Below are positions 1 to 58,600 of a stretch of 58,600 nucleotides of DNA, piece after piece; the first letter of the stretch is position 1, and each line of letters opens with the position of its first letter. Position numbers and translations under genes: made by a program. The notes under the pieces were generated by a model. It ran no database searches. It saw nothing but the letters and a program-made list of their open reading frames with translations, and was not told the DNA's origin. The DNA comes from a virus, in IMG/VR virus record IMGVR_UViG_3300030104_000844, positions 1-58,600 of that record; one strand, written 5' to 3'.

Positions 1-825
1 TACATCTATATCGCCTGAAATGTCTAGACTTGCAAAAACAGAAGTACCTGTAGCGGTAACTGTACCCGATATATCTGCATTACCGTTTATATCAATAGTA
101 GTGGCGTTGATCTCTATTTCTGTGTCAGATACTAAATCCAAAACTCCGTCTGCAGATTGATGAATATAAGTTCCAGAATCACCAAACTGTAGTTGTCTGG
201 TGCTATTTAATAAAATACCTGTATCTGCAACGTGGGTAAGAGTCGTGTCTTGATCGTCACCTAAATTAATTACAGCTGCATCTGCTAAAAATAAATCAGA
301 CCATTCTAAAGAAGCAGAACCTAACGCTGCTCCATCAGAAGCACTTGGAACTATCGCACCACTACTAGATATACCTGCTACTGTTGTAGTTCCTGCTAGG
401 TTTAAATCAGTAAATGCATCTATCATAGCTGCACCAGAGCCTGCTCCGTCTGAATATACAGCTTTTACATCGCCTGCAGGAATAGTTACATTAGCACCAC
501 TGCCTTGTGAAATAATAATATTTTGTGAACCTGATGTAGCGTTTTCTATAAACCAAAGCTTAGATACGGTATTAGGACCAATAGTAATAGTACAAGCTGA
601 ATCGAGAGTACCTGTATATTTTAAATACAGAGATCTGCCTGGATCAGTAGAACCGTCTGCTATAGTTGTTGTGTGTGTATCTGCGTTAGTAGTTATAGCT
701 TCTGTACCATAACTAAAAGCTTCAGCAATGAGTTCTAAGTTTGTGTTCGTACTTGTGCCCCAAGTACCTGACTCATCACCCGTAGCTATTTCTTTTAACC
801 TTAAATCATTTACATATGTAGCCAT
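1..825 (-). CDS. Tail fibre protein, N-terminal part (runs off window)
   Basis: The frame opens with ATG at 823-825 after a GGAGGC ribosome site and stays open for 275 codons to base 1, so the C-terminus lies outside the window. The start (MATYVNDLRLKEIATGDESG) and the following beta-rich Ser/Thr/Gly/Asp text, with an 'ALGSASLEWSDLFLADAAVINL' type segment split into short strands and a 'GDITATGTSVFASL'-like pattern near the end, are typical of trimeric fibres of marine phages. It is the last gene read in the structural operon. Receptor binding is inferred from type and position, not shown. Confidence 0.8.
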   Translation of the reverse strand, partial: MATYVNDLRLKEIATGDESGTWGTSTNTNLELIAEAFSYGTEAITTNADTHTTTIADGSTDPGRSLYLKYTGTLDSACTITIGPNTVSKLWFIENATSGSQNIIISQGSGANVTIPAGDVKAVYSDGAGSGAAMIDAFTDLNLAGTTTVAGISSSGAIVPSASDGAALGSASLEWSDLFLADAAVINLGDDQDTTLTHVADTGILLNSTRQLQFGDSGTYIHQSADGVLDLVSDTEIEINATTIDINGNADISGTVTATGTSVFASLDISGDIDV

Positions 826-870
826 TTGTGCCTCCGACTGTTTTGATTGTACACTATATTTATTAAAATT

Positions 871-1695
871 TTAAGCAACTTCTTTCCAATTAGGTGTTTG
901 ATTTTGTGAAACATCAGAAAAACTGGATGTTTGTGTAGTACTTACATTAGAATAGTTCGGTGTTTGATTTTGTGAAACATTAGAAAAACTGGATGTTTGT
1001 GTAGTACTTACATTAGAATAGTTCGGTGTTTGACTATCATTAACAAGACCCCAAACATTTACTGTTTCTATTTCTCCAGTAGCTAATACTCCCATAGGCG
1101 TAACTACAGCAGTAGCTATATTTGTAACAGAACCTAAAGCTGAAGTTCCTGAAAAACCTGTTACTGAAAGTATATTGTTAGTAACTAAAGATACACTTCC
1201 TAAAGAACTTGTAGCAGAAATACCTGTTACTGCTACATTAGCTGCTGCAGATACAGATTCATCACCAAGAGTTCCTACTGATGCTGAACCAGAAACTCCT
1301 GTAACAGCAGCCCCCATAGTAATAGCATCACCTAAAGCTGAAGTTCCAGTATTTCCTGTTACTGAAGTATTAGCTGCTGCAGCAACTGTTTCTGATCCTA
1401 ATGCTGATGTACCTACATTACCCGTAACAGAGATATTAGCTGTTCCTGTTACAGTTTCACTTCCTAAAGCTGATGTAGCACTTACTCCAGTAACTGATAC
1501 TAAAGCTTTGGCTATTACAGTTTCATCACCAAGAGCAGTAGTTCCTGCAACTCCAGTAACTGATACTAAAGCTTTGGCTATTACAGTTTCATCACCAAGA
1601 GCAGATGTTGCACTAAGTCCTGTTACTGATACGGATACAGAGATTCCTCCCCATACATCAGAGCCCCATGTACCTCGCCCCCAACCTACGGACAT
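871..1695 (-). CDS. Repeat-built tail/fibre-associated protein
   Basis: The 274-residue protein begins MSVGWGRGTWGSDVWGG and then has about eight degenerate 22-residue repeats of the form SVTGxxxTSALGxETVxxxA. It closes with two exact-frame 22-residue repeats rich in Asn, Gln, Ser and Thr (SQNQTPNYSNVSTTQTSSFS). No signal peptide or membrane segment is seen. Such GWG...VTG repeat proteins accompany tail fibres in marine phages, so a fibre, fibre adaptor or decoration role is inferred. It sits between the fibre and a small structural gene. The specific function is unknown. Confidence 0.7.
   Translation of the reverse strand: MSVGWGRGTWGSDVWGGISVSVSVTGLSATSALGDETVIAKALVSVTGVAGTTALGDETVIAKALVSVTGVSATSALGSETVTGTANISVTGNVGTSALGSETVAAAANTSVTGNTGTSALGDAITMGAAVTGVSGSASVGTLGDESVSAAANVAVTGISATSSLGSVSLVTNNILSVTGFSGTSALGSVTNIATAVVTPMGVLATGEIETVNVWGLVNDSQTPNYSNVSTTQTSSFSNVSQNQTPNYSNVSTTQTSSFSDVSQNQTPNWKEVA
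893..1024 (-). repeat. Two 66-bp tandem repeats in the C-terminal coding region
   Basis: Units at 893-958 and 959-1024 are nearly identical (one visible base difference), and a third partial copy starts at 1025. Each encodes 22 residues of the upstream-described repeat protein, so the reading frame is preserved if copy number changes. Confidence 0.9.
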
Positions 1696-1699
1696 TTAT

Positions 1700-2131
1700 T
1701 TAAGCTATTCTTATAATAGCGTTTGATGCGTCTGCTGTTGGGAATTGAATAGTAAAATCACCTGCTGTTGAGGTTTTATCTCCACCAAAATCTAATACAC
1801 ATACAGCAGGATCACCTGAAGCACTATCATTAAATATTAAAGCACCTCTAGCAGTAACAGTAGCCGTACTAAATGTTAAATCTGCAAAATCTGTTAATGC
1901 AGTAGTTCCTGATGTAGATGGGTCTACCCTAGTTAATGAGGCACCTTTTGCAGTATAGTTTGTACCAGATACTTCATTAGAAGTAGTGTACGCAGTTGTA
2001 GAAGCACCAAGACTAGCTGAACTTGTGTAAAGTGCTAAATTAAAAGTGCTACCGCCTGAGTTTTTAAAATTATGTACGCCTTCTAATAATTCTTTTTTAA
2101 AAGATGTACACATCGCTTGTGAAATTGCCAT
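1700..2131 (-). CDS. Small virion structural protein of marine phage type
   Basis: The 143 residues start MAISQAMCTSFKKELLEGVH and are beta-rich, ending in an IQFPTADASNAIIRIA motif. I recall near-identical proteins in many oceanic podo- and siphophage contigs next to adaptor genes, always of unknown function. The ATG follows a GGAGAC site. The stop lies 5 bases from the next repeat-protein gene. A head-tail or tail decoration role is inferred from position only. Confidence 0.75.
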   Translation of the reverse strand: MAISQAMCTSFKKELLEGVHNFKNSGGSTFNLALYTSSASLGASTTAYTTSNEVSGTNYTAKGASLTRVDPSTSGTTALTDFADLTFSTATVTARGALIFNDSASGDPAVCVLDFGGDKTSTAGDFTIQFPTADASNAIIRIA

Positions 2132-2421
2132 TATAGTCTCCTTATAATTTCAGCCATATCTTTATGACCTTGTTTTTCTAATAAACCTGCTACTGTTGCT
2201 CTATCGCTAGCTATAGCTTGTTTTAAATATAATAAAACGACTTGTGCCATATTATTTGCAAAAGCATTAGCTTGTGCTTTTACCATTGGGTCAGCATTAT
2301 CACTAATACTAATAAGTCTTTCCATTATTCTTTCAGTCCAGTATTCTGGACTTAAACCTTCGTTTTGTGTAGTTTTTACACTAACATTACCAATTTTAGG
2401 TGTTACTTCAACACTAAACAT
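2131..2421 (-). CDS. Small conserved hypothetical structural-cluster protein
   Basis: The protein has 96 residues, a mixed N-terminus and a helical C-terminus (WTERIMERLISISDNADPMVKAQANAFANNM). A strong GGAGGAG site precedes the ATG. It overlaps the adaptor gene upstream by eight bases and touches the next gene, so translation is probably coupled. No recognised domain. Confidence 0.65.
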   Translation of the reverse strand: MFSVEVTPKIGNVSVKTTQNEGLSPEYWTERIMERLISISDNADPMVKAQANAFANNMAQVVLLYLKQAIASDRATVAGLLEKQGHKDMAEIIRRL

Positions 2422-3079
2422 TAGCTCCTCCAGGATTTAATTTTATTTGATCATTTCTAGCTTCATCCCTAACATTCTTAAACTCACCTAGTAATTTTAA
2501 TGTACTTAATGCTTCTTGAAATTTATTTTCATAAAGCGATATACTCTGTGGATCAAGTTTAAGAAAATACGCTCCTTCTACTAAAGAACCATAAAGCATT
2601 GCGTTAGGTGCGTTTTCAGATAACCAACTTTGACCACTATCTGCTAAAGTAGTTAAAGAAGCAGGTCTGTAGTAATAATGTAGCTCTACACTATAATCTG
2701 TATCTGGTGTAGGTGCAACGATAAAACTATCTTCATCAAACTGTGCATAGTAAAGGGGTTTGCCTGTTGTTGCGGCTTGTGGTGTGAAATCTCTTATAAA
2801 TGAAACTTGTTTTAGTAAAAGATAAGAATAATTATTACTGCCGTCTATTACAGCTAAACTAAATGAAGATAAATAATCATCAGGTGTGCTTAAATAGGTG
2901 TTTGTTTGGCTTAATGTTCCTGTAACATTTTTACGAAATACAGGAAGTTGTGCGTTTTTAAGTATCCTTTCTTCGGTTGTTGTAATGAAATTGTTTAAAT
3001 TATTAACAAAAGTTGTTTCAGAACTATCTAAATAATCTTGAATAGCTGTTTTTAAAGAACTATAGGTAAATCCTGCCAT
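2414..3079 (-). CDS. Head-tail adaptor protein (SU10 adaptor-like)
   Basis: The N-terminal pattern (TYSSLKTAIQDYLDSSETTF, then NNFITTTEERI) and the later 'YYYRP' and 'LYGSLVEGAYFL' segments match the adaptor family named after phage SU10 as I remember it. These proteins sit below the portal and join head and tail. Its 221 residues fit that family. It overlaps neighbours by a few bases within the connector gene set 2131-4091. No catalytic motif is expected or seen. Confidence 0.65.
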   Translation of the reverse strand: MAGFTYSSLKTAIQDYLDSSETTFVNNLNNFITTTEERILKNAQLPVFRKNVTGTLSQTNTYLSTPDDYLSSFSLAVIDGSNNYSYLLLKQVSFIRDFTPQAATTGKPLYYAQFDEDSFIVAPTPDTDYSVELHYYYRPASLTTLADSGQSWLSENAPNAMLYGSLVEGAYFLKLDPQSISLYENKFQEALSTLKLLGEFKNVRDEARNDQIKLNPGGANV

Positions 3080-3420
3080 TATGTTATACTCACTGTTACG
3101 CTACCAACGTTGCCGCTTGTTTGTAATCCTTCTAGTTTACTACCGATTGGGTCACTTTGAAAAGTCATACCGCCTGCTGATGCGTTTGTTGTTTTTACTA
3201 AACCTAATTGTGCTTGTGGTAACGTTACTTCTGGTCTAGGTTGATGCAATGCTTCTGCATCCGCTGTTAACGATGGTGGATCAAGTTGTGGGTGTTTAGG
3301 TTCATAGCACTCATGACAAACTTTAGAATTATCCCATGTCATCCTTGCTTTAGTATATTTATACCTAAAACCACAAGTATCACAAATAAAGTAAGCATAT
3401 TTACCTGAGGCATAAGACAT
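3079..3420 (-). CDS. Zinc-ribbon structural-cluster protein
   Basis: The 113-residue protein carries CDTC (around residue 14) and CHEC (around residue 35), a likely four-cysteine zinc ribbon, followed by a Pro-rich, disordered-looking C-terminal half. It lies between two connector genes with single-base overlaps. A structural or assembly role is inferred from this position. The exact job is unknown. Confidence 0.6.
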   Translation of the reverse strand: MSYASGKYAYFICDTCGFRYKYTKARMTWDNSKVCHECYEPKHPQLDPPSLTADAEALHQPRPEVTLPQAQLGLVKTTNASAGGMTFQSDPIGSKLEGLQTSGNVGSVTVSIT

Positions 3421-4091
3421 TAAATATATTCTCTTTTAGGCACAATTCTAAGTGGTGATCTATCTTCGTCGTATTTAATTGCGTTTAATAAATCTTGTTC
3501 ATATTGTTGTTTTAATATCGGCAATTTTTGTGTATTCTTTTTTAAACATAAGTAGTACGCTAAACCAGAAACTAAACAAGGAAGAAACCTATTTGGTACA
3601 TCTATATCTTGTGCAGAAGCATCAACGTCCTCAATAGTACGCCAAACATAGTAAACTAGTTTGTCGGTTGAGTTCTCTGGTGTTGGATATAAATGTATTT
3701 TTGGTGTTGTATGTCTTTCTAACCAATATTGAGTTGGTCTTGCTTTTGTTGCTTTATTAGGTATACCGACGTATTCGTTCCTATCTATTCTACTTATACT
3801 ATGGTCTGTAACCACATTATTGATTGTTTTTTCTATATAAGCGTCTAATATGTCAATATCAAAAGTATTAATGTTATATTCGTTAGTGCCTTCTGTTAAG
3901 GTAAGTTCTACCTTACTTACTTCCCACATCTGAATACCTCTGTTATTCCAATCAGCAAACATTATATTTAAAGAACGTCTTGCAGTTATTGCATCATAAG
4001 ACGTACGAGCTTCTAAACCTGCAAGCTCATACGCCTCTTCGATTGCGTTTGCAACATTAACTGAGAAAGTTCTTGTGCCCGATGTCGCCAT
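3420..4091 (-). CDS. Head completion/connector protein (P22 gp4-like type)
   Basis: The 223-residue protein has an N-terminal helical segment (IEEAYELAGLEA) and a following 'ARRSLNIMFADWNNRGIQMWEV' type pattern that I associate with short-tail phage connector/adaptor proteins. A C-terminal helix follows (LKQQYEQDLLNAIKYD). It is next to the SU10-like adaptor. Two adaptor-type genes near the portal fit a podovirus neck. Assignment is by pattern and context. Confidence 0.6.
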   Translation of the reverse strand: MATSGTRTFSVNVANAIEEAYELAGLEARTSYDAITARRSLNIMFADWNNRGIQMWEVSKVELTLTEGTNEYNINTFDIDILDAYIEKTINNVVTDHSISRIDRNEYVGIPNKATKARPTQYWLERHTTPKIHLYPTPENSTDKLVYYVWRTIEDVDASAQDIDVPNRFLPCLVSGLAYYLCLKKNTQKLPILKQQYEQDLLNAIKYDEDRSPLRIVPKREYI

Positions 4092-4094
4092 AGT

Positions 4095-4520
4095 TTATGA
4101 ACCTGGAGCTTCGTAATACTTTAAAAACTCACACCAAACAGTGTATTCATTACCTGCATCAGAAGTTGAAGGAATTACTAAAAGTACGTCCCCCGAATAT
4201 CCTGAAGCTGCAGTATTCTTTAAACCACCTATATCACTAAAATCAAATGAATTATCGTAACCAAGTGTTAAAAAAGTTACATCTGTAGTAGCGTCCCAAT
4301 CAAGAGAAGCAGGAGCATCAGGTGCCCCAGTACAGGTGTACCAAATTTTGTTTAAAGCAACATGTGCACATGACTCACCGTTTAAAGTTGAACTATTTAA
4401 AGCAGAAACGTCTACTAATGTTGTACTACTAGCACTTCCGTCTGATAAAACAGAACAATAAACAATAAGTTTTTTCTCACCGTCTAATTGATTAGTTGGT
4501 CCTGTGACTGTATTAGCCAT
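4095..4520 (-). CDS. Small structural protein, unknown
   Basis: This is a 141-residue, beta-rich, acidic protein starting MANTVTGPTNQLDGEKKL, with four or five aromatic-rich strands and no membrane segment. An AGGTAAAC-type ribosome site precedes the ATG. Similar proteins occur near capsid genes of marine phages (from memory). It may be a capsid or neck decoration protein. Confidence 0.55.
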   Translation of the reverse strand: MANTVTGPTNQLDGEKKLIVYCSVLSDGSASSTTLVDVSALNSSTLNGESCAHVALNKIWYTCTGAPDAPASLDWDATTDVTFLTLGYDNSFDFSDIGGLKNTAASGYSGDVLLVIPSTSDAGNEYTVWCEFLKYYEAPGS

Positions 4521-4532
4521 AGTTTACCTCCC

Positions 4533-5039
4533 TTATGCGTCTGCGAATGGTGTAACTATAGTGCCTGAGCCTAAAACTATGCCTTCTATAGCATATTTTG
4601 CTGATGCTATAGCAGTAACTCTTACAATACTACCTGCTAGTCCGCCTTTAGTTGAACCATTCATAGTTAGCACATCATTAGAAGCACCTGAGATAAACAC
4701 TTTACCTGAAGCATCATCTTTGCCTAAATATACACCACCTACAAATTTATCTGTTCCATCAGTTAAAATATCTAAATCTGTTGCTGCTGTTTCAACTACA
4801 AAAAAGAAAGATGCACCTAAGTTATTTGTTTGATTAGGATCATCGTCTCTTCCTGGAGCAGTCGCTACAATACTAGGTAAAGTAAATTTACCGTCTGCGT
4901 CATTACACGTTAATATTTTGCCTGCATGCGAAGCTACTGTAAGAGTAGTGTCTGCTGTCAAGCTAACCACGTTTGCATTACCTGCCGATATAAATCCCGC
5001 TAAAGATTGTACGGGACCTGAAAAGGTTGATTTTGCCAT
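4533..5039 (-). CDS. Small structural protein, possible head decoration
   Basis: The 168-residue protein (MAKSTFSGPVQSLAGFISAG start) is rich in Ala, Thr, Gly and Asp, has repeated short beta strands, and ends in a 'YAIEGIVLGSGTIVTPFADA' type tail. It is the first gene after the capsid terminator at 5155-5174, so it starts a new transcript or is read through. It resembles other phage surface proteins by composition only. Confidence 0.55.
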   Translation of the reverse strand: MAKSTFSGPVQSLAGFISAGNANVVSLTADTTLTVASHAGKILTCNDADGKFTLPSIVATAPGRDDDPNQTNNLGASFFFVVETAATDLDILTDGTDKFVGGVYLGKDDASGKVFISGASNDVLTMNGSTKGGLAGSIVRVTAIASAKYAIEGIVLGSGTIVTPFADA

Positions 5040-5060
5040 ACTAAGTCTCCTTAATAAACT

Positions 5061-5096
5061 CTATCGTCTTGGCTTGTCTGCTAGGGCAGTCGATAG
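5061..5096 (-). promoter_or_regulatory. Nested hairpin in the leader of the 4533-5039 gene
   Basis: CTATCG at 5061-5066 pairs with CGATAG at 5091-5096, and CTGC (5078-5081) pairs with GCAG (5086-5089) inside. It lies between the capsid terminator and the next gene start, 22 bases upstream of the ATG, so it would form in the 5' leader. No convincing promoter box was found here. Confidence 0.4.
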
Positions 5097-5154
5097 ATAA
5101 TTAATATATATCCCTAGTTCTGTTTACATTTTATATTATTAAATACAAAAAAGA

Positions 5155-5174
5155 AAGGGGACCGAAGTCCCCTT
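5155..5174 (-). terminator. Rho-independent terminator after the capsid gene
   Basis: On the minus strand an eight-base stem (AAGGGGAC/GTCCCCTT) closes a TTCG tetraloop and is followed by TTTCTTTTTTG. It lies 19 bases past the capsid stop codon, where it could limit read-through from the highly expressed capsid gene. Confidence 0.85.
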
Positions 5175-5193
5175 ATTAAACAAATAAGCTTGT

Positions 5194-6102
5194 TTACGCT
5201 CCAGGAGAGCCAAAAATACCTCTCCAATCACTAAACCCAAAACTATATCTTTCTCTAGCTTTATATCTAACATTTCCTGTTTCGAAATCACCTTCCATAC
5301 TTGTTTGTACTGGTGTTCTAACAAAATGTTTTAAGCCATTAGGGACATCTGTTTTAAGGAAGAATGCGTCTGTATCAGTCAGATAGTTGTTAACAACGTA
5401 ACCTTGTGGGACCATACCCATATTTCTGATTGCGTTGATATCGTTATCTGATGTTGAAACACGTCCAGGAGACTCCATAAGTCTATCAGCAACAAATTGA
5501 AGTGCTGGTGGAATTATAAGTTTAGTTGCTTGTGCATTGATTTTTAAACCTCTTTCATCTTTAAAGTCAGCAATATCAATTAGTGCTTGTTCTAAAGAAG
5601 TTTCGTTTAAATCCGCAGCTGTAGACAATTCATTTCTTAAATCAATGTTACCTACAGTTGGGTGATCAGTTGCACACAACTCTTTACCATCGCCTCCAAC
5701 AAAGGATGAATTAAAAGCGTTGTTTAAAACATTAGCTGCTTTAACTTGCTTTGTTGTATTCATCGACCTTGCTAGTGCTCTTGTATATCTGGAAGAAAGA
5801 GTATCGTAAAGATTATCCTCTATTGCTTCTTCTGTCAATGCAAAAGCTAGGGCTATAGTCTCATGTGAGTATCTAGATGTAAACGATTCCTGTGCAGTAT
5901 CATAAACAACAGCAGCTCCCTCACCTTTAGTCGGTGCTTCGCCAAAACCTGAAAGCATAACTTCTTCTTCAAAAGCTCTTTCTGAACTTTCTGTGTCGAA
6001 GATTTCTTCATGTTGGTTTTCATAACTGTCGTATTCTAATCCAAAGAGAGCGTGCAAGCCAGGAACTAGCTCTTTGACTAGTTGTGCTCTGTTAATTGCC
6101 AT
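5194..6102 (-). CDS. Major capsid protein (Mu gpT-like HK97-fold)
   Basis: The 302-residue protein builds the icosahedral shell. Features supporting the call are the N-terminal arm (MAINRAQLVKELVPGLHALF), the E-loop-like region 'DTAQESFTSRYSHETIALAF', the 'LATDHPTVGN'-like segment and the C-terminal 'RARERYSFGFSDWRGIFGS' type motif, all recalled from Mu gpT-type capsid proteins. It is flanked by a decoration-like gene and scaffold upstream and a strong terminator downstream. It is a normal length with no delta domain. Confidence 0.88.
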   Translation of the reverse strand: MAINRAQLVKELVPGLHALFGLEYDSYENQHEEIFDTESSERAFEEEVMLSGFGEAPTKGEGAAVVYDTAQESFTSRYSHETIALAFALTEEAIEDNLYDTLSSRYTRALARSMNTTKQVKAANVLNNAFNSSFVGGDGKELCATDHPTVGNIDLRNELSTAADLNETSLEQALIDIADFKDERGLKINAQATKLIIPPALQFVADRLMESPGRVSTSDNDINAIRNMGMVPQGYVVNNYLTDTDAFFLKTDVPNGLKHFVRTPVQTSMEGDFETGNVRYKARERYSFGFSDWRGIFGSPGA

Positions 6103-6116
6103 GTTATTCTCCTATA

Positions 6117-6656
6117 TTAGACTGCAAAAGTGTTTGTTGGGAACGAGAATAGAGCTCTTGCGTTAGCACCAATCGAATTGCTTGGGTTTGACGCAAAGCC
6201 TACACATAATGCCACACCACTAGATGTAGTTGCTGTAACACCCTCTTTCGATCTACCAGTAACTGTACTACCAGCAGTTGTAGAAAGAGTGTATTTGTTG
6301 CCGATAAAACTTACAGCAGGTGTTCCTGCAGTAAATTGAGCCTCGTATACGATACCAGGATCGTTGTATACTAAAGCTTCGGCGTCAGCACTACCTTGTG
6401 TTGCGGTACTCGCTGTCCACACTTTAGAAAACGTAGGTTCACCATCAGACGCTGTGTAAAATACCCCGTAAAACACACCTACAGGTGTATCAGTCGCTCC
6501 TGCTTGTTGAACATAACCGCTTGAAAGAGTAACAACATCTCCACTAAATATGGAAGTGCCATAACCACTTGCGATTCTCATCTTTGCAGGACGAATAACA
6601 CCACCATAAATATGATACGCAGGGGTAAAACCATCAGGGGCGTTTGTATTTGCCAT
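6117..6656 (-). CDS. Capsid decoration/cement-like protein
   Basis: The 179-residue beta-rich protein starts MANTNAPDGFTPAYHIYGG, a start typical of proteins encoded just before the capsid gene in marine phages. The body is Thr/Ser/Ala/Gly-rich and ends in NARALFSFPTNTFAV. It lies 14 bases upstream of the capsid gene and would be translated at similar levels. Decoration is inferred from position and composition. Confidence 0.6.
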   Translation of the reverse strand: MANTNAPDGFTPAYHIYGGVIRPAKMRIASGYGTSIFSGDVVTLSSGYVQQAGATDTPVGVFYGVFYTASDGEPTFSKVWTASTATQGSADAEALVYNDPGIVYEAQFTAGTPAVSFIGNKYTLSTTAGSTVTGRSKEGVTATTSSGVALCVGFASNPSNSIGANARALFSFPTNTFAV

Positions 6657-6707
6657 GTTGATTTCTCCTAAGTTTTATTATAGTTAATATTAATCGTCGG
6701 AATTATC

Positions 6708-7208
6708 CTAACCCTCGTCAGAATTATTCCTACTACCAAATTCGACCTTAGTACTTCTTTGAATATCACTTGGTTTCAAAGGCATTCTAGGGTCACTTTC
6801 TCGCATAAGATTCTGGTCAACACCGTCGATTGCAGACTTTGCCTGCTGCGTAAAATAATCATTTCTTGATTTTGCGGTTTCTACAGGAACTTTTGCAAGT
6901 ATTAGTCCTCCAACACCAATAACCCCTTTGTTTTTTCCGTGGTCAATACTAGGTGCTTCGAAATCAGGATAATCTTCTGCTCTTACGGGCTCATATCCTT
7001 CTCTAATACGTTTAGACATATTAGATTTATCATCGTTGCCTCTAGTTGATTCACGTATCCACCTGAATTGATATCCAGGAGGTGCTTCGGGTGCATCTAA
7101 CATAGATGGGGGTGTCCAAGGTTTACTGCGAGTTTGAGAGTCTCGTGTCTCTGCAGACCTAGAGTTTCTGTCTGTGACGACTTCAGTTTTTATAATATCA
7201 TCTGTCAT
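6708..7208 (-). CDS. Hydrophilic head-cluster protein, unknown
   Basis: Start chosen at MTDDIIK (ATG 7206-7208), which follows an AAGGAG site; a longer frame to 7235 would bury that site. The protein is about 166 residues, charged, with a Pro-rich segment (SKPWTPPSMLDAPEAPPGYQ) and little hydrophobic core. It lies between scaffold and decoration genes. It may be an assembly or minor head protein. No family recognised. Confidence 0.55.
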   Translation of the reverse strand: MTDDIIKTEVVTDRNSRSAETRDSQTRSKPWTPPSMLDAPEAPPGYQFRWIRESTRGNDDKSNMSKRIREGYEPVRAEDYPDFEAPSIDHGKNKGVIGVGGLILAKVPVETAKSRNDYFTQQAKSAIDGVDQNLMRESDPRMPLKPSDIQRSTKVEFGSRNNSDEG

Positions 7209-7209
7209 T

Positions 7210-8079
7210 TTATACTCCTTCAATATGCTTAGCATATTCTGTTAATGGAACGCCGAGTCTTTTAGCAATAGCTACTTGACTAGGTGTCAGTTTTACTTTG
7301 CGTGCACCTTTCTTACCTGCGACTCCAGGAGTCGAGGCAGCAACTTGTTGCACGGGGGCTTGTTGCTCTTGCGAAAACTTTGTAGGGAAGTTTTGTCTCA
7401 TCTGTTTATCTACTTCCTTATAATATTCATCTGAATTTGGATCATATCCTTGTTCTTCAACTAATTGTCTATGTATACCGAAAGCTGCAAAAGTCATCAC
7501 AGTATCTTCACCAAACCAACTATTGTCCTTAGCCCATGCTTCTGCTTTTGGATCAGGAGCAGGTGGCGTATCCGCCTGTAGTTGCACTTGTTGTTGATGT
7601 GATTGCACAGATTGCTCTGCTTTTTTATCTCTAATCGCTTGTTGTGCTTGCAGCCTTTTTAAATTTTCTGCTTCAGCACTTGCACGAGATAATGCTTCAG
7701 TAGCGTTAGCTATGTTTTCTGCATCTCCAGCATCTTGGGCTTCTTTCAAATGAATTTTAGCCCTTTCAATATCTGATTGTACCCTACTATCGTACTCTTT
7801 GAAAAGAGAAGAGTCAGAATTTTTTAATTTTTCTTGTAATTCTGTATTAGTGTGGTTAATTGATTTTGCATAATTTAAAGCTTCATCTCTTTGACGTTCA
7901 GCTTCACGCATTTTATAAGTAAGCTTATCTATACGTTTTTTAACGTTATCACTTACTTCATCTAGTTCATCTTTTGTTTGAACTTTTTCTTCAACAACTT
8001 CTTCAACAACTTCTTCTGTTGTTTCTTGTTCTTCTTCTGGTAAAACCAGTTCTATATTTTCTGCTTCATTATTTTGCAT
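7210..8079 (-). CDS. Capsid scaffolding protein
   Basis: The 289-residue protein is highly acidic at the N-terminus (runs of Glu and Val), then has a long Glu/Lys/Gln/Ala coiled-coil region, and ends with a basic helix-turn-helix-like tail (KKGARKVKLTPSQVAIAKRL). This architecture and its place between portal/co-chaperonin and capsid genes are standard for phage scaffolds, where the basic C-terminus contacts the coat protein. No protease domain is visible. Confidence 0.75.
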   Translation of the reverse strand: MQNNEAENIELVLPEEEQETTEEVVEEVVEEKVQTKDELDEVSDNVKKRIDKLTYKMREAERQRDEALNYAKSINHTNTELQEKLKNSDSSLFKEYDSRVQSDIERAKIHLKEAQDAGDAENIANATEALSRASAEAENLKRLQAQQAIRDKKAEQSVQSHQQQVQLQADTPPAPDPKAEAWAKDNSWFGEDTVMTFAAFGIHRQLVEEQGYDPNSDEYYKEVDKQMRQNFPTKFSQEQQAPVQQVAASTPGVAGKKGARKVKLTPSQVAIAKRLGVPLTEYAKHIEGV

Positions 8080-8094
8080 AATTTCTCCTGTTAA

Positions 8095-8538
8095 TTATGA
8101 TACTATTGCTTCTGGATCATCAACAACAGCTAGTATTTCGTCATCGTTTAAAAGTCGCATATCACCACCTTCTATTTGAAAACGTGCACCAGCATATCTG
8201 CCAAATATAACCCAATCACCTTTCTTACACCAAGGACCTTCTGGAAACTTAATTGTATCTCCATATGCGTCTGGACCTAATGCAACAACATGTCCTACAA
8301 CTGTTGACAACCTTTCTTTATCAATAGTTTGTCTAGCAAGTTGTATTCCACCTTTAGTTGTAGTAGGTAGTGTGAATGGTAAAATTAAGATACGATACCC
8401 CGTAGGACGTGGTAACTTATCTGCATGAGATTCGTAGTTTTCTGGCGTTATCGTGTTTTCATCAGGCTCTAACTCCTTGACTTTACCTTTACTGCCAAAA
8501 TTATCTACTGTGTTTGGAATAACATTTTTGTTACTCAT
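8095..8538 (-). CDS. groES: GroES-like co-chaperonin
   Basis: The Cpn10 core is clear: 'PTGYRILILPF', then 'GGIQLARQT' in the region of the mobile loop, 'VVGHVVALGPDAYGD', 'CKKGDWVIFGRYAGARF' and the end 'DMRLLNDDEILAVV'. It would cap host GroEL during folding of phage proteins, presumably the capsid protein, as T4 gp31 does. A roughly 45-residue N-terminal extension is unusual. The start at 8538 is set by TGGAGG six bases upstream; the ATG at 8544 abuts that site. It overlaps the upstream gene by eight bases. Confidence 0.85.
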   Translation of the reverse strand: MSNKNVIPNTVDNFGSKGKVKELEPDENTITPENYESHADKLPRPTGYRILILPFTLPTTTKGGIQLARQTIDKERLSTVVGHVVALGPDAYGDTIKFPEGPWCKKGDWVIFGRYAGARFQIEGGDMRLLNDDEILAVVDDPEAIVS

Positions 8539-8728
8539 CTGCATCCTCCATATTAGAATGAATAGTTTGTAGTTCTGCTATTGCAAAACTCAAACCGTTT
8601 ATTTCACCTACAATCCGTTGGTATTGTTCATAGTTTTCAATACCACCTGCTGCAAGCGTTTGCGTGAGAGAGTCTATTCTCGCACGATATTTTTGGAGCA
8701 AATGCTCCAATAGTCTTATATGATCCAC
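8531..8728 (-). CDS. Small helical head-cluster protein
   Basis: The protein has 65 residues and is nearly all helix (LLEHLLQKYRARIDSLTQTL, then NGLSFAIAELQTIHSNM). It resembles small coiled-coil proteins found between portal and capsid genes in marine phages. It overlaps the co-chaperonin gene by eight bases and shares one base with the gene upstream. Function unknown. Confidence 0.6.
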   Translation of the reverse strand: MDHIRLLEHLLQKYRARIDSLTQTLAAGGIENYEQYQRIVGEINGLSFAIAELQTIHSNMEDADE

Positions 8729-8940
8729 TATTTAATATAGTTGTACCAAAGTAAGCCTTTTGTCTGTCCATAAGCAGCTTTTACTTTAGATTCCTGACCA
8801 ACAACTTTGCCATCAGAATCTTTAATACATTCACCTGCTTTCACAACTTCAGACCTTGTTGTGTCCTCAACAGAAGGAACAGACATTTTTTGTTTTGCTC
8901 CTTGTGATTTAGGATTTGGATAGTCTTTATTTCTATGCAT
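8728..8940 (-). CDS. Small hypothetical protein next to the portal gene
   Basis: The 70-residue basic protein (MHRNKDYPNPKSQGAKQKMS start) has Gly/Lys-rich loops and an aromatic C-terminus (LLWYNYIK). It starts two bases after the portal stop, so it is surely co-translated with portal. No domain is recognised. Confidence 0.55.
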   Translation of the reverse strand: MHRNKDYPNPKSQGAKQKMSVPSVEDTTRSEVVKAGECIKDSDGKVVGQESKVKAAYGQTKGLLWYNYIK

Positions 8941-8942
8941 AA

Positions 8943-11345
8943 TTATTCTCCATTTGGATTATCATTACTTTCTCGAACTGTTTTGACAAGTTCGGTAAAG
9001 TTCTTATCGGCATCAGATTGAGTCTTAGCCTCTAATTCTTGTAAGTCTACAGCAGCTTTTATTTGTGTTGCTTCTCTTTGAGCATTTATACGTTGCATAT
9101 CTATTTCTTTATCACGTAAATCTTCTTGTTCTTTTTGTGCTAATTGTTCTTTTTCTAATTGTAATTGTTGTTGGAACATCTCCATTTGTGGGTTTTGTTG
9201 TGCCATAGCTTGTGCCTGTGCCATAGCTTGTGCTTGACCTGTAACTTGTTGTGTTGCTTGGGCTGCCATCATCGCTATTTGATTCATAACTTCTGGTGGC
9301 ATAGGTCCGTCCATTGATGGTAACGGTTGACCCATAGCTTGTTCTATTTGTTGTTTATAAAGTATTGCTTGTCTTTCCTGTATATTAGCTCCTATGGTTT
9401 GTGTCGCTACAGGGTTTTGTTGAATCATAGGGTTTTGTAAAAATGCACTATGTGCTGCAATATATGCCTCTTGATTTTGAAAATCATACGCTTTTATAGG
9501 TTCACCTTTCATCGCAGACTGTTGTTCGGATATAGGATCACGTGGCGGTATTTCCTCATCGGGGGGTAATATAGCGTCTATATCTTTAACGTTAAGTGCA
9601 ATATACATTTTACGATAAGCTTCTTTTAAGTTATGTATATCAGGAGCCGCTTGTGCCATCTGTAGTTGTGTTTGTGCTAAAGTAATTCTTTGTGTCATAC
9701 TAAATATGTTAGGGTCGCTAACAGGAATTACATCTACGCTATTATCAAAATCTTCTTTAAAAACATTTTCATTATTACCTTGAACTTGGTAAGGGTACTC
9801 GGGTGGTAAAAATTCACCAAAAACTCTTTTAAGTATTTTAAATTCATTACGTTGTGCGTAATGCAGTCTTTTATGGATAGCAGACATAATTCTTTGTCCT
9901 TTTTCCATAAGAGCTACTGTTGTACCTACGGGTGCTTCACTATTACCGTCTCCTGTTGGATTTTCTACAGTAGAAGCAAACCTTTTTCCTGCATCAACTA
10001 AACCAGCTAACAAAGCGTTTAATGTTCCACTTGGTTCTTTATACGGTAAGGGTAAAAATGCATCTTGTAATCTGCCTCCAGGAGCATCCACATCTCTCCA
10101 CTCTCCAGGTTGTAGAGGATCATCGTGTCTTTGTATATTTAAACCTCTTGATTTAAATCCTGCGGGTAAATTACTAAGTGTGCCTGCGTCAATAAGTTGT
10201 CTAAGTATAGCTGTTACAGATTTAGTTAAACCACCCATCATATGTATTAAACCAAAACCATAAAAACCTAATCCTGGAAGAAATTTGTAATGTGTAAAAT
10301 ATTCTATCTTTTTACGCATAGGATCAGTTTCACTGTAGTTTGGTCTTATAGCTAAAATTTTGCTGTTATCTTTACAAATCGTTACGATATACGGTAATGC
10401 TAGTCCTGTTTCTTCTCCAGCATCATTTACATCTTCATAACCTTCTAAATCTAAATTTACGTGCATTTCCAGTAAAGTATATTCTTCGTCGTTTGCTGTT
10501 CTAGTTATTCCTTGTAACTCATCTATTTTTGAATCAACATCAGTATTATCGTAACCACCTTCAGGGTCCATCATATCCATATCTTTATATAAACCTGATA
10601 TTTGTAACTTTTTCAGGTCATTCGGCGACATATGTATTACGTGTGTAATTCTAGGGGATGTAAGAAGGTCTACAGCGTAATAAGGGACTACTAAATCTTC
10701 AGCTTTTACAAATCTTGCTACTGCACGTCCTACAGCAGGGTCGTAATAAACTTTTTTGAAAGCTGAACCTGATAGTGGAAGATAAAAAAGTAATTGATCC
10801 ATCTCTGGGTCATATTCTTCCATTTTGTAAGTTATTTGATAGTTCATAAAGTTTTTAACTCTATTCGCTTTTTCTAACTTAGCATTATCTGTTACACCTA
10901 AAACTTCTGTATCGACAGGTCCGCCTGCAGGCAACATTTCTTTGTATGCTTGTGCTTGGAACTGGGTTACTGCTTCTGCAAGTATCGGATGGTGTACTCC
11001 TGATGCACCAATAAATGGTTCTGATCTATTGTCGCTGTTAATACCTAATAAATCTAAACCCTCACTATAAGTTCTAAACCAATCGTTACGAGAATCTAAA
11101 TCTTCTTCATAACTTGCTATTAATTCTTGTGCTATAGTATTTAATTCTTTATCGTCTATAACTTCAGCTAAATTTTCTCCAAATTTACCAACATTTAGGT
11201 TTTCTTCGGCTGCACCAATACTAACACTACCGTCTGGGTTGATTGTAAGTTCGGTTTCTTCTAAATTTTCTTCAGGAAGTACTTCTAGTTCTAATTCTTC
11301 TTCAGGTTGAAGTGGTTGGGGTATCGCTTGTTTTTCTATAGCCAT
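8943..11345 (-). CDS. Portal protein
   Basis: This 800-residue protein forms the dodecameric DNA channel of the head. The region 'SRNDWFRTYSEGLDLLGIN' and the following 'PFIGASGVHHPILAEAV' pattern, an 'LPLSGSAFKKVYYDP' segment and a 'GFGLIHMMGGLTKSVTAILR' helix match large marine-phage portals. The last 150 residues are a Gln/Ala/Met-rich coiled coil, longer than usual. The acidic N-terminus is low complexity. It lies directly after the terminase gene, the classical order. Confidence 0.85.
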   Translation of the reverse strand: MAIEKQAIPQPLQPEEELELEVLPEENLEETELTINPDGSVSIGAAEENLNVGKFGENLAEVIDDKELNTIAQELIASYEEDLDSRNDWFRTYSEGLDLLGINSDNRSEPFIGASGVHHPILAEAVTQFQAQAYKEMLPAGGPVDTEVLGVTDNAKLEKANRVKNFMNYQITYKMEEYDPEMDQLLFYLPLSGSAFKKVYYDPAVGRAVARFVKAEDLVVPYYAVDLLTSPRITHVIHMSPNDLKKLQISGLYKDMDMMDPEGGYDNTDVDSKIDELQGITRTANDEEYTLLEMHVNLDLEGYEDVNDAGEETGLALPYIVTICKDNSKILAIRPNYSETDPMRKKIEYFTHYKFLPGLGFYGFGLIHMMGGLTKSVTAILRQLIDAGTLSNLPAGFKSRGLNIQRHDDPLQPGEWRDVDAPGGRLQDAFLPLPYKEPSGTLNALLAGLVDAGKRFASTVENPTGDGNSEAPVGTTVALMEKGQRIMSAIHKRLHYAQRNEFKILKRVFGEFLPPEYPYQVQGNNENVFKEDFDNSVDVIPVSDPNIFSMTQRITLAQTQLQMAQAAPDIHNLKEAYRKMYIALNVKDIDAILPPDEEIPPRDPISEQQSAMKGEPIKAYDFQNQEAYIAAHSAFLQNPMIQQNPVATQTIGANIQERQAILYKQQIEQAMGQPLPSMDGPMPPEVMNQIAMMAAQATQQVTGQAQAMAQAQAMAQQNPQMEMFQQQLQLEKEQLAQKEQEDLRDKEIDMQRINAQREATQIKAAVDLQELEAKTQSDADKNFTELVKTVRESNDNPNGE

Positions 11346-11372
11346 AATTTTAGCAGTATAACCTTTATTTTA

Positions 11373-12887
11373 CTAATAATAAACCCTTTGAGGTGGATAG
11401 TAACTAGGTGTATCCCCCATATCTGTCGAAAGTTGTAAAAATCCACCCTGTCTAAAGCGTGCTAACGCTAAAGTTGTAGCATCGACAAGGTCATCGTGTT
11501 CGCCTCCAGGAAAATCGCTAACTTCTTCCATAAGTTCTTCACCAAAACGGTTATCGGGTACCCAAACACGCCCATCTTGGAAAATTGGTGATACAGAATT
11601 TAATCTTGCTATTTTATCTTGCCCTTTTCCTGGACTAAATGTGTTTACAGGTATACCAATACGTCTTAATTCTTGTATAAGTGGCAATCCTGACCCTTTT
11701 GCTTCAATAATTACGCTATCGGGGGACCAATATTCGTATAAACGTAACGCTTCTTGTTTTAATTCAGGAAAATCAAATCTTTCTTTAATACAATCTATCA
11801 AAATAAGGTGTGCTTCGTCACCATTATAGATTTCTTCCCCTATTTTACCCTCTGGATAAAAAACTCCCCACGTTGTTATAGCTGTAAAGTCAGCTCTTTC
11901 GCTTTTTAAAAACGCAGTATCGTAACTTTGTATCAAATAATCGCAAGTTGGTGGTTTTTCTTGGTCCCAAACCATAAACCAGTCTTTAGGTATGATAGAA
12001 ATACCCTCACCTGTAGGTCTTTGCATGTATTGTGCCGCCCATTTTGATGGACTTACCGACGCTTTTATACTTTCTAACTCATCTTTAGACCAAAAATTAG
12101 ACCAAAGTGGGTTACCGCTAGGTAAAATTGCAGGAAATTCAATAACTTCCCATTGATCTGCACCTTTTTCTTGTGCCATTTTCTTAATTAACCTACCTGT
12201 AAGGTCTTTTTTAGACCAACGGGTCATAACTATTACTATTGCACCTCCAGGCTGTAGTCTTTGTCGAGGTCCTGTCATAAACCATTCGTAAGCTTCGTCT
12301 AATGCTTTATCAGACATGGCGTCTTGTTCGGAGTGCGGGTCATCAATAATAAACAAATCAGCTCCCCTACCCGCCAAAGCACCTCCCGTACCTGCAGCGT
12401 AGTATTCCCCGCCTTTATTTGTTAACCATTTACCCGCACTCCTACTATCTGCTTTTAACTCTGTTTCTGGAAATAAAGTTTTATATTCGTCGCTATCAAT
12501 TAAATCCCTTACTTTCCTACCAAAATTAATTGCAAGGTCAGCGGTGTGGGTTGCCTCGATAATTTTTAATTTTGGGTTTTTACCTAATAAGTAGGCAGGA
12601 AACAAATGTGATGCAAATTCTGATTTGGTGTGTCTAGGCGGCATATTAATTATTAAACGTTTTAATTTACCGTTAGCGATATCATCGAAAGCTTTTGCCA
12701 TTTTTACATGATGGTCGCCGTTTATAAATTCTGCCCATATGCCTTTTACAAAATCCATAAAAGTACTAGTAGCTTTTATTTGATGTTCACGTTTTTCTAG
12801 TTCTTCTAGTAAAAGCGTAAACTCTTTAGCTTCTTGGGTAGTTAGATGAGATACATCTATCTTTTTTAAATCTGTTAATTTAGTCAA
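11373..12887 (-). CDS. terL: Terminase large subunit
   Basis: This 504-residue packaging motor has an ATPase half with a Walker A variant PPRHTKSE (residues 83-90), Walker B LFIIDDP (178-184) and a coupling motif VMTRWS. The nuclease half has QSYDTAF, a second acidic strand (DSVIIEAKGSG) and the final acidic motif HDDLVDATTLAL, the three parts of an RNase H-like site. It cuts concatemers and drives DNA through the portal. It overlaps the upstream gene by eight bases. The small subunit gene is separate, 3 kb away. Confidence 0.92.
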   Translation of the reverse strand: MTKLTDLKKIDVSHLTTQEAKEFTLLLEELEKREHQIKATSTFMDFVKGIWAEFINGDHHVKMAKAFDDIANGKLKRLIINMPPRHTKSEFASHLFPAYLLGKNPKLKIIEATHTADLAINFGRKVRDLIDSDEYKTLFPETELKADSRSAGKWLTNKGGEYYAAGTGGALAGRGADLFIIDDPHSEQDAMSDKALDEAYEWFMTGPRQRLQPGGAIVIVMTRWSKKDLTGRLIKKMAQEKGADQWEVIEFPAILPSGNPLWSNFWSKDELESIKASVSPSKWAAQYMQRPTGEGISIIPKDWFMVWDQEKPPTCDYLIQSYDTAFLKSERADFTAITTWGVFYPEGKIGEEIYNGDEAHLILIDCIKERFDFPELKQEALRLYEYWSPDSVIIEAKGSGLPLIQELRRIGIPVNTFSPGKGQDKIARLNSVSPIFQDGRVWVPDNRFGEELMEEVSDFPGGEHDDLVDATTLALARFRQGGFLQLSTDMGDTPSYYPPQRVYY

Positions 12888-14127
12888 TAGTTTGTAGTAA
12901 TTCCGCTAACGTTGTTTCGTCTAAATCTTTTAATAATTCATCGTAAAGTGAAAGTATCGTGTCGCTTTCAAGTTGTTGTCCGCCTGCATTTGGTTTTCTA
13001 GTTGGAAAACGTATTGCGTCATACCCTGCTTCTCTAAATACATCACCTACAGGTTTATTAATCATTGCAGGAGCCCCTCTTTCTGGGTTTTGTAAAATCA
13101 TATCTAAGGCTCCTCTAGTTCTAGTGTTTAAAGCAACATCATAGGGATTACCTCTTACAGTTACAGCTGCATCTCTAACATCAGTAAGTCGATCAATAAC
13201 TTCTGGTGGTAAATCCATAGTATCTGCAATATTACTAAAGTTAGGTTTTCCTACATATATAGATTTTTGTGGTAAATCTGTTAAAAGTTTATCTACCCTT
13301 TCTTTTGGTCTAGACCTTGCTAATCTTTCAAAAGTTCTATCATTTGCTCCAAACATTGTTAAACGTGGATCAAATTTACTAGTTACTGTATAAATACCGC
13401 CTGTAGATTTACTTAAATTATTTATATCATCTGGTACAAATTTAGGTGTTCTTAATGAAGTTATTCCAGCAGGTCCACCGTGATAAACTCTGCCTAAACC
13501 TGTTTCAAAATCAAAACCTGTAATATCCATACCTTCCCGTGCTCTTCTAGCATAAACGTCACGATTATAATCTTCTAAAAATTTTCTTGTTTGTGCTTGA
13601 CGTTCTTCGACAGATATACGTTTAGGTTCAGGTGAATATTTTTCTTGTATTTTTTCGTAACGTTTTTCTGTTTCTTTTTGTTTTTTAATTTCTGCTTCAG
13701 TTTCGTCTAATTGTTTTTTAATAGAAGTTTTAGCTGTTGGATCATTTTTAAGTATAGGATCAGTATCTAATTCTTTTAATGTTTTTTCTAACCTTGCTTT
13801 TCTAGCAATTAAAAAAGGCGATACTGCTAATTTTGCACCAGTAGTTCCACCTAATGCGTCTAAAGAACCTAAATATTGTCCTAACTTATCGGCTCTAGCT
13901 TCTGCTACTTTTTGACCTATAAAAGGCAAAAAGGATGCAATATTTCCTATTGTTTCCCGTTGAAGCTTTTTATCGCCAACAAGTCCAGGCTCAGTAATAA
14001 ACCTTTGAAACGGTCCAAGACTTTCTAAAGGAACACCAAATTCATTAAACAAACCCTCATTAAGGGAAGTTATAGGTTCTGCTATTGCCGCAGGGGTCTC
14101 TTTTGTTACAGTTGTTTCGTATCTCAT
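12880..14127 (-). CDS. Putative ADP-ribosyltransferase-fold protein
   Basis: The N-terminal 200 residues are hydrophobic/helical, then strongly charged coiled coil. The C-terminal half starts with RVYHGGPAGITSL (around residue 213) followed by GGIYTVTSK, and later has REAGYDAIRFPTRKP and ESDTILSLYD. A YHG motif, a following IYTV strand and a late 'GYDxI...' strand are the outline of phage ART-fold domains that transfer ADP-ribose from NAD to host proteins. The catalytic Glu cannot be fixed by eye. It could be a virion-delivered enzyme like T4 Alt, or a degenerate fold. Overlaps terL by eight bases. Confidence 0.5.
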   Translation of the reverse strand: MRYETTVTKETPAAIAEPITSLNEGLFNEFGVPLESLGPFQRFITEPGLVGDKKLQRETIGNIASFLPFIGQKVAEARADKLGQYLGSLDALGGTTGAKLAVSPFLIARKARLEKTLKELDTDPILKNDPTAKTSIKKQLDETEAEIKKQKETEKRYEKIQEKYSPEPKRISVEERQAQTRKFLEDYNRDVYARRAREGMDITGFDFETGLGRVYHGGPAGITSLRTPKFVPDDINNLSKSTGGIYTVTSKFDPRLTMFGANDRTFERLARSRPKERVDKLLTDLPQKSIYVGKPNFSNIADTMDLPPEVIDRLTDVRDAAVTVRGNPYDVALNTRTRGALDMILQNPERGAPAMINKPVGDVFREAGYDAIRFPTRKPNAGGQQLESDTILSLYDELLKDLDETTLAELLQTID

Positions 14128-14173
14128 TTAAGTAAAGTAGTTTAAACGTTGAATGAGTTTCTTTGTCGGCGGT

Positions 14174-14650
14174 CTAATGGGTATCTTTATCCTTATGCGA
14201 CGCACCGAAATAAAAACTTATTACTGCACTAGCTAATCCTCCTAAATAACCAAGAACTAAATTAATCAGTGCTTCACTGTTTTGTTCTGGTGGTTGTATT
14301 GTAACTAAAAATATATAACCAAGAAAGCCACCTATCATAGCTATACCTATAATACGTGCGGTCCAATCTCTACCAAACTTGGACCGTGCATCTTGTTTAT
14401 CTTGTGTTTCTAATTTAAAAACGTCTACTTGAAGTTCTTGCATTTTAACTTCAAACTCTTTTTCTGCTTTTTTGATCTCTAATAGTTGTTCGGGGGTAGC
14501 GGATTGTATTGCACGTTCTATGGCTTGTTGATTATTATCAACACCTAAAACTTTAGATATAACGCCTGACGCCATACCACCAAGTGGACCACCTAACGCC
14601 GTACCAAGTGTGGGTGCGACGGCTCCAACTATATTTAGTAATTTTTTCAT
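14174..14650 (-). CDS. Holin, three-transmembrane (GTA-type) family
   Basis: The 158-residue protein has an N-terminal hydrophobic segment (VGAVAPTLGTALGGPLGGMAS), a charged helical middle, and two C-terminal membrane segments (IIGIAMIGGFLGYIFLV; NLVLGYLGGLASAVISFYFGAS). The 'LGGPLGG' and 'SFYFGAS' signatures match the family named holin of 3TMs. It would permeabilise the inner membrane for lysis. Unusually it lies next to the terminase genes, 40 kb from the lysozyme gene in this window. Confidence 0.8.
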   Translation of the reverse strand: MKKLLNIVGAVAPTLGTALGGPLGGMASGVISKVLGVDNNQQAIERAIQSATPEQLLEIKKAEKEFEVKMQELQVDVFKLETQDKQDARSKFGRDWTARIIGIAMIGGFLGYIFLVTIQPPEQNSEALINLVLGYLGGLASAVISFYFGASHKDKDTH

Positions 14651-14754
14651 GTATGACTCCTGTTAAATAACTAAAGACATAGCAAAAGTATAATTCATAA
14701 AAATTTTTTTGCAAAATTTTTTTCACTAGGGACTTATTTGTAAAGTAGATAGCA

Positions 14755-14826
14755 TTTTGAGGCTGAAACTAAGGGACGGCGGAGGGCACGGACGGCGGCG
14801 TAGGCTAGGGGGGTATAGGGGGTTAA
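14755..14826. other. G-rich block in the 14651-14842 non-coding gap
   Basis: Most of the window is AT-rich, yet this stretch has many GGCGG, GGG and a GGGGGGTATAGGGGG tract on the plus strand. The gap also holds oligo-A/T tracts around 14695-14730. It lies just downstream of the terminator at 14843. It could be a packaging, replication or quadruplex-forming signal; nothing in the sequence decides this. No gene is seen. Confidence 0.4.
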
Positions 14827-14842
14827 ATAATAGGCACAAAAA

Positions 14843-14866
14843 AAGGGCAAGTATAGACTTGCCCTT
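14843..14866 (-). terminator. Rho-independent terminator
   Basis: A ten-base perfect stem (AAGGGCAAGT/ACTTGCCCTT) with a four-base loop is followed on the minus strand by TTTTTGTG. It lies 23 bases after the stop of the 14890-15294 gene and separates it from the holin and late genes. Confidence 0.85.
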
Positions 14867-14889
14867 GTATGAATAGTAAGTTAATTTAA

Positions 14890-15294
14890 TTAGCTAACAG
14901 TTATAAAACCTTCTTTAACTAATCGTTCTCTATAGTGATTAAACACTCTGCTAGCAGTCTGAACTGTTTTAAAGTTAGAGTGTTTATATACTAAGCTTTC
15001 ACCTGCAACATCACCACCACATAGCTCATCAACAGTAGCCATATGACCATCTATACTAGCTAATGCTTGTATAAAACATTGTGCTTGTTGTGGTAGCAAG
15101 TTAGCGTTAGTTGTGGTTAATAACTTAACTGTAGCGTTAGGTATATAACCTGTCTTAGCTTGAAAGTTAGTATCTATAAGAGCTTTTTTGCTATCAATAT
15201 TATTAATAGCTGATCTTACATCTTTAGCGTTCTGTTTCTTGGTCGCTTTAACCTCAGCACCTTTAGGCGTGCTTACCTTGTTTTCTGTATTCAT
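14890..15294 (-). CDS. Small winged-helix-like protein, paralogue 1
   Basis: The 134-residue protein has a Lys-rich N-terminus, then a domain with LLPQQAQCFIQALASI and the C-terminal motif VQTASRVFNHYRERLVKEGF. The same C-terminal motif occurs in the products of 15613-15912 and 22916-23287 and, weaker, 23707-23928. The pattern of helix-strand with a final 'RLVxEGxIT' hairpin suggests a winged helix, so DNA binding is plausible. It has its own terminator. No family name is known to me. Confidence 0.65.
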   Translation of the reverse strand: MNTENKVSTPKGAEVKATKKQNAKDVRSAINNIDSKKALIDTNFQAKTGYIPNATVKLLTTTNANLLPQQAQCFIQALASIDGHMATVDELCGGDVAGESLVYKHSNFKTVQTASRVFNHYRERLVKEGFITVS

Positions 15295-15420
15295 ATTGTT
15301 AATTATCCTGATATTTAGCTTATTGTCAATAGCTAATGTTAATTAATTTAAGTTATATATTAAGTTAATTAAGTTAATTAAGTTAGCTAACTTAGTTAAT
15401 CCCTCAACATTTTTTAATTT

Positions 15421-15564
15421 CCTGGATTCCTGGATTCCTGGAGCGAACGAACGAACGAAAACACAACGATAGAGCGATTGATAGATAGAGTAGAAGGTAG
15501 AGGTAGAGGAGACGGAGCGAGCGAGCGATAGAGCGATTGATAGAGTAGAGCGATAGACTAGAGT
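15421..15564. repeat. Repeat-rich non-coding block (possible pac or origin)
   Basis: The gap 15295-15612 has no credible gene. It holds three tandem CCTGGATT units (from 15421), (GAAC)n from about 15444, a 17-base direct repeat GATAGAGCGATTGATAG at 15468-15484 and 15527-15543, and GAGCGA tandem units between. An inverted copy of GAGCGATTGA is at 16028-16037, beside the terS stop. On the left, 15350-15395 is a series of TTAATTAAG repeats. Direct repeats beside terS suggest a terminase recognition site; a replication origin is the alternative. Confidence 0.5.
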
Positions 15565-15577
15565 AGAGCATAAAAAA

Positions 15578-15593
15578 GGCGACCGAAGTCGCC
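15578..15593 (-). terminator. Rho-independent terminator with TTCG loop
   Basis: On the minus strand GGCGAC-TTCG-GTCGCC is followed by TTTTTTATG. It lies 19 bases after the 15613-15912 stop. Its loop and closing bases (GACTTCGGTC) are identical to those of the capsid terminator at 5155-5174. Confidence 0.85.
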
Positions 15594-15612
15594 CTTTGTA
15601 ACCAATCAAGAA

Positions 15613-15912
15613 TTAGCTAATTGTAACCAATCCTTCGTCGACTAGTCTAGCTCTGTAATGAGACCAGATGTCCATCGGTGTTTGGACTGTAACCAATCCT
15701 GCTTTTAATAAAGCAGAATCCGTTGAGCCGTCAGTCCCAACTAACTCACCCACTGTAAGACTGTAGTCTTTCGCAGTAAGTAAAGCTTCGATAATTTTCC
15801 CTGCTTGTGCTGGGAATTTACCCGAAGGCGTCGCTACTAATGTAACAACTGCGTTATAATTTACAGCTCCCTTTTGGCTCGCTGCGGTGAAGTTTTTATC
15901 TATCTGTGACAT
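15613..15912 (-). CDS. Small winged-helix-like protein, paralogue 2
   Basis: The 99-residue protein ends VQTPMDIWSHYRARLVDEGL, which aligns almost residue by residue with paralogue 1, and shares the upstream FPAQAGKIIEALLTA helix. It is the simplest family member, without a basic tail. It has its own promoter (15972-16000), a GAGGAGAAAGTT leader and its own terminator, so it is a monocistronic, probably strongly expressed gene. DNA or RNA binding is inferred from the fold pattern only. Confidence 0.68.
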   Translation of the reverse strand: MSQIDKNFTAASQKGAVNYNAVVTLVATPSGKFPAQAGKIIEALLTAKDYSLTVGELVGTDGSTDSALLKAGLVTVQTPMDIWSHYRARLVDEGLVTIS

Positions 15913-15971
15913 AACTTTCTCCTCTCTAGATAATCGGAAGTTAAACCTATAACCCCCTAAATAACAAAGTT

Positions 15972-16000
15972 ATTATGCCTGAGATTGGTACCAAAGTAAA
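15972..16000 (-). promoter_or_regulatory. Sigma70-type promoter of the 15613-15912 gene
   Basis: TTTACT at 15995-16000, a 17-base spacer starting TTGGTACC, and CATAAT at 15972-15977 on the minus strand. It shares the CTTTACTTTGG upstream part with the promoter family of the small-gene region. Confidence 0.6.
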
Positions 16001-16043
16001 GCACTAAGAGATAGCTACGAAAGTCGCTCAATCGCTCCGTCGC

Positions 16044-16571
16044 TCAGTGTTTCTTGGTGAACTCGCCTTCGATAACGTTGTCGGTCTTTTTTGCAATCAA
16101 ATCTTTGAGCCGAGTGAGTATGTCTTCTTTTGACATTAGATCGATTTTTGCAGTCAATATCTCTCTCCTATCGATGTAGAGTCCACCTGCCTTGCCTCGA
16201 TGGACCTCTGCTGTAATGGCAGCGGATATCTGTCCTTGGTCCTTGGCTTCTTCTCGTAGGTCGTGTAGAGTAGAGAGGTGGTTCTCTAGAGAAACTGCTT
16301 CCTTCTCTGAGGCTGCGATTTCCAAGTCTATGAGGTAGTTTCGCACGACTGGGTTATGATTGAGTAGAACGCTTCCCTGTGTCTTAGCACCCTTTCTATC
16401 TTTTGTATATCCTGCTTTAATAGCTGATTCAGTAGCTGTTTGTCCTTTAATATACTCTTTACAGAATCTTTTTTGTTTTGAGTTGAGTGGTTGCCATATC
16501 TTACCGTTTTGATCTACGAAAGCTTTACCGTCTTCGGTTGGCACTAAATTGGTATAAGTCAGTTTTTTCAT
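16044..16571 (-). CDS. terS: Terminase small subunit
   Basis: The DNA-recognition part of the packaging enzyme. The segment LNSKQKRFCKEYIKGQTATE, then SAIKAGYTKD and GSVLLNHNPVVRNYL is the helix-turn-helix signature of the Terminase_2 family, followed by a helical oligomerisation region. Start placed at MKKLTYTN (16571), behind an AGCGAGGTG site; the longer frame to 16592 has no site. It is 3.2 kb upstream of terL with other genes between, which is unusual. Repeat DNA lies on its 3' side. Confidence 0.82.
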   Translation of the reverse strand: MKKLTYTNLVPTEDGKAFVDQNGKIWQPLNSKQKRFCKEYIKGQTATESAIKAGYTKDRKGAKTQGSVLLNHNPVVRNYLIDLEIAASEKEAVSLENHLSTLHDLREEAKDQGQISAAITAEVHRGKAGGLYIDRREILTAKIDLMSKEDILTRLKDLIAKKTDNVIEGEFTKKH

Positions 16572-16752
16572 TATAACACCTCGCTGTAGCAAATGATATT
16601 ACAATATTATTAAAAAAGATAATTTCTAAATTACTTTTCTCGTGCCCTCTAGGTATCTTACCACTCATTTGTAATAACTAATAGCAAATCTATTACTTTC
16701 GTAAATTAAAGAAACACAGTAGCAAAGAGACTTTCAGAACGATTCTATTACT

Positions 16753-16780
16753 ATATTAGAGATATTAGTAGTTTTGTAAA
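16753..16780 (-). promoter_or_regulatory. Candidate promoter of terS, with long AT-rich leader
   Basis: TTTACA at 16775-16780, a 16-base spacer and TAATAT at 16753-16758 on the minus strand. It lacks the GGTAAG spacer end of the early family. The gap 16572-16840 around it is AT-rich and has no gene. Confidence 0.45.
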
Positions 16781-16841
16781 TTTCTTTCATTAAAATTTTT
16801 TATTTTTAAAAACACTAATACGATACATTCAATAATAAAAA

Positions 16842-16862
16842 ACCCCCGCACTAAGCGAGGGT
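16842..16862 (-). terminator. Rho-independent terminator of the 16947-17542 operon
   Basis: ACCCTCGC/GCGGGGGT form an eight-position stem with one A-C mismatch around a five-base loop, followed by TTTTTTATT on the minus strand. It directly follows the structured region 16872-16942. Confidence 0.8.
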
Positions 16863-16871
16863 CTTTGGAGG

Positions 16872-16942
16872 TGGTCAGCTTTTTCTTGCACTCTTCGTTA
16901 CTTAGACTAGTCGCATCTCCTTGTTATCCTAGTTACTGACCA
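16872..16942 (-). ncRNA. tRNA-sized stem-bounded RNA candidate before the terminator
   Basis: TGGTCAG (16872-16878) pairs perfectly with CTGACCA (16936-16942), enclosing 57 bases with a GACTAGTC palindrome (16905-16912). It starts four bases past a stop codon and ends nine bases before a terminator stem, so it would be a defined 3' piece of the transcript. It has no T-loop or cloverleaf, so it is not a tRNA. It may be a stability or processing element. Confidence 0.4.
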
Positions 16943-16946
16943 TGAC

Positions 16947-17222
16947 TTAACTCATGTTTTGATGTCTAAATAAATACGCTTGGTTTTCATCGGCATAGGT
17001 GAAGTGGCAAATAAATATATACTCATCAGTCATAAAAGTATATAAATGGATACCGTTCACGTCTCCGTGATCTTTATAGTTATATTTAATCATCTTATCT
17101 TCATCGGACAATATATTGTTTATAACTACCGCAATATCTGCTGAATCATCCATCGCCTGTTCAATATAGCCGTCGTGGTCTTCCCAAACAAACCAGTCAC
17201 CAAATTTAATCTTATCGCTCAT
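16947..17222 (-). CDS. Small early protein, unknown
   Basis: The protein has 91 residues, is acidic and aromatic (DWFVWEDHDGYIEQAMDDSA), has no membrane segment, and overlaps the upstream gene by ATGA. It is the last gene of the operon started by the promoter at 17586-17614. No domain is recognised. Confidence 0.6.
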   Translation of the reverse strand: MSDKIKFGDWFVWEDHDGYIEQAMDDSADIAVVINNILSDEDKMIKYNYKDHGDVNGIHLYTFMTDEYIFICHFTYADENQAYLFRHQNMS

Positions 17223-17542
17223 GATATCTCCTCAAACTTATCCGCCATATCCTCAACCCACAGTCTATCAACGGCTACACAATGTGCATACATTTCTTCA
17301 CACATAAACTTCGGTAGTTTTCCGTTGGCTCGCATATACTGATAAACTGCAAACTTTCCGTCGTTGCCGTTTATCTTTAACCAAGTATTGCCGTCTTGGT
17401 AGTAAAACTCCATACATATAGGAGTGCCACCGTTCAACACTTCCGACAATCGCTTAGGGTAATATTTCATAAAAACGTAATCCGTCAACGGCTCACTCGG
17501 AGCGTTGACGTGATCAAACCTATCATATACATTATTCTCCAT
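17219..17542 (-). CDS. Small early protein, unknown
   Basis: The 107-residue acidic protein has central strands (CMEFYYQDGNTWLKINGNDG) and two Cys later. The start is preceded by GAAAGGAGAAAGTT, a leader used before many genes in this region. It is the first gene after the promoter at 17586-17614. Function unknown. Confidence 0.62.
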   Translation of the reverse strand: MENNVYDRFDHVNAPSEPLTDYVFMKYYPKRLSEVLNGGTPICMEFYYQDGNTWLKINGNDGKFAVYQYMRANGKLPKFMCEEMYAHCVAVDRLWVEDMADKFEEIS

Positions 17543-17585
17543 AACTTTCTCCTTTCTTTCGAATAATTATTTTTTAACTATAAAT

Positions 17586-17614
17586 AGTATACTTACCATT
17601 TACGCCACTATAAA
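17586..17614 (-). promoter_or_regulatory. Early-family promoter for 17219-17542 operon
   Basis: TTTATA at 17609-17614, 17-base spacer ending ATGGTAAG, TATACT at 17586-17591. The spacer end TGGTAAG is shared with promoters at 19726, 21374, 22329 and 23372. Confidence 0.72.
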
Positions 17615-17631
17615 GCAAGGGGCAAGCCATT

Positions 17632-17751
17632 TTACGATGGCTCAACCTCTCGCTTACCGCAATCTTCACACTCTAAAACGCTTTGTAATACTCCGTCTTT
17701 AGTGATTTTATGGCTATTAACAATATTTTCGCATTTACAATCAGTGCTCAT
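17632..17751 (-). CDS. 39-residue zinc-ribbon mini-protein
   Basis: A short frame starting MSTDCKCENIV and ending with CEDCGKREVEPS carries two Cys pairs (CKC and CEDC) suited to binding one zinc. AGGTGA lies before a doubled ATG (17749-17754); the second ATG has the better spacing. It overlaps the upstream gene's end, as expected in this tightly packed operon. Function unknown. Confidence 0.55.
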   Translation of the reverse strand: MSTDCKCENIVNSHKITKDGVLQSVLECEDCGKREVEPS

Positions 17752-18160
17752 CATTCACCTTTTTGTTATTATCATGTCCAAAATATATTTGAAACTCTTG
17801 CAAAGTCCAATCTTGCATCCTATCTTTTATGTTGTCCTCATTAGTCATATGTTCATCTACATATTGTAAATATTCTTCTAATGTTGGCATTTTATTTTTT
17901 TCATCATTCACCTTCTTAAACTCAACAAGTTCATCTGTATCAATTAATTGATCTGTGCAATCTCCAAACTGACTGCACCAAACTCTAAAACCTTGACCAA
18001 ACTCTTTTTTCATATAGGCAATATCCCCCTTAGAGAAGTGTTCAAATAATTGAACTTCTCCCCAACTATTATCACCTGTTCCTTTAAAGTCGTTGTAAAT
18101 TAATTGATCGTTCTCAATTTTGTAGTCGCACTCATCGTTGCTAACAATTACTTTACTCAT
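17741..18160 (-). CDS. Acidic early protein, unknown
   Basis: Start chosen at MSKVIVSNDECDYKI (18160), which follows AAAGGTGAA and overlaps the upstream stop as TGATG; the frame could begin ten codons earlier. The 139 residues are acidic with a 'GDSWGEVQLFEHFSKGD'-like middle and a charged helical C-terminus (MQDWTLQEFQIYFGHD). No family recognised. Confidence 0.58.
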   Translation of the reverse strand: MSKVIVSNDECDYKIENDQLIYNDFKGTGDNSWGEVQLFEHFSKGDIAYMKKEFGQGFRVWCSQFGDCTDQLIDTDELVEFKKVNDEKNKMPTLEEYLQYVDEHMTNEDNIKDRMQDWTLQEFQIYFGHDNNKKVNDEH

Positions 18161-18330
18161 CATTTCACCTTTAAAAACTTTTTCATCCACTCGGATACAA
18201 TCTTAACAGCTTGACTGCGTCTTAGTTCGGGGAACTCGGCAACTAGCTCGGCAGGTGCTCCGAACATATTCACTTTACCGTCTCTTTGCATTATATCTAA
18301 TGCTCTATGGTATTTATTATAATCAGCCAT
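18160..18330 (-). CDS. 56-residue helical early protein
   Basis: The frame starts MADYNKYHRALDIMQRDGK behind a GGAGATAGTT site and includes FGAPAELVAEFPELRRSQA, ending with a basic helix. Small 'MFGAP...' proteins with a similar two-helix pattern occur in other phages as far as I recall. It shares four bases with the next gene. A helix-turn-helix is possible but not demonstrable. Confidence 0.55.
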   Translation of the reverse strand: MADYNKYHRALDIMQRDGKVNMFGAPAELVAEFPELRRSQAVKIVSEWMKKFLKVK

Positions 18331-18339
18331 AACTATCTC

Positions 18340-18546
18340 CTATTCATATCCTGTTAAAAGCACTTCGCCGTGAAGTTCATATCCACTAGAGCCTGTGCTA
18401 TGTTCAATAATACTATCAAGATGTTTTTCTAGCCAATAATTCGCACTATCACAAACATCACAATCAGGTCTATCTTCGGCTACTCTTACACATAAAGTTT
18501 TATCTTCGATTTTATTAAGTGCATTTATTAAGTCTTGAACTGTCAT
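18340..18546 (-). CDS. Small early protein, unknown
   Basis: This 68-residue acidic protein starts MTVQDLINALNKIEDKTLCV and has a CDVCDSANYW segment. The start pattern resembles small 'TVxELIxxL' phage proteins. A GGAGGTAGGT site lies upstream. The stop is nine bases from the next start, within the operon read from 18792-18820. Confidence 0.6.
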   Translation of the reverse strand: MTVQDLINALNKIEDKTLCVRVAEDRPDCDVCDSANYWLEKHLDSIIEHSTGSSGYELHGEVLLTGYE

Positions 18547-18548
18547 AC

Positions 18549-18749
18549 CTACCTCCCAATAGTCTTAGTATCGTTAATTGTAATATATTGATAAGCACCT
18601 TTGTTATAAGTAGGTGCTATCTGTTTTTTGCGTCTTTCCGCAAGGTCGGCAGCGACTCGCTCGCCGCAATCAGTGCATGTAGTATAACCTAATCGAGCAC
18701 GTGGCTCAGGAACTACACAGTTTGGGTCTTTACAATAAGAACATCGCAT
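18549..18749 (-). CDS. Small zinc-ribbon protein
   Basis: The 66 residues carry CSYC near the N-terminus and CTDCGERVAADL around residue 25, a four-cysteine zinc ribbon, then a basic segment. It has the GAAAGGAGAAAGTT leader and follows the promoter at 18792-18820. Such proteins often bind nucleic acid or RNA polymerase; here that is only a possibility. Confidence 0.62.
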   Translation of the reverse strand: MRCSYCKDPNCVVPEPRARLGYTTCTDCGERVAADLAERRKKQIAPTYNKGAYQYITINDTKTIGR

Positions 18750-18791
18750 AACTTTCTCCTTTCTTTTTGTCGTTAATTACTACCTATATAT

Positions 18792-18820
18792 AGTATATAA
18801 ACCACTATAACGAAAGTAAA
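18792..18820 (-). promoter_or_regulatory. Early-family promoter for the 18549-17632 operon
   Basis: TTTACT at 18815-18820, 17-base spacer, TATACT at 18792-18797, in the gap right after the 18824-19276 stop codon. Confidence 0.72.
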
Positions 18821-18823
18821 CTA

Positions 18824-19276
18824 CTACCACCATACTTGCATAACGCCACCACCTTCGACAGTAGCACGAAGTAATAACTCTAGATCACGCACTTCTTTAT
18901 AGGTATAGTCAATAATTGAACCTCGTTGTTCAACTTGTATAATAATAGTATCGTCCTGTAGAGTCTCCTCGTTTTGTTCAGCAACTTCTTGCGTAGCTTG
19001 TAGTAGATCACTTAGCCAATGAGCTTGGTCAGCAAGTTCTTCATTCGTTACTATTGGCATAATAGTAGGGTCTTTACTTTCTTTATGCCAAACATATTCA
19101 CCACCTACTAAATAATCAATTAGTGGCTCGTAGAATTTTCCTCTAAACGAACCGTCGCTACCGTCGCCACTGAATAAACCAGCACATAGTTGTATATCAG
19201 CTAGACGCTGATCATCTTCGCTTGTAAAAGCTTTCTTTTGGTCCTTAGCGTGAACCATATAACAATCTAATCCCAT
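18824..19276 (-). CDS. Early protein, unknown
   Basis: The 150-residue acidic protein starts MGLDCYMVHAKDQKKAF and has a 'GSFRGKFYEPLIDYLVGGEYVW' core and a C-terminal 'VEGGGVMQVWW' end. The MGLDxY start with a later 'RGK.Y' segment recurs in small phage proteins of unknown role. It directly follows the next gene with no gap. Confidence 0.6.
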   Translation of the reverse strand: MGLDCYMVHAKDQKKAFTSEDDQRLADIQLCAGLFSGDGSDGSFRGKFYEPLIDYLVGGEYVWHKESKDPTIMPIVTNEELADQAHWLSDLLQATQEVAEQNEETLQDDTIIIQVEQRGSIIDYTYKEVRDLELLLRATVEGGGVMQVWW

Positions 19277-19480
19277 TTATTTTCCCCCTATTAATTGTTC
19301 CATCCGTGCAGGTAGCACGGCTTCAAAGTTACATTGCTCACAACACCTGCCCTCTTTTACAGGGTCGGCGTTATGACCATATTCCCAAACTATCTCGCCT
19401 TTAGCGTTTCTTAGTGGCTCAATATATTTGCTACAAATACAACACCTGACGTCTTCTAATTGTGTAATATCTTTACTCAT
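19277..19480 (-). CDS. Small zinc-ribbon protein
   Basis: The 67-residue protein has CCICSKYI (residues 13-20), a YGHNADPV segment and CCEQC near residue 48, ending in a short helix with VLPARMEQL. The paired Cys with a 'GHNAxPV' loop is a recurrent phage mini-protein in my memory, without known function. Overlaps the upstream gene by ATGA. Confidence 0.62.
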   Translation of the reverse strand: MSKDITQLEDVRCCICSKYIEPLRNAKGEIVWEYGHNADPVKEGRCCEQCNFEAVLPARMEQLIGGK

Positions 19481-19695
19481 ACTTTGTCTAAATGCCGATA
19501 ACTTTCGGTATCACCTACCATCATTCTTTTATCTGCTTTTACATCTTTTACATAGACAACCTGCACATCACGTCCCTCTTCTTGTGCATGTGAACTGTCT
19601 TCTATTAAGCGTTGAGCTTCTAGGTAACCCTCTGCTTCTTTGTAAATACGATGAGTTTCTGTCACTTTTACTTCAATTTCGTATAATCTTTTCAT
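19477..19695 (-). CDS. Small early protein, unknown
   Basis: This 72-residue charged protein has alternating strand and helix (MKRLYEIEVKVTETHRIYKE, then EGYLEAQRLIEDSS). The helix-strand order resembles small phage proteins that mimic RHH or ferredoxin-like folds, but no family can be named. First gene behind the promoter at 19726-19754. Confidence 0.58.
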   Translation of the reverse strand: MKRLYEIEVKVTETHRIYKEAEGYLEAQRLIEDSSHAQEEGRDVQVVYVKDVKADKRMMVGDTESYRHLDKV

Positions 19696-19725
19696 AAGTC
19701 TCCTTTCTAAAATACTACTATAACT

Positions 19726-19754
19726 AGTTTACTTACCATTACCCCCAAAGTAAA
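19726..19754 (-). promoter_or_regulatory. Early-family promoter for the 19477-18824 operon
   Basis: TTTACT at 19749-19754, 17-base spacer ending ATGGTAAG, TAAACT at 19726-19731. Confidence 0.72.
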
Positions 19755-19760
19755 ACAAGG

Positions 19761-19873
19761 TGTGGACTGTAGTTGTTATGATAACTTCACAGTTAGGAGG
19801 AACTACAGCCCACAGGAAAAGTAGGTATTAAAATGAATAGGGAGTTTTTTTCTCCCTGAGGAAACCTACTTTC
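19761..19873 (-). ncRNA. Two-hairpin structured region after mazG
   Basis: Stem 1: TGTGGACTGTAGTT (19761-19774) with AACTACAGCCCACA (19801-19814), 13 of 14 paired, enclosing the palindrome GTTATGATAAC. Stem 2: AAAGTAGGT (19818-19826) with ACCTACTTT (19864-19872), enclosing AGGGAG/CTCCCT (19839-19857). It lies between the mazG stop and the next promoter, so on the minus strand it would be the 3' end of the mazG operon, perhaps terminator-like or protective, though no T-tail follows. Confidence 0.5.
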
Positions 19874-19878
19874 CCAAA

Positions 19879-20259
19879 TCAATCTTTCTTAAATAATCCA
19901 TCCTCCAATTTACCTTGACGGTTTTTTATTTCATCCCAAGCATAGTTGAGACAATCTTCAAACTTCATGCCGTTTTGTGCTGCTAGTATAATCAATACTA
20001 CGGCACAATCACCTATACTATCTTTTAACCCTTGTTCGTCACGATAGGCTACAGCGTGAGCTAGTTCGCCTACTTCTTCCATTAGCTTCAACGTTTGAGC
20101 TTTGGTATCACGATAATACTCTATGTTAGACTCTCCTAGTAAACCACGTTCTTTAGCCCATAGTTCTACTCGTCTATAGTTCCATTTACCACCGTGCCAG
20201 TGATAACCACTATTATCATCTAAATAACCTATTTCGTCTTTTTCATCATAACCTTTCAT
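19879..20259 (-). CDS. mazG: MazG-like nucleotide pyrophosphohydrolase
   Basis: The all-alpha NTP-PPase core is visible: KLMEEVGELAHAV with the EExxE-type metal site around residue 60, then DSIGDCAVVLIILAAQNG carrying the second acidic pair, and a C-terminal 'AWDEIKNRQGK' helix. These enzymes cleave NTPs or dNTPs to NMPs and pyrophosphate; in marine phages MazG has been linked to nucleotide pools and stringent signalling. At 126 residues it is one domain. Overlaps the upstream mini-gene by ATGA. Confidence 0.82.
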   Translation of the reverse strand: MKGYDEKDEIGYLDDNSGYHWHGGKWNYRRVELWAKERGLLGESNIEYYRDTKAQTLKLMEEVGELAHAVAYRDEQGLKDSIGDCAVVLIILAAQNGMKFEDCLNYAWDEIKNRQGKLEDGLFKKD

Positions 20260-20414
20260 TTTTTCCTCTCTATACCGTTAGCTTCTAACTCATCTATAGC
20301 GTCCCATACACAATCGATACGATATTTCATATCTTCGTCGCAATCACCTATGGCATCATCTAAAGCTGACATCATCATCCTTAAATATTTTGTTCTTTTT
20401 TCTATTTCACTCAT
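20256..20414 (-). CDS. 52-residue acidic helical mini-protein
   Basis: A short frame starting MSEIEKRTKYLRMMMSALDD and ending EANGIERKK, overlapping the mazG start by ATGA. It is acidic and almost wholly helical. Its ribosome site is weak. Coupled expression with mazG suggests it is real. Function unknown. Confidence 0.5.
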   Translation of the reverse strand: MSEIEKRTKYLRMMMSALDDAIGDCDEDMKYRIDCVWDAIDELEANGIERKK

Positions 20415-20461
20415 TTTAAAATCTCGGTGTAAATAATTTTGCTAAAATATCAAGTTTTTCT

Positions 20462-20713
20462 TTACTCAGATATCTCAGGTGTTTGGGAATTAACAACTGT
20501 TCGTGGGAACAGTTCTTTTCCGTATTTTTCGATTGTTGGTAATATTCCTGCATATAAGATCTCCTTGTGGTTTCTTGCAATCATGGCTATTACGTGTTCG
20601 CAACTCCATAAGTCTAATTCTGGTAATATTTCTTGTATATCTTCTAGTTCAATAGTAATACCTAGTTCTAAATGATCTAGTTTTTTATACGATGCTATTT
20701 CCGCTTTCATCAA
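20462..20713 (-). CDS. Small early protein, unknown
   Basis: This 83-residue protein has an N-terminal strand/helix mix and an internal ELDLWSCEHVIAMIARN helix. It overlaps the upstream gene by ATGA. The end is acidic. No domain recognised. Confidence 0.58.
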   Translation of the reverse strand: MMKAEIASYKKLDHLELGITIELEDIQEILPELDLWSCEHVIAMIARNHKEILYAGILPTIEKYGKELFPRTVVNSQTPEISE

Positions 20714-21009
20714 TACCCCCTTGTCACATGTTCATAACAGTTTCTGCCGTTAGCGTTTAATGGTAAGCCACAAGGACATCTGTTATCTTCGTCTACATCT
20801 CCATAGTAGCCGTCATACCAGATGTCAAAAAAGTGGCTTACATCCCCTATCGACAAATATTCGTAAGGTCCATGTAGCCTGTGGTAATCCCACAATACTG
20901 TATAAACCCAGTCATAGGCTTTTAACCTATCTTCATCAGACATATCTAAATAACTTGTTAAACTACTGATATGCCGTAATGTTTGTTCTTTAATTTCCTC
21001 TAAGCCCAT
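20710..21009 (-). CDS. Small early protein, unknown
   Basis: The 99-residue acidic protein has a helical first half (MGLEEIKEQTLRHISSL; YDWVYTVLWDYHRL) and a C-terminal segment with CPCGLPLNANGRNC, which may bind zinc. It overlaps both neighbours (10 and 4 bases). Function unknown. Confidence 0.6.
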   Translation of the reverse strand: MGLEEIKEQTLRHISSLTSYLDMSDEDRLKAYDWVYTVLWDYHRLHGPYEYLSIGDVSHFFDIWYDGYYGDVDEDNRCPCGLPLNANGRNCYEHVTRGY

Positions 21010-21197
21010 GAGTTTTCATTCTCCTGTATACGCTGATATTTAATATATATCGGGTTACTATCAATAGCTTCTACTAAAGTTTTACAATGTTGGCTACCTT
21101 CATAACTCGTGCTACCACATTGTTGTTTAGCCCATCTGCGTAGGTTTACAAGTTCATCGTAATCCATCTCACTTATTATTGCTCTAAAATCATCCAT
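21000..21197 (-). CDS. Small early protein, unknown
   Basis: The 65-residue protein starts MDDFRAIISEMDYDELVNLR with a following short helix and a Tyr-rich end. It is the first gene after the structured leader 21233-21360 and the promoter at 21374-21402. A GGAGAAATGTT site precedes the ATG. No family recognised. Confidence 0.58.
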   Translation of the reverse strand: MDDFRAIISEMDYDELVNLRRWAKQQCGSTSYEGSQHCKTLVEAIDSNPIYIKYQRIQENENSWA

Positions 21198-21232
21198 AAC
21201 ATTTCTCCTAAAAAATTCTTCTTTCTAAAGTC

Positions 21233-21360
21233 GAGTGCGTGCCACGTAGGATTTTTTCGTGGTTTGTGTCGACACTATCGCATAACCTAAGCTCATCTAA
21301 GAGACTGACCACGCACTCTGTTGTAGTCGTGGTAAGTATGAATACAGATAACCACAACTA
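21233..21360 (-). ncRNA. Structured 5' leader starting at a predicted transcription start
   Basis: Stem A pairs GAGTGCGTG (21233-21241) with CACGCACTC (21310-21318), enclosing a CCACG/CGTGG hairpin (21242-21262) and the palindrome GTGTCGACAC (21266-21275). Stem B pairs TAGTCGTGGT (21324-21333) with ACCACAACTA (21351-21360), nine of ten. Stem B begins about seven bases from the predicted start of the promoter at 21374-21402, so the whole element sits in a roughly 170-base leader. It could be a regulatory leader or an independent small RNA. Confidence 0.5.
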
Positions 21361-21373
21361 AAACCTACTATAT

Positions 21374-21402
21374 AGTTTACTTACCATAAACGCCAAAGTA
21401 AA
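21374..21402 (-). promoter_or_regulatory. Early-family promoter for the 21197-19879 operon
   Basis: TTTACT at 21397-21402, 17-base spacer ending ATGGTAAG, TAAACT at 21374-21379. Drives the structured leader, four small genes and mazG. Confidence 0.72.
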
Positions 21403-21405
21403 GCA

Positions 21406-21900
21406 CTAGTAATACCCTGCGATTTGCATTCCAGGCTCGTCATAGAACGCTGTAATTGATACGTCTTTATATAGCTCACGTAAAGCAGCAATCGCCATTT
21501 CTGGTGGAGACCATGCTGTATTGAAAGTATACGATAACGAATCACCCACGTCACATAACTCATCGTCATACGTATTCCATTTAGTTCCCCAATTTTGAAT
21601 ACGCCAATCATACCACCTGTCGTCTGATTTACCAGTGCTAGCAAACCTGTAGACTGGACCAACCTCTTTAGGCATATCTTCGTCAATGGCAGGTAATTCA
21701 CCAATATCACCTAGTTTCTTATCTGACGTAAGCCATGACTTTTCTTTACCTGTTAGAGGAGTTTTCTTCCAATCAGGCTCTGGTAATATTTTACTTAGGT
21801 CGAAACAAGTTTCTTCAGAATGTAAAAATTCTTTAATTTCTTTAGCTTGTTTTTCCGACTGACAATTTATTTCTACTCTATTAAAACAATGATTTGGCAT
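21406..21900 (-). CDS. YubB/Api92-like ferredoxin-fold protein
   Basis: The 164-residue protein starts MPNHCFNRVEINCQSE and has 'DWRIQNWGTKWNTYD' and 'FNTAWSPPEMAI' followed by 'AFYDEPGMQIAGYY'. This order (MPNHxxN start, WGTKW, TAWSPP, Y-E/D-PG) is the signature I associate with phage Api92-like/YubB ferredoxin-fold proteins. Their function is not established. Last gene of the operon from 22329-22357. Confidence 0.7.
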   Translation of the reverse strand: MPNHCFNRVEINCQSEKQAKEIKEFLHSEETCFDLSKILPEPDWKKTPLTGKEKSWLTSDKKLGDIGELPAIDEDMPKEVGPVYRFASTGKSDDRWYDWRIQNWGTKWNTYDDELCDVGDSLSYTFNTAWSPPEMAIAALRELYKDVSITAFYDEPGMQIAGYY

Positions 21901-21909
21901 AATTCCCCC

Positions 21910-22296
21910 TTAATCGTATGGTGTTAAATCTTCTGGTTCTTTTGTTATAAAGAAATTCATCATAGGTTCTTCTATGTGATCTTCTGGCAAAAATTCTACA
22001 ACTTCTACAACATCTGCAGCATTCAATGTAGTATCAACACTACAACCCTCATCATCATGGGCTAGTATCAAACTTTTGCCTGCTAACGTATGTGTATAAT
22101 CCCCATCTACATATTTAAAATAACGATTAGTTTTCAATAAACCTTCGTCATCTACATATATATCGTTTTCGCCGTCTCGCAACTGCACTACGTCGAATGT
22201 GCTACAATTACATAAATTGTATATTTCTTTATAATCACCGTTGTAATCGACTTCTGAAACAGATTGGTCGAACGGATCAATCAATATTGCCTTCAT
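21910..22296 (-). CDS. DUF3846-like protein
   Basis: The 128-residue acidic protein starts MKAILIDPFDQSVSEVDYNG and has IYVDDEGLLK and LAGKSLILAHDDEG, the pattern of DUF3846 proteins found in plasmids and phages. Function is not known. It has the GAAAGGAGAAAGTT leader and follows the promoter at 22329-22357. Confidence 0.65.
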   Translation of the reverse strand: MKAILIDPFDQSVSEVDYNGDYKEIYNLCNCSTFDVVQLRDGENDIYVDDEGLLKTNRYFKYVDGDYTHTLAGKSLILAHDDEGCSVDTTLNAADVVEVVEFLPEDHIEEPMMNFFITKEPEDLTPYD

Positions 22297-22328
22297 AACT
22301 TTCTCCTTTCTTAAATAGTTATATTTAT

Positions 22329-22357
22329 ACTTTACTTACCAGCAAACCGAAAGTAAA
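22329..22357 (-). promoter_or_regulatory. Early-family promoter for the 22296-21406 operon
   Basis: TTTACT at 22352-22357, 17-base spacer ending CTGGTAAG, TAAAGT at 22329-22334 (a TATAAA lies 1-2 bases further on). Confidence 0.68.
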
Positions 22358-22363
22358 GCAACG

Positions 22364-22567
22364 TTATTTCATTACTTTTTCGTTATACATAGCGTCAATA
22401 GTATCAATCATACAATTAATAAAATCGTCGTTATCCCAACGAATATTTGGTTTGGCTAATACTCCGTCAGCCATTTTATCAACAACAATATTATTGAGTT
22501 TACGTGCGAGAACTATCGCATTAGTTTCGATGACTGTGTTGTCATCTTTAGTTATTGTGATGTGCAT
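22364..22567 (-). CDS. Small early protein, unknown
   Basis: The 67-residue protein begins with two strands (MHITITKDDNTVIETNAIVL) and continues in helices. GGGAGTAAATA precedes the ATG. It follows a 348-base non-coding region with structured elements. No domain recognised. Confidence 0.55.
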   Translation of the reverse strand: MHITITKDDNTVIETNAIVLARKLNNIVVDKMADGVLAKPNIRWDNDDFINCMIDTIDAMYNEKVMK

Positions 22568-22595
22568 TATTTACTCCCATTTAAAATAATAAAAG

Positions 22596-22707
22596 TGTAG
22601 TTAGTGGGCAGTTGGATTAGCAAAGCTACCCCAAATTTAATCTAGGCTTTACACGTTGGATAGTTCATTAACTGCTAATTTCCCTATCAATCCTCACACT
22701 AACTACA
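22596..22707 (-). ncRNA. Stem-bounded RNA candidate (11-bp perfect terminal stem)
   Basis: TGTAGTTAGTG (22596-22606) pairs perfectly with CACTAACTACA (22697-22707). Inside are GCAGTT/AACTGC (22608-22613 with 22670-22675) and an AAAGCTA/TAGGCTTT hairpin (22622-22650). Its end sequence TGTAGTT/AACTACA is also used by the stem at 19761-19814. With the next element it fills the 22568-22915 gap, in which no gene is seen. Confidence 0.5.
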
Positions 22708-22769
22708 AATAAGGCGTTGTTCATATGCTTTCTAATCTATCGACAACCTAATGTCCTCAATCTCAAACA

Positions 22770-22906
22770 AACTGGATTTATACTTTAATAGCTATCCACT
22801 TTTCCGCTAACCTTATCGTGTGAGACTGTTTCTTGTCCAGTTATACATACATCTAACAAGAGCATATTCAATTTCTCCGTAAAAAAATTAATATTACAGT
22901 CTCACA
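22770..22906 (-). ncRNA. Pseudoknot-like RNA candidate
   Basis: AACTGGA (22770-22776) pairs with TCCAGTT (22836-22842), and TGTGAGACTGT (22819-22829) pairs with ACAGTCTCACA (22896-22906). The second stem opens inside the first and closes outside it, which is pseudoknot geometry; the two may also be alternatives. The outer end lies ten bases from the 22916-23287 stop. Confidence 0.45.
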
Positions 22907-22915
22907 GTTTTCAAA

Positions 22916-23287
22916 TTATACTTCAGATAGGAAGCCTTCGCTTACTAATCTATCTTTATAAAATCTGAAAATTCTAAGAGGGTCTTGGCATGTAGCTAAG
23001 AATCCTCTTTTAACAGCTAGTGCAACTAAATCTTGAGCAGTAAACTTGTTAGGGTCTAGCTCAGTCTTTTTAGCTTCACTAATTGTTTGCAATAAAGCAT
23101 ACATTTGTGGTGTAAAACCACTTTGTTCTGGCATAGTGCCAATAAACTTGTAGCTTTTTCTTGCTGCACCTCTGGTTTTTGCAACAGGCTTTGGGACTTT
23201 CGTCACTGAAGCCTTACTTAAAGGTTTGTCTGCAACAACCTTTGGTGGCATTTTTTTCGTTTTAGAAGTTGTAGTTGCTGTTCGCAT
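22916..23287 (-). CDS. Small winged-helix-like protein, paralogue 3, with basic tail
   Basis: The first 45 residues are very Lys/Arg/Ala/Pro-rich (histone-like tail), then a domain with FTPQMYALLQTISEAKK and the family C-terminus CQDPLRIFRFYKDRLVSEGF. It shares this end with the products of 14890-15294 and 15613-15912. A basic disordered tail plus winged-helix-like domain suggests DNA binding. It has its own promoter at 23372-23400. Confidence 0.65.
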   Translation of the reverse strand: MRTATTTSKTKKMPPKVVADKPLSKASVTKVPKPVAKTRGAARKSYKFIGTMPEQSGFTPQMYALLQTISEAKKTELDPNKFTAQDLVALAVKRGFLATCQDPLRIFRFYKDRLVSEGFLSEV

Positions 23288-23371
23288 ATCTTTCTCCTTT
23301 CTATAACTTGATGACTTTATCTTACCTAGTCATCGGTTAATTCTATCTGCTAATAGCAGACACCAACCTTA

Positions 23372-23400
23372 ACTATACTTACCATACTTACGAATGTAAA
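23372..23400 (-). promoter_or_regulatory. Early-family promoter for paralogue 3
   Basis: TTTACA at 23395-23400, 17-base spacer ending ATGGTAAG, TATAGT at 23372-23377. Confidence 0.7.
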
Positions 23401-23413
23401 CCAGCAAGCTTCA

Positions 23414-23707
23414 TTAAGCGATACGCCAAACACGAATACCAGAAACCTCTAATAAAGTAGGTTTAGCAGGGTCTTCATATTCTTCGAGTCTATAACGCAA
23501 TACAAACTTCCAATCGTTTTTCTGCTTTTTGCAAAAAGTCCGAGTAGATTGTTGTAATCTATTTCTAGCACGAGTAGCGTTGTCGTTATCTCTCAATGGT
23601 ATAAACACTGAATCTCCAACTTCCATATCGCCCCATTTATATTGCGACGTTCTACCCCTGATATCTTCAGGAATAGGATAGCCTTTTTGTATAATAAAAT
23701 CAGTCAT
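23414..23707 (-). CDS. Small phage protein, unknown
   Basis: The 97-residue basic protein has WGDMEVGDSVFIPL, a central Arg/Gln/Lys helix (ARNRLQQSTRTFCKKQ) and an end GIRVWRIA. The 'GxRVWR' end with a central basic helix recurs in phage proteins that I cannot name. Overlaps the upstream gene by one base (TAATG). Confidence 0.6.
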   Translation of the reverse strand: MTDFIIQKGYPIPEDIRGRTSQYKWGDMEVGDSVFIPLRDNDNATRARNRLQQSTRTFCKKQKNDWKFVLRYRLEEYEDPAKPTLLEVSGIRVWRIA

Positions 23708-23928
23708 TAGTGTATGTCCTCTATTTTAATTATTTTTTCATCTTCTAAGTATTTTTTCCAAAACATAAAGACTAGAGCGGGATCATTGACCCCCTCTAGC
23801 CTCTCACAGCCTTGCGATATCATGTGGTCAGCTAACTCTTGAGCTAGCTCACTTTCATGAGCTTTACTAAATACAGCTTCCCACAGTCTGCCTAGCAGCT
23901 CTGCGGGAATCTTGTAATCTTCTGGCAT
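23707..23928 (-). CDS. Divergent winged-helix-like protein, possible paralogue 4
   Basis: The 73-residue acidic protein ends VNDPALVFMFWKKYLEDEKI, which matches the family motif (T/D-P-x-x-I/V-F-x-F/H-Y/W-R/K-x-R/Y-L-V/E) of the three other small proteins more weakly. It lacks their N-terminal tails. It overlaps both neighbours, between a DUF932 gene and a small basic gene. Relationship is tentative. Confidence 0.55.
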   Translation of the reverse strand: MPEDYKIPAELLGRLWEAVFSKAHESELAQELADHMISQGCERLEGVNDPALVFMFWKKYLEDEKIIKIEDIH

Positions 23929-24953
23929 TAGGCTGCCCTCGATAGAGCCATATCTAGTGCTTTAGCTTTTCTATTAGCTCCTGCACCAAACCACGCACTA
24001 TGTAAAGCATTACCTTTAACTTGCGAAGTTCTTAGATGGTCTTCTACGTAAGTCACTGCATTGAAGGCTCCCCACCACGTATCTTTAGCTGATTTAAGGT
24101 TTGCACCTGGAGAGTTGTAATACCCTTCCATAGCTAATGTAGGAAACTTATTAAGTTTCTCAGCTAGTGGTTCTTGTATGCCGACAGCTTTACCCTCTGC
24201 ACGTAATTTTTCTTCTAACTTATATTGCATTAACATATCGGGTTGATATATTTCTGAAACATAGTCAATTACGTCAGAATGCTTGGCTTTAGCCTTCGAT
24301 AGAGTTGTAGCGTATTGCTGAAACTCTTGCATTTTAGAATCCGATAAACCTAACGCTTCTTCAGCTTTCTGTACAACATCGTCATCGAAAGCTCGTATAT
24401 GAGGCATTCTGAACTGTGGTCCGCCTGCCTCTAAAGCCATCGTAAGTGTGTTATTACATACTACACGAATAGGTGTAAGTTTTATCGTCATCGATTTACC
24501 TGCTACGTGTGGTTGATTAATTAAGAGATAACCCTTAATCTCATCACCACCAGCAAGTTCAAAGTCGTTTGAGATTTTAGCTAAACCCCAAATTTCTCTG
24601 CCGTCTCTCAAACTACCTGCAGTTTCCATGGTCATATGACCAGCTTCTGTAAAGCGTTTGAAAAACTCAAATACTTTCTCATTCTGTATAGGTATATAAC
24701 CTTTACCACAATGGGATAGTATTGTATTGTCACTGTCACGAACGATATGGAAAGTATCCTCAGCTTGCATTAAGCCTACGTCGTCGCTCCAGTTTGGAGA
24801 GTCGATAGTGTAGCTTGGACGTTTACTTACAGTCCAGTCTAACTCTGCCGCCTCCAACATCTGCAATGGAGTAAGACTATCTTCAACCTTAACACCTAAT
24901 CCGTGCCAAGGCTCATCGTTAGCCCACGCCATTGTTTCTATATTATGTGCCAT
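23928..24953 (-). CDS. DUF932 family (phage/plasmid-like) protein
   Basis: The 341-residue protein starts with MAWANDEPWHGLGVKVED, then has a 'CGKGYIPIQNEKVFEFF' segment, a 'TPIRVVCNNTLTMAL' strand-helix and a C-terminal 'STAWGAFNAVTYVEDHLR'-like region (actual WWGAFNAVTYVEDH). This order matches DUF932/phage-plasmid primase-like proteins. A role in replication or DNA modification evasion has been proposed but is not established. It is the first gene after the promoter at 25012-25038. Confidence 0.82.
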   Translation of the reverse strand: MAHNIETMAWANDEPWHGLGVKVEDSLTPLQMLEAAELDWTVSKRPSYTIDSPNWSDDVGLMQAEDTFHIVRDSDNTILSHCGKGYIPIQNEKVFEFFKRFTEAGHMTMETAGSLRDGREIWGLAKISNDFELAGGDEIKGYLLINQPHVAGKSMTIKLTPIRVVCNNTLTMALEAGGPQFRMPHIRAFDDDVVQKAEEALGLSDSKMQEFQQYATTLSKAKAKHSDVIDYVSEIYQPDMLMQYKLEEKLRAEGKAVGIQEPLAEKLNKFPTLAMEGYYNSPGANLKSAKDTWWGAFNAVTYVEDHLRTSQVKGNALHSAWFGAGANRKAKALDMALSRAA

Positions 24954-25011
24954 ATAATTTCTCCTTTCTGATAGTTCATATGGTCGTAAGCCCCACGCTT
25001 ACCTTATATAT

Positions 25012-25038
25012 AGTATATAGCATACCTATGATAGTAAA
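25012..25038 (-). promoter_or_regulatory. Probable promoter for the DUF932 operon
   Basis: TTTACT at 25033-25038 with TATACT at 25012-25017 gives a short 15-base spacer; TACTAT gives 17. The -35 and downstream TATATATAAGG match the early family but the spacer end does not. Confidence 0.5.
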
Positions 25039-25415
25039 GCACCAGTAAGACGCTCCCATTCGTAAGGTTTAGTGAGCGTAACGAGAGCTTTATGTTTAAA
25101 ACCCTCACTAACAAGTTCTTTTATTCCTGATAGACTATCTATATGAAAAAGTTTAAGTTCATCGTTCTTACGTGCAAGAACAAATACTTGACCGCCGTGC
25201 ATAGCCCTTTTTGCTAACCAAGAAACTTGCATTGGTCGTAGAGTAAGTTGATTACCTCTATGTATTTCTTTTAGTTCTATCCAAAATTCTTTACCCCAAC
25301 CACAACCATTAACGTCAGGAACACCTGAACCAGTCATACCTGTCTCAATCCTCTGTAGATGAACTCCCTCTAGGTTTTCCCTTAGCAACAGCCACAATCC
25401 CTTTTCTTTTGCCAT
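25026..25415 (-). CDS. PD-(D/E)XK (VRR-NUC-like) nuclease, possible resolvase
   Basis: The 129-residue protein has RIETGMTGSGVPDV followed by FWIELKEIHRG, giving the GVPD...xELK metal site of restriction-fold nucleases, and then LRPMQVSWLAKRA. It is the size of phage VRR-NUC/Holliday-junction resolvase enzymes that process branched replication intermediates. It overlaps the upstream gene by 71 bases in another frame, which is long for this genome. Confidence 0.7.
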   Translation of the reverse strand: MAKEKGLWLLLRENLEGVHLQRIETGMTGSGVPDVNGCGWGKEFWIELKEIHRGNQLTLRPMQVSWLAKRAMHGGQVFVLARKNDELKLFHIDSLSGIKELVSEGFKHKALVTLTKPYEWERLTGALLS

Positions 25416-25854
25416 TTTTTAACTCCGCCTTTTTAAGTTGTCTATATTTTCTATAATAAGCTCTGCGTTCTTCTTTATGTTCTGAGTAGTATTTTCTCAT
25501 TCGTCTGTTATGTGCTTCACGATCAAAACGTCCTTGTTTCATCATTCTGTGTTGTCTATCTGTGGTGTAGAGCACATCGTGGTTTTCATCGTATGATTTG
25601 TTCATTTGTTCTAGAGCATCAAAAACTACTCGACTTTCATGTTCTACACACGCTTGCCTATGTAATTCATCTTGAAACTCAACTGCTTCCCAAATTTGAT
25701 GATCGAGTGGTATATCATCAGGAGCAAACCTACCATCTCCAAAAGCCAATACTTCATCTTTTTTGATAGAGCAAGGGCTCACCATTTTTCTGAATGAGCC
25801 ATATTCTTTATGAACTCCTTTGTATTGTGCTGAGTATGGTTCTTTTTTAGCCAT
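25345..25854 (-). CDS. Basic HNH-cluster-like hypothetical protein, probably leaderless
   Basis: Start set at MAKKEPYSAQYKG (25854); the ATG at 25869 lies inside the promoter. The 169-residue protein is helical and very basic at its C-terminus (RRMRKYYSEHKEERRAYYRK), a pattern seen beside phage HNH nucleases, but no HNH motif is present. No ribosome site precedes the ATG, which coincides with the predicted transcript start. Function unknown. Confidence 0.55.
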   Translation of the reverse strand: MAKKEPYSAQYKGVHKEYGSFRKMVSPCSIKKDEVLAFGDGRFAPDDIPLDHQIWEAVEFQDELHRQACVEHESRVVFDALEQMNKSYDENHDVLYTTDRQHRMMKQGRFDREAHNRRMRKYYSEHKEERRAYYRKYRQLKKAELKNGKRKGIVAVAKGKPRGSSSTED

Positions 25855-25860
25855 ATATAT

Positions 25861-25889
25861 AATATACACCTCATTTTAGACATAGTAAA
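25861..25889 (-). promoter_or_regulatory. Early-family promoter, apparently giving a leaderless mRNA
   Basis: TTTACT at 25884-25889, 17-base spacer, TATATT at 25861-25866. The first base of the next ATG is seven bases past the -10 box. Confidence 0.6.
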
Positions 25890-26035
25890 GGAGTAAAACG
25901 TAAAAACAAGCTTTAGACTTATTAGGATCGCATATAAGGCTTTACTTTATAATCTAAGGCGATTACCTTAACTACCTCGTCAAAACGCACTACGTGGCGT
26001 CTGGTGAGACCGATTTTTCCGATTTAACCCTAAAT

Positions 26036-26380
26036 TTAGTATTTCCAGTCCCATCCGCTATGTGGGACAACTGATTGGTTATTTATACTAGTTTTTACAC
26101 CTTTAGTCTTTAACCATGCATTATATTTAGTAGATATTTGATCAAAATCATCATATGTTTTATTTAACTCGTTCCATTTATTACGTGCAACTTGAACACC
26201 AACATAATAATCACCATCACCGAGTTTACATCTTGTTATAATTTGCCATATACGTTGTTTAGTTAAATCATATTCTGTTGCTAGTTCGAGTAGAGTATTA
26301 TCGTTAAATTTCCATTGCTCAAATATTTTTGTATATTTTTCTTGACTTTCTGCTTTCTTTTGTGGTGTTATACCTCTCAT
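26036..26380 (-). CDS. Helix-turn-helix protein beside DNA polymerase
   Basis: The 114-residue protein contains LELATEYDLTKQRIWQIITR, a sigma-region-4-type helix-turn-helix. The remainder is helical. It overlaps polA by ATGA and ends the DNA-metabolism operon. It could regulate transcription or act with replication; the sequence does not say. The gap 25890-26035 has no gene. Confidence 0.65.
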   Translation of the reverse strand: MRGITPQKKAESQEKYTKIFEQWKFNDNTLLELATEYDLTKQRIWQIITRCKLGDGDYYVGVQVARNKWNELNKTYDDFDQISTKYNAWLKTKGVKTSINNQSVVPHSGWDWKY

Positions 26381-28248
26381 AGAGTTATCTCCTTAACTTC
26401 CCCCCACGATTGACCAAGCTCTGCGTCGACTAATAGAGGTACTGCGATTTTTACACAGTTCTCCATAACCTCTACGACTTTTTTAGCCTGAGCATGATTT
26501 TCAATAGATATATCTACTTCGTCATGTATTTGCAAGTGTGGGACAATGCCTTCCTTCCATAGTTCTATCATAGCTAGTTTAGTCATGTCTGCCGCAGAGC
26601 CTTGTATCAAACGGTTGAGTGCTTTATAAGTAAATGAACGTTTAAGTTCATCGCCATATTTATTAATTGCTTCTTCTTTTGCTAGTGGTGTAGTTCTTTC
26701 AAATTTACTTTCCCATAAATCGAAACGACATCTACGTCCACCAATAGTTTTTATAAATCCTTTTAGATTAGCTATCCGAGTGCATTGATCTTGTAATGCT
26801 TTTATAAACGGAACTTTTTCATGGTACTGTCTAAATAATTTTTCAGCTTCGAATTCATCTAATCCTAATTCATTAATTAGTTTTTCTTTTCCCATTCCGT
26901 AACTTAATCCTAAGTTAATCGTCTTTGCCTGTTTACGTGGTATATTAGCCATATCTGCAACTATTTGATGAAAGTCTGCACTTTCTTCTGTATATTGTTG
27001 TACGGCTTCTTTCGCCCCTACTAAACTCATTTCGTTAGCGTAATGCACTGTTAGTCTTGGCTCTTGTTGAGAATAATCAAAAGCTCCCCACTGACAACCA
27101 TCCTCTGGTATAAACAACGACCTAATTAAATTACCTATTTCTGGATCACGAGCAGGAACTTGTTGTAGATTAGGATTGCTATAACTAAACCTACCACTTA
27201 CTGTACCACCTCTATCATTACGCATAGGGTGAGCTTCAGCGTGTATACGTCCGTTAAATACATGATTTCCTATCATTTTATCTATAAACGTTGTCCTTGC
27301 TTTATTAAGTTTTCTAGCTCTAACAATTAATTTAGGCAACTCATGTTCGTGTCCTTCTAACCACTGCCTTTGAAAACTAGGTGTGCCTTTTTCTGTACGT
27401 GGATACCATAAATCGTTGTTGTCGAAAATATTTTGTAAAGAAGCGTTAGCCCATAGATTTACATCTGTGCCATACTTTCGTTTTATTTCTACCTGTATTA
27501 ATTGTTCTTCTTTAGATAGACGATCACTTATTTCATCTGCTTTATTAGTATCTACCCTCACTCCTCTCCATCTCATTTCAATAAGTAGAGGTATAAGGCT
27601 AAGTTCCATCTCTAAGACTTTTTCTAAACTTTGTTCTTTAATTTGTTGTTCTAAAGTATGCCATAGCTTATACGTAAGTCTAGCGTCTTGTTCTCCATAC
27701 GGTCCAACAAATTTTGCAGGTAAACGATACATCTCACTTTTAGGATTACAGCCATAAGCCAGTGCAGCGTCTTGTAATAAACTTTCATCTTTAGTTTCAT
27801 CACACCAATCTTTACCAAGATTGTCTAACGAATATGAAAATCTATTTTCGTCTAAAAGAGGAGCGGCAATGATAGTGTCCAGAACTTGTCCGTGAATATC
27901 AATGCCCTCCCTTTTTAACCACCCAACATCATATAAAGCATTGTGGAAGATTACTTTACGTTGAGTAGATAAAACGTTTTTGAGCCACCGTAAAACCATA
28001 CCCTCATCTAAATTACCACCACCCTCATGTCTAATAGGAAAATAACCCACCCAGTCTTGAGTAGCTACACCTACACCGACAATATAACCTTTTCCTGTAG
28101 CCCATCCTGGACCATTAATAGTAAGGTCAGGATCATATGTTTCAAGGTCGATTGCTACTGTTTCATCAGGATTAAATTGAGGAAACACATCAGGAACTGA
28201 CCAAGAACTTTTAGGTGTAAATAAAGGCATAGGCGTTTGTAAAATCAC
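26377..28248 (-). CDS. polA: DNA polymerase, family A, with 3'-5' exonuclease
   Basis: The 623-residue replicase has exonuclease DLE (D34, E36), HNALYDVGWL and the EQDARLTYKLW motif, but no 5'-3' exonuclease. Polymerase motif A is GAFDYSQQEPR (D391), motif B RKQAKTINLGLSYG, motif C LQIHDEVDIS (H575, D576). At the position of E. coli Phe762 it has Leu446. Work on marine viral PolA linked Leu762 with slower or temperate-style replication (from memory). The start is a GTG at 28248 overlapping the upstream gene; an ATG lies at 28230. Confidence 0.93.
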   Translation of the reverse strand: MILQTPMPLFTPKSSWSVPDVFPQFNPDETVAIDLETYDPDLTINGPGWATGKGYIVGVGVATQDWVGYFPIRHEGGGNLDEGMVLRWLKNVLSTQRKVIFHNALYDVGWLKREGIDIHGQVLDTIIAAPLLDENRFSYSLDNLGKDWCDETKDESLLQDAALAYGCNPKSEMYRLPAKFVGPYGEQDARLTYKLWHTLEQQIKEQSLEKVLEMELSLIPLLIEMRWRGVRVDTNKADEISDRLSKEEQLIQVEIKRKYGTDVNLWANASLQNIFDNNDLWYPRTEKGTPSFQRQWLEGHEHELPKLIVRARKLNKARTTFIDKMIGNHVFNGRIHAEAHPMRNDRGGTVSGRFSYSNPNLQQVPARDPEIGNLIRSLFIPEDGCQWGAFDYSQQEPRLTVHYANEMSLVGAKEAVQQYTEESADFHQIVADMANIPRKQAKTINLGLSYGMGKEKLINELGLDEFEAEKLFRQYHEKVPFIKALQDQCTRIANLKGFIKTIGGRRCRFDLWESKFERTTPLAKEEAINKYGDELKRSFTYKALNRLIQGSAADMTKLAMIELWKEGIVPHLQIHDEVDISIENHAQAKKVVEVMENCVKIAVPLLVDAELGQSWGEVKEITL

Positions 28249-28550
28249 TTTTTCTTTTTAGTCTTTTTCTTAGGTGCTTTACCACCTTCCCATGCTTCAT
28301 TAAAATCTGGAGTAGACTTATCGTCTGCTTTATATCTGCCTTTTTTAGTTCTTGCACGTTTAGGTTTCACAGGCACTATTGTTTCTACTTTACCTGCTGC
28401 TTTTGTAATAGGCTCTAGTTCTATCGTAGCCTCTTCAACTGCTGCGTCTAAGACTTCTGCCTCTTTTAAAAGTTTTTTTGCTTTTGCTACTTCTGCTTCA
28501 CCTTCCATTTGAGGTGTGAAAAAGTCTACTATCTTTTTAAACCAACTCAT
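28245..28550 (-). CDS. Small basic hypothetical protein beside polA
   Basis: The 101-residue protein starts MSWFKKIVDFFTPQMEGEAE, has an Ala/Glu helix (EAEVAKAKKLLKEAEVLDAA) and ends with Lys-rich repeats (KPKRARTKKGRYK, KKKTKKKK). It could contact DNA or the polymerase. It overlaps its neighbours by four bases on each side. No family known. Confidence 0.55.
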   Translation of the reverse strand: MSWFKKIVDFFTPQMEGEAEVAKAKKLLKEAEVLDAAVEEATIELEPITKAAGKVETIVPVKPKRARTKKGRYKADDKSTPDFNEAWEGGKAPKKKTKKKK

Positions 28551-28897
28551 GATATTTCCTCCTGTTCGTTAGTATTGTCTCCTTCGTTTTCGTAAGGAAT
28601 ATTTTCTTCTATTTCTTGTGCTAGTATTTCTTGTTCTACAAGTAATAAGTATCTACGCAAGTCTCGTATATCGTCTAGTAGACCTGCTTCGCCACTATAG
28701 ACGGCACCTGCTTCGAAGACATCCCACCCGTGTTTTTTCGACTGGTGTTCTATCCTATCGAACTTACGGGCTAACATCATAAAAGCACCGACACCGCCAC
28801 GTCTTTTCCAAGAATCGCCGTAAGATTGTTCAGCTCGTTGTAGAGCTTGTAAATCTTGTTGTGCGACCTCTTTCATAAGATTAAAATCTGCACTCAT
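28547..28897 (-). CDS. Nucleotide-modification-associated (DUF1599/Nmad1-like) protein
   Basis: The 116-residue helical protein contains AEQSYGDSWKRRGGVGAFMM, ARKFDRIEHQ and DLRRYLLLVEQE. The 'YGDSW...RKxDRI...DLxxYLLL' pattern resembles the family called nucleotide modification associated domain 1, which I recall near thymidylate synthase genes of phages with altered bases. It is directly downstream of the TS-like gene. The family link is tentative. Confidence 0.5.
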   Translation of the reverse strand: MSADFNLMKEVAQQDLQALQRAEQSYGDSWKRRGGVGAFMMLARKFDRIEHQSKKHGWDVFEAGAVYSGEAGLLDDIRDLRRYLLLVEQEILAQEIEENIPYENEGDNTNEQEEIS

Positions 28898-28898
28898 A

Positions 28899-29933
28899 TT
28901 ATTCTCCTTTTTCCGCTAGTTTATTTTTACGCTCTTCTCGTGTGCGGAGCCAACTAAGACAAGCGTCTTTCCAATCTTCTGGAACTATTTTGTTACAATG
29001 TTCGTAAGCCTCTGCATACTTACCTGTTTTATATAGGTAGTATGTGTGAGCCATAGGAACTGCAATATCTCTATAACATGGGTTTACCCAATTATTTGCT
29101 CCTACAATATCAGCAGGATGATAATTAAAAAACCTTTCATGCTCAAAATCTAAACAATCATGTTCTATAAATAAATCACTGGGTTTGTAATTATAAAGCG
29201 TATCGTATGGGTTTGCTGCTGATCTAATAGCGTATGCGTCTAAAGATAAATGTTTTACTCTATCCCACACTTCATTCAAATAAACATGAAAACTGTCGCT
29301 TACTTGTCTATAAACACCAACAGGCACACCAAGTCTGTGTGCTATAAGTTCTTGCAAAACTGACATATGTACCACGTTAGCACCATACGCACCCCATAAC
29401 ATATCGTTAGACCTATTACATACTGTCATATTTAGAACACCATCTCTGATTTTAAAATAGATATTCGTATTACATGGCACGTCTTTACTTACTCTAGCTA
29501 AATCTTTATTAGCGTCCCACATTTGTAATACTGCACGTCTATCATCGGGATTTTCTTTTAATAGTTTTACAACCATATCTAGTTGATCTTTATGAAAATA
29601 CTGTCGCCACCTATAGCCATAAGCACCCCATAAAGTTTCACCATCATCTGAGAAATTAGACATACTTGCTACATAGTAAGTCAATGATTCTAAATCGTTT
29701 CTACCTGCCAACATCCACATACTTTCTATAAAATGGAAAAAAGGATTAGCGTCTCTTTCAGGTATTAAACAAACTCTTTCTGTAGGTCTAAGGTATGTCG
29801 TTGTAACAGGCTCTACCGCCTCTAAAGTTTTACCGTTTCTACTTTCTTGTTCTCTATAATTTATTTCATCTTTAAATAAATCAATGCCTCTAAGTATAGC
29901 ACCATTTACATTTCTTGCTGTTATAGTTTTCAT
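28899..29933 (-). CDS. Thymidylate synthase / deoxypyrimidine hydroxymethylase homologue
   Basis: The 344-residue protein has the TS fold landmarks: FIESMWMLAG (E70), WGAYGYRWRQ, DDRRAVLQMW with substrate Arg, the active-site Cys154 in DVPCNTN, WGAYGANVVHM (N186) and VSDSFHVYLN. Asn186 at the dUMP/dCMP-selecting position favours dUMP. PCN instead of the usual PCH after Cys is unusual. It could make dTMP or 5-hydroxymethyl-dUMP. Neighbours 28547-28897 and 30081-30977 make the second option attractive. Overlaps its upstream gene by ATGA. Confidence 0.78.
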   Translation of the reverse strand: MKTITARNVNGAILRGIDLFKDEINYREQESRNGKTLEAVEPVTTTYLRPTERVCLIPERDANPFFHFIESMWMLAGRNDLESLTYYVASMSNFSDDGETLWGAYGYRWRQYFHKDQLDMVVKLLKENPDDRRAVLQMWDANKDLARVSKDVPCNTNIYFKIRDGVLNMTVCNRSNDMLWGAYGANVVHMSVLQELIAHRLGVPVGVYRQVSDSFHVYLNEVWDRVKHLSLDAYAIRSAANPYDTLYNYKPSDLFIEHDCLDFEHERFFNYHPADIVGANNWVNPCYRDIAVPMAHTYYLYKTGKYAEAYEHCNKIVPEDWKDACLSWLRTREERKNKLAEKGE

Positions 29934-30079
29934 ACTTTCTCCTTTGGTAAATAAACTATGACAAAAGAGTCACAGTTTGGACAACTTAAATTGGTTTCCA
30001 TCATATATTCTGAATCTTCATCAGAAATATCATGGTCTCCACCCCATATTAATTTTGTATTACAATGCCAACAATTCAT
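29930..30079 (-). CDS. 49-residue zinc-finger mini-protein
   Basis: Frame starts MNCWHCNTKLIWGGDHD and has LSCPNCDSFV, giving two CxxC pairs for one zinc. A 'CWHC...GGDHD...CPNCD' mini-protein is common in marine T4-like and podo-type phages as I remember. It overlaps the TS-like gene start. Function unknown. Confidence 0.68.
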   Translation of the reverse strand: MNCWHCNTKLIWGGDHDISDEDSEYMMETNLSCPNCDSFVIVYLPKEKV

Positions 30080-30080
30080 A

Positions 30081-30977
30081 TTATCCCTCTATTAATGGTA
30101 ATGTGTCGTCGTGTTTATAGACTGACCTCGTTCTGCCTTCCCCTTTATATATACGTGAGTATTTATCAAACTCACATAGACCACCTTCTATCTCTCTAAG
30201 TTCATAGGGTAAATCGTTCCTTTTTGTTATATGTGAGGGTAATCGTTCTTTAGCTATAGCGTATAAAGCTGTCATCTCACTACACCAATCATGACTACGT
30301 TGACAAAAATCTAATGGTCTACCTGTTAATCTATTTAGCCCTCGCATTGCTCCTGGACCTGCATTAGCCCATGTTAGTTTATCTTTAGCTTCATCTAATA
30401 AATAAGTAAACCGTAAATCTGTTACAACTTCATACGCCATAAATGGTCCCATGTATGGGTATTCTCTCAATAAATCCCAACAATACTTTAGTGTGCTTGT
30501 CTTGTTCTCTGCTGCTTCGTCTAGTTTTTCTAGCATATAGTTTTTACGTTCCCACATATGAGTAATACACTCTGCCACTCCTGTAACTTTATCCATACCA
30601 TTAGGAGACTTTACTATATATGCTCCTGTTACCCATTTATCTTGTTTAGTTATTTCTTTTATAGCTTTCTTCCTATCCCAATTTGTAAGTAAGTTATGTT
30701 CTATAAGAGTTCTTCCTGTAGGTATCCAATTAAACCATCTAAAAATTACAGTAGCCATAAGAACATCTGTATTTTCTCGCATAGGCTCTCTAATATGTTT
30801 TTTAAACCACCTAGTAGTCCTATCTTCTTCACGAAAAACCTGACAGAACTTATACTGTTGTAGTATCGGATCATCAGTCCAAGGAGCGGGAAGGTTAGAG
30901 ACTTCCTTCTGTAGTCTGATGTTTTCTCTTTCTACTTGCCAATACAAGTATCTATCAAGTTCTTCTTGAATAAACAT
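30081..30977 (-). CDS. 5-hmdU DNA kinase helical domain / HhH glycosylase-like protein
   Basis: The N-terminal text (YWQVERENIRLQKE, then PWTDDPILQQYKFCQVFRE, DRTTRWF) closely fits the helical domain of 5-hmdU DNA kinases and the related thymine pyrophosphorylase-like clade. Later parts are WIPTGRTL, 'NAGPGAMRGLNRLTGRP' and 'CEFDKYSRIYKGEGRTR', also typical. There is no P-loop, so this is the DNA-facing helical part without a kinase. It probably acts on modified thymines in the phage genome. It lies between the methyltransferase and the zinc mini-protein. Confidence 0.68.
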   Translation of the reverse strand: MFIQEELDRYLYWQVERENIRLQKEVSNLPAPWTDDPILQQYKFCQVFREEDRTTRWFKKHIREPMRENTDVLMATVIFRWFNWIPTGRTLIEHNLLTNWDRKKAIKEITKQDKWVTGAYIVKSPNGMDKVTGVAECITHMWERKNYMLEKLDEAAENKTSTLKYCWDLLREYPYMGPFMAYEVVTDLRFTYLLDEAKDKLTWANAGPGAMRGLNRLTGRPLDFCQRSHDWCSEMTALYAIAKERLPSHITKRNDLPYELREIEGGLCEFDKYSRIYKGEGRTRSVYKHDDTLPLIEG

Positions 30978-31825
30978 TACTTTTTACGTAATACCCATGA
31001 ACAGTTATTTGCATACTCTGGATAAAACGTAGCAGCAACTACTCTTAAAAACTGTTTACCGTATCTATTTGTTAACATATTAAACTGTTCTGGTGTCCAA
31101 CCATTAGGATAAGCTTCGTTTAGTTTCATAGCTTTCTTTAAATTAGGTAATTGTATAAACGTTCCTGTTACAGCAACTATATCGAAGTTTCTTTCTAATT
31201 CTTCTTTTAGTTCCTGAAAGCCCCACTCATATACGTGATCTTCAGGTAGTTTATCGTTAGACCCGTCATGGTTAGGTGTAGACACGAATCCAAGTGCATT
31301 AGGTCTCATAACCCTAGCTACATCATCTAACCATGCAGGAACAAACTCTCTACCCATATGTTCAATAACTTCCGTAGACCAAAAGAAATCTATACTTTCG
31401 TCTTCTAGTTTAAACACAGGGTCAACTGTTAAATCTTGTATTACTATTTGTGGATTAAAGTTCTTAAACCATGTAGAGTCCATAAGATCACCACCTGCGT
31501 TCGACCAATAAGGTAATTCTTTTTCACAAGCAGGGTCTATATCTGTTCCGTAGAACGACCGTATAACATCAGACTTTTTAATTACATAAGCCTTGTATAA
31601 GTTTCTAAGAGCCCAACACTCCCCACAACCAACTTCAAAAGTATCTAGCGGTCTACCTAGTTTTCTAGACTCCTCTATACACATAGAAGCAATCTTGTCG
31701 AAACGACTCATATGAGCTATCTCATCTGGTCGCCAATTAGCTAATACACCCGCACTAGCTATATCCATTCTTGTATTTTTACTATCGTTTTCATTAACGA
31801 GTAGTTTCTTTCTAATTGAAGACAT
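30977..31825 (-). CDS. SAM-dependent methyltransferase (class I)
   Basis: The 282-residue protein has the SAM-binding TFEVGCGECWALRNL loop (about residue 62), FYGTDIDPAC, FFWSTEVIEHMG and MRPNALGFVSTPNHDG, a class I methyltransferase related to SAM-binding methyltransferase_11/23 types. No DPPY/NPPY motif is seen, so it is not a classic adenine DNA methylase. Substrate unknown; a modified nucleobase, a small molecule or a cap are possible. First gene after the promoter at 31849-31878. Confidence 0.78.
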   Translation of the reverse strand: MSSIRKKLLVNENDSKNTRMDIASAGVLANWRPDEIAHMSRFDKIASMCIEESRKLGRPLDTFEVGCGECWALRNLYKAYVIKKSDVIRSFYGTDIDPACEKELPYWSNAGGDLMDSTWFKNFNPQIVIQDLTVDPVFKLEDESIDFFWSTEVIEHMGREFVPAWLDDVARVMRPNALGFVSTPNHDGSNDKLPEDHVYEWGFQELKEELERNFDIVAVTGTFIQLPNLKKAMKLNEAYPNGWTPEQFNMLTNRYGKQFLRVVAATFYPEYANNCSWVLRKK

Positions 31826-31848
31826 ACGTCCCTCCTTTCTTTATTAAT

Positions 31849-31878
31849 AATATACTTTACTTTTTATTGCAAAGTAAA
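31849..31878 (-). promoter_or_regulatory. Promoter for the methyltransferase-polA operon
   Basis: TTTACT at 31873-31878, spacer of 18 bases and TATATT at 31849-31854. The leader carries GAAAGGAGGGACGT before the ATG. Confidence 0.68.
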
Positions 31879-31883
31879 GAACT

Positions 31884-33380
31884 TTATATCTGAAAACAGC
31901 GTGTTGTTTTTGGCTCTATTAGATATAAGTTTTCTTTAGCTCTAGTCATACCGACATAGAACACCCTATTTTCATCATCAGGATTTTTCTGATAATTTTT
32001 ATAAACTCTTGTAGTTATATCAGTAAGTAATACAACGTTAGTTGCTTCACCACCTTTTGCTGCATGTATAGTAGATAGCCGTATTCTAGGTTGTTTTGTA
32101 ATTTTTTCTCCTCTACGTAACATAGCCCGTATATAACTTATTTCTTTTGGTCTAAGTAATGTAAATACGTCATACCAATGACCCGTTGGTAAATCTGAGA
32201 ACTGTTCTTGTAATGTATCTATGCTGGGTTTTATAGAAGCCTCTAATAAATCTAACTTTTTATAATCTTTAACCTTTATATATTTCAATATATTCGCACA
32301 CTCTGCTAAAGATATTTGTGCTCCTTTTCTTAATTTTTCCCAATTTATAACAGCTCTTACTTTGCTTTCTGGTAAACTTGTTTTACCTTTAACTTCAAAA
32401 AACCATCCCTCGTTTCTACAATACTCATCTACTTCTTCTAGTAAGTAGTTTGTTCTAGCTAATACTAACCAGTCGCCTTGTTCCATATTTAACAATGTTA
32501 TACTTGGCTCCCATCTTACAAGACCTTGTTGTTTTCTTGGGTGCCACGTTTTATGTATTCGTGAACTAACTTGTGATATACATTTCTTAGCATACTCATG
32601 TACGCTTGCGGGTATTCTATAAGATTGTTCTAGTACCATAGCGTTTTTAGAATTACTTATAAGATAGTCAACGTCAGCACCCGCCCATTTATAGATAGCT
32701 TGATCATCGTCTCCTGCAACATAAATACGTTTTGCTCTTTCTGCTAGTTTACGCACCACCGCCCACTGTATCGGTGATAAATCTTGTGCCTCATCAACAA
32801 ACATAACATCTAGTTTTGGTATAGTTCCTTCGTGTAAAAACTTATGTAACATATCAGTATAGTCAACTAATAATTTATCTTCTTTAAATAACTTTAATCC
32901 TCTTGCATAACGTTCTAATTCAAACCACCCAACAGCTTCGTCTACATCGTGCCATTGTTCTTCTAGCGACACATACCTCATCCTTGCTAAATTTTCTATA
33001 AACGCTAACCTGTCGTCGTGAGTCATAGCGAATAAATGACCTTCTTCTGACTGTGTTCTACCTGTTAGTTTTAAATTTAGTTTCTCGTTTAGTTCTGCTA
33101 TATCTTCTCTACCCATTACATTTTCTCTAGTTAATCCTAGTTGTCTAAACGCTAATGAGTGTAGTGTTCTAAAATAAGGTAATTCTTTATTAGTTATACC
33201 AAACTTTGTCATAGCTCTTTCTTTACCTTCATTTACTGCTTTACGTGTAAAAGTAAAAAAACCTATGTTTGTAGGCTCCGTGCCTGATTCTAATTCTTTT
33301 TCTATAAGCTCTAATAGTGTTGTAGTTTTTCCCGTTCCAGGAGGTCCAAGAATAACTTGTGTATGGTTTGGTAAAGTCAT
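31884..33380 (-). CDS. SF1 DNA helicase (UvrD/Rep-like)
   Basis: The 498-residue enzyme has Walker A LGPPGTGKTT near the N-terminus, IGFFTFTRKAV (motif Ia), MFVDEAQDLSP (motif II), AGDDDQAIYKWAGA (motif III), a motif IV Arg in LEQSYRIP and the C-terminal STIHAAKGGEATNVV and VFYVGMTRAKENLYL. It unwinds duplex DNA 3'-5' in replication or recombination. It is about two-thirds of UvrD length. It overlaps the AlkB-like gene by four bases. Confidence 0.88.
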   Translation of the reverse strand: MTLPNHTQVILGPPGTGKTTTLLELIEKELESGTEPTNIGFFTFTRKAVNEGKERAMTKFGITNKELPYFRTLHSLAFRQLGLTRENVMGREDIAELNEKLNLKLTGRTQSEEGHLFAMTHDDRLAFIENLARMRYVSLEEQWHDVDEAVGWFELERYARGLKLFKEDKLLVDYTDMLHKFLHEGTIPKLDVMFVDEAQDLSPIQWAVVRKLAERAKRIYVAGDDDQAIYKWAGADVDYLISNSKNAMVLEQSYRIPASVHEYAKKCISQVSSRIHKTWHPRKQQGLVRWEPSITLLNMEQGDWLVLARTNYLLEEVDEYCRNEGWFFEVKGKTSLPESKVRAVINWEKLRKGAQISLAECANILKYIKVKDYKKLDLLEASIKPSIDTLQEQFSDLPTGHWYDVFTLLRPKEISYIRAMLRRGEKITKQPRIRLSTIHAAKGGEATNVVLLTDITTRVYKNYQKNPDDENRVFYVGMTRAKENLYLIEPKTTRCFQI

Positions 33381-33964
33381 ATACCTGTTCTAAAAGTTAA
33401 ATTTATTCTCTCTCCTGCACCGATCATATCAGGAACTGCGTGAGTAGATTTCATCTGGCTATGACCATCAAAAATTAATACATCGCCATGATTTAAAATA
33501 TAAGTATCTTCTGTCTTTATAAAATTTTCTGATACTGTGTCTATCTCACTTGTGTTTGTTTTTACTTTAACTGCGTTTTGATAATGTCTCCATGTGAAAA
33601 CTCTAGGTGCTCCAAAAGATATAGAAACAACTAAATCGTCTAGTGTTGGAACAGTATCTGAGTGATGTGGTATACCTTTGCCGTTTGTGCCGTAGTAGCC
33701 ACATAAACAAAAAGAAAATTCAACATCCATGTTATATTCTTTTGACAACATATACTCTGTTAAAGTTTTTATTCTAAAAATAAGGTGATTATCTGACCAC
33801 GGACGTCCTTTATAATTTTTACCTGCGTATGCGAATGTATTGCCGTATCCTGCTGTTTTTCTACCTAAAACTTTATGACCTTTAAACTCTCTTATAGTTG
33901 GCTCGTCCCATTCAGTAATTATTGGGTTTTGGTTTTTAAAATACTCTGGTTTATAATCTATCAT
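33377..33964 (-). CDS. 2-oxoglutarate/Fe(II) dioxygenase, AlkB-like
   Basis: The 195-residue protein has the metal site HSD (H101, D103) in GIPHHSDTVPTL and H175 in MKSTHAVP, plus GERINLTFR with Arg186, Asn188 and Arg192 for 2-oxoglutarate. The GHGDVLIFDG-like strand (actual NHGDVLIFDG) before H175 is the AlkB pattern. It would repair or edit alkylated bases, or hydroxylate a base in phage DNA. It lies in the replication operon, between helicase and prim-pol. Confidence 0.8.
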   Translation of the reverse strand: MIDYKPEYFKNQNPIITEWDEPTIREFKGHKVLGRKTAGYGNTFAYAGKNYKGRPWSDNHLIFRIKTLTEYMLSKEYNMDVEFSFCLCGYYGTNGKGIPHHSDTVPTLDDLVVSISFGAPRVFTWRHYQNAVKVKTNTSEIDTVSENFIKTEDTYILNHGDVLIFDGHSQMKSTHAVPDMIGAGERINLTFRTGI

Positions 33965-35484
33965 ATTTTCATATCATTAAACTCTGGTAAGTCGTGGGGC
34001 TCACTTTGAGTAGTAAATTCGTTTATATGCCATACGTTTACACCTTTGCCTTTTATATTAAAAAAGTATGGCTCTCCTTCTAATTGTTTTAGTTTAGATG
34101 TAAGTTTATTTCTTTGATATTCTTTAAAATTATTTCTATGTAAATAATCCATCAAATCAGCTAGTCTAAAATATGTTTTACCTTTATTAGTCCAAGGTTT
34201 ATGTAATAATAACTCATCTCTTTCTCTAGCAGGTCGTTCAGTACAAAAAGCTTCTAGTAATTCCATAAAGTGTCCTTCAGTAGAACTTTCGGCAGGAACT
34301 TCTACTATGGTAATAACATCTAATAATTGTTGTATTATTTGTCTCCACACATTGTCTTTAACTTTGGGGGGTATTTTATTAAGGGCTTCCATACATTTAC
34401 GTTGAAATCTATTTTGGTTTAATAAGTCATCTGTTTCTAATTCTAATCGACCACCTTCTACATCTAAAAACCATATGGGTGGATCACTATCTTGTTTTGT
34501 TAAATTACTAAATAAAGGTGTACCACCGTTAGCACCAATACCATATTTTCTAGTTCTACATAAAGGACTATTGCAATGACTAGCTATAGGTTGGTCGTTA
34601 CATTTATAAAAATAATCTTTACGTTTAAGTTGTTTAATAACTGTTAAAACTTCTTGTGCTCCTAGTGGTGGTTGCATATATTGTATGTTTATATCTTCTA
34701 ACCTTTTTTCCCAATCGTCTGCAAACTTCTTTCGTAAAAACACACCTACATTAAACAAACCTGAATTACGTGTGCCTTTCGGAAAACCTTGTACTATTAA
34801 ATGTTGTATACACGGAGGTGCTTGATCCAACCATTCTTGTTTTTCGTTAAGGGGACTAGCTTCTAGTTGTTCTAAAAGTTTTGGTGTTATCTGTATTTTA
34901 TCTATATACTCTATAAACTCGTTAGGCGTAAGTGCTTGCCCTTCTTCACCATAAGCGTATCTTGTTGAGTTTTCTCCGCCGAAATAGGGCATATTCAATG
35001 TGCTGCCCCTATCGCCTCTATCTAATAATAGTTTAGTTTGTTTAGGAAATATTTCTGCTTGACCATACCCTATGGCTGCCGCTACTTGTCTAAGTTTTCT
35101 TTGTAACATAGAGGCAGGGATAGGCTCTACTAAGAAAATAAATATATGAGCACCACCGCTTTTGCTTCTACAAAGCACAAGTGGGAGTTTTTGTTGAGCA
35201 AGTCGGATAGCAAGACTTTTTAAATCTAATTGATACTCATCAACATCGATGGCTCCCCACACACAATTATTATCTTCATTAATAGGGACTATCCCTAAAC
35301 TTTGTTGTCCGTTAAGATGTTTAGTCCATAAATCTATAACATCTTTTTCTTCTAAGTTTTTAGAAATGGTAATATTTTTACCACTGGCTTTACCGTCTTC
35401 TCGTGTTTCATTGGTAGATGTAAACGTTCCGTATGCAGAACGTAGTCCTGCATACCGTTTTGCGAACGTTTCAGCTAACGACAT
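33961..35484 (-). CDS. Primase-polymerase of the archaeo-eukaryotic (TOTE-like) type
   Basis: The 507-residue protein has WGAIDVDEYQLD (D80, D82), CRSKSGGAHIFIF (H113) and AEIFPKQ, the three AEP active-site regions. Downstream is a zinc-binding segment FYKCNDQPIASHCNSPLCRT and a PriCT-like helical region, then a C-terminal domain. It would prime DNA synthesis in place of a DnaG/DnaB pair, which this window lacks. It overlaps the AlkB-like gene by four bases. Confidence 0.75.
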   Translation of the reverse strand: MSLAETFAKRYAGLRSAYGTFTSTNETREDGKASGKNITISKNLEEKDVIDLWTKHLNGQQSLGIVPINEDNNCVWGAIDVDEYQLDLKSLAIRLAQQKLPLVLCRSKSGGAHIFIFLVEPIPASMLQRKLRQVAAAIGYGQAEIFPKQTKLLLDRGDRGSTLNMPYFGGENSTRYAYGEEGQALTPNEFIEYIDKIQITPKLLEQLEASPLNEKQEWLDQAPPCIQHLIVQGFPKGTRNSGLFNVGVFLRKKFADDWEKRLEDINIQYMQPPLGAQEVLTVIKQLKRKDYFYKCNDQPIASHCNSPLCRTRKYGIGANGGTPLFSNLTKQDSDPPIWFLDVEGGRLELETDDLLNQNRFQRKCMEALNKIPPKVKDNVWRQIIQQLLDVITIVEVPAESSTEGHFMELLEAFCTERPARERDELLLHKPWTNKGKTYFRLADLMDYLHRNNFKEYQRNKLTSKLKQLEGEPYFFNIKGKGVNVWHINEFTTQSEPHDLPEFNDMKI

Positions 35485-35486
35485 GG

Positions 35487-36251
35487 CTACAGTGTAACTG
35501 TGTCGTTTAACTGTTCTTCTTTAACTTCAACTTCTCCTGATCTAGCGGCAGTCATAAAAGTTTTAGCAACTTGTGCATCTGCTAAAGAAGTCTGACCTTC
35601 TTGGCTTATGCTAAAGCTATTCCATGTGCCTTTATCATTAGATTGCGAAGTAGTAGTGAGTCTATAAGTATAAGCAAACATAGGTGCTTCTACGTGTTGA
35701 CCTTGTGAGTTTTGTACTCTAGCCATTCTCATCATAGTTAACCATTTACGTGCTACACTTAGTTGTGTAGAAGTAAATGCTATAACAGCTTGTTGTGGCT
35801 CTGGATCAAGAACTAACACATAAAACTGTGCAGTCTCTACAATCTCATTACCATCTTTAGTATAGAATCTTCTAGACTCTGGGTCTTTTCTACACTCACT
35901 TAAAATAGAAATATCGTGGTTAGCGTTTACTAAACCACCACCTTTCTCTCTTGGCACCCATTCAATATATTTTTTAATGTAAGCACTAGGAACTAAAACA
36001 ATTCCTTTATCACCTGAATAAACACTGTTAGTAACTGTGTTATAAAGATCACCTGCACTTGCACCTTCTACATATGAGCCACTAGCTTTATTAAGTTGTG
36101 GCGACATGGGTTGTAAAACTCTGATAAAAGGAATCGCAAAATCCTCTACCGTAGTTTCTTCTAATCCAGTTCCTTCCGATAACAAAGTATCATCGAAAGT
36201 TACTACATCGGTTGTAGCTTTTGGAGCTACTTCTTTATTTTCATCAATCAT
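35487..36251 (-). CDS. Replication-cluster protein, possible ssDNA-binding
   Basis: The 254-residue acidic protein has PFIRVLQPMSPQLNK, GDKGIVLVPSAYIKKY and SVARKWLTMMRM, and an acidic C-terminal end. A beta-rich core with an acidic tail beside prim-pol would suit a single-stranded DNA-binding protein, and marine phage homologues are sometimes so labelled. I cannot see an OB-fold signature, so this is an inference from context. Confidence 0.5.
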   Translation of the reverse strand: MIDENKEVAPKATTDVVTFDDTLLSEGTGLEETTVEDFAIPFIRVLQPMSPQLNKASGSYVEGASAGDLYNTVTNSVYSGDKGIVLVPSAYIKKYIEWVPREKGGGLVNANHDISILSECRKDPESRRFYTKDGNEIVETAQFYVLVLDPEPQQAVIAFTSTQLSVARKWLTMMRMARVQNSQGQHVEAPMFAYTYRLTTTSQSNDKGTWNSFSISQEGQTSLADAQVAKTFMTAARSGEVEVKEEQLNDTVTL

Positions 36252-36260
36252 GTTCTACTC

Positions 36261-36830
36261 CTATTTGATGATAGCCTTCGTGCCTATATAGACTCCGAAA
36301 GGCTCAGTTGGTATATCATTCCCCGTCGTTAACTGTTCTTTTACAAAAGCTTTTAACGTAGACGGATGAATACTCTGTTTTACCTCTGGCGATAGACCTC
36401 TAGATTTAAGAGCTAATACTGTTTCATCAACAATAGCACTCTCACCACGACCAAATTTTAAAGAAACTTCATTCTTTATAATTCCTTCATGACCGTTATC
36501 TAAAAGCCATTGGTAAGCTTGTTGTTGGTTTGCCTTAGAAATATGAGCGGCATAGAACTCATTAATAGATATCTTTTCTCCTGTAGATAAAGTTATCTGT
36601 GTAAGTCCTGCTGCTGACATAGCGTCAGGTAGCTCTTGTTCTTGGGTTAAACGCAACTCTTCTTTTTTAGCTTTTAACATATCCTCTAACCCTGAAACTT
36701 CGTTTGCAAGGTCTAATTGTTTTTGAGCTAAACTAGAAACTGTAGCTAATTCATTGTCGGTAACTTCACTATCCCATGAATCTGGTTTAGTATTACCAAC
36801 AAGTTCTTCAAAAGTAGGTTTTTCACTCAT
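36261..36830 (-). CDS. Conserved podovirus protein, unknown
   Basis: The 189-residue protein has a coiled-coil first half (ANEVSGLEDMLKAKKEELRL) and a C-terminal segment HPSTLKAFVKEQLTTGNDIP followed by FGVYIGTKAIIK. This 'STLKAFVxEQL...FGVY' module recurs beside replication genes in podoviruses, with no settled function in my memory. Overlaps its upstream gene by eight bases. Confidence 0.65.
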   Translation of the reverse strand: MSEKPTFEELVGNTKPDSWDSEVTDNELATVSSLAQKQLDLANEVSGLEDMLKAKKEELRLTQEQELPDAMSAAGLTQITLSTGEKISINEFYAAHISKANQQQAYQWLLDNGHEGIIKNEVSLKFGRGESAIVDETVLALKSRGLSPEVKQSIHPSTLKAFVKEQLTTGNDIPTEPFGVYIGTKAIIK

Positions 36831-37149
36831 TTAGTTCTCCTTTCTGATGTATATCTATTTCTACAGGATAATACAAGCCTTCTTGTTTATCCCACTTTAA
36901 TATACTATATTTACCTCGATTAAAAAATGCAGCTAAGGAACACGCTACGCCAATAGCCGCAGGGTCTCCTATCAACAATAAGTAATCGCCCTCTTTATAG
37001 TCTTGTAGTAGTTTTTTCATTCTACGAACAGAAGGTCCAGAGCTTAACATGATTTGTGTATTAGAAGGTAACAGAACTTCAAAATCGCCATACTGTCTAG
37101 CACCTGCGATGTTTCGTCCTGGAACTTCTTGAACAACATATACTGTCAT
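36823..37149 (-). CDS. Small early protein, unknown
   Basis: The 108-residue protein has VYVVQEVPGRNIAGARQYGD and 'GDYLLLIGDPAAIGVACSLAA'-type hydrophobic helix, then a short beta end. The helix may be buried rather than transmembrane. It is first in the prim-pol operon behind the promoter at 37180-37208. Known as a conserved marine phage protein of unknown role. Confidence 0.6.
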   Translation of the reverse strand: MTVYVVQEVPGRNIAGARQYGDFEVLLPSNTQIMLSSGPSVRRMKKLLQDYKEGDYLLLIGDPAAIGVACSLAAFFNRGKYSILKWDKQEGLYYPVEIDIHQKGELNE

Positions 37150-37179
37150 TTTTTTCTCCTTTCTTATTTCTAGGCTATT

Positions 37180-37208
37180 AATATATAGGCGACTAATACC
37201 AAAGTAAA
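37180..37208 (-). promoter_or_regulatory. Early-family promoter for the prim-pol/helicase operon
   Basis: TTTACT at 37203-37208, 17-base spacer, TATATT at 37180-37185. It faces away from the plus-strand helicase in the gap 37150-37398. The rest of the gap is AT-rich without a gene; no clear plus-strand promoter was found. Confidence 0.7.
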
Positions 37209-37398
37209 GCTATTAGTATTATTTATTTTAAAAATATTTTATTTTATATAAAAAATTTTTTAAGATTTACTAATATCGTTAATATTTTAATAGATTCTGT
37301 GGATTACCCTCTACTAATCGGATAAGAAGATTATTATTTTGGGCTATATTTTCTATTAGATATAGATTATATTATTACTTAGAAATTAGAAAGTTAAG

Positions 37399-38847
37399 AT
37401 GGAAATAAATTATAAGTTTAAAACTAAACCATACGCACACCAATTACAAGCGTTAAAGAAATCGTGGAAGAAACACGAATACGCTTATTTTATGGAAATG
37501 GGCACAGGTAAATCTAAAGTATTAATAGATAATATTGCTATTTTATATAATAAAGGTGTTATTAATTCTGCTATTATAATCGCCCCTAAAGGAGTTTATA
37601 GGAACTGGTTAGAAAAAGAAATACCAGCACATATGCCTGACCACGTAGAATATAAAACGGCTATTTGGAATCCCGCACCTAATAAAAAACAAAAGAAAGA
37701 TTTAGTAGAACTGTTTGACCCGTGTTACGAACTCAAAATACTTATTATTAATGTCGAAGCGTTCAGCACTAAAAAAGGTGTAGCTTATGTTGATAAGTTT
37801 ATTATGGGTAATTTATGTTTGATGGCGGTAGATGAATCTACAACAATAAAAAACCCGAAAGCACAAAGAACTAAAAATTTAATTAAACTAGCGGTAAATA
37901 CAAAGTATCGTAGAATACTTACAGGTTTCCCTGTTACACGCTCACCACTTGATTTATATAGTCAGTGTGCTTTTCTTAATACACACTTGCTTGGATACGG
38001 CTCCTTTTATTCTTTTCAAAATAGATACGCACAAGTTATGAATAGAAAACTAGGAACGCACAGTTTTAGACAAGTAGTAGGTTATCAAAATTTAGAAGAA
38101 TTAACTTCATCTTTAGATAGTTTTTCTTATAGAGTTTTAAAGAAAGAATGTTTAGATTTACCTGATAAAATTTATACAACTCGTGAAGTAGAACTAACAC
38201 CTGAACAAAAGAAAGTTTATAAAGATATTGCAAAGTATGCTATAGCTGAATTAGAATCGAATGAAACAGTAAGTGTAACTTCAATACTTACACAGATACT
38301 TAGATTACATCAAGTTGTTTGTGGTTTCGTAAAACACGATCAAGGGGAAGAAGTTGAAATTAAAAACAATAGGTTAGATGAACTTATAAATATTTTACAA
38401 GAAACACAAGGTAAAACTATTATATGGGCGAACTATCAATACGATATAAAAAGAATATTAAAAACTTTACAAGAATTTACAGGAACGGATAGTGTAGCTA
38501 CTTATTATGGTGAAACACCTGATGAAGAAAGACAAGAAATTATACGTAGGTTTCAAGACCCTAATTCACAACTACAGTATTTGATAAGTAATGTACAAAC
38601 AGGTGGTTACGGTATTACATTAACAGAAGCTAAAAATGTAATTTATTATAGTAATAATTACGATTTAGAAAAACGTTTACAATCTGAAGACCGTGCTCAT
38701 CGTATAGGACAAAGTAATAAAGTTACATATATCGATTTAGTTGCTAAAGGAACAGTTGATGAAAAAATTGTAAAAGCACTTAGAAGTAAACTTAATTTAG
38801 CCCAAGAAGTATTAGGCGACGAAAAATGGAAAGATTGGATTAATTAA
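37399..38847 (+). CDS. SNF2-type SF2 helicase, the only plus-strand gene
   Basis: The 482-residue protein has MGTGKSK (Walker A), 'MAVDEST' in the motif II position, LTGFPVTRSPLD (motif III), IIWANYQYDI, SNVQTGGYGITLTEA and SEDRAHRIGQ (motif VI). This is a SNF2/RapA-like translocase or helicase core without accessory domains. In phages such proteins remodel DNA or replace loaders. It runs against all other genes, and its stop overlaps the stop of 38844-39314 by four bases. AGAAAGTTAAG precedes the ATG. Confidence 0.88.
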   Translation: MEINYKFKTKPYAHQLQALKKSWKKHEYAYFMEMGTGKSKVLIDNIAILYNKGVINSAIIIAPKGVYRNWLEKEIPAHMPDHVEYKTAIWNPAPNKKQKKDLVELFDPCYELKILIINVEAFSTKKGVAYVDKFIMGNLCLMAVDESTTIKNPKAQRTKNLIKLAVNTKYRRILTGFPVTRSPLDLYSQCAFLNTHLLGYGSFYSFQNRYAQVMNRKLGTHSFRQVVGYQNLEELTSSLDSFSYRVLKKECLDLPDKIYTTREVELTPEQKKVYKDIAKYAIAELESNETVSVTSILTQILRLHQVVCGFVKHDQGEEVEIKNNRLDELINILQETQGKTIIWANYQYDIKRILKTLQEFTGTDSVATYYGETPDEERQEIIRRFQDPNSQLQYLISNVQTGGYGITLTEAKNVIYYSNNYDLEKRLQSEDRAHRIGQSNKVTYIDLVAKGTVDEKIVKALRSKLNLAQEVLGDEKWKDWIN

Positions 38848-39314
38848 TTATCTCTTAAATAATTTAATCTGTTTAATGCACTTTGTACATCACCACCTTC
38901 TGGTATTGGTTTAAGACGTCTTCCCGTTTGTGTTTTTGGCTCGTCGTCTTCTGTTACACGTCTTCCTGCTTGTGTTAATGGACCGCCACTTTCCATCATC
39001 TGTGGACGCTGACTACCCTCTATGCTTTGTATTATTATGCCTTTTGCTCCTTCTATAATATTTAGAGCTAGTTGAGGATCACCTTGTGATCTTTGTATAA
39101 CAGCTGAAGCTAAGTTTTGTGCGTCTTGTCCTGCGTCTACAGGCTCAGGTCTTTCTGCTACCATTTCAGGTGCTTGATCTTGCATTAGTTCTGGAGAAGG
39201 TGCTGTTGGCGGCATAGGTGCTGGACCTGCCATAGGTGCTGGACCTGCCATAGGTGCTGCTCCGCCACCTTGTCTAAGTTGATCTAGTTTACTCATTATA
39301 CCTTGTTGCATCAT
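38844..39314 (-). CDS. Low-complexity virion-cluster protein with TQxGRR motifs
   Basis: The 156-residue protein has a Gly/Ala/Pro/Met repeat (GPAPMAGPAPM type), a helical middle, and PLTQAGRRVT followed by KTQTGRRLK. The same TQTGRRVT string occurs in the 1124-residue protein encoded at 40898-44272. It is the end of the internal-virion-like operon and meets the helicase gene tail to tail. Function unknown; possible processing sites. Confidence 0.55.
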   Translation of the reverse strand: MMQQGIMSKLDQLRQGGGAAPMAGPAPMAGPAPMPPTAPSPELMQDQAPEMVAERPEPVDAGQDAQNLASAVIQRSQGDPQLALNIIEGAKGIIIQSIEGSQRPQMMESGGPLTQAGRRVTEDDEPKTQTGRRLKPIPEGGDVQSALNRLNYLRDN

Positions 39315-39317
39315 AGT

Positions 39318-40901
39318 TTATCTCCTTGGCTTGAATGCATTTTGGAATATTCTTGTTGTCATTATATCCCCTTGTTGACTTTGCGGCAACCGCATAATCC
39401 CTTTATTTAAACGCCCACCAAATTTTTTCTCTAAAGGCTCACTAAACAAATAACTCATATCATCTCTTGGGTTTTCAGGCTGTTGAAAAAATATAGGACC
39501 TCCTGGACGAAAAGGTGGGTCTGGTGGTAGTTTATTATGTGATACAACACCATCAACCAAATACGTATGCGTTGATGAAGTAGTAAAGTTATATACTTTT
39601 ACAAAAGCTTCTGAATTTTCTAATTTAGTTACTTCTTCTACACCTTCTTTAGTAATTAATTTATCCCCTACTTGTAAATCTTTTACTTCAATTCCGTACT
39701 CATTGTACACAGTATTTGATAATTTAGGATTATTAGATTTCCAACCTTCTTCCGTTAAAAATGCATGTGCATCTGTAGCTGTTATTCTATCATTTATAGT
39801 CCATAAGTTTCTATTATCTTTTGGTATATCATGTACATAAGAAACTACATCAGAAGCATTGTCTTGTGCTAAAACTATATCACCAACTTTTATATTTTCA
39901 ATAGCTTTTTGCGTACCATTAGCCATATCAACTTTTGTTCCTCTTACAAAACACATAATCGGTGGCTCTGGTCTTGGTGGTCTTGGAGGAAATACAGGAG
40001 TTGGTGGTTTCGGAGGCATAGGAGTTGGTTCTGGTCTTCCATATTTTCCTGGAGCTCTTCCAAAGCTGTCGATAGAAAGTCCTGACGGAAGTTTAAATGC
40101 AGGCACACCACTTTCAAAAGATGTTGGTCGCTCGTAATAACGTCTTTTTTCTTTGCCTACAATAGGACCGCCTCCTGGAGGTGGTGGTGGAGGTGGCGGC
40201 GGTGTTGTCGGTGGCGGCTCAACAGGAGGTGGTGTCGGCTCAGGTGGTGTAAAAACTGGGGGCTCAACTCCTGGAGGTGGTGGCACAGGTCCTCCGTAAT
40301 AAGGTGGTGGTCTATATCCTGGAGGTGGTGTTGGAGTAGGTCCAACAGGAGGCTCTATAGGTGGCTGAAATATTGGATCAAATGGATCTACTGGACCCGC
40401 TCCAGGATCAAGACTAGGACCACCAATAGATGGTGGTGGCTCAGGTTTTTCTGATACAGGCGGGTCAAAAATAGGTACATAAGGGTTTTCTATAGGAGCG
40501 TATGGTGGTGGCATAAATTCTTCAGGAGGTATAAAAGGGGTAGGCTCAATAGGTCCTAGATCATCTGGTGGTGGTATAAATTCTTCGGGAGGTATAAAAG
40601 GTGTAGGCTCAATAGGTCCTAGATCATCTATCGGATTAAAAGGCACACTAAATTCATTAGGCATAGGAGATACTATCATGTCACTTGGGAGTTCTTCAAC
40701 TAAAGGGGATTGCATAAACATAGGGTTATCAGAAAAACCCCCAGTAGACATAAAATCGTTTTCTATTTCTCTAACACGGTTATCTTTAAAATCAGCTACG
40801 TCTGCTTCGTACTGATCTTTTGCTTTATTTCTAGATATATTAGCGTCTCGCCTAGCGTTTGCTAATGAAAGGATACCGTTTCTATTATTTAATAACATCA
40901 T
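39318..40901 (-). CDS. Proline-rich virion-cluster protein with intein-like Hint domain
   Basis: Residues 1-90 are mixed, 92-315 are extremely Pro-rich, including a 21-residue tandem repeat, then a Hint domain runs from Cys317 (MCFVRGTKVDM) to His455-Asn456 (VDGVVSHN). The Hint has GDIVLA, a TATDAHAFL block and a final THTYLVDG strand. The residue after Asn is Lys457, not Cys/Ser/Thr, so splicing is not expected, but self-cleavage at either end is possible, as in bacterial intein-like domains. The C-terminal 70 residues are hydrophilic with a KKFGGRL motif. A virion appendage is inferred from context. Confidence 0.72.
   Translation of the reverse strand: MMLLNNRNGILSLANARRDANISRNKAKDQYEADVADFKDNRVREIENDFMSTGGFSDNPMFMQSPLVEELPSDMIVSPMPNEFSVPFNPIDDLGPIEPTPFIPPEEFIPPPDDLGPIEPTPFIPPEEFMPPPYAPIENPYVPIFDPPVSEKPEPPPSIGGPSLDPGAGPVDPFDPIFQPPIEPPVGPTPTPPPGYRPPPYYGGPVPPPPGVEPPVFTPPEPTPPPVEPPPTTPPPPPPPPPGGGPIVGKEKRRYYERPTSFESGVPAFKLPSGLSIDSFGRAPGKYGRPEPTPMPPKPPTPVFPPRPPRPEPPIMCFVRGTKVDMANGTQKAIENIKVGDIVLAQDNASDVVSYVHDIPKDNRNLWTINDRITATDAHAFLTEEGWKSNNPKLSNTVYNEYGIEVKDLQVGDKLITKEGVEEVTKLENSEAFVKVYNFTTSSTHTYLVDGVVSHNKLPPDPPFRPGGPIFFQQPENPRDDMSYLFSEPLEKKFGGRLNKGIMRLPQSQQGDIMTTRIFQNAFKPRR
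40503..40628 (-). repeat. Two 63-bp tandem repeats in the Pro-rich region
   Basis: Units 40566-40628 and 40503-40565 encode a nearly identical 21-residue block (DDLGPIEPTPFIPPEEF plus IPPP or MPPP). The frame is kept by the 63-base unit length. Confidence 0.85.
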
Positions 40902-43900
40902 TTTCTTCTATTGTTTATATACTCTGTAACTACATCGAGTAAGGCTTGTTCATCTTCTAATGTAAGTTCTTCTTTTTGATCAATCTTTAATTTTTTAAGT
41001 TCTGTATCATAATACTGTAACTCATTCCCCATATCTTCGATATAGAAGTTACTAAATGGAATCTTTACATCACCTGTTGTAATATTATAAGCAGTTAGGA
41101 AATTAGCTAATTGTTGTATTGAAACCCTACCTTCTGCTGCTCTAACTACTTGTCTAGCAAGTTTTGGGTCAGCTATCATTTGTCTAATAAAATCTTCAGA
41201 ACGAGTGTTCATAAGAAAATCAAGGGCAGTAACCCTTCTACCTGTTTGCGTAAGCGGTGGTATTAACATTCTTTGTAATATTTTAAATCCAGGCATTGCT
41301 TTAGTTTGATCTACATTCATCATTGCTAAACTTAACCCTTCAGAGGGGTCAAGCCCAACTTCTCTTTGTACTAAATCATTTAATAATTTAAAAGCTTTTA
41401 TATTATCTGCAGAATCTTTTCCTAATAATTTACCAAAAGATTCTTCAAAAGTTAATCTACCTGCTAGTTCATCTGGTCCGAAACCTTCATTTAAAATACT
41501 GTTTAGAGCTTGTGGGTTTATTTCAAACTGACCTCCTGCTCCTTTACGTAAGCCTAAAAAATCTCTTAATAAAATATTTCTTGTTAGTGCTGCAACTTGT
41601 TCTTCTAAAATAGGATTATCACCTATAGTAGTCATTAAAAAATCTATATCATTTTGTAGTTGTCCGCTACTTCTAACATCAGAGCCTGCTCTAATAATAT
41701 TATTTACTATATCGTAAACAGGATTAACAGAATCTACATCTACTCCAAAAGTATTTTTTAAAACATTTATTTGACGGTCTTGTATTTCTATTTTTCTACC
41801 AACTTTATCTAGCTGATTTTTGTTTAATATCGTTCCAAAATCATCTCTAAATATTGCATCTAGCGTACCTTTGTTTTTATTTATAAAATCTTTTACGGCT
41901 TTATTATTTTGTAAGGGAGTATTATCAGGTTTTATTACTGTGTTTCGTATATAATTTAACATTTCTTTTTGTACATAAAAAACGCCATCATTACCACCAC
42001 TTTCTAAAACTTTAATAAAATCAGTAACAGGTGTATTAATTCTAGCACCAGCTTGATTAGTGTTTAATAAAGCAGGAATTAATTCTTCTGGTCTTTCATT
42101 AGCTATTAATTGTTTTAAAACTTGATTATTAACGTCGGTATACGCTTGGTCCATTTCTCTATAAGCTAATGTTAAATCATTACCGAAATTGTTTACTCTT
42201 TTATATTCTTCTATTTTAGCTAAATCTTTTTTACCATAGTTAGTTCTTACAGTTATACCTAAACGTTTAGCTACTTCATCATTAAAACTTTTATCTATTT
42301 GTTTATTTATATTTTTTATACCTTCACGAGCAAAAACTCTTGATCCTGCAATTTTAGAATTTACCCTTAATTCATTTAAAACAATTTGTAACTCGAATAA
42401 CTCTCTTAACGTAAAATCTGGACTTTTAAACACAGCACTACCATCGGGGGATTGACCTGCTAATCTATATAATAATGTTTTTTCTTTATTACCTAATCCT
42501 AATGTTTGTTCTATTTCTTTAACAACATCTTGTCTTTTAAATTGTTTTGTTGTTGTGTTACGCAACATTTTAAATTCTTTAGCAATATTTTTAGTAAAAC
42601 CTGCACCTGTAGAAAATTCTGCATAACGTGGGTCATTAAGTATTTTATTAAAATTGTCTTGGTAATCTTTTAAATAATTATCCCTAACGGCTGCTAAGTT
42701 AGAGGTCGTTTTCGGTAAAATATCTGCATCACCTTTAACAGTTTTATCGAATAAAGTTGTATTTGATGTAGGTATACCTTCATCAGCTTCTTTAAGAATA
42801 CGGTTAATAGCTGCTGACCCTTCTGTAACATATCGATCTATTTGTTCTTCAGCACTAGCACGAACTGCTTCGTCAACATCGGTGCCTACAGGTATATCTT
42901 TTAATGCTTTACCTTCGAATTCTTTTCCTAATTCTCTCATTAATAAATTTATAACACTTTGATTACCGCTTTTCATTTCACCATATAAACCCGTTAGTTT
43001 TGGGTCTTTTGCTAATTTAAGCCATATAAATTCTAAATCTGCTGCGTCTTGATCTAATGGATTAGCTCCTGCTAGGGAAGGGTTATAACCTTTATATTCT
43101 TCACCTGCTTCTTTTACAAAATAACGTATTTGATCATTTATTTCGTCTACGGTTGCAACGTCTACGCCGTAAATAGTTTGTTCTGTACCCTTACGTTGTA
43201 AAATAGCACCTTGTCTATCTATAACTGCTTGTATTTTAGCTAATACATCTGCAGGAATTAATTCGCCTGATAATGCTCTATAAAAAGCAGGTACAACTTT
43301 CATAGCGGTGTTTACAGCAGTTGTTCCTACTCCTGCATAAAGACCCATTAATGCTGCTTCGTCTACTATTTCTTCTGGAGTAAGGTCGTTATAACCTTGT
43401 TGTTGACCATAAACTAACCTAGCTACATCACCACCTACAGCACCTGCAGTAGAACCTGCTGTTGCTTTTGCAATATTCATAAAAGCATTAGGTATACTTG
43501 TAGAGCCTAAACTCGCACCTCTGGTGAATGCAGCAGCAGCAGCAATTCCTCCGATATCTCCTATTATTGCAGGAGATTCTTGTAATACAAATTTTCTTAT
43601 ATCATCTCTTGTTAATTTAGGGTTTCGTAATATTTGATATTGATCGCTACCTTCTGGTTTAAATCTAAAACCTAAATCAGGCTTTGACGGGTCTACGTAT
43701 AATAGATCACCTTTTATACCTGATTTATCTAAAACATGTTGAACATTTTCTTTTGATAACTTTCTAGGTCCAAAAGCTAATAAATTATAAAATTCTCTTT
43801 CTTTTGTTCTATCTTCGAATTCATATGGGTTATCAGGGTCTATACCATAACTTGCTATTCTTTGCCTTTTTTCAAAACCTATGGGTGGTTTAATTTCAAA

Positions 43901-44272
43901 AGGTGTATAGCCTTGCGGATAATTACCACGTACCCCTGCTTCTATTCGTCGTTGTTGACTTGCTTCTTGATCTTTTTGCATTGCTGCAAATGTTTCAGGT
44001 TCACGTTCTTCTAAAGTATACGAAATAGGAGCTATATTGTATGCTTTTAGTTTTTCTTCTATTACGGGAACAGCTTGTAATATTCTATTATAAGTTTCTG
44101 CATCAAGATTACCTGCTTGTATTTCTCTATTTCTTGTATTTTCATCTCTAGCTATAGCTAGTATTTTAACTTCCATTGGTGACAATACACTGCCATAAGT
44201 TAAATTAGGATTATTATTTAAAGGTGAACTATAAACTGCATCTATAACTTGTTGTGTTGCTTGTTGGCTCAT
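40898..44272 (-). CDS. Large internal-virion-like protein
   Basis: At 1124 residues this is the largest product in the window. It is mostly helical and charged, with one long hydrophobic Gly/Ala stretch (around residues 235-330) containing IGGIAAAAAFTRGASLGSTS and ALMGLYAGVGTTAVNTAMK, as in proteins ejected into the host envelope with phage DNA. Near the C-terminus is PPLTQTGRRVTALDF. Size, composition and place suggest an ejection protein like T7 gp16 or SU10-type internal proteins; no lytic domain is visible. Confidence 0.62.
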   Translation of the reverse strand: MSQQATQQVIDAVYSSPLNNNPNLTYGSVLSPMEVKILAIARDENTRNREIQAGNLDAETYNRILQAVPVIEEKLKAYNIAPISYTLEEREPETFAAMQKDQEASQQRRIEAGVRGNYPQGYTPFEIKPPIGFEKRQRIASYGIDPDNPYEFEDRTKEREFYNLLAFGPRKLSKENVQHVLDKSGIKGDLLYVDPSKPDLGFRFKPEGSDQYQILRNPKLTRDDIRKFVLQESPAIIGDIGGIAAAAAFTRGASLGSTSIPNAFMNIAKATAGSTAGAVGGDVARLVYGQQQGYNDLTPEEIVDEAALMGLYAGVGTTAVNTAMKVVPAFYRALSGELIPADVLAKIQAVIDRQGAILQRKGTEQTIYGVDVATVDEINDQIRYFVKEAGEEYKGYNPSLAGANPLDQDAADLEFIWLKLAKDPKLTGLYGEMKSGNQSVINLLMRELGKEFEGKALKDIPVGTDVDEAVRASAEEQIDRYVTEGSAAINRILKEADEGIPTSNTTLFDKTVKGDADILPKTTSNLAAVRDNYLKDYQDNFNKILNDPRYAEFSTGAGFTKNIAKEFKMLRNTTTKQFKRQDVVKEIEQTLGLGNKEKTLLYRLAGQSPDGSAVFKSPDFTLRELFELQIVLNELRVNSKIAGSRVFAREGIKNINKQIDKSFNDEVAKRLGITVRTNYGKKDLAKIEEYKRVNNFGNDLTLAYREMDQAYTDVNNQVLKQLIANERPEELIPALLNTNQAGARINTPVTDFIKVLESGGNDGVFYVQKEMLNYIRNTVIKPDNTPLQNNKAVKDFINKNKGTLDAIFRDDFGTILNKNQLDKVGRKIEIQDRQINVLKNTFGVDVDSVNPVYDIVNNIIRAGSDVRSSGQLQNDIDFLMTTIGDNPILEEQVAALTRNILLRDFLGLRKGAGGQFEINPQALNSILNEGFGPDELAGRLTFEESFGKLLGKDSADNIKAFKLLNDLVQREVGLDPSEGLSLAMMNVDQTKAMPGFKILQRMLIPPLTQTGRRVTALDFLMNTRSEDFIRQMIADPKLARQVVRAAEGRVSIQQLANFLTAYNITTGDVKIPFSNFYIEDMGNELQYYDTELKKLKIDQKEELTLEDEQALLDVVTEYINNRRK

Positions 44273-45927
44273 TCGTCTACTTTAAGAATATTGTCTAAAG
44301 AACTGTTAAGATCATCTAAATCTGAGCTACCACCTGATGAAGTTGAATTATTGTAGTCGATATCATCGTAATACAATTCGAAACCAAATCCTGGACGTCT
44401 TGTAGCAAAGTTTCTATAATCAAGTGTTCCTATATTTTCAGGATAAATATATCTTTTACCGTCTTTAGGAACTATGTAATATGGGTTTATATAACTTTGT
44501 AGTATTGGATTTTTCAGTATTTCGTCTTTATATCTTGGATAAAGTTGTTGTAACTTAAGATTAATCTCAGCATCAACACCATCTAAACTTTGTCTCATAT
44601 AAGAAATCAGATTTTTCTTTAGAACTCTAGGGTTAGTTGTTTGACCTAAACCTACTATTTCTAAGTGATAAGCTAAGTCTTTATCAGAAAGTGTTCTACC
44701 TGTTTGTCCGTTAATAGCAGCAGCAGTATAACCTAGTTGTAAAAATTGCGACCTCAATCTAACATCGTTATAAACAGTTTTATCCATTTTATCACGTAAC
44801 GTATATCCATAAGAAACTTGTGATATTCCATCTAATTCTTTTAATGCTTCTTCTTGTAGTTTTATTGCTTCTTTATTAGTTGGGTCTTGTAATAAAACTT
44901 GCGTAGCCTTATATAGTTTTTCTGCTACTATACCTGTGCCTTCTCTACCTACTGCTCCTGATTTACCAATAGCAAAATCGTCAACATTACCAAATAATCT
45001 ACCTTCTCGACCGATTAGTTGAGAAACATTATTAAATTCAATTCTAGCCCTATCGCCTATGCCTACTAAAGTTGAAGTTAATGTATTAGGTGTTAAATCA
45101 CCCTCACCTACACTATCTAGTGTTTGTATAGTGCTTTTAAGAACATTGTTAAAACCAACAAGAGCATTCTCTTTTTCGTCGATTAACTTAAATTCGTTTT
45201 TAAATTCTTTGACTGTTGGGTCTTCAGGCGGTGTTATGTCTGCAGTAGTTGATGTTTGTACTAAATAGTTCGGACCTGCATTTCTATATAAATATTTACC
45301 GCTAGCGTCTTGTTCAGGTAATTGTACTTGTAAACTACCTGTTTTTTTATTTTTTCTACCCGATACAGTTGCATTCATACCTAGTGCAGCAGCTTCTGTA
45401 TCTATTAAATTTACATAGTCGTAAGTATCAGGTTCTAAGTATTCTTTTATAAGTTGCCCTCTTTGCGTATTTATATTTGTATCTCTTACGTCTTCTGCTT
45501 GTCTTAATTTTAATGCAGACGAAACATAATCTTTAGCACCTCTACCCATTTGTGAAGCAGCTACTAAATCTACAATATCCATACCTCTAAAACCACCTAC
45601 ATCACGTTGTGGACCATAAGCTGTATAAGCTGCGTATTGGGCTTGATCTTCTAAACTAGGAGCTGTAGGGTCAGCGTTTATACTTTCGTAAAACTCGGGT
45701 GCAGATAGTGTTTGTTCAGGTTGTCTTTTTTGTTGTACAAATTGTTGTAACAAACGTGGTATTAAAGGCAATATACCGCCTATTTTTTCTTCAAGTTCTG
45801 GTTCTGGTGTTCTACGTACAGGACCTCTAGCCGTTGGAAACGATGGTCTTGCCTGTGGAAGTTGTATAGGTTGTATACCTGTAATTCCTTGTTTATTAGT
45901 AAATGTTGGAAAAGGCGTAAATTTCAT
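44269..45927 (-). CDS. Structural-cluster protein, unknown
   Basis: The 552-residue protein has a Pro/Arg-rich N-terminus (PSFPTARGPVRRTPEPELEE), a hydrophilic helical middle and an acidic Ser/Asp C-terminus. 'AAINGQTGRTLSDKDLAYHL' recalls the TQxGRR motifs of neighbours. It overlaps the 1124-residue gene by four bases. Probably an internal virion protein by context. No domain recognised. Confidence 0.58.
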   Translation of the reverse strand: MKFTPFPTFTNKQGITGIQPIQLPQARPSFPTARGPVRRTPEPELEEKIGGILPLIPRLLQQFVQQKRQPEQTLSAPEFYESINADPTAPSLEDQAQYAAYTAYGPQRDVGGFRGMDIVDLVAASQMGRGAKDYVSSALKLRQAEDVRDTNINTQRGQLIKEYLEPDTYDYVNLIDTEAAALGMNATVSGRKNKKTGSLQVQLPEQDASGKYLYRNAGPNYLVQTSTTADITPPEDPTVKEFKNEFKLIDEKENALVGFNNVLKSTIQTLDSVGEGDLTPNTLTSTLVGIGDRARIEFNNVSQLIGREGRLFGNVDDFAIGKSGAVGREGTGIVAEKLYKATQVLLQDPTNKEAIKLQEEALKELDGISQVSYGYTLRDKMDKTVYNDVRLRSQFLQLGYTAAAINGQTGRTLSDKDLAYHLEIVGLGQTTNPRVLKKNLISYMRQSLDGVDAEINLKLQQLYPRYKDEILKNPILQSYINPYYIVPKDGKRYIYPENIGTLDYRNFATRRPGFGFELYYDDIDYNNSTSSGGSSDLDDLNSSLDNILKVDE

Positions 45928-45935
45928 AAATATTT

Positions 45936-47129
45936 TTAATAAACTGGTCCGTAAGGCGTCATTCTACCTAAATCATTTACACCACGTGGTTTGGGTCCTG
46001 TAATACCTGTTCCAAACGATGGTCCTGCTCCAAACGATGGTCCTCTAAAATTAAATCCAGGACTACCACCTGCAAACATCATACCACCACCTAAGCTTGG
46101 TAATCCTCCTCCAGGTGCAGGTACTCCTGGTGGTTGTGGAAATAAACCGTATGACGGTCCACCACCCTCCATACCCGATGTATCTGTGTTAGTTCCTTGT
46201 TGGAAAGGTAAAAAGTTTTGATTAGGAAGTCCACCCATAACAGCTGTTGGTTGGTAACTTGACTGTGTTGTAGGATCACCACCAGCATAACCGTAACCAC
46301 CTGCTAAAGGACCAAGCGAAGCGGTTAGTGAACCTAAGTTTTGTACTAATTGCATAGGTAAGTTGTATTGACCTGTAAAGTTTTGATACGCTAAATCCAT
46401 TAAAGATTGTTGTCGACCTCTACCTAACCCACCAAAACCCATAGTTCTTTGTATATCTTGTGATTGTAGCTGTGGGAATAATTGACCTAATCCTTGAAAA
46501 TTAGACCCTATACCTGCCATTTGTCCTGCACCTTGTAATCCTCTACGCTGTGCTTGTTCATAAGCATTCGATGCAAGTTGCGAAGCTTGACCGAAACCAC
46601 CACTTCTAATTTTACCTACGGCTTCTGCTGCACCTCTACCTGTTTCTCTAGCTAATTCTTCTTGTGCGATTCTACCTCTAGAACCACCAAAAGCTCCTTG
46701 ACTTACGGCTCTATCACGTAAACCTTTATCTTGTGTAGCATAGTTTCTATCTATATCTGTTAACGTTTGTTTTACAACGTCTTCTTCAAATGGATCATAA
46801 AACCTTTTGATTCTACTAGGGTCGAACTCACCTGTACTTGCACGTGTTTGTAAATCAGCTCTATCAAAAAGTTCAGCTGATCTATCTAAATAAGGTCTAT
46901 AACTACCGATAGCAGCATCAGACATTTGCATAGCAGCTAATTCTCTGGGGTCAAAATCAGCTACTCTATCGCCTGTATACGTAAACGGACTACTATCTTC
47001 TCTACCTAAATTAGCAAACTGGTCTTTAAAATAAGATTGTGCATAAGGAAATATTGTTCCCGATAATAAACTTCCTATATACCCTGCGGGGGCTTGACTG
47101 GAATATTCTTGTTCTTCTCTCTTAGCCAT
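45936..47129 (-). CDS. Gly-rich structural-cluster protein
   Basis: The 397-residue protein has an Arg/Gln/Ala helical centre (RGRIAQEELARETGRGA and GFGQASQLASNAYEQAQRR) and a Gly/Pro/Phe-rich C-terminus with a MEGGG and a MFAGGSPGF motif. Similar Gly-rich proteins lie among internal virion genes of marine podoviruses. The function is not known. Overlaps the upstream gene by eight bases. Confidence 0.58.
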   Translation of the reverse strand: MAKREEQEYSSQAPAGYIGSLLSGTIFPYAQSYFKDQFANLGREDSSPFTYTGDRVADFDPRELAAMQMSDAAIGSYRPYLDRSAELFDRADLQTRASTGEFDPSRIKRFYDPFEEDVVKQTLTDIDRNYATQDKGLRDRAVSQGAFGGSRGRIAQEELARETGRGAAEAVGKIRSGGFGQASQLASNAYEQAQRRGLQGAGQMAGIGSNFQGLGQLFPQLQSQDIQRTMGFGGLGRGRQQSLMDLAYQNFTGQYNLPMQLVQNLGSLTASLGPLAGGYGYAGGDPTTQSSYQPTAVMGGLPNQNFLPFQQGTNTDTSGMEGGGPSYGLFPQPPGVPAPGGGLPSLGGGMMFAGGSPGFNFRGPSFGAGPSFGTGITGPKPRGVNDLGRMTPYGPVY

Positions 47130-48024
47130 ATACTCTATTGCCTCTATTATTTAACTTTTCTAGTGCAGCTATGCCTTTATTATGGTTGCCGTTACCTACT
47201 AAATCTACCGTAGCTTTAGATAACATAAACTCACCATCACTAGCCATTACAGGAATTAAATCATCTTTTGGACCACCTGGACCGTCAAGTTCTCCACCAC
47301 CTAACATAGGTTTAAACATTTTTCTATCTAAAACACCACCGCCTTCCATACCTATAGGTTTAAATTGTAATCTTCTTCTATTAGCATTACCTGCAGGCGG
47401 TAAAGTTCTAGTGCTAACTCTACTCACACTAGGATCATCATCGTCATCAAACAGTTTCATAAGTGTAGTTGAACCTATACTCCCTAAACCTTTTGTCACA
47501 GCTTCTTGAACCATTGGGTCTAACTCTGCAAATTTTGCTAAAAATTCTTCGTAACGAGATATTTCAGGCACAGGTACATCTATGTCTGCAGGATCAAGAT
47601 TCATACTTAAATCAGGCATATAGTCATCAACCAGACTAAGTATGGGTATGTCGTCTATTAAAGATGCTAAACCAGCAAAACTTCCACCATTTGACATTTT
47701 TCTAACTAAACCACCTACATACATTCCTGGAATACCAAATTCTTGCAAATCTTCTAAACTAACACCTGCTTTTTCTAATTCAGCCAAAATCATATCTTGA
47801 TCTGCTTGCGAAGGTGTAGTAAAGTCTGTACTTGTAAACTCATCAAAATCTTGTACATTGCTTCCTGTTATTTCTTGTATTTCTGTTTCAGGTCCAGGAG
47901 TAAGTGATGGTGCTGTACCCGTACCTATTTGTTTAGGCATTTTAGGATCACCCACAATCTTTTTAGTAATAAGATTTGTTCCTACGCCTATCGCTATTGC
48001 TGTTGCTATACTAGCAAATGACAT
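47122..48024 (-). CDS. Structural-cluster protein with 'LIPVMASDGEF' C-terminal module
   Basis: The 300-residue protein starts with a hydrophobic segment (ATAIAIGVGTNLITKKIVG) and ends with ELDGPGGPKDDLIPVMASDG, then EFMLSKATVDLVGNGNHNKG, a C-terminal module found in many phage structural proteins (D-x-IPxxxSxGEF type). MSNGG and MEGGG motifs occur within. Role unknown but surely virion-related by context. Overlaps the cupin gene by one base. Confidence 0.6.
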   Translation of the reverse strand: MSFASIATAIAIGVGTNLITKKIVGDPKMPKQIGTGTAPSLTPGPETEIQEITGSNVQDFDEFTSTDFTTPSQADQDMILAELEKAGVSLEDLQEFGIPGMYVGGLVRKMSNGGSFAGLASLIDDIPILSLVDDYMPDLSMNLDPADIDVPVPEISRYEEFLAKFAELDPMVQEAVTKGLGSIGSTTLMKLFDDDDDPSVSRVSTRTLPPAGNANRRRLQFKPIGMEGGGVLDRKMFKPMLGGGELDGPGGPKDDLIPVMASDGEFMLSKATVDLVGNGNHNKGIAALEKLNNRGNRVYG

Positions 48025-48569
48025 TAGAGTTTCTCCATAAAATTATCTATTTGTGTACTATCAAAACCTAGTAAATCTAACTTTGCAAAATCGTCTACTA
48101 CAACTTCATTAACAACATCGTCTACTGTAAGACAATCTGTTTTATGTACTGTTATAAAAGTACATTCTTCGTGTACATACAATACTCTTTTTGTTCCTGC
48201 TTCTGTAATACCGTGATGTGGTGCTTCTATATGGTCTACGCCTTTGTCACTATAAATAGATACTTTTCCTGATAAAATAAAATAAGGATGATTTTTTGCG
48301 TGGATTTTAGTAGTAACTAATAATCCTGCTGGCATAACAATTTTACGTATATATTGACCGTCTGCGAAATCGTGCGTTACTGCTCCTTCTGTTTCGCCTC
48401 TAATTTGTTTATTTAAGTCTTGTTTATTGTTTTCTACGCAATGCTGTGCAATAGCTACTTCAAACTCTTTGATTTTATTTTGAAATTGTTTTTTATTTTC
48501 CCTATAAGCTAAAAACTCACATGCATCTTGGTATGTAAGTTTTGTATTATTTCTTAAAGATAAAGCCAT
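48024..48569 (-). CDS. Cupin-fold protein
   Basis: The 181-residue protein has YIRKIVMPAGLLVTTKIHAK, HPYFILSGKVSIYSD and 'GTKRVLYVHEECTFITVH', the strand pattern of a small RmlC-like cupin with His residues (H in IHAKNHPYF) suited to metal binding. A similar cupin occurs among tail genes of other phages. It lies between the cyclase gene and the internal virion genes. A sugar- or metal-related role is possible but unproven. Confidence 0.62.
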   Translation of the reverse strand: MALSLRNNTKLTYQDACEFLAYRENKKQFQNKIKEFEVAIAQHCVENNKQDLNKQIRGETEGAVTHDFADGQYIRKIVMPAGLLVTTKIHAKNHPYFILSGKVSIYSDKGVDHIEAPHHGITEAGTKRVLYVHEECTFITVHKTDCLTVDDVVNEVVVDDFAKLDLLGFDSTQIDNFMEKL

Positions 48570-48662
48570 ATTGTACTATTCCTCAGCGTGTTTTCACGTC
48601 ATTGCGAGTTAAAGCTCACCTCGTAAGCTGCAGCACAAAATGGCTGATATACTGATTATATA

Positions 48663-50399
48663 TCAAACTGTATAGATTTTTAAAGGTTTTTCTTTACCTT
48701 TTACTTTAATAGGTTTTAATGATTGAAGCGTATATCCACAATATTTTTCTGTTTCTTCGCCTATAAGTATATCTACACCTGCTTCTTTTGTAGCTGATTC
48801 TAACCTTGCTGCCGTATTTACAGCGTCGCCGATAGCCGAATAATCAAACCTAGTATCACTACCCATATTACCTATAACAGCTTCTCCAGTATTAACACCA
48901 ACACCTATAGCTACGCCGATATCTGCTGCTATTATGTTTTCTTGTATCTCTTTCGCACAATCTACAGCTATATTCTCATGATGTTGTAAATCAAGTGGTG
49001 CATTGAATATAGCCATCATTGCATCACCTATATATTTATCAACCATACCTCCATATTTTTTCACTGCATCAGACTGTATAGTAAGTGCTTTATTCATTAT
49101 TTTTGTCACTTCTTCAGGCTCTAACGTTTCTGATAGTGCAGTAAAGCCTCGAACATCGGTAAATAGAAAAGTACAACGTCTTTTTTCACCACCTAATTTC
49201 AGTAAGTCTGGGTCTTGTTGTAAACGTTTTACCTGTCTAGGGTCTAGATAATGTTCAAATTGTTTTTTAATTTGTAGCCGTAACTTATATTGTTCTCTAA
49301 ATCGTAGATAAAACGCTACGCTTGCAGTTATAAAACCACTTACTAAAGCCCATGTAACGTCTATTAAAAAACCTTGACCTATCGTATAAACGCCGTAAAC
49401 ACCCGTAGCCGTTAGTAAAGCTAAAGTAATACCTAAGCCCCAATAAATACCTAAGCGTACTATAGCGACCCATATAAGGCTTATTAAAACTAAAACTATA
49501 CTAAGCTCTACAACTAAAGCGTAATCAGGTATATACGGGCTATTTTGTATAAGAATACTTTCTGCAAGTGCTGTTTGTATTTTATGAGGCTCAACAAGTC
49601 CAACAGGCGTAGCGATTTGCGGCATTACACCATTAGCTGTAACACCAACAATAACAAATTTACCGTTAACATTCATTTCTTGTAAATCTGTTTGTGGTGT
49701 ATTTACCCAACTAATCCATTTACGACCTAAACTATCTGTTTTAATTGGTGGTATACCTTGTATGGATATTTCTTCTATACCGTTTTCGTTAGTTTTTATA
49801 ATATAAGTTTTTATACCAAACAATGATTTATATATTTGTGTACCAAAACTAGGTATCCATTCGTTGTTAGGTGTTTTAACTAATAAAGGCATTCTTCTTA
49901 CTAGCTGATCAACATCAGTAGGAGCTATGGCTAAACCCTGCAGAACTTCATCGTAAGATGAATGGTTAGCCTTAACTCCTGAACTAATAATACCACCTAC
50001 ACTATTACCTAGAACAACTGTTCCAGGAGAAGCAGGATAAATACCTTTACCGTCTTCGAACATCGCAATAACAGAAGGAGCATAACCTAACGACCTAGCT
50101 AGATCATTATCGCCACCAAATCTATCGGCTTGTGGAAAAGATATAGCCCAACCTACACCTATTGCACCTTTAGCTAAAAGCTCCATGTTTATATCAGCTA
50201 AACGCTTACGAGGAAAAGGATAACCACCTTCACGCTCTACATCTTCTTCGGTAATATTTAGAATTACAAAATTACCACTAGGCTCTGGTGTTTGTATAAA
50301 CGCATCATAAGTTTTTAATTTAAGTATTTCTAACGGTGTGGTTTGGAATATTAGAGGAAGTGTTAATAAAACAGTAAGTACTAAATATATTTTTTTCAT
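48663..50399 (-). CDS. CHASE2-domain class III adenylate cyclase
   Basis: The 578-residue protein has an N-terminal membrane segment (residues 1-20), an extracytoplasmic CHASE2 domain (about 25-290, containing VILNITEEDV and 'GVGWAISFPQ'), three membrane helices (292-365) and a cytoplasmic cyclase domain. All catalytic residues are present: metal Asp415 (FLFTDVRGF) and Asp459 (DKYIGDAMMA), base-selecting Lys455 and Asp519 (RFDYSAIGD), and Asn528/Arg532 (NTAARLE). Lys plus Asp favours ATP, so cAMP is the expected product. CHASE2 senses periplasmic signals in bacteria. Such a complete enzyme is exceptional in a phage. Overlaps the FecR gene by ATGA. Confidence 0.9.
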   Translation of the reverse strand: MKKIYLVLTVLLTLPLIFQTTPLEILKLKTYDAFIQTPEPSGNFVILNITEEDVEREGGYPFPRKRLADINMELLAKGAIGVGWAISFPQADRFGGDNDLARSLGYAPSVIAMFEDGKGIYPASPGTVVLGNSVGGIISSGVKANHSSYDEVLQGLAIAPTDVDQLVRRMPLLVKTPNNEWIPSFGTQIYKSLFGIKTYIIKTNENGIEEISIQGIPPIKTDSLGRKWISWVNTPQTDLQEMNVNGKFVIVGVTANGVMPQIATPVGLVEPHKIQTALAESILIQNSPYIPDYALVVELSIVLVLISLIWVAIVRLGIYWGLGITLALLTATGVYGVYTIGQGFLIDVTWALVSGFITASVAFYLRFREQYKLRLQIKKQFEHYLDPRQVKRLQQDPDLLKLGGEKRRCTFLFTDVRGFTALSETLEPEEVTKIMNKALTIQSDAVKKYGGMVDKYIGDAMMAIFNAPLDLQHHENIAVDCAKEIQENIIAADIGVAIGVGVNTGEAVIGNMGSDTRFDYSAIGDAVNTAARLESATKEAGVDILIGEETEKYCGYTLQSLKPIKVKGKEKPLKIYTV

Positions 50400-51589
50400 C
50401 CGCTACCTTGTGTAATAGTTATAACAGAGTCGCTACCGCCGTTTATCTTAATTATATTAGATACTCCGTCTTGTATCAAAATAAGCGTATAAGCATTACC
50501 AGAATTTAAATCAAGCTGTAAATTTTGGTTTACTTTTCTTTGTAAACTAATTACTTGACCTGCAATTATTGTTGTTATTTGTGTTTGAGTATCTTGTCCA
50601 AAATTAGTACCTGTAAGATTTACACTAGTTGCTAAACCTAGTTGTTCTTCTTCTTCCTCTACTTGTAAAGCGTCTATAACATCAAGTAAATCCTCTAAAA
50701 AATTTACGTCTAAATAGTTTATATCTAGTTCTGTAAATTCTAAATTACTTTCTTCTAGAAAATCTTCAGCTAGATAATCAATATCTAAATCATTAAAATC
50801 TAAAACACTATCGTTTTGTGTTGTGCTTGTTTCTTCTTCTTGTAAAGTTTCTTCTCTAGGCGGTGTAACTATTAACATATTATCTATAATATCTAAAGAT
50901 AAATCTAAAATTACTGGTTTTGTTGGTGCTGCTTCAAAAACACTTACTGTTGTAGCTTGATAAGGTCTATTAAGTAAAACGGAGCCCATAGCCGTTACTA
51001 CTTCTATTTCTCCACTAGAAAGACCGAATGCATCAGGTAACAAGATTATCAAAGAACGACCTAGTTCATCTACTGTCGCAGTAAAATCAGTGCCACGAAT
51101 CGCAATGTTTGCAGTAGGAGTACTGAGTTTTATGTTTTGTTTATCTATACGGCTTAAATTACCTGTTATAAACCTAGCTGTACCTAAAGCAAAATTAAGG
51201 GACATTTTAGATTTACTAGGATCAGGGTCGTATATATATTCGTCTATTACAAGTTGTGAATGTTCTGTAAGCCTTACAACAGAATCATCAAGGAATTTAA
51301 TACCTAAACGACCATTATTCGTTATGGCTTGATCATTACTTTGTATTGCAAAATCTAACGCTGCAGTATACGGCTGATCACGAACTATTTGAGCGTTACC
51401 CGATAATTCAGCAATATCGCCTATATCAACAACTGACGCTTGTACCGCCGTCGTCTTGAACCACACAGACAGTACCATTAGAACCAGTAGATGTGATTTT
51501 AAGCCAATCAAGTGCCAAAGTTGAAGATTGCGTAATATCGAATGTTCTGCTATTACCTGTTTGGTCAAGATAGAAATAACCTCCCGCAT
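50396..51589 (-). CDS. FecR-domain periplasmic protein
   Basis: The FecR core is clear: AELSGNAQIVRDQP, GRLGIKFLDDSVVRL, 'SHSQLVIDEY'-type strand (TEHSQLVIDEYIYDP), FALGTARFITGNLS, and LSTPTANIAIRGTDF with the 'TPxAxxxVRGT' signature. A signal peptide ends TTAVQA before SVVDIGD. The C-terminal half is acidic low complexity and beta-rich. In bacteria FecR proteins of this type sit beside CHASE2 cyclases, as here. Start uncertain: ATG 51589 has GAAGGAAG upstream but overlaps the curlin-like gene by 164 bases; TTG 51511 and ATG 51478 are alternatives. Confidence 0.82.
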   Translation of the reverse strand: MREVISILTKQVIAEHSILRNLQLWHLIGLKSHLLVLMVLSVWFKTTAVQASVVDIGDIAELSGNAQIVRDQPYTAALDFAIQSNDQAITNNGRLGIKFLDDSVVRLTEHSQLVIDEYIYDPDPSKSKMSLNFALGTARFITGNLSRIDKQNIKLSTPTANIAIRGTDFTATVDELGRSLIILLPDAFGLSSGEIEVVTAMGSVLLNRPYQATTVSVFEAAPTKPVILDLSLDIIDNMLIVTPPREETLQEEETSTTQNDSVLDFNDLDIDYLAEDFLEESNLEFTELDINYLDVNFLEDLLDVIDALQVEEEEEQLGLATSVNLTGTNFGQDTQTQITTIIAGQVISLQRKVNQNLQLDLNSGNAYTLILIQDGVSNIIKINGGSDSVITITQGSG

Positions 51590-52130
51590 AACCACTTCCT
51601 TCAAAATTTACTGTGTTGCTATCTCCATCTACGTCAACGTAACTTGTACCTGTATCGTAATTAACATCAAAATCGAAAGTGTTGCTATCGCCTTGAATAA
51701 TCCAATCTAGGTCTAAAGTACTTGCTAACGCTGTAGTAGCTAAATCTAAAGTAAATGTATTTGAACTACCTGTTACATCTACATTTAAATCAGAGTTATC
51801 TGCACCGTAGGTATTTGTAGGATCAACTTGTATAGTAAAAGTATTGCTATCACCATCAAACTCAAAAAAGCCTGTCAAACTATCTGCTAAAATATCACCT
51901 AGAAATTTGTTGCTATCACCTATTTGGTTTATATCTAAAGTTAAAGAATCACCATCTAAATCTAAAGCTGTTAAAGTTCCAGCTACAGAATTCAGACCAC
52001 CAATAATATTAGATGAACCAAGTTGTTCTAAGTCTATATTAGCAGTTGCTCCTGATTGATCGACATATATTTCATTATCGGCTACAATCAATAAAGGTAA
52101 TACTAAAATAAAACTAATTAATCTATTCAT
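51426..52130 (-). CDS. Secreted curlin-like repeat protein (putative curli subunit)
   Basis: The start MNRLISFILVLPLLIVADNE is a signal peptide. About eight repeats follow, centred on G-D/S-S-N-x-F/I (LEQLGSSNI, INQIGDSNKF, FDGDSNTFTI, VTGSSNTFTL, IIQGDSNTFDF, VDGDSNTVNF, LDQTGNSRTF, STGSNGTV). Curlin repeats have the Q-x-G-x-x-N core, which these share. Two Cys (CVVQ and VSC) close the protein. It lies directly after csgG and is the likely exported fibre subunit. Start set at 52130, behind TTGGGAG; overlaps csgG by eight bases. Confidence 0.72.
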   Translation of the reverse strand: MNRLISFILVLPLLIVADNEIYVDQSGATANIDLEQLGSSNIIGGLNSVAGTLTALDLDGDSLTLDINQIGDSNKFLGDILADSLTGFFEFDGDSNTFTIQVDPTNTYGADNSDLNVDVTGSSNTFTLDLATTALASTLDLDWIIQGDSNTFDFDVNYDTGTSYVDVDGDSNTVNFEGSGYAGGYFYLDQTGNSRTFDITQSSTLALDWLKITSTGSNGTVCVVQDDGGTSVSC

Positions 52131-52995
52131 ATTTTTTCTCCCAATATTTCCTATCATACCCTATTTTTATTATTTCCAAAACAGCATCTTCAATCGCTCT
52201 TTGTAAAGCTATTGTTACTGAATCATTTTCTACATCACCACCCTCTAATTCTACTAATTCTGTTCCTGCTTCTATAAATTTAAAAACGTCTTGTGATTTT
52301 CCGTAACTATATATTTGTTTACTAACTAAAACATCTATTAATACTTCTCCTGTAGCTACGCTAACCATACGCAAAGATAAAGTTACGCTATCTATCCTGT
52401 ATTGTTTACTTGCTCCTAAACCTAGATATCTAGCTCCAATACCACCGCTTTTAATATTAGTGTCATAACCAACTACGGCTCCTTCCATAAGAACTCCTGC
52501 GAATAATAAAGGCATTAAAGGTTTTGCATCATCTTCATCTTGTCTAGCAGAACGTATTAATTGTCTTTCTTTAGTTAGGTTATCTAAACCAACTCTTTCC
52601 GCTACTCTAAAAAAGTTTCCATCAGCTGTATGTTTTAATGCACGAATAAGAAGATGATTTGGTGCTTGCGTTATAGCACTACTGAATAAAGCAAACTCAC
52701 TATTACTTTTACGTTGACCTGTTTGATCAGTAAAAGCTGTTGGATAAACAGCAACAACTATAGGGTTTTTTGGTACATCTACTTTAAGTAATTCAATAGA
52801 TTGTATTTCTAAAACTTTCGGTAAATTTTCTAAATAAGGTTCTCTTTCCACACACTTTTTGTAAACTGTGCCTTGGTAAACCGTTCTGTATTTAAGACAG
52901 TCGCCTTTTTGTTCATACTGCTTAAGTAGGGGTGCTACGCTACAGCTAGAAAGAGAAATCACCAATAGGCAACTGTATAGTCGTAATATTTCCAT
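52123..52995 (-). CDS. csgG: CsgG, curli secretion channel lipoprotein
   Basis: CsgG forms the nonameric outer-membrane pore that exports curli subunits. Evidence is the lipobox LSSC (Cys18), IVVAVYPTAFTDQTGQRK, 'ERQLIRSARQ', LMEGAVVGYDTNIKSGGIG, ARYLGLGASKQYRID, MVSVATGEVLIDV and the end 'RAIEDAVLEI', each of which aligns with E. coli CsgG (as I remember: SGGVGARYFGIGADTQYQLD). The 290 residues equal the family length. Pore-loop and lipid-anchor features are intact, so it is likely functional. It overlaps csgF by 50 bases. Confidence 0.93.
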   Translation of the reverse strand: MEILRLYSCLLVISLSSCSVAPLLKQYEQKGDCLKYRTVYQGTVYKKCVEREPYLENLPKVLEIQSIELLKVDVPKNPIVVAVYPTAFTDQTGQRKSNSEFALFSSAITQAPNHLLIRALKHTADGNFFRVAERVGLDNLTKERQLIRSARQDEDDAKPLMPLLFAGVLMEGAVVGYDTNIKSGGIGARYLGLGASKQYRIDSVTLSLRMVSVATGEVLIDVLVSKQIYSYGKSQDVFKFIEAGTELVELEGGDVENDSVTIALQRAIEDAVLEIIKIGYDRKYWEKKYE

Positions 52996-53443
52996 CTGGG
53001 TCTGTTATAGTTAACGTTATAATTCCATCTACAATACTGTATTCAATAGTATTACCTTCTAATTCTAATGTACCACTATCACTTGGAGTTTCACCAAATA
53101 AATTTTCTACTAACTGTCTTGATAATTGTGCATAGATACGGCTCTCAAGATTTCTAATAAATCTAGCAAGTGTTGTGTTTTCTTTATCTCTTTCTATTTC
53201 ATCTTGTAAAGCTTTAATTTCTGCTTTAATAGTCATTTTTCTATTAAACTCTTGGTTTTCAATAGTTAAATAATGTGATGACGTATTAACACCACTGAAG
53301 CTAGGATTTTTAAATTTAAAAGTGATAGTATCTGCTTTTACGTTAGTTATAAAAACACCTAAAAATAAAACTACACCTATTAACGCTATTATTCTTAATA
53401 ACAACTGTTTTTCTGCTTCTTCTTTAATCTTTTCTTTGGTCAT
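52946..53443 (-). CDS. csgF: CsgF, curli assembly/attachment factor
   Basis: After a signal/membrane segment ending NVKA, the mature start DTITFKFKNPSFSGVNTSS matches the conserved start of CsgF (TMTFQFRNPNFGG in E. coli), which plugs into the CsgG pore. A charged helix follows (LESRIYAQLSRQLVENLFG), then SIVDGIITLTITDPDGNIT and TTIQLPIGDF as in the CsgF end. In bacteria CsgF couples the pore to fibre nucleation. Start set at MTKEKIKEE (53443); an in-frame ATG is 18 bases upstream. CsgE is not visible. Confidence 0.85.
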   Translation of the reverse strand: MTKEKIKEEAEKQLLLRIIALIGVVLFLGVFITNVKADTITFKFKNPSFSGVNTSSHYLTIENQEFNRKMTIKAEIKALQDEIERDKENTTLARFIRNLESRIYAQLSRQLVENLFGETPSDSGTLELEGNTIEYSIVDGIITLTITDPDGNITTIQLPIGDFSF

Positions 53444-53774
53444 CTCTATCCGCCTTTGCAATTTTATTACTATCTATTAAGTTTGGTACACCTAATATTG
53501 TTTTTATTAAAGTATCTTGTCTAATAATTTCATTATCTAAACTACGTACTCTATCTATAAGAGCTACTAAAATACCATGTTGTGAATCTAATTTAGTTCC
53601 TAACCTTTCTTCTATCGCACTAATTTGTTGTGCTACTTTTTCATCTACGATATCTAATTTTGTTTCCATACCATCTACTATACGAATTACAAGTTTATAA
53701 ATAAACCAACCTAAACCTATAGCAGCAGCTATTGGAAAACCAACTTCCTGAATAAGGGTTACAACACTTTCCAC
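53424..53774 (-). CDS. Membrane-anchored coiled-coil protein, possible holin or spanin-like
   Basis: The 116-residue protein has one N-terminal membrane helix (VGFPIAAAIGLGWFIYKLVI) followed by a long coiled coil (EKVAQQISAIEERLGTKLDS). This layout is common in marine phages beside lysis or tail genes. It lies between the thermonuclease and csgF. It may act in lysis, or anchor at the envelope; not resolved. Confidence 0.6.
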   Translation of the reverse strand: MESVVTLIQEVGFPIAAAIGLGWFIYKLVIRIVDGMETKLDIVDEKVAQQISAIEERLGTKLDSQHGILVALIDRVRSLDNEIIRQDTLIKTILGVPNLIDSNKIAKADRDDQRKD

Positions 53775-54157
53775 TAATAATCGCCCCAGACTTTAGTTTT
53801 CTTACCGCCGTCATATTCAACCGCATGACCTTCTTTAATAAGTATTTGACAAATATCTTTACCATCTTCTGTATAGGGTATTCCTAATATTCTACCATAC
53901 TTACCTTTACCCAAAGATTTAACCTGAAAAGTTCCTACACATAGTTCTTTCAATCTTTCTTTAGCAGCCAGTCCTAAAACTTTTTCTGCTTTATCTCGTG
54001 TCCTAGATTCTGGTGTATCAATACCTGCAAGTCTAACACGTTGTTTATGAAGTTTTACATCAAAACCTAAATCTAAAACACAATCAAACGTGTCTCCATC
54101 TATTACTCTATCTAAAGTAGCATTATATACAAATGATTCTGGTGCTTTTTTACTCAT
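53774..54157 (-). CDS. Thermonuclease-like (SNase) endonuclease
   Basis: The 127-residue protein has RVIDGDTFDCVL, RVRLAGIDTPES, LGLAAKERLKEL and GKGKYGRILGI, the conserved parts of staphylococcal nuclease including the Asp, Arg and Glu site residues. It cuts DNA or RNA with calcium. No signal peptide is seen, so it acts in the cytoplasm or virion. Such genes occur in several pelagic phages. Overlaps the downstream membrane-protein gene by one base. Confidence 0.85.
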   Translation of the reverse strand: MSKKAPESFVYNATLDRVIDGDTFDCVLDLGFDVKLHKQRVRLAGIDTPESRTRDKAEKVLGLAAKERLKELCVGTFQVKSLGKGKYGRILGIPYTEDGKDICQILIKEGHAVEYDGGKKTKVWGDY

Positions 54158-54457
54158 TTAACATTTCCACCTTTTACGTGCTTGACGTAATCTTGAATTA
54201 GGGTTTTTAGCTGCTTTTGGAAACTTTTTCATCTGTCCTGCACTTCTAGCACAGTAAGACTTTCTTCTTTTTGCTGCTTTACTTCCTTTTTTAACTTTAC
54301 CTGTAACTGCTGTTTTTAATTTACTTCCAGGATTTTTTCTCCTGTAAGCTTTTACGCCTTTCTTAGTCATACCTGCTCCACTTTTCGTAGGTCGGTAATT
54401 CGCTCCTTTACCTTTGGTGGTGCGTCTTATAGACTTTTCTTTGCGTTTTTTAGCCAT
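54158..54457 (-). CDS. Basic phage protein (DUF6321-like)
   Basis: The 99-residue protein is about one third Lys/Arg and ends KSYCARSAGQMKKFPKAAKN, then PNSRLRQARKRWKC, the signature of small basic proteins known as DUF6321 in marine phages (from memory). With three further basic mini-proteins upstream it may be packed with DNA or bind it. The Cys residues may form disulfides. Overlaps the next gene by one base. Confidence 0.72.
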   Translation of the reverse strand: MAKKRKEKSIRRTTKGKGANYRPTKSGAGMTKKGVKAYRRKNPGSKLKTAVTGKVKKGSKAAKRRKSYCARSAGQMKKFPKAAKNPNSRLRQARKRWKC

Positions 54458-54648
54458 TACTTTTTCTTATTCTTTTTATAAGCTGTTTTTGCAGAACGTT
54501 TGAAAGCTGCGGCTGTAGGTGCACCTTTTGCTCCTTTTTTTCGCATTTTCTTTCCTGCTTTTTTCTTTTTATTAATATTGTAATAAAGACCTTTTTTAGC
54601 TCGTCTGCCGTCTTTAGTGGTGTGATATTTACTTTTTGCTCTAGCCAT
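54457..54648 (-). CDS. Small very basic protein
   Basis: Its 63 residues are nearly half Lys/Arg (YHTTKDGRRAKKGLYYNINK, then KKKAGKKMRKKGAKG). Chains of such tiny Lys-rich frames follow each other here with TAATG overlaps. Nucleic acid binding by charge is plausible. No fold is predicted by eye. Confidence 0.6.
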   Translation of the reverse strand: MARAKSKYHTTKDGRRAKKGLYYNINKKKKAGKKMRKKGAKGAPTAAAFKRSAKTAYKKNKKK

Positions 54649-54824
54649 TATTTTTTGCCTTTAACTTTTTTCTTTGCTGCCATACTTAAATCTTTAAAAT
54701 GATATAATCTTTTACTTGTTTTAGTATGTGTCTTATTAGAGTGTAATTGACCATTAGGCATTTTGTGTGTATTACCTTTAAATTCAGTACCATCTCTAAA
54801 ATAATGTTTTACTCCTTTAGCCAT
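54648..54824 (-). CDS. 58-residue basic mini-protein
   Basis: The frame starts MAKGVKHYFRDGTEFKGNT and ends SMAAKKKVKGKK. A 'KHYFxDGTEF/YxGxxHKMPNG' start is typical of small phage proteins in such basic clusters. It overlaps the next gene by TAATG and follows GGAAATAAGT. Function unknown. Confidence 0.58.
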   Translation of the reverse strand: MAKGVKHYFRDGTEFKGNTHKMPNGQLHSNKTHTKTSKRLYHFKDLSMAAKKKVKGKK

Positions 54825-54826
54825 AC

Positions 54827-54922
54827 TTATTTCCTTTTTTTCTTCATTTTCTTTTTATAGGCTTTAGCTGCTGCTTTTCCTTTTTTAGTATATGAAAATT
54901 TTTTATTACCTACTTTTGGCAT
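54827..54922 (-). CDS. 31-residue basic mini-protein
   Basis: The frame starts MPKVGNKKFSYTKKGKAAAK and ends KKKMKKKRK, preceded by AAAGGAGAATAAT. 'MPKVGxKKFxYTxxG' mini-proteins recur in marine phage basic clusters. Its overlap order and ribosome site support it. It may be DNA-binding. Confidence 0.55.
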   Translation of the reverse strand: MPKVGNKKFSYTKKGKAAAKAYKKKMKKKRK

Positions 54923-55008
54923 ATTATTCTCCTTTATTATGTAATTTATCAGCATAGTTTTGCCAAGATTTTTCTAAAAATCTATCTAGCCATGCTAATA
55001 ATTTATGT

Positions 55009-55458
55009 TTAACCTTGCCCTCCTAAGAGAACTCTATCTCTAAGTCTAGTCGCTCTCGGTCCTACTTGTGTAGCCCAACGGCTATCCATCATTTCAACTG
55101 CAGCAGTTTCCCAATTATGTTCTTCTAATGCGGTTAAAAACTTTTTAAATTTTAATAACCTAGTTATACCTAAATTAAAACCCATGTTTGCTAAAACTCT
55201 TTTTATATCTTCTGGTAGGTGTATCCACCATGATAAATTTCTATCTAATTCTTTTGTTACTGTATTAATATCGTTTTCAAAACATTCTTTAATTCTGTCG
55301 TTAGAAACAGGCGTACCTACTTCTTTTCCGTGTTCTGGGTCTGTTTCTAGAATAAGATGACCTATACCAAAAGTTGGGTAGCCTAAATGATCTAAGTATA
55401 TTTTATCAACACACCCCTCATCAAAAGTAAGTTCTTCTCTTAATTTATCAATGTTCAT
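55009..55458 (-). CDS. T4-type lysozyme (GH24 endolysin)
   Basis: The 149-residue enzyme starts MNIDKLREELTFDEGCVDKI. The catalytic triad of T4 lysozyme is reproduced with identical spacing: Glu14, Asp23 and Thr29 (FDEG, YLDHLGYPTFGIGH). The C-terminal half shows the family helices, including 'NMGFNLGITRLLKFKKFLTAL'-like text. It would cut peptidoglycan at lysis. No signal sequence, so a holin is needed. Start at 55458 overlaps the upstream gene as ATGA; a frame starting at 55575 is not used. Confidence 0.9.
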   Translation of the reverse strand: MNIDKLREELTFDEGCVDKIYLDHLGYPTFGIGHLILETDPEHGKEVGTPVSNDRIKECFENDINTVTKELDRNLSWWIHLPEDIKRVLANMGFNLGITRLLKFKKFLTALEEHNWETAAVEMMDSRWATQVGPRATRLRDRVLLGGQG

Positions 55459-55781
55459 AATATTGGCACCGTTGTTGCTCCATTGGTTTTTATGCTTACT
55501 TTCCCCAAAGCTATGTTGCCTTGTACTCCTTTTTCTTCCCCAACGTATAAGTCTATCCATCGTGTTCCAGTCCATAATTGTAATTGATCCGTACTTAAAT
55601 TATAAATTATATCTCCTTTATTAAATAAATTTAAATTTCTTTGGTTTTCATTTACAGTTTGCGTTGCGTCTATATCTTTACTGCCTAAAGATAGCTCTAA
55701 TATTCTTACTAATCTATTAAATATTTCAGGATCAAGAGGTCCTACTGCGGTGGGAAGTTTAGTCTCTAAAATTTTTGTCAT
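55455..55781 (-). CDS. Small tail/structural protein
   Basis: The 108-residue protein has PTAVGPLDPEIFNRLVRILE, then DIIYNLSTDQLQLWTGTRW. The 'GDIIYN..TxxLQxWxGTxW' pattern occurs in phage tail fibre or baseplate proteins that carry a short carbohydrate- or fibre-like motif. It lies between the tail hub gene and lysozyme with ATGA overlaps. The role is inferred. Confidence 0.6.
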   Translation of the reverse strand: MTKILETKLPTAVGPLDPEIFNRLVRILELSLGSKDIDATQTVNENQRNLNLFNKGDIIYNLSTDQLQLWTGTRWIDLYVGEEKGVQGNIALGKVSIKTNGATTVPIL

Positions 55782-57664
55782 TATCTTTTACCATCAGGCT
55801 TTATATCTAAACGTGTAGCCCCTAACCTAAAAGCCATACCTGTTACAGCTGAATTATCGTCGTTAGATTGAACTCTTAAAACAATCTGTCTTGCTCTTAA
55901 ACGTGTATCTATTTTAGTTGTATTTGAAAAACAATTAGCGGTAGTTACTGTACTTAAATCTTGTCCTGGAAAATCTCTTTTCTTTAAAACGAAATCTAAT
56001 TGTTGTCCTGCTGTTCCAGTCGAACCATCACCTATAAATTTAACGTCAGGGATTAGTCTACTTATTGCTGTAAAATTTTCTCCTGCTGGGTCTATATCGA
56101 AATCACTTGATTCAATAAATACGTTTTGCATAGCTGTTCCATCGTCGTCATAGCCAACTTCGTGATTGTACAACACACCTGTGCTTGAAGTTGTATATGT
56201 AGCTATAGGTTTATCTAATATACCTTCATCTAACCAAGCTGTTCTTGAAAGTTCCCCTATAGACCATACATTTTCTAGATAATTATAAACAACATATTTA
56301 TTTGGACTCGTTTGATCTTGTGAACAATAAAACCAACCAACTTCGTTAAAAGCTTTATTTGAAAAAGCAGCTATTTGGAATGTTTGAGTTTCGTCTATAT
56401 TGTCAAAAACATGAGCTTCTACACTACACGGTAATGTTTGTACTGATCCAGAATAATTGTAAAAACCTTTTTTATCCATCCAAAAAACACCCTTAGGGGT
56501 ATTTACCATAGCGTTTGGTCCTGCTAAACCAACACCTTCATTTACTAAATTTAAGCCAAACGTGAAGGGCTGTCCTATAAAACTTAAAGAATATAATGCT
56601 GTATCTGTCCACACAAGAGTTTCTTGTCTTGCCCGTATACCACCTATAATAGATGAGCCTGCTGACAACCTTAAAGAACCTGCTGTATTAGTTGATAATG
56701 GTTCCCATTCGGTAACACTTTCTTGATCACTAAATGCTATTAACATAGGATCAATAACACCTGTTCTACTAGAATTTTCTATAGGGTCTGCACCTAAACA
56801 AATTACGTGCCTATCTACATCACTAACCAACACCTGTATAGATTTTGTAGGAGCTAAATTTGCACCTGCGAGATCAGATAAAGCTACTGCTCTATTTGTT
56901 AAACCACCGCTTGTATCCCAATAGTAAACACCACCGTTACGCACATTTATTATTAAATCCTCACCAAAATTATCATGTCCCCATGTTCTAAGTTGGTCAG
57001 AATCAGCTAATGCAGTTATACTTCCAAAAGTTCCAACGCCCCAACTTCCTGCACCCCAACCAGAAGCGGGTACGTATACATCTAAACCAACGTTAATTTG
57101 GTAAGCACCATCAACACCAGAACCTCCATTACCCGTGTCGCTAGCATTAGCAGTAACTGCATTGCCCGAAGTGTCTTTTGCATTAAATGTGTATGTATTT
57201 GCTGTTTTAGAAGTTATTTGATATTCCTGATTCAAAACTGCAGCTGTAATATTACCACCTAAACTAACAGCGTCGCTAAAAGTTACAAAATCATTTTTTA
57301 CTGCACCGTGACTATTATCGGTAGCTGTAATTTCTGAACTATCTTCAGTAGCAGCGAAAGTAACACCGTTAGTAGTTGTTTTTCTTATAGGTGTTATATC
57401 GTAATACGATGTTCCTTGTAATACGTAATATTTTTGTGTAGCACCTAAACCAATATATTTAGTGCTATCTAATGCAACCCATGCGTGGATTCCTCTACCT
57501 TTAGAAATAAAGGTACTGCTAGAATATTTTTCCCAACCACCAATTTTTTCAGGTAATCCTTTACGGAAACGTACTAAATTTGCATCAAACCAGCCACCTT
57601 CGTTAGAATAGGTTGTATTTTCTTTATTTATTCCTGGTTTGAATAAAAATTTTTGTAAAGGCAC
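55781..57664 (-). CDS. Tail hub/stabilisation protein (P22 gp10-like, beta-propeller type)
   Basis: The 627-residue protein starts MPLQKFLFKPGINKENTTYS and then has GGWFDANLVRFRKGLPEKIG, a start conserved in marine podovirus tail proteins that resemble P22 gp10 stabilisation proteins. Regular WG-, W- and SG-containing strands (GWGAGSWGVGTFG) and later NYLENVWSIGELSRT suggest a beta-propeller-like body. It would close the portal channel or hold the tail spikes. Single-gene homology by eye; the role is inferred. Confidence 0.68.
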   Translation of the reverse strand: MPLQKFLFKPGINKENTTYSNEGGWFDANLVRFRKGLPEKIGGWEKYSSSTFISKGRGIHAWVALDSTKYIGLGATQKYYVLQGTSYYDITPIRKTTTNGVTFAATEDSSEITATDNSHGAVKNDFVTFSDAVSLGGNITAAVLNQEYQITSKTANTYTFNAKDTSGNAVTANASDTGNGGSGVDGAYQINVGLDVYVPASGWGAGSWGVGTFGSITALADSDQLRTWGHDNFGEDLIINVRNGGVYYWDTSGGLTNRAVALSDLAGANLAPTKSIQVLVSDVDRHVICLGADPIENSSRTGVIDPMLIAFSDQESVTEWEPLSTNTAGSLRLSAGSSIIGGIRARQETLVWTDTALYSLSFIGQPFTFGLNLVNEGVGLAGPNAMVNTPKGVFWMDKKGFYNYSGSVQTLPCSVEAHVFDNIDETQTFQIAAFSNKAFNEVGWFYCSQDQTSPNKYVVYNYLENVWSIGELSRTAWLDEGILDKPIATYTTSSTGVLYNHEVGYDDDGTAMQNVFIESSDFDIDPAGENFTAISRLIPDVKFIGDGSTGTAGQQLDFVLKKRDFPGQDLSTVTTANCFSNTTKIDTRLRARQIVLRVQSNDDNSAVTGMAFRLGATRLDIKPDGKR

Positions 57665-57672
57665 TTTATCTC

Positions 57673-57855
57673 CTATATAAAACTAGCAAACACTATAGAG
57701 CCTAGTATAAACGGATAAACCCCCCAAAGTAACATTTCTAATCGTTTAAATTTAGCAGAGCCTTCATCTAATCTTTTTTCTATATATTCATAGCGAATAG
57801 CACATTCTCTTTCATGTGCATTTAACTCTGCTAAAGCGTCTTTGACTGTTGGCAT
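57673..57855 (-). CDS. Small C-terminally anchored membrane protein
   Basis: The 60-residue protein has a charged helix (MPTVKDALAELNAHERECAIRY cut at position 22) and a single C-terminal membrane helix (LLWGVYPFILGSIVFASFI). This fits small phage holin-like or spanin-associated proteins. It lies in a run of small membrane genes with one-base overlaps. Function is not known. Confidence 0.58.
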   Translation of the reverse strand: MPTVKDALAELNAHERECAIRYEYIEKRLDEGSAKFKRLEMLLWGVYPFILGSIVFASFI

Positions 57856-58016
57856 TACTTATCTTTAGCTTTACCTACATTTAAAGCACACCAATCTATA
57901 ACTTTATATAGTTTACCAAACCAGACATCGTCTTTAGGTGTTGGTGTGATAGCGGCTATTACTGAAGCAATAGCTATAATAGCAGTAATCCATACTAATA
58001 CATTTAACCAGACCAT
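57855..58016 (-). CDS. 53-residue membrane protein
   Basis: An N-terminal membrane helix (VWLNVLVWITAIIAIASVIA) is followed by PTPKDDVWFGKLYKVIDWCA and a basic end. The 'TPKDD.W.GKLYKVIDWxAL' pattern is common in small marine phage membrane proteins. Stop and start overlap both neighbours by one base. Possibly a lysis accessory protein. Confidence 0.62.
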   Translation of the reverse strand: MVWLNVLVWITAIIAIASVIAAITPTPKDDVWFGKLYKVIDWCALNVGKAKDK

Positions 58017-58285
58017 TATTCCTCCTGTTCTTCTTCGTTTTGTAATTCGTTAGTTTGTTCGTCTACTTCTTCAACAACTGTATCAACTACATCGGATACG
58101 GAATCTCCAACTGTATCAACAACAGAACTAACATCATCTAGTACCGCAGTAGTTATATTACCTGCTGTTTCAACAGATGAATCAATAACACTGGTTACTA
58201 AATCTTGACCACCATCTATAACTGCACCAAGACTGGCACAAGAAGTTATAAATAAAGGTATTAATATTAATGATATATTTTTCAT
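58016..58285 (-). CDS. Small lipoprotein
   Basis: The 89-residue protein has a signal peptide with lipobox FITSC (Cys16) and then an acidic, Val/Asp-rich repeated stretch (SVIDSSVETAGNITTAVLDD, VVDTVGDSVSDVVDTV). A lipoprotein beside small membrane proteins could be an outer-membrane spanin-like part of lysis, or coat the cell surface. The family is not recognised. Confidence 0.65.
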   Translation of the reverse strand: MKNISLILIPLFITSCASLGAVIDGGQDLVTSVIDSSVETAGNITTAVLDDVSSVVDTVGDSVSDVVDTVVEEVDEQTNELQNEEEQEE

Positions 58286-58527
58286 TAGTCATTCTCCTTT
58301 TCTATGTTTTCTTCTGTTTCTTCTTGTTCTAAAGAATCAACAAAAGCTTTTTGGAAAACAGATAAACTTGCGTTAACTTGATCAAGTTCAAACTGTGCTC
58401 TCCTTTGTTTATTAGATAAATCTAATATTTGTGAATGAAGATATTTTTGCTCTGGAGCTAAATCTTCTATTTTAATTTCAGTGCCGTCTTCTTGCACTAA
58501 AGTATCTATTTTTAAAGTATTTTTCAT
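58285..58527 (-). CDS. Small helical protein (DUF6447-like pattern)
   Basis: The 80-residue protein starts MKNTLKIDTLVQEDGTEIKI, has 'LAPEQKYLHSQILDLSNKQR' and ends in an acidic coil. The strand-then-helix pattern with RAQFELDQVNASL resembles small cyanophage/pelagiphage proteins of unknown role (DUF6447 type, from memory). AAAGGGGATTAGG precedes the ATG. Confidence 0.58.
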   Translation of the reverse strand: MKNTLKIDTLVQEDGTEIKIEDLAPEQKYLHSQILDLSNKQRRAQFELDQVNASLSVFQKAFVDSLEQEETEENIEKEND

Positions 58528-58547
58528 CCTAATCCCCTTTAATTATT

Positions 58548-58600
58548 TTAACCTAAAACTTTCGTTACTGATGTTGGTGATACCTTTTCGGCTATGCTCG
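58548..58600 (-). CDS. C-terminal end of an upstream gene (partial)
   Basis: On the minus strand the frame from 58598 reads SIAEKVSPTSVTKVLG then TAA, open to the window edge. Its Ser/Thr/Val/Pro text resembles the end of tail fibre-like repeat proteins. With only 16 codons visible this is weak. It may be the missing end of a fibre gene that begins beyond the window. Confidence 0.35.
   Translation of the reverse strand, partial: SIAEKVSPTSVTKVLG

What the first reader, a model, noticed from the sequence alone, without database searches (positions are those of the whole stretch)
28547..31825. Probable DNA base-modification cluster
A TS-family enzyme with an altered active-site context (PCN in place of PCH), a protein matching the helical domain of 5-hmdU kinases, a DUF1599/Nmad1-like protein and a methyltransferase are contiguous. 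An AlkB-like dioxygenase is nearby. 5-hmdU-based hypermodification is known in several phages. Here no P-loop kinase is visible, so a variant chemistry is possible.
Basis: partly seen in the sequence, partly recalled or inferred. Interest (0 to 1): 0.75.

Follow-up and report, generated by a model that had tools for sequence, protein, structure and literature searches.

The report
Pelagiphage thymine-modification cassette with O-methyltransferase
A marine phage, probably infecting SAR11-type bacteria, carries a gene set that appears to replace thymine in its DNA with hydroxymethyluracil and then cap it with a methyl group, where known relatives phosphorylate it and add amino acids; if true, this would be a DNA base not described before, to my knowledge.

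Summary
Five adjacent genes on the minus strand encode a SAM methyltransferase, an HMUDK_hel (aGPT-PPlase1) protein, a TS-family pyrimidine hydroxymethylase, a Nmad1-like protein and a small protein, and lead into PolA. The order matches the thymidine-hypermodification cassettes of Pseudomonas phage M6, Ab18 and Pam3, except that the slot of their P-loop 5-hmdU kinase holds the methyltransferase. PCN is the rule in that family and not a novelty. TS plus aGPT-PPlase1 near polA was already reported in HTVC023P-type pelagiphages (PMC9599517); the methyltransferase was not mentioned there. New evidence: (1) MTase-hel-TS-Nmad1 is invariant in 73/73 fully visible IMG/VR loci. (2) Across 155 distinct hel proteins the partner is the MTase (74), the kinase (50) or a TAGT glycosyltransferase (12), never two together. 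(3) More distant members of the same MTase family lie beside dCMP-type hydroxymethylases in phage AXL3 and in most other viruses sampled. (4) The MTase carries the ExxEH...H signature of HEN1/UbiG-type O-methyltransferases. (5) No kinase was found in the window or in 11 relatives. Best explanation: dUMP is converted to 5hmdU, incorporated into DNA and O-methylated with the help of hel, giving 5-methoxymethyl-dU. The chemistry is inferred and untested.

The parts
30977..31825 (-). Class I SAM methyltransferase (282 aa) in the slot that the 5-hmdU kinase occupies in M6-type phages; predicted O-methyltransferase of the 5-hydroxymethyl group. Putative metal ligands E152 (31370-31372), E155 (31361-31363), H156 (31358-31360), H197 (31235-31237)
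   Evidence: Pfam Methyltransf_11/23; AlphaFold2 model pLDDT 80, class I MTase fold; invariant TEVIEHM and DHxYEW; residue coordinates; UbiG and Hen1 as weak best family matches; homologous to AXL3-type MTases
30081..30977 (-). HMUDK_hel / aGPT-PPlase1 protein (298 aa), all-helical; predicted 5hmdU-DNA-binding partner of the capping enzyme
   Evidence: PF18723 E=2.1e-45; model pLDDT 90; weak fold matches to HhH DNA glycosylases and to the 5-PmdU glycinyltransferase PUGT; start overlaps the stop of the MTase gene
29930..30079 (-). 49-aa CxxC...CxxC mini-ORF between hel and TS (possible zinc ribbon); not a core part
   Evidence: read from sequence; present in only 4 of 115 related loci
28899..29933 (-). 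TS-family dUMP 5-hydroxymethylase (344 aa): PCN with Cys154 (29472-29474), Asn186 (29376-29378) = uracil specificity, Ser175 and the Arg at position 132/133 = deoxyribose
   Evidence: PF00303 and PHROG 5131; best solved relative MilA CMP 5-hydroxymethylase E=2.6e-27 against 5.9e-15 for true TS; residue rules from PMC5175136
28547..28897 (-). Nmad1-like protein (116 aa), role unknown, always next to TS in this clade
   Evidence: phmmer 2.5e-26 to Pam3_54; 73 of 73 loci; no PF07659 match
28245..28550 (-). Lysine-rich 101-aa protein between Nmad1 and PolA, role unknown
   Evidence: ORF; in most but not all of the related loci
26377..28248 (-). Family A DNA polymerase, predicted to incorporate 5hmdUTP
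   Evidence: PF00476 E=3.3e-62; same place in M6, Ab18 and Pam3
33377..33964 (-). AlkB-like 2OG-Fe(II) dioxygenase; accessory, not core
   Evidence: PF13532 E=1.7e-17; present in 85 of 103 MT-type loci
31884..33380 (-). UvrD-like helicase upstream of the cassette (replication neighbour, not part of the modification set)
   Evidence: PF00580 E=4.1e-31

Best explanation
This is a thymidine-hypermodification cassette of an HTVC023P-type pelagiphage whose capping step has changed from phosphorylation to methylation. Steps: (1) the TS-family enzyme converts dUMP to 5-hydroxymethyl-dUMP (supported by residues and relatives). (2) After conversion to the triphosphate, PolA places 5hmdU in DNA at thymine positions (inferred from M6/SPO1-type biology). 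(3) The HMUDK_hel protein binds or flips 5hmdU in DNA and presents it to the methyltransferase encoded by the overlapping gene (inferred from gene pairing). (4) The methyltransferase uses SAM and a metal held by E152, E155, H156 and H197 to methylate the hydroxyl, giving 5-(methoxymethyl)-2'-deoxyuridine (inferred). The capped base would block host restriction enzymes and 5hmU glycosylases (inferred).
For: Synteny: M6, Ab18 and Pam3 have kinase-hel-(Nmad5)-TS-...-PolA; here it is MTase-hel-TS-Nmad1-PolA. The order is invariant in 73 of 73 related loci, and the MTase and hel genes overlap in 103 of 111. Mutual exclusion: the hel partner is MTase 74, kinase 50 or TAGT glycosyltransferase 12 among 155 distinct hel proteins, never two together. 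Kinases and TAGT act on a 5-hydroxymethyl group, so the third partner probably does too. Profile searches find no kinase in the window or 11 long relatives while finding it in the controls M6, Ab18 and L174, and no MTase in M6, Ab18 or Pam3. Substrate: the TS residues predict dUMP and hydroxymethylation. The same MTase family (E 1e-12 to 1e-20, shared C-terminal extension) lies beside dCMP-type hydroxymethylases in AXL3, PW916, MW202510, MW202621, in the AXL3-like IMG/VR loci and in 69 of 80 further viral contigs, 11 others showing no TS, several of them cut off near the MTase. The feature shared by 5hmC and 5hmU is the CH2OH group. Chemistry: ExxEH plus a downstream H in 136 of 139 members and no DNA-MTase DPPY or PCQ motifs. 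These are the metal ligands of HEN1 (E796, E799, H800, H860; PMC10781085). UbiG and Hen1, both O-methyltransferases, are among the commonest weak family matches. Biology: AXL3 DNA resists 35 of 37 restriction enzymes and is cut only by two whose sites are purely A/T (PMC7504290).
Against: No product has been measured; O-methylation is inferred from motifs and partners. Overall MTase similarity to Hen1/UbiG is weak (E 0.05 and 1.8e-4 at best), and the fold search lists N-, C- and O-methyltransferases alike. In AXL3-type cassettes no hel is present, so the MTase there may act on the free nucleotide; the same could hold here. The glycosylase-like reading of hel is weak (best E 0.26, TM-score 0.37). 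The record has no end repeats and may be incomplete, though 11 relatives of 58-68 kb lack the kinase too.
Confidence: 0.55

Rival explanations
1. The phage DNA contains 5hmdU and the methyltransferase acts in the same pathway, but at the nucleotide level (on 5hmdUMP or its triphosphate) or on a later, unknown adduct on the hydroxymethyl group, with hel doing separate chemistry of its own.
For: AXL3-type cassettes have the MTase next to an NTP-pyrophosphohydrolase and a dNMP kinase and no hel; the 5hmC carbamoyltransferase of PMC8670742 also works on the free triphosphate. The function of aGPT-PPlase1 is not settled in the papers I could read.
Against: In the window's clade the MTase gene overlaps hel in nearly every locus, and hel pairs with post-replicative enzymes elsewhere.
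Confidence: 0.22
2. The M6-type pathway (5-phosphomethyl-dU, then amino-acid adduct) operates with an unrecognised or host-supplied kinase, and the MTase decorates the adduct.
For: hel is named after the 5-hmdU kinase pathway, and this pathway is known in M6 and ViI (PMC6449724).
Against: No kinase, aGPT-PPlase2/AADT, radical SAM or PLP enzyme was found in the window; among all hel loci kinase and MTase never occur together.
Confidence: 0.07
3. The methyltransferase is an ordinary DNA or small-molecule methyltransferase that lies next to the hydroxymethylase by chance or common descent, and virion DNA carries plain 5hmdU as in SPO1-like phages.
For: Class I MTases are common in phages, and in the window's clade the linkage is inherited from one origin.
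Against: The family is linked to pyrimidine hydroxymethylases in unrelated viruses of both dUMP and dCMP type; its 38 weak relatives in cellular genomes are mostly not (37 of 38 without TS); no DNA-MTase motifs.
Confidence: 0.1
4. The TS homologue is a plain thymidylate synthase serving dTMP supply and there is no DNA modification.
For: PF00303 membership and Asn186, which is compatible with dUMP.
Against: Closest solved relative is a 5-hydroxymethylase by 12 orders of magnitude in E-value; the PCH histidine of true TS is absent in the whole family; strict linkage with hel.
Confidence: 0.03

Closest known systems
Pseudomonas phage M6 / Ab18 (PaMx11-type) / Pseudanabaena phage Pam3 thymidine-hypermodification cassettes
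   Same: Same gene order hel-TS...PolA; TS 43-45% and hel 35-44% identical; PCN and GAN motifs in TS
   Different: P-loop 5-hmdU kinase, aGPT-PPlase2 amino-acid transferase, radical SAM/PLP or FAD/acetyltransferase genes absent; a methyltransferase stands in the kinase slot
HTVC023P-type pelagiphages, clades V, VIII and IX (PMC9599517)
   Same: TS and aG/PT-PPlase1 near polA, curli T8SS genes with FecR and adenylate cyclase; PolA up to 54% identical to cultured or sorted members
   Different: That paper does not mention the methyltransferase, the missing kinase or an O-methylated product
Stenotrophomonas phage AXL3-type cassette (AXL3, PW916, MW202510, MW202621)
   Same: Same methyltransferase family next to a TS-family hydroxymethylase
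   Different: Hydroxymethylase has Asp (dCMP type) and PCT; cassette has NTP-PPase, dNMP kinase and dCMP deaminase, and no hel
Microbacterium phage Morrigan-type cassette (hel + TS + TAGT glycosyltransferase)
   Same: hel and TS paired with a single capping enzyme and no 5-hmdU kinase
   Different: The capping enzyme is a TET-associated glycosyltransferase (PF20691)
HEN1 / UbiG(COQ3) O-methyltransferases
   Same: ExxEH plus downstream His metal-site pattern
   Different: Overall sequence similarity is marginal; substrates and partner domains differ

Membership tests
M6-type thymidine hypermodification pathway | TS-family dUMP hydroxymethylase | tested here: met
   closest to MilA hydroxymethylase; PCN, GAN shared with M6; residue rules
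M6-type thymidine hypermodification pathway | aGPT-PPlase1 / HMUDK_hel protein beside TS and PolA | tested here: met
   PF18723 E=2.1e-45; synteny
M6-type thymidine hypermodification pathway | P-loop 5-hmdU DNA kinase | tested here: not met
   PF18748 and kinase profile A5 find none in the window or relatives, with M6, Ab18 and L174 as positive controls
M6-type thymidine hypermodification pathway | aGPT-PPlase2 amino-acid:DNA transferase and tailoring enzymes | tested here: not met
   phmmer of window ORFs against M6 gp51-gp53, Ab18 09-11 and Pam3 43/46/47: no match at 1e-5
dUMP 5-hydroxymethylase (TS superfamily) | Catalytic Cys, Asn at the base-recognition site, Arg and Ser for deoxyribose | tested here: met
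   Cys154, Asn186, Ser175, RR132-133
dUMP 5-hydroxymethylase (TS superfamily) | Makes 5hmdUMP and not dTMP | not testable with these tools
   needs an enzyme assay
HEN1/UbiG-like metal-assisted O-methyltransferase | Four metal ligands E..EH...H | tested here: met
   E152, E155, H156, H197; pattern in 136 of 139 family members; HEN1 ligands from PMC10781085
HEN1/UbiG-like metal-assisted O-methyltransferase | Curated profile cut-off of bacter_Hen1 or UbiG | tested here: not met
   best E 0.05 (Hen1) and 1.8e-4 (UbiG), far below cut-offs: works like one, not filed as one
DUF1599 (PF07659) | Pfam profile match | tested here: not met
   no match at E<=10 in the window
HTVC023P-type pelagiphage | PolA relationship, replication module order, curli T8SS genes | tested here: met
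   PolA hits to 023Pt_psg01, HTVC023P and HTVC027P; gene order of L088-L090; CsgF, CsgG, FecR, cyclase. No PolA tree was built, so the clade number is not assigned

The most novel reading that the evidence does not exclude
A virus-specific family of methyltransferases, with hundreds of members in IMG/VR, O-methylates 5-hydroxymethylpyrimidines, giving two DNA bases not described before to my knowledge: 5-methoxymethyl-dC in AXL3-type phages and 5-methoxymethyl-dU in pelagiphages. In the second group HMUDK_hel is a general 5hmdU-presenting module that works with interchangeable caps (kinase, glycosyltransferase or methyltransferase) and is not a kinase or pyrophosphorylase domain.
Probability: 0.45. 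Interest if true: 0.78.

Novelty: new variant of a known kind. Interest (0 to 1): 0.62.

Why it matters
It predicts a specific DNA base for what looks like a widespread group of ocean viruses, and a sister base for a cultured soil phage (AXL3) whose restriction-resistant DNA is unexplained. A methyl ether would be a very small and chemically inert cap on a 5-hydroxymethylpyrimidine, which matters for restriction evasion, for glycosylase-based defences and for sequencing or labelling methods that rely on a free hydroxyl. The partner-swapping of HMUDK_hel (kinase, TAGT, MTase, never two) makes the unsettled role of aGPT-PPlase1 directly testable: one hel protein can be tried with different capping enzymes.

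Tried and rejected
PCN as an altered active site: rejected, it is the family norm. Kinase hidden elsewhere in the window: rejected by profile searches with positive controls; the only Walker A ORF of 80 aa or more in the window is the UvrD helicase. Extra 160-aa ORF between UvrD and MTase in many relatives as a possible kinase: it is a Pyr_excise-like pyrimidine-dimer glycosylase (PF03013). AlkB as core enzyme (TET/JBP-like hydroxylation of T): lowered, because it is absent in 18 of 103 loci and the hydroxymethyl group is already supplied by TS. DUF1599 assignment: not confirmed. DNA-MTase reading of the methyltransferase: no DPPY or PCQ motifs in 139 members. PDB sequence search gave nothing useful for hel and one generic MTase. 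The 49-aa CxxC ORF as a core part: rejected, 4 of 115 loci. The two primary papers on the M6/ViI pathway (Lee 2018, Lee 2022) and Iyer 2013 were not held in the library, so their details were taken from citing papers or from memory and marked so.
Full report
What is there. The window is a complete IMG/VR record of 58600 bases with no end repeats. On the minus strand, reading downstream, lie AEP primase, AlkB-like dioxygenase, UvrD-like helicase, methyltransferase (30977-31825), HMUDK_hel (30081-30977), TS homologue (28899-29933), a Nmad1-like protein (28547-28897), a 101-aa protein and DNA polymerase A. The record is an HTVC023P-type pelagiphage by its PolA relatives, its replication-gene order (L088-L090) and its curli type VIII secretion genes with FecR and adenylate cyclase, a combination described for several clades of that group in PMC9599517. 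That paper already reported TS and aG/PT-PPlase1 (= HMUDK_hel) next to polA and called them thymidine hypermodification; it does not mention a methyltransferase.

Comparison with the known pathway. In Pseudomonas phage M6 the order is aGPT-PPlase2, PLP enzyme, radical SAM, P-loop kinase (gp54; PF18748 65 bits), hel (gp55), Nmad5, TS (gp58), HD... PolA. Ab18 and Pam3 are alike. In the window the slot of the kinase next to hel is taken by the methyltransferase, and aGPT-PPlase2, PLP and radical SAM genes are missing. A kinase profile from four phages finds M6, Ab18 and L174 at 1e-37 or better and nothing in the window or in 11 relatives of 58-68 kb. The reverse holds too: the window's MTase profile finds nothing in M6, Ab18 or Pam3.

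The TS homologue. Its best solved relative is the CMP 5-hydroxymethylase MilA (2.6e-27), ahead of true thymidylate synthases (5.9e-15). PMC5175136 states that Asp at the base-recognition site marks cytosine enzymes and Asn uracil enzymes, and that Arg and Ser mark deoxyribonucleotide substrates. The window has Asn186, Ser175 and Arg at position 132/133, so dUMP is predicted. The residue after the catalytic cysteine is Asn, not the His of true TS; the whole M6/pelagiphage family has PCN, and the dCMP-type group has PCT. Position 147 of E. coli TS, the same residue, is one of the two positions that best separate enzymes of modified from unmodified phage contigs in PMC8670742.

Conservation. A scan with the window's hel gave 80 IMG/VR loci, 60-98% identical. 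In all 73 of them that are visible on both sides the order MTase-hel-TS-Nmad1 is exact. MTase and hel genes overlap in 103 of 111 MT loci, which suggests coupled translation. AlkB is present in 85 of 103.

Partners of hel. Scans with M6, Ab18, Morrigan and a mixed hel profile brought in kinase-type, glycosyltransferase-type and other loci. Across 155 distinct hel proteins the neighbourhood holds the MTase in 74, the kinase in 50 and a TAGT glycosyltransferase (PF20691) in 12; 7 have none of these, 12 are cut off, and none has two. On a hel tree the MTase label needs a single change (SH-aLRT 80), while kinase and glycosyltransferase need several. A further marine group (L175, L177, L179-L181) has hel, an FkbM-type methyltransferase, Nmad1, a group-1 glycosyltransferase and TS. 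The constant is hel plus TS; the variable is an enzyme that caps a hydroxyl. This argues that hel serves recognition or presentation of 5hmdU in DNA. The hel model (pLDDT 90) has only weak fold matches, led by HhH DNA glycosylases and the 5-PmdU glycinyltransferase PUGT; that fits, but is not proof.

The methyltransferase. The window protein finds only five phage records at E<0.01 by tblastn: AXL3 (two entries), PW916, MW202510 and MW202621. All five have it in a cassette with NTP-pyrophosphohydrolase, dNMP kinase, TS-type hydroxymethylase and dCMP deaminase. A profile of the window clade matches these at 1e-12 to 1e-20, and the two groups share a C-terminal extension beyond the Rossmann core as well as the ExxEH...H pattern. 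A scan with the joint profile found 440 viral relatives; of the best 80, 69 have TS within 5 kb, the readable ones with Asp at the base-recognition site; the other 11 show no TS, several of them cut off near the MTase. Cellular genomes gave only 38 weak matches, 37 without TS. MW202510 shares the window's replication genes but carries the dCMP-type cassette (L085), so the family appears with both substrates within one broad phage lineage. The dUMP- and dCMP-type pathways have the CH2OH group in common; hence the prediction of O-methylation.

Active site. All 139 members have E-V/A-x-E-H and 136 the downstream histidine; none has DNA-MTase motifs. HEN1 binds its metal with E796, E799, H800 and H860 (human E132, E135, H136, H181; PMC10781085). 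The window has E152, E155, H156 and H197. UbiG/COQ3, another O-methyltransferase family, has the homologous histidine (PMC9774615). Profile scores to Hen1 and UbiG are low, so the protein is not filed as a member of either.

Biological hint. AXL3 DNA resists 35 of 37 restriction enzymes; only two with purely A/T sites cut (PMC7504290). Its authors left the modification open. A capped 5hmC, from the dCMP-type hydroxymethylase and this MTase, would fit; AXL3 also carries a ThyX-type gene for dTMP, leaving its TS homologue free for hydroxymethylation. In the window and 11 relatives no ThyX was found.

What is shown and what is inferred. Shown by computation: gene identities, synteny, absence of kinase, mutual exclusion of caps, MTase family link to both hydroxymethylase types, and the metal-site pattern. 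Inferred: 5hmdU in virion DNA, O-methylation, action on DNA with hel, protection from host nucleases. Literature search found no paper on methoxymethyl pyrimidines in phage DNA, but only open-licence papers could be searched and the primary pathway papers were not held.

Noticed in passing
window 48663-53461 (minus strand): Curli type VIII secretion genes CsgF and CsgG with FecR and a CHASE2-adenylate/guanylate cyclase, as described for HTVC023P-type pelagiphages in PMC9599517.
   Followed up: partly
window 39318-40901 (minus strand): Proline-rich 527-aa protein with what looks like a HINT/intein-type segment (CFVRGTKVDMANGTQKAIENIKVGDIV...) in its C-terminal half; read by eye only.
   Followed up: no
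window 8095-8544 (minus strand): GroES-like Cpn10 co-chaperonin near the capsid genes (PF00166 E=8e-11).
   Followed up: no
window 29930-30079 (minus strand): 49-aa CxxC...CxxC mini-ORF squeezed between hel and TS, found in only 4 of 115 related loci.
   Followed up: partly
L014, L017, L019, L026 and many others, between UvrD and the MTase: A 160-aa Pyr_excise-like (PF03013) protein sits just upstream of the MTase in many relatives but not in the window.
   Followed up: partly
L175, L177, L179, L180, L181: Related marine phages with hel - FkbM methyltransferase - Nmad1-like - group-1 glycosyltransferase - TS and no kinase or window-type MTase: possibly a glycosylated and then O-methylated hmU.
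   Followed up: partly
L276-L355 and L093-L114: Large viral group with MTase - NTP-PPase - dNMP kinase - dCMP-type hydroxymethylase - dCMP deaminase, predicted to carry capped 5hmC.
   Followed up: partly
L170, L178, L196, L208, L232: hel loci with SPASM-type radical SAM-like proteins and glycosyltransferase-like proteins, some with kinase: further untested combinations.
   Followed up: no
window 19879-20259 (minus strand): MazG-like NTP pyrophosphohydrolase (PF03819 E=2.5e-7), a candidate for dTTP/dUTP pool control.
   Followed up: no
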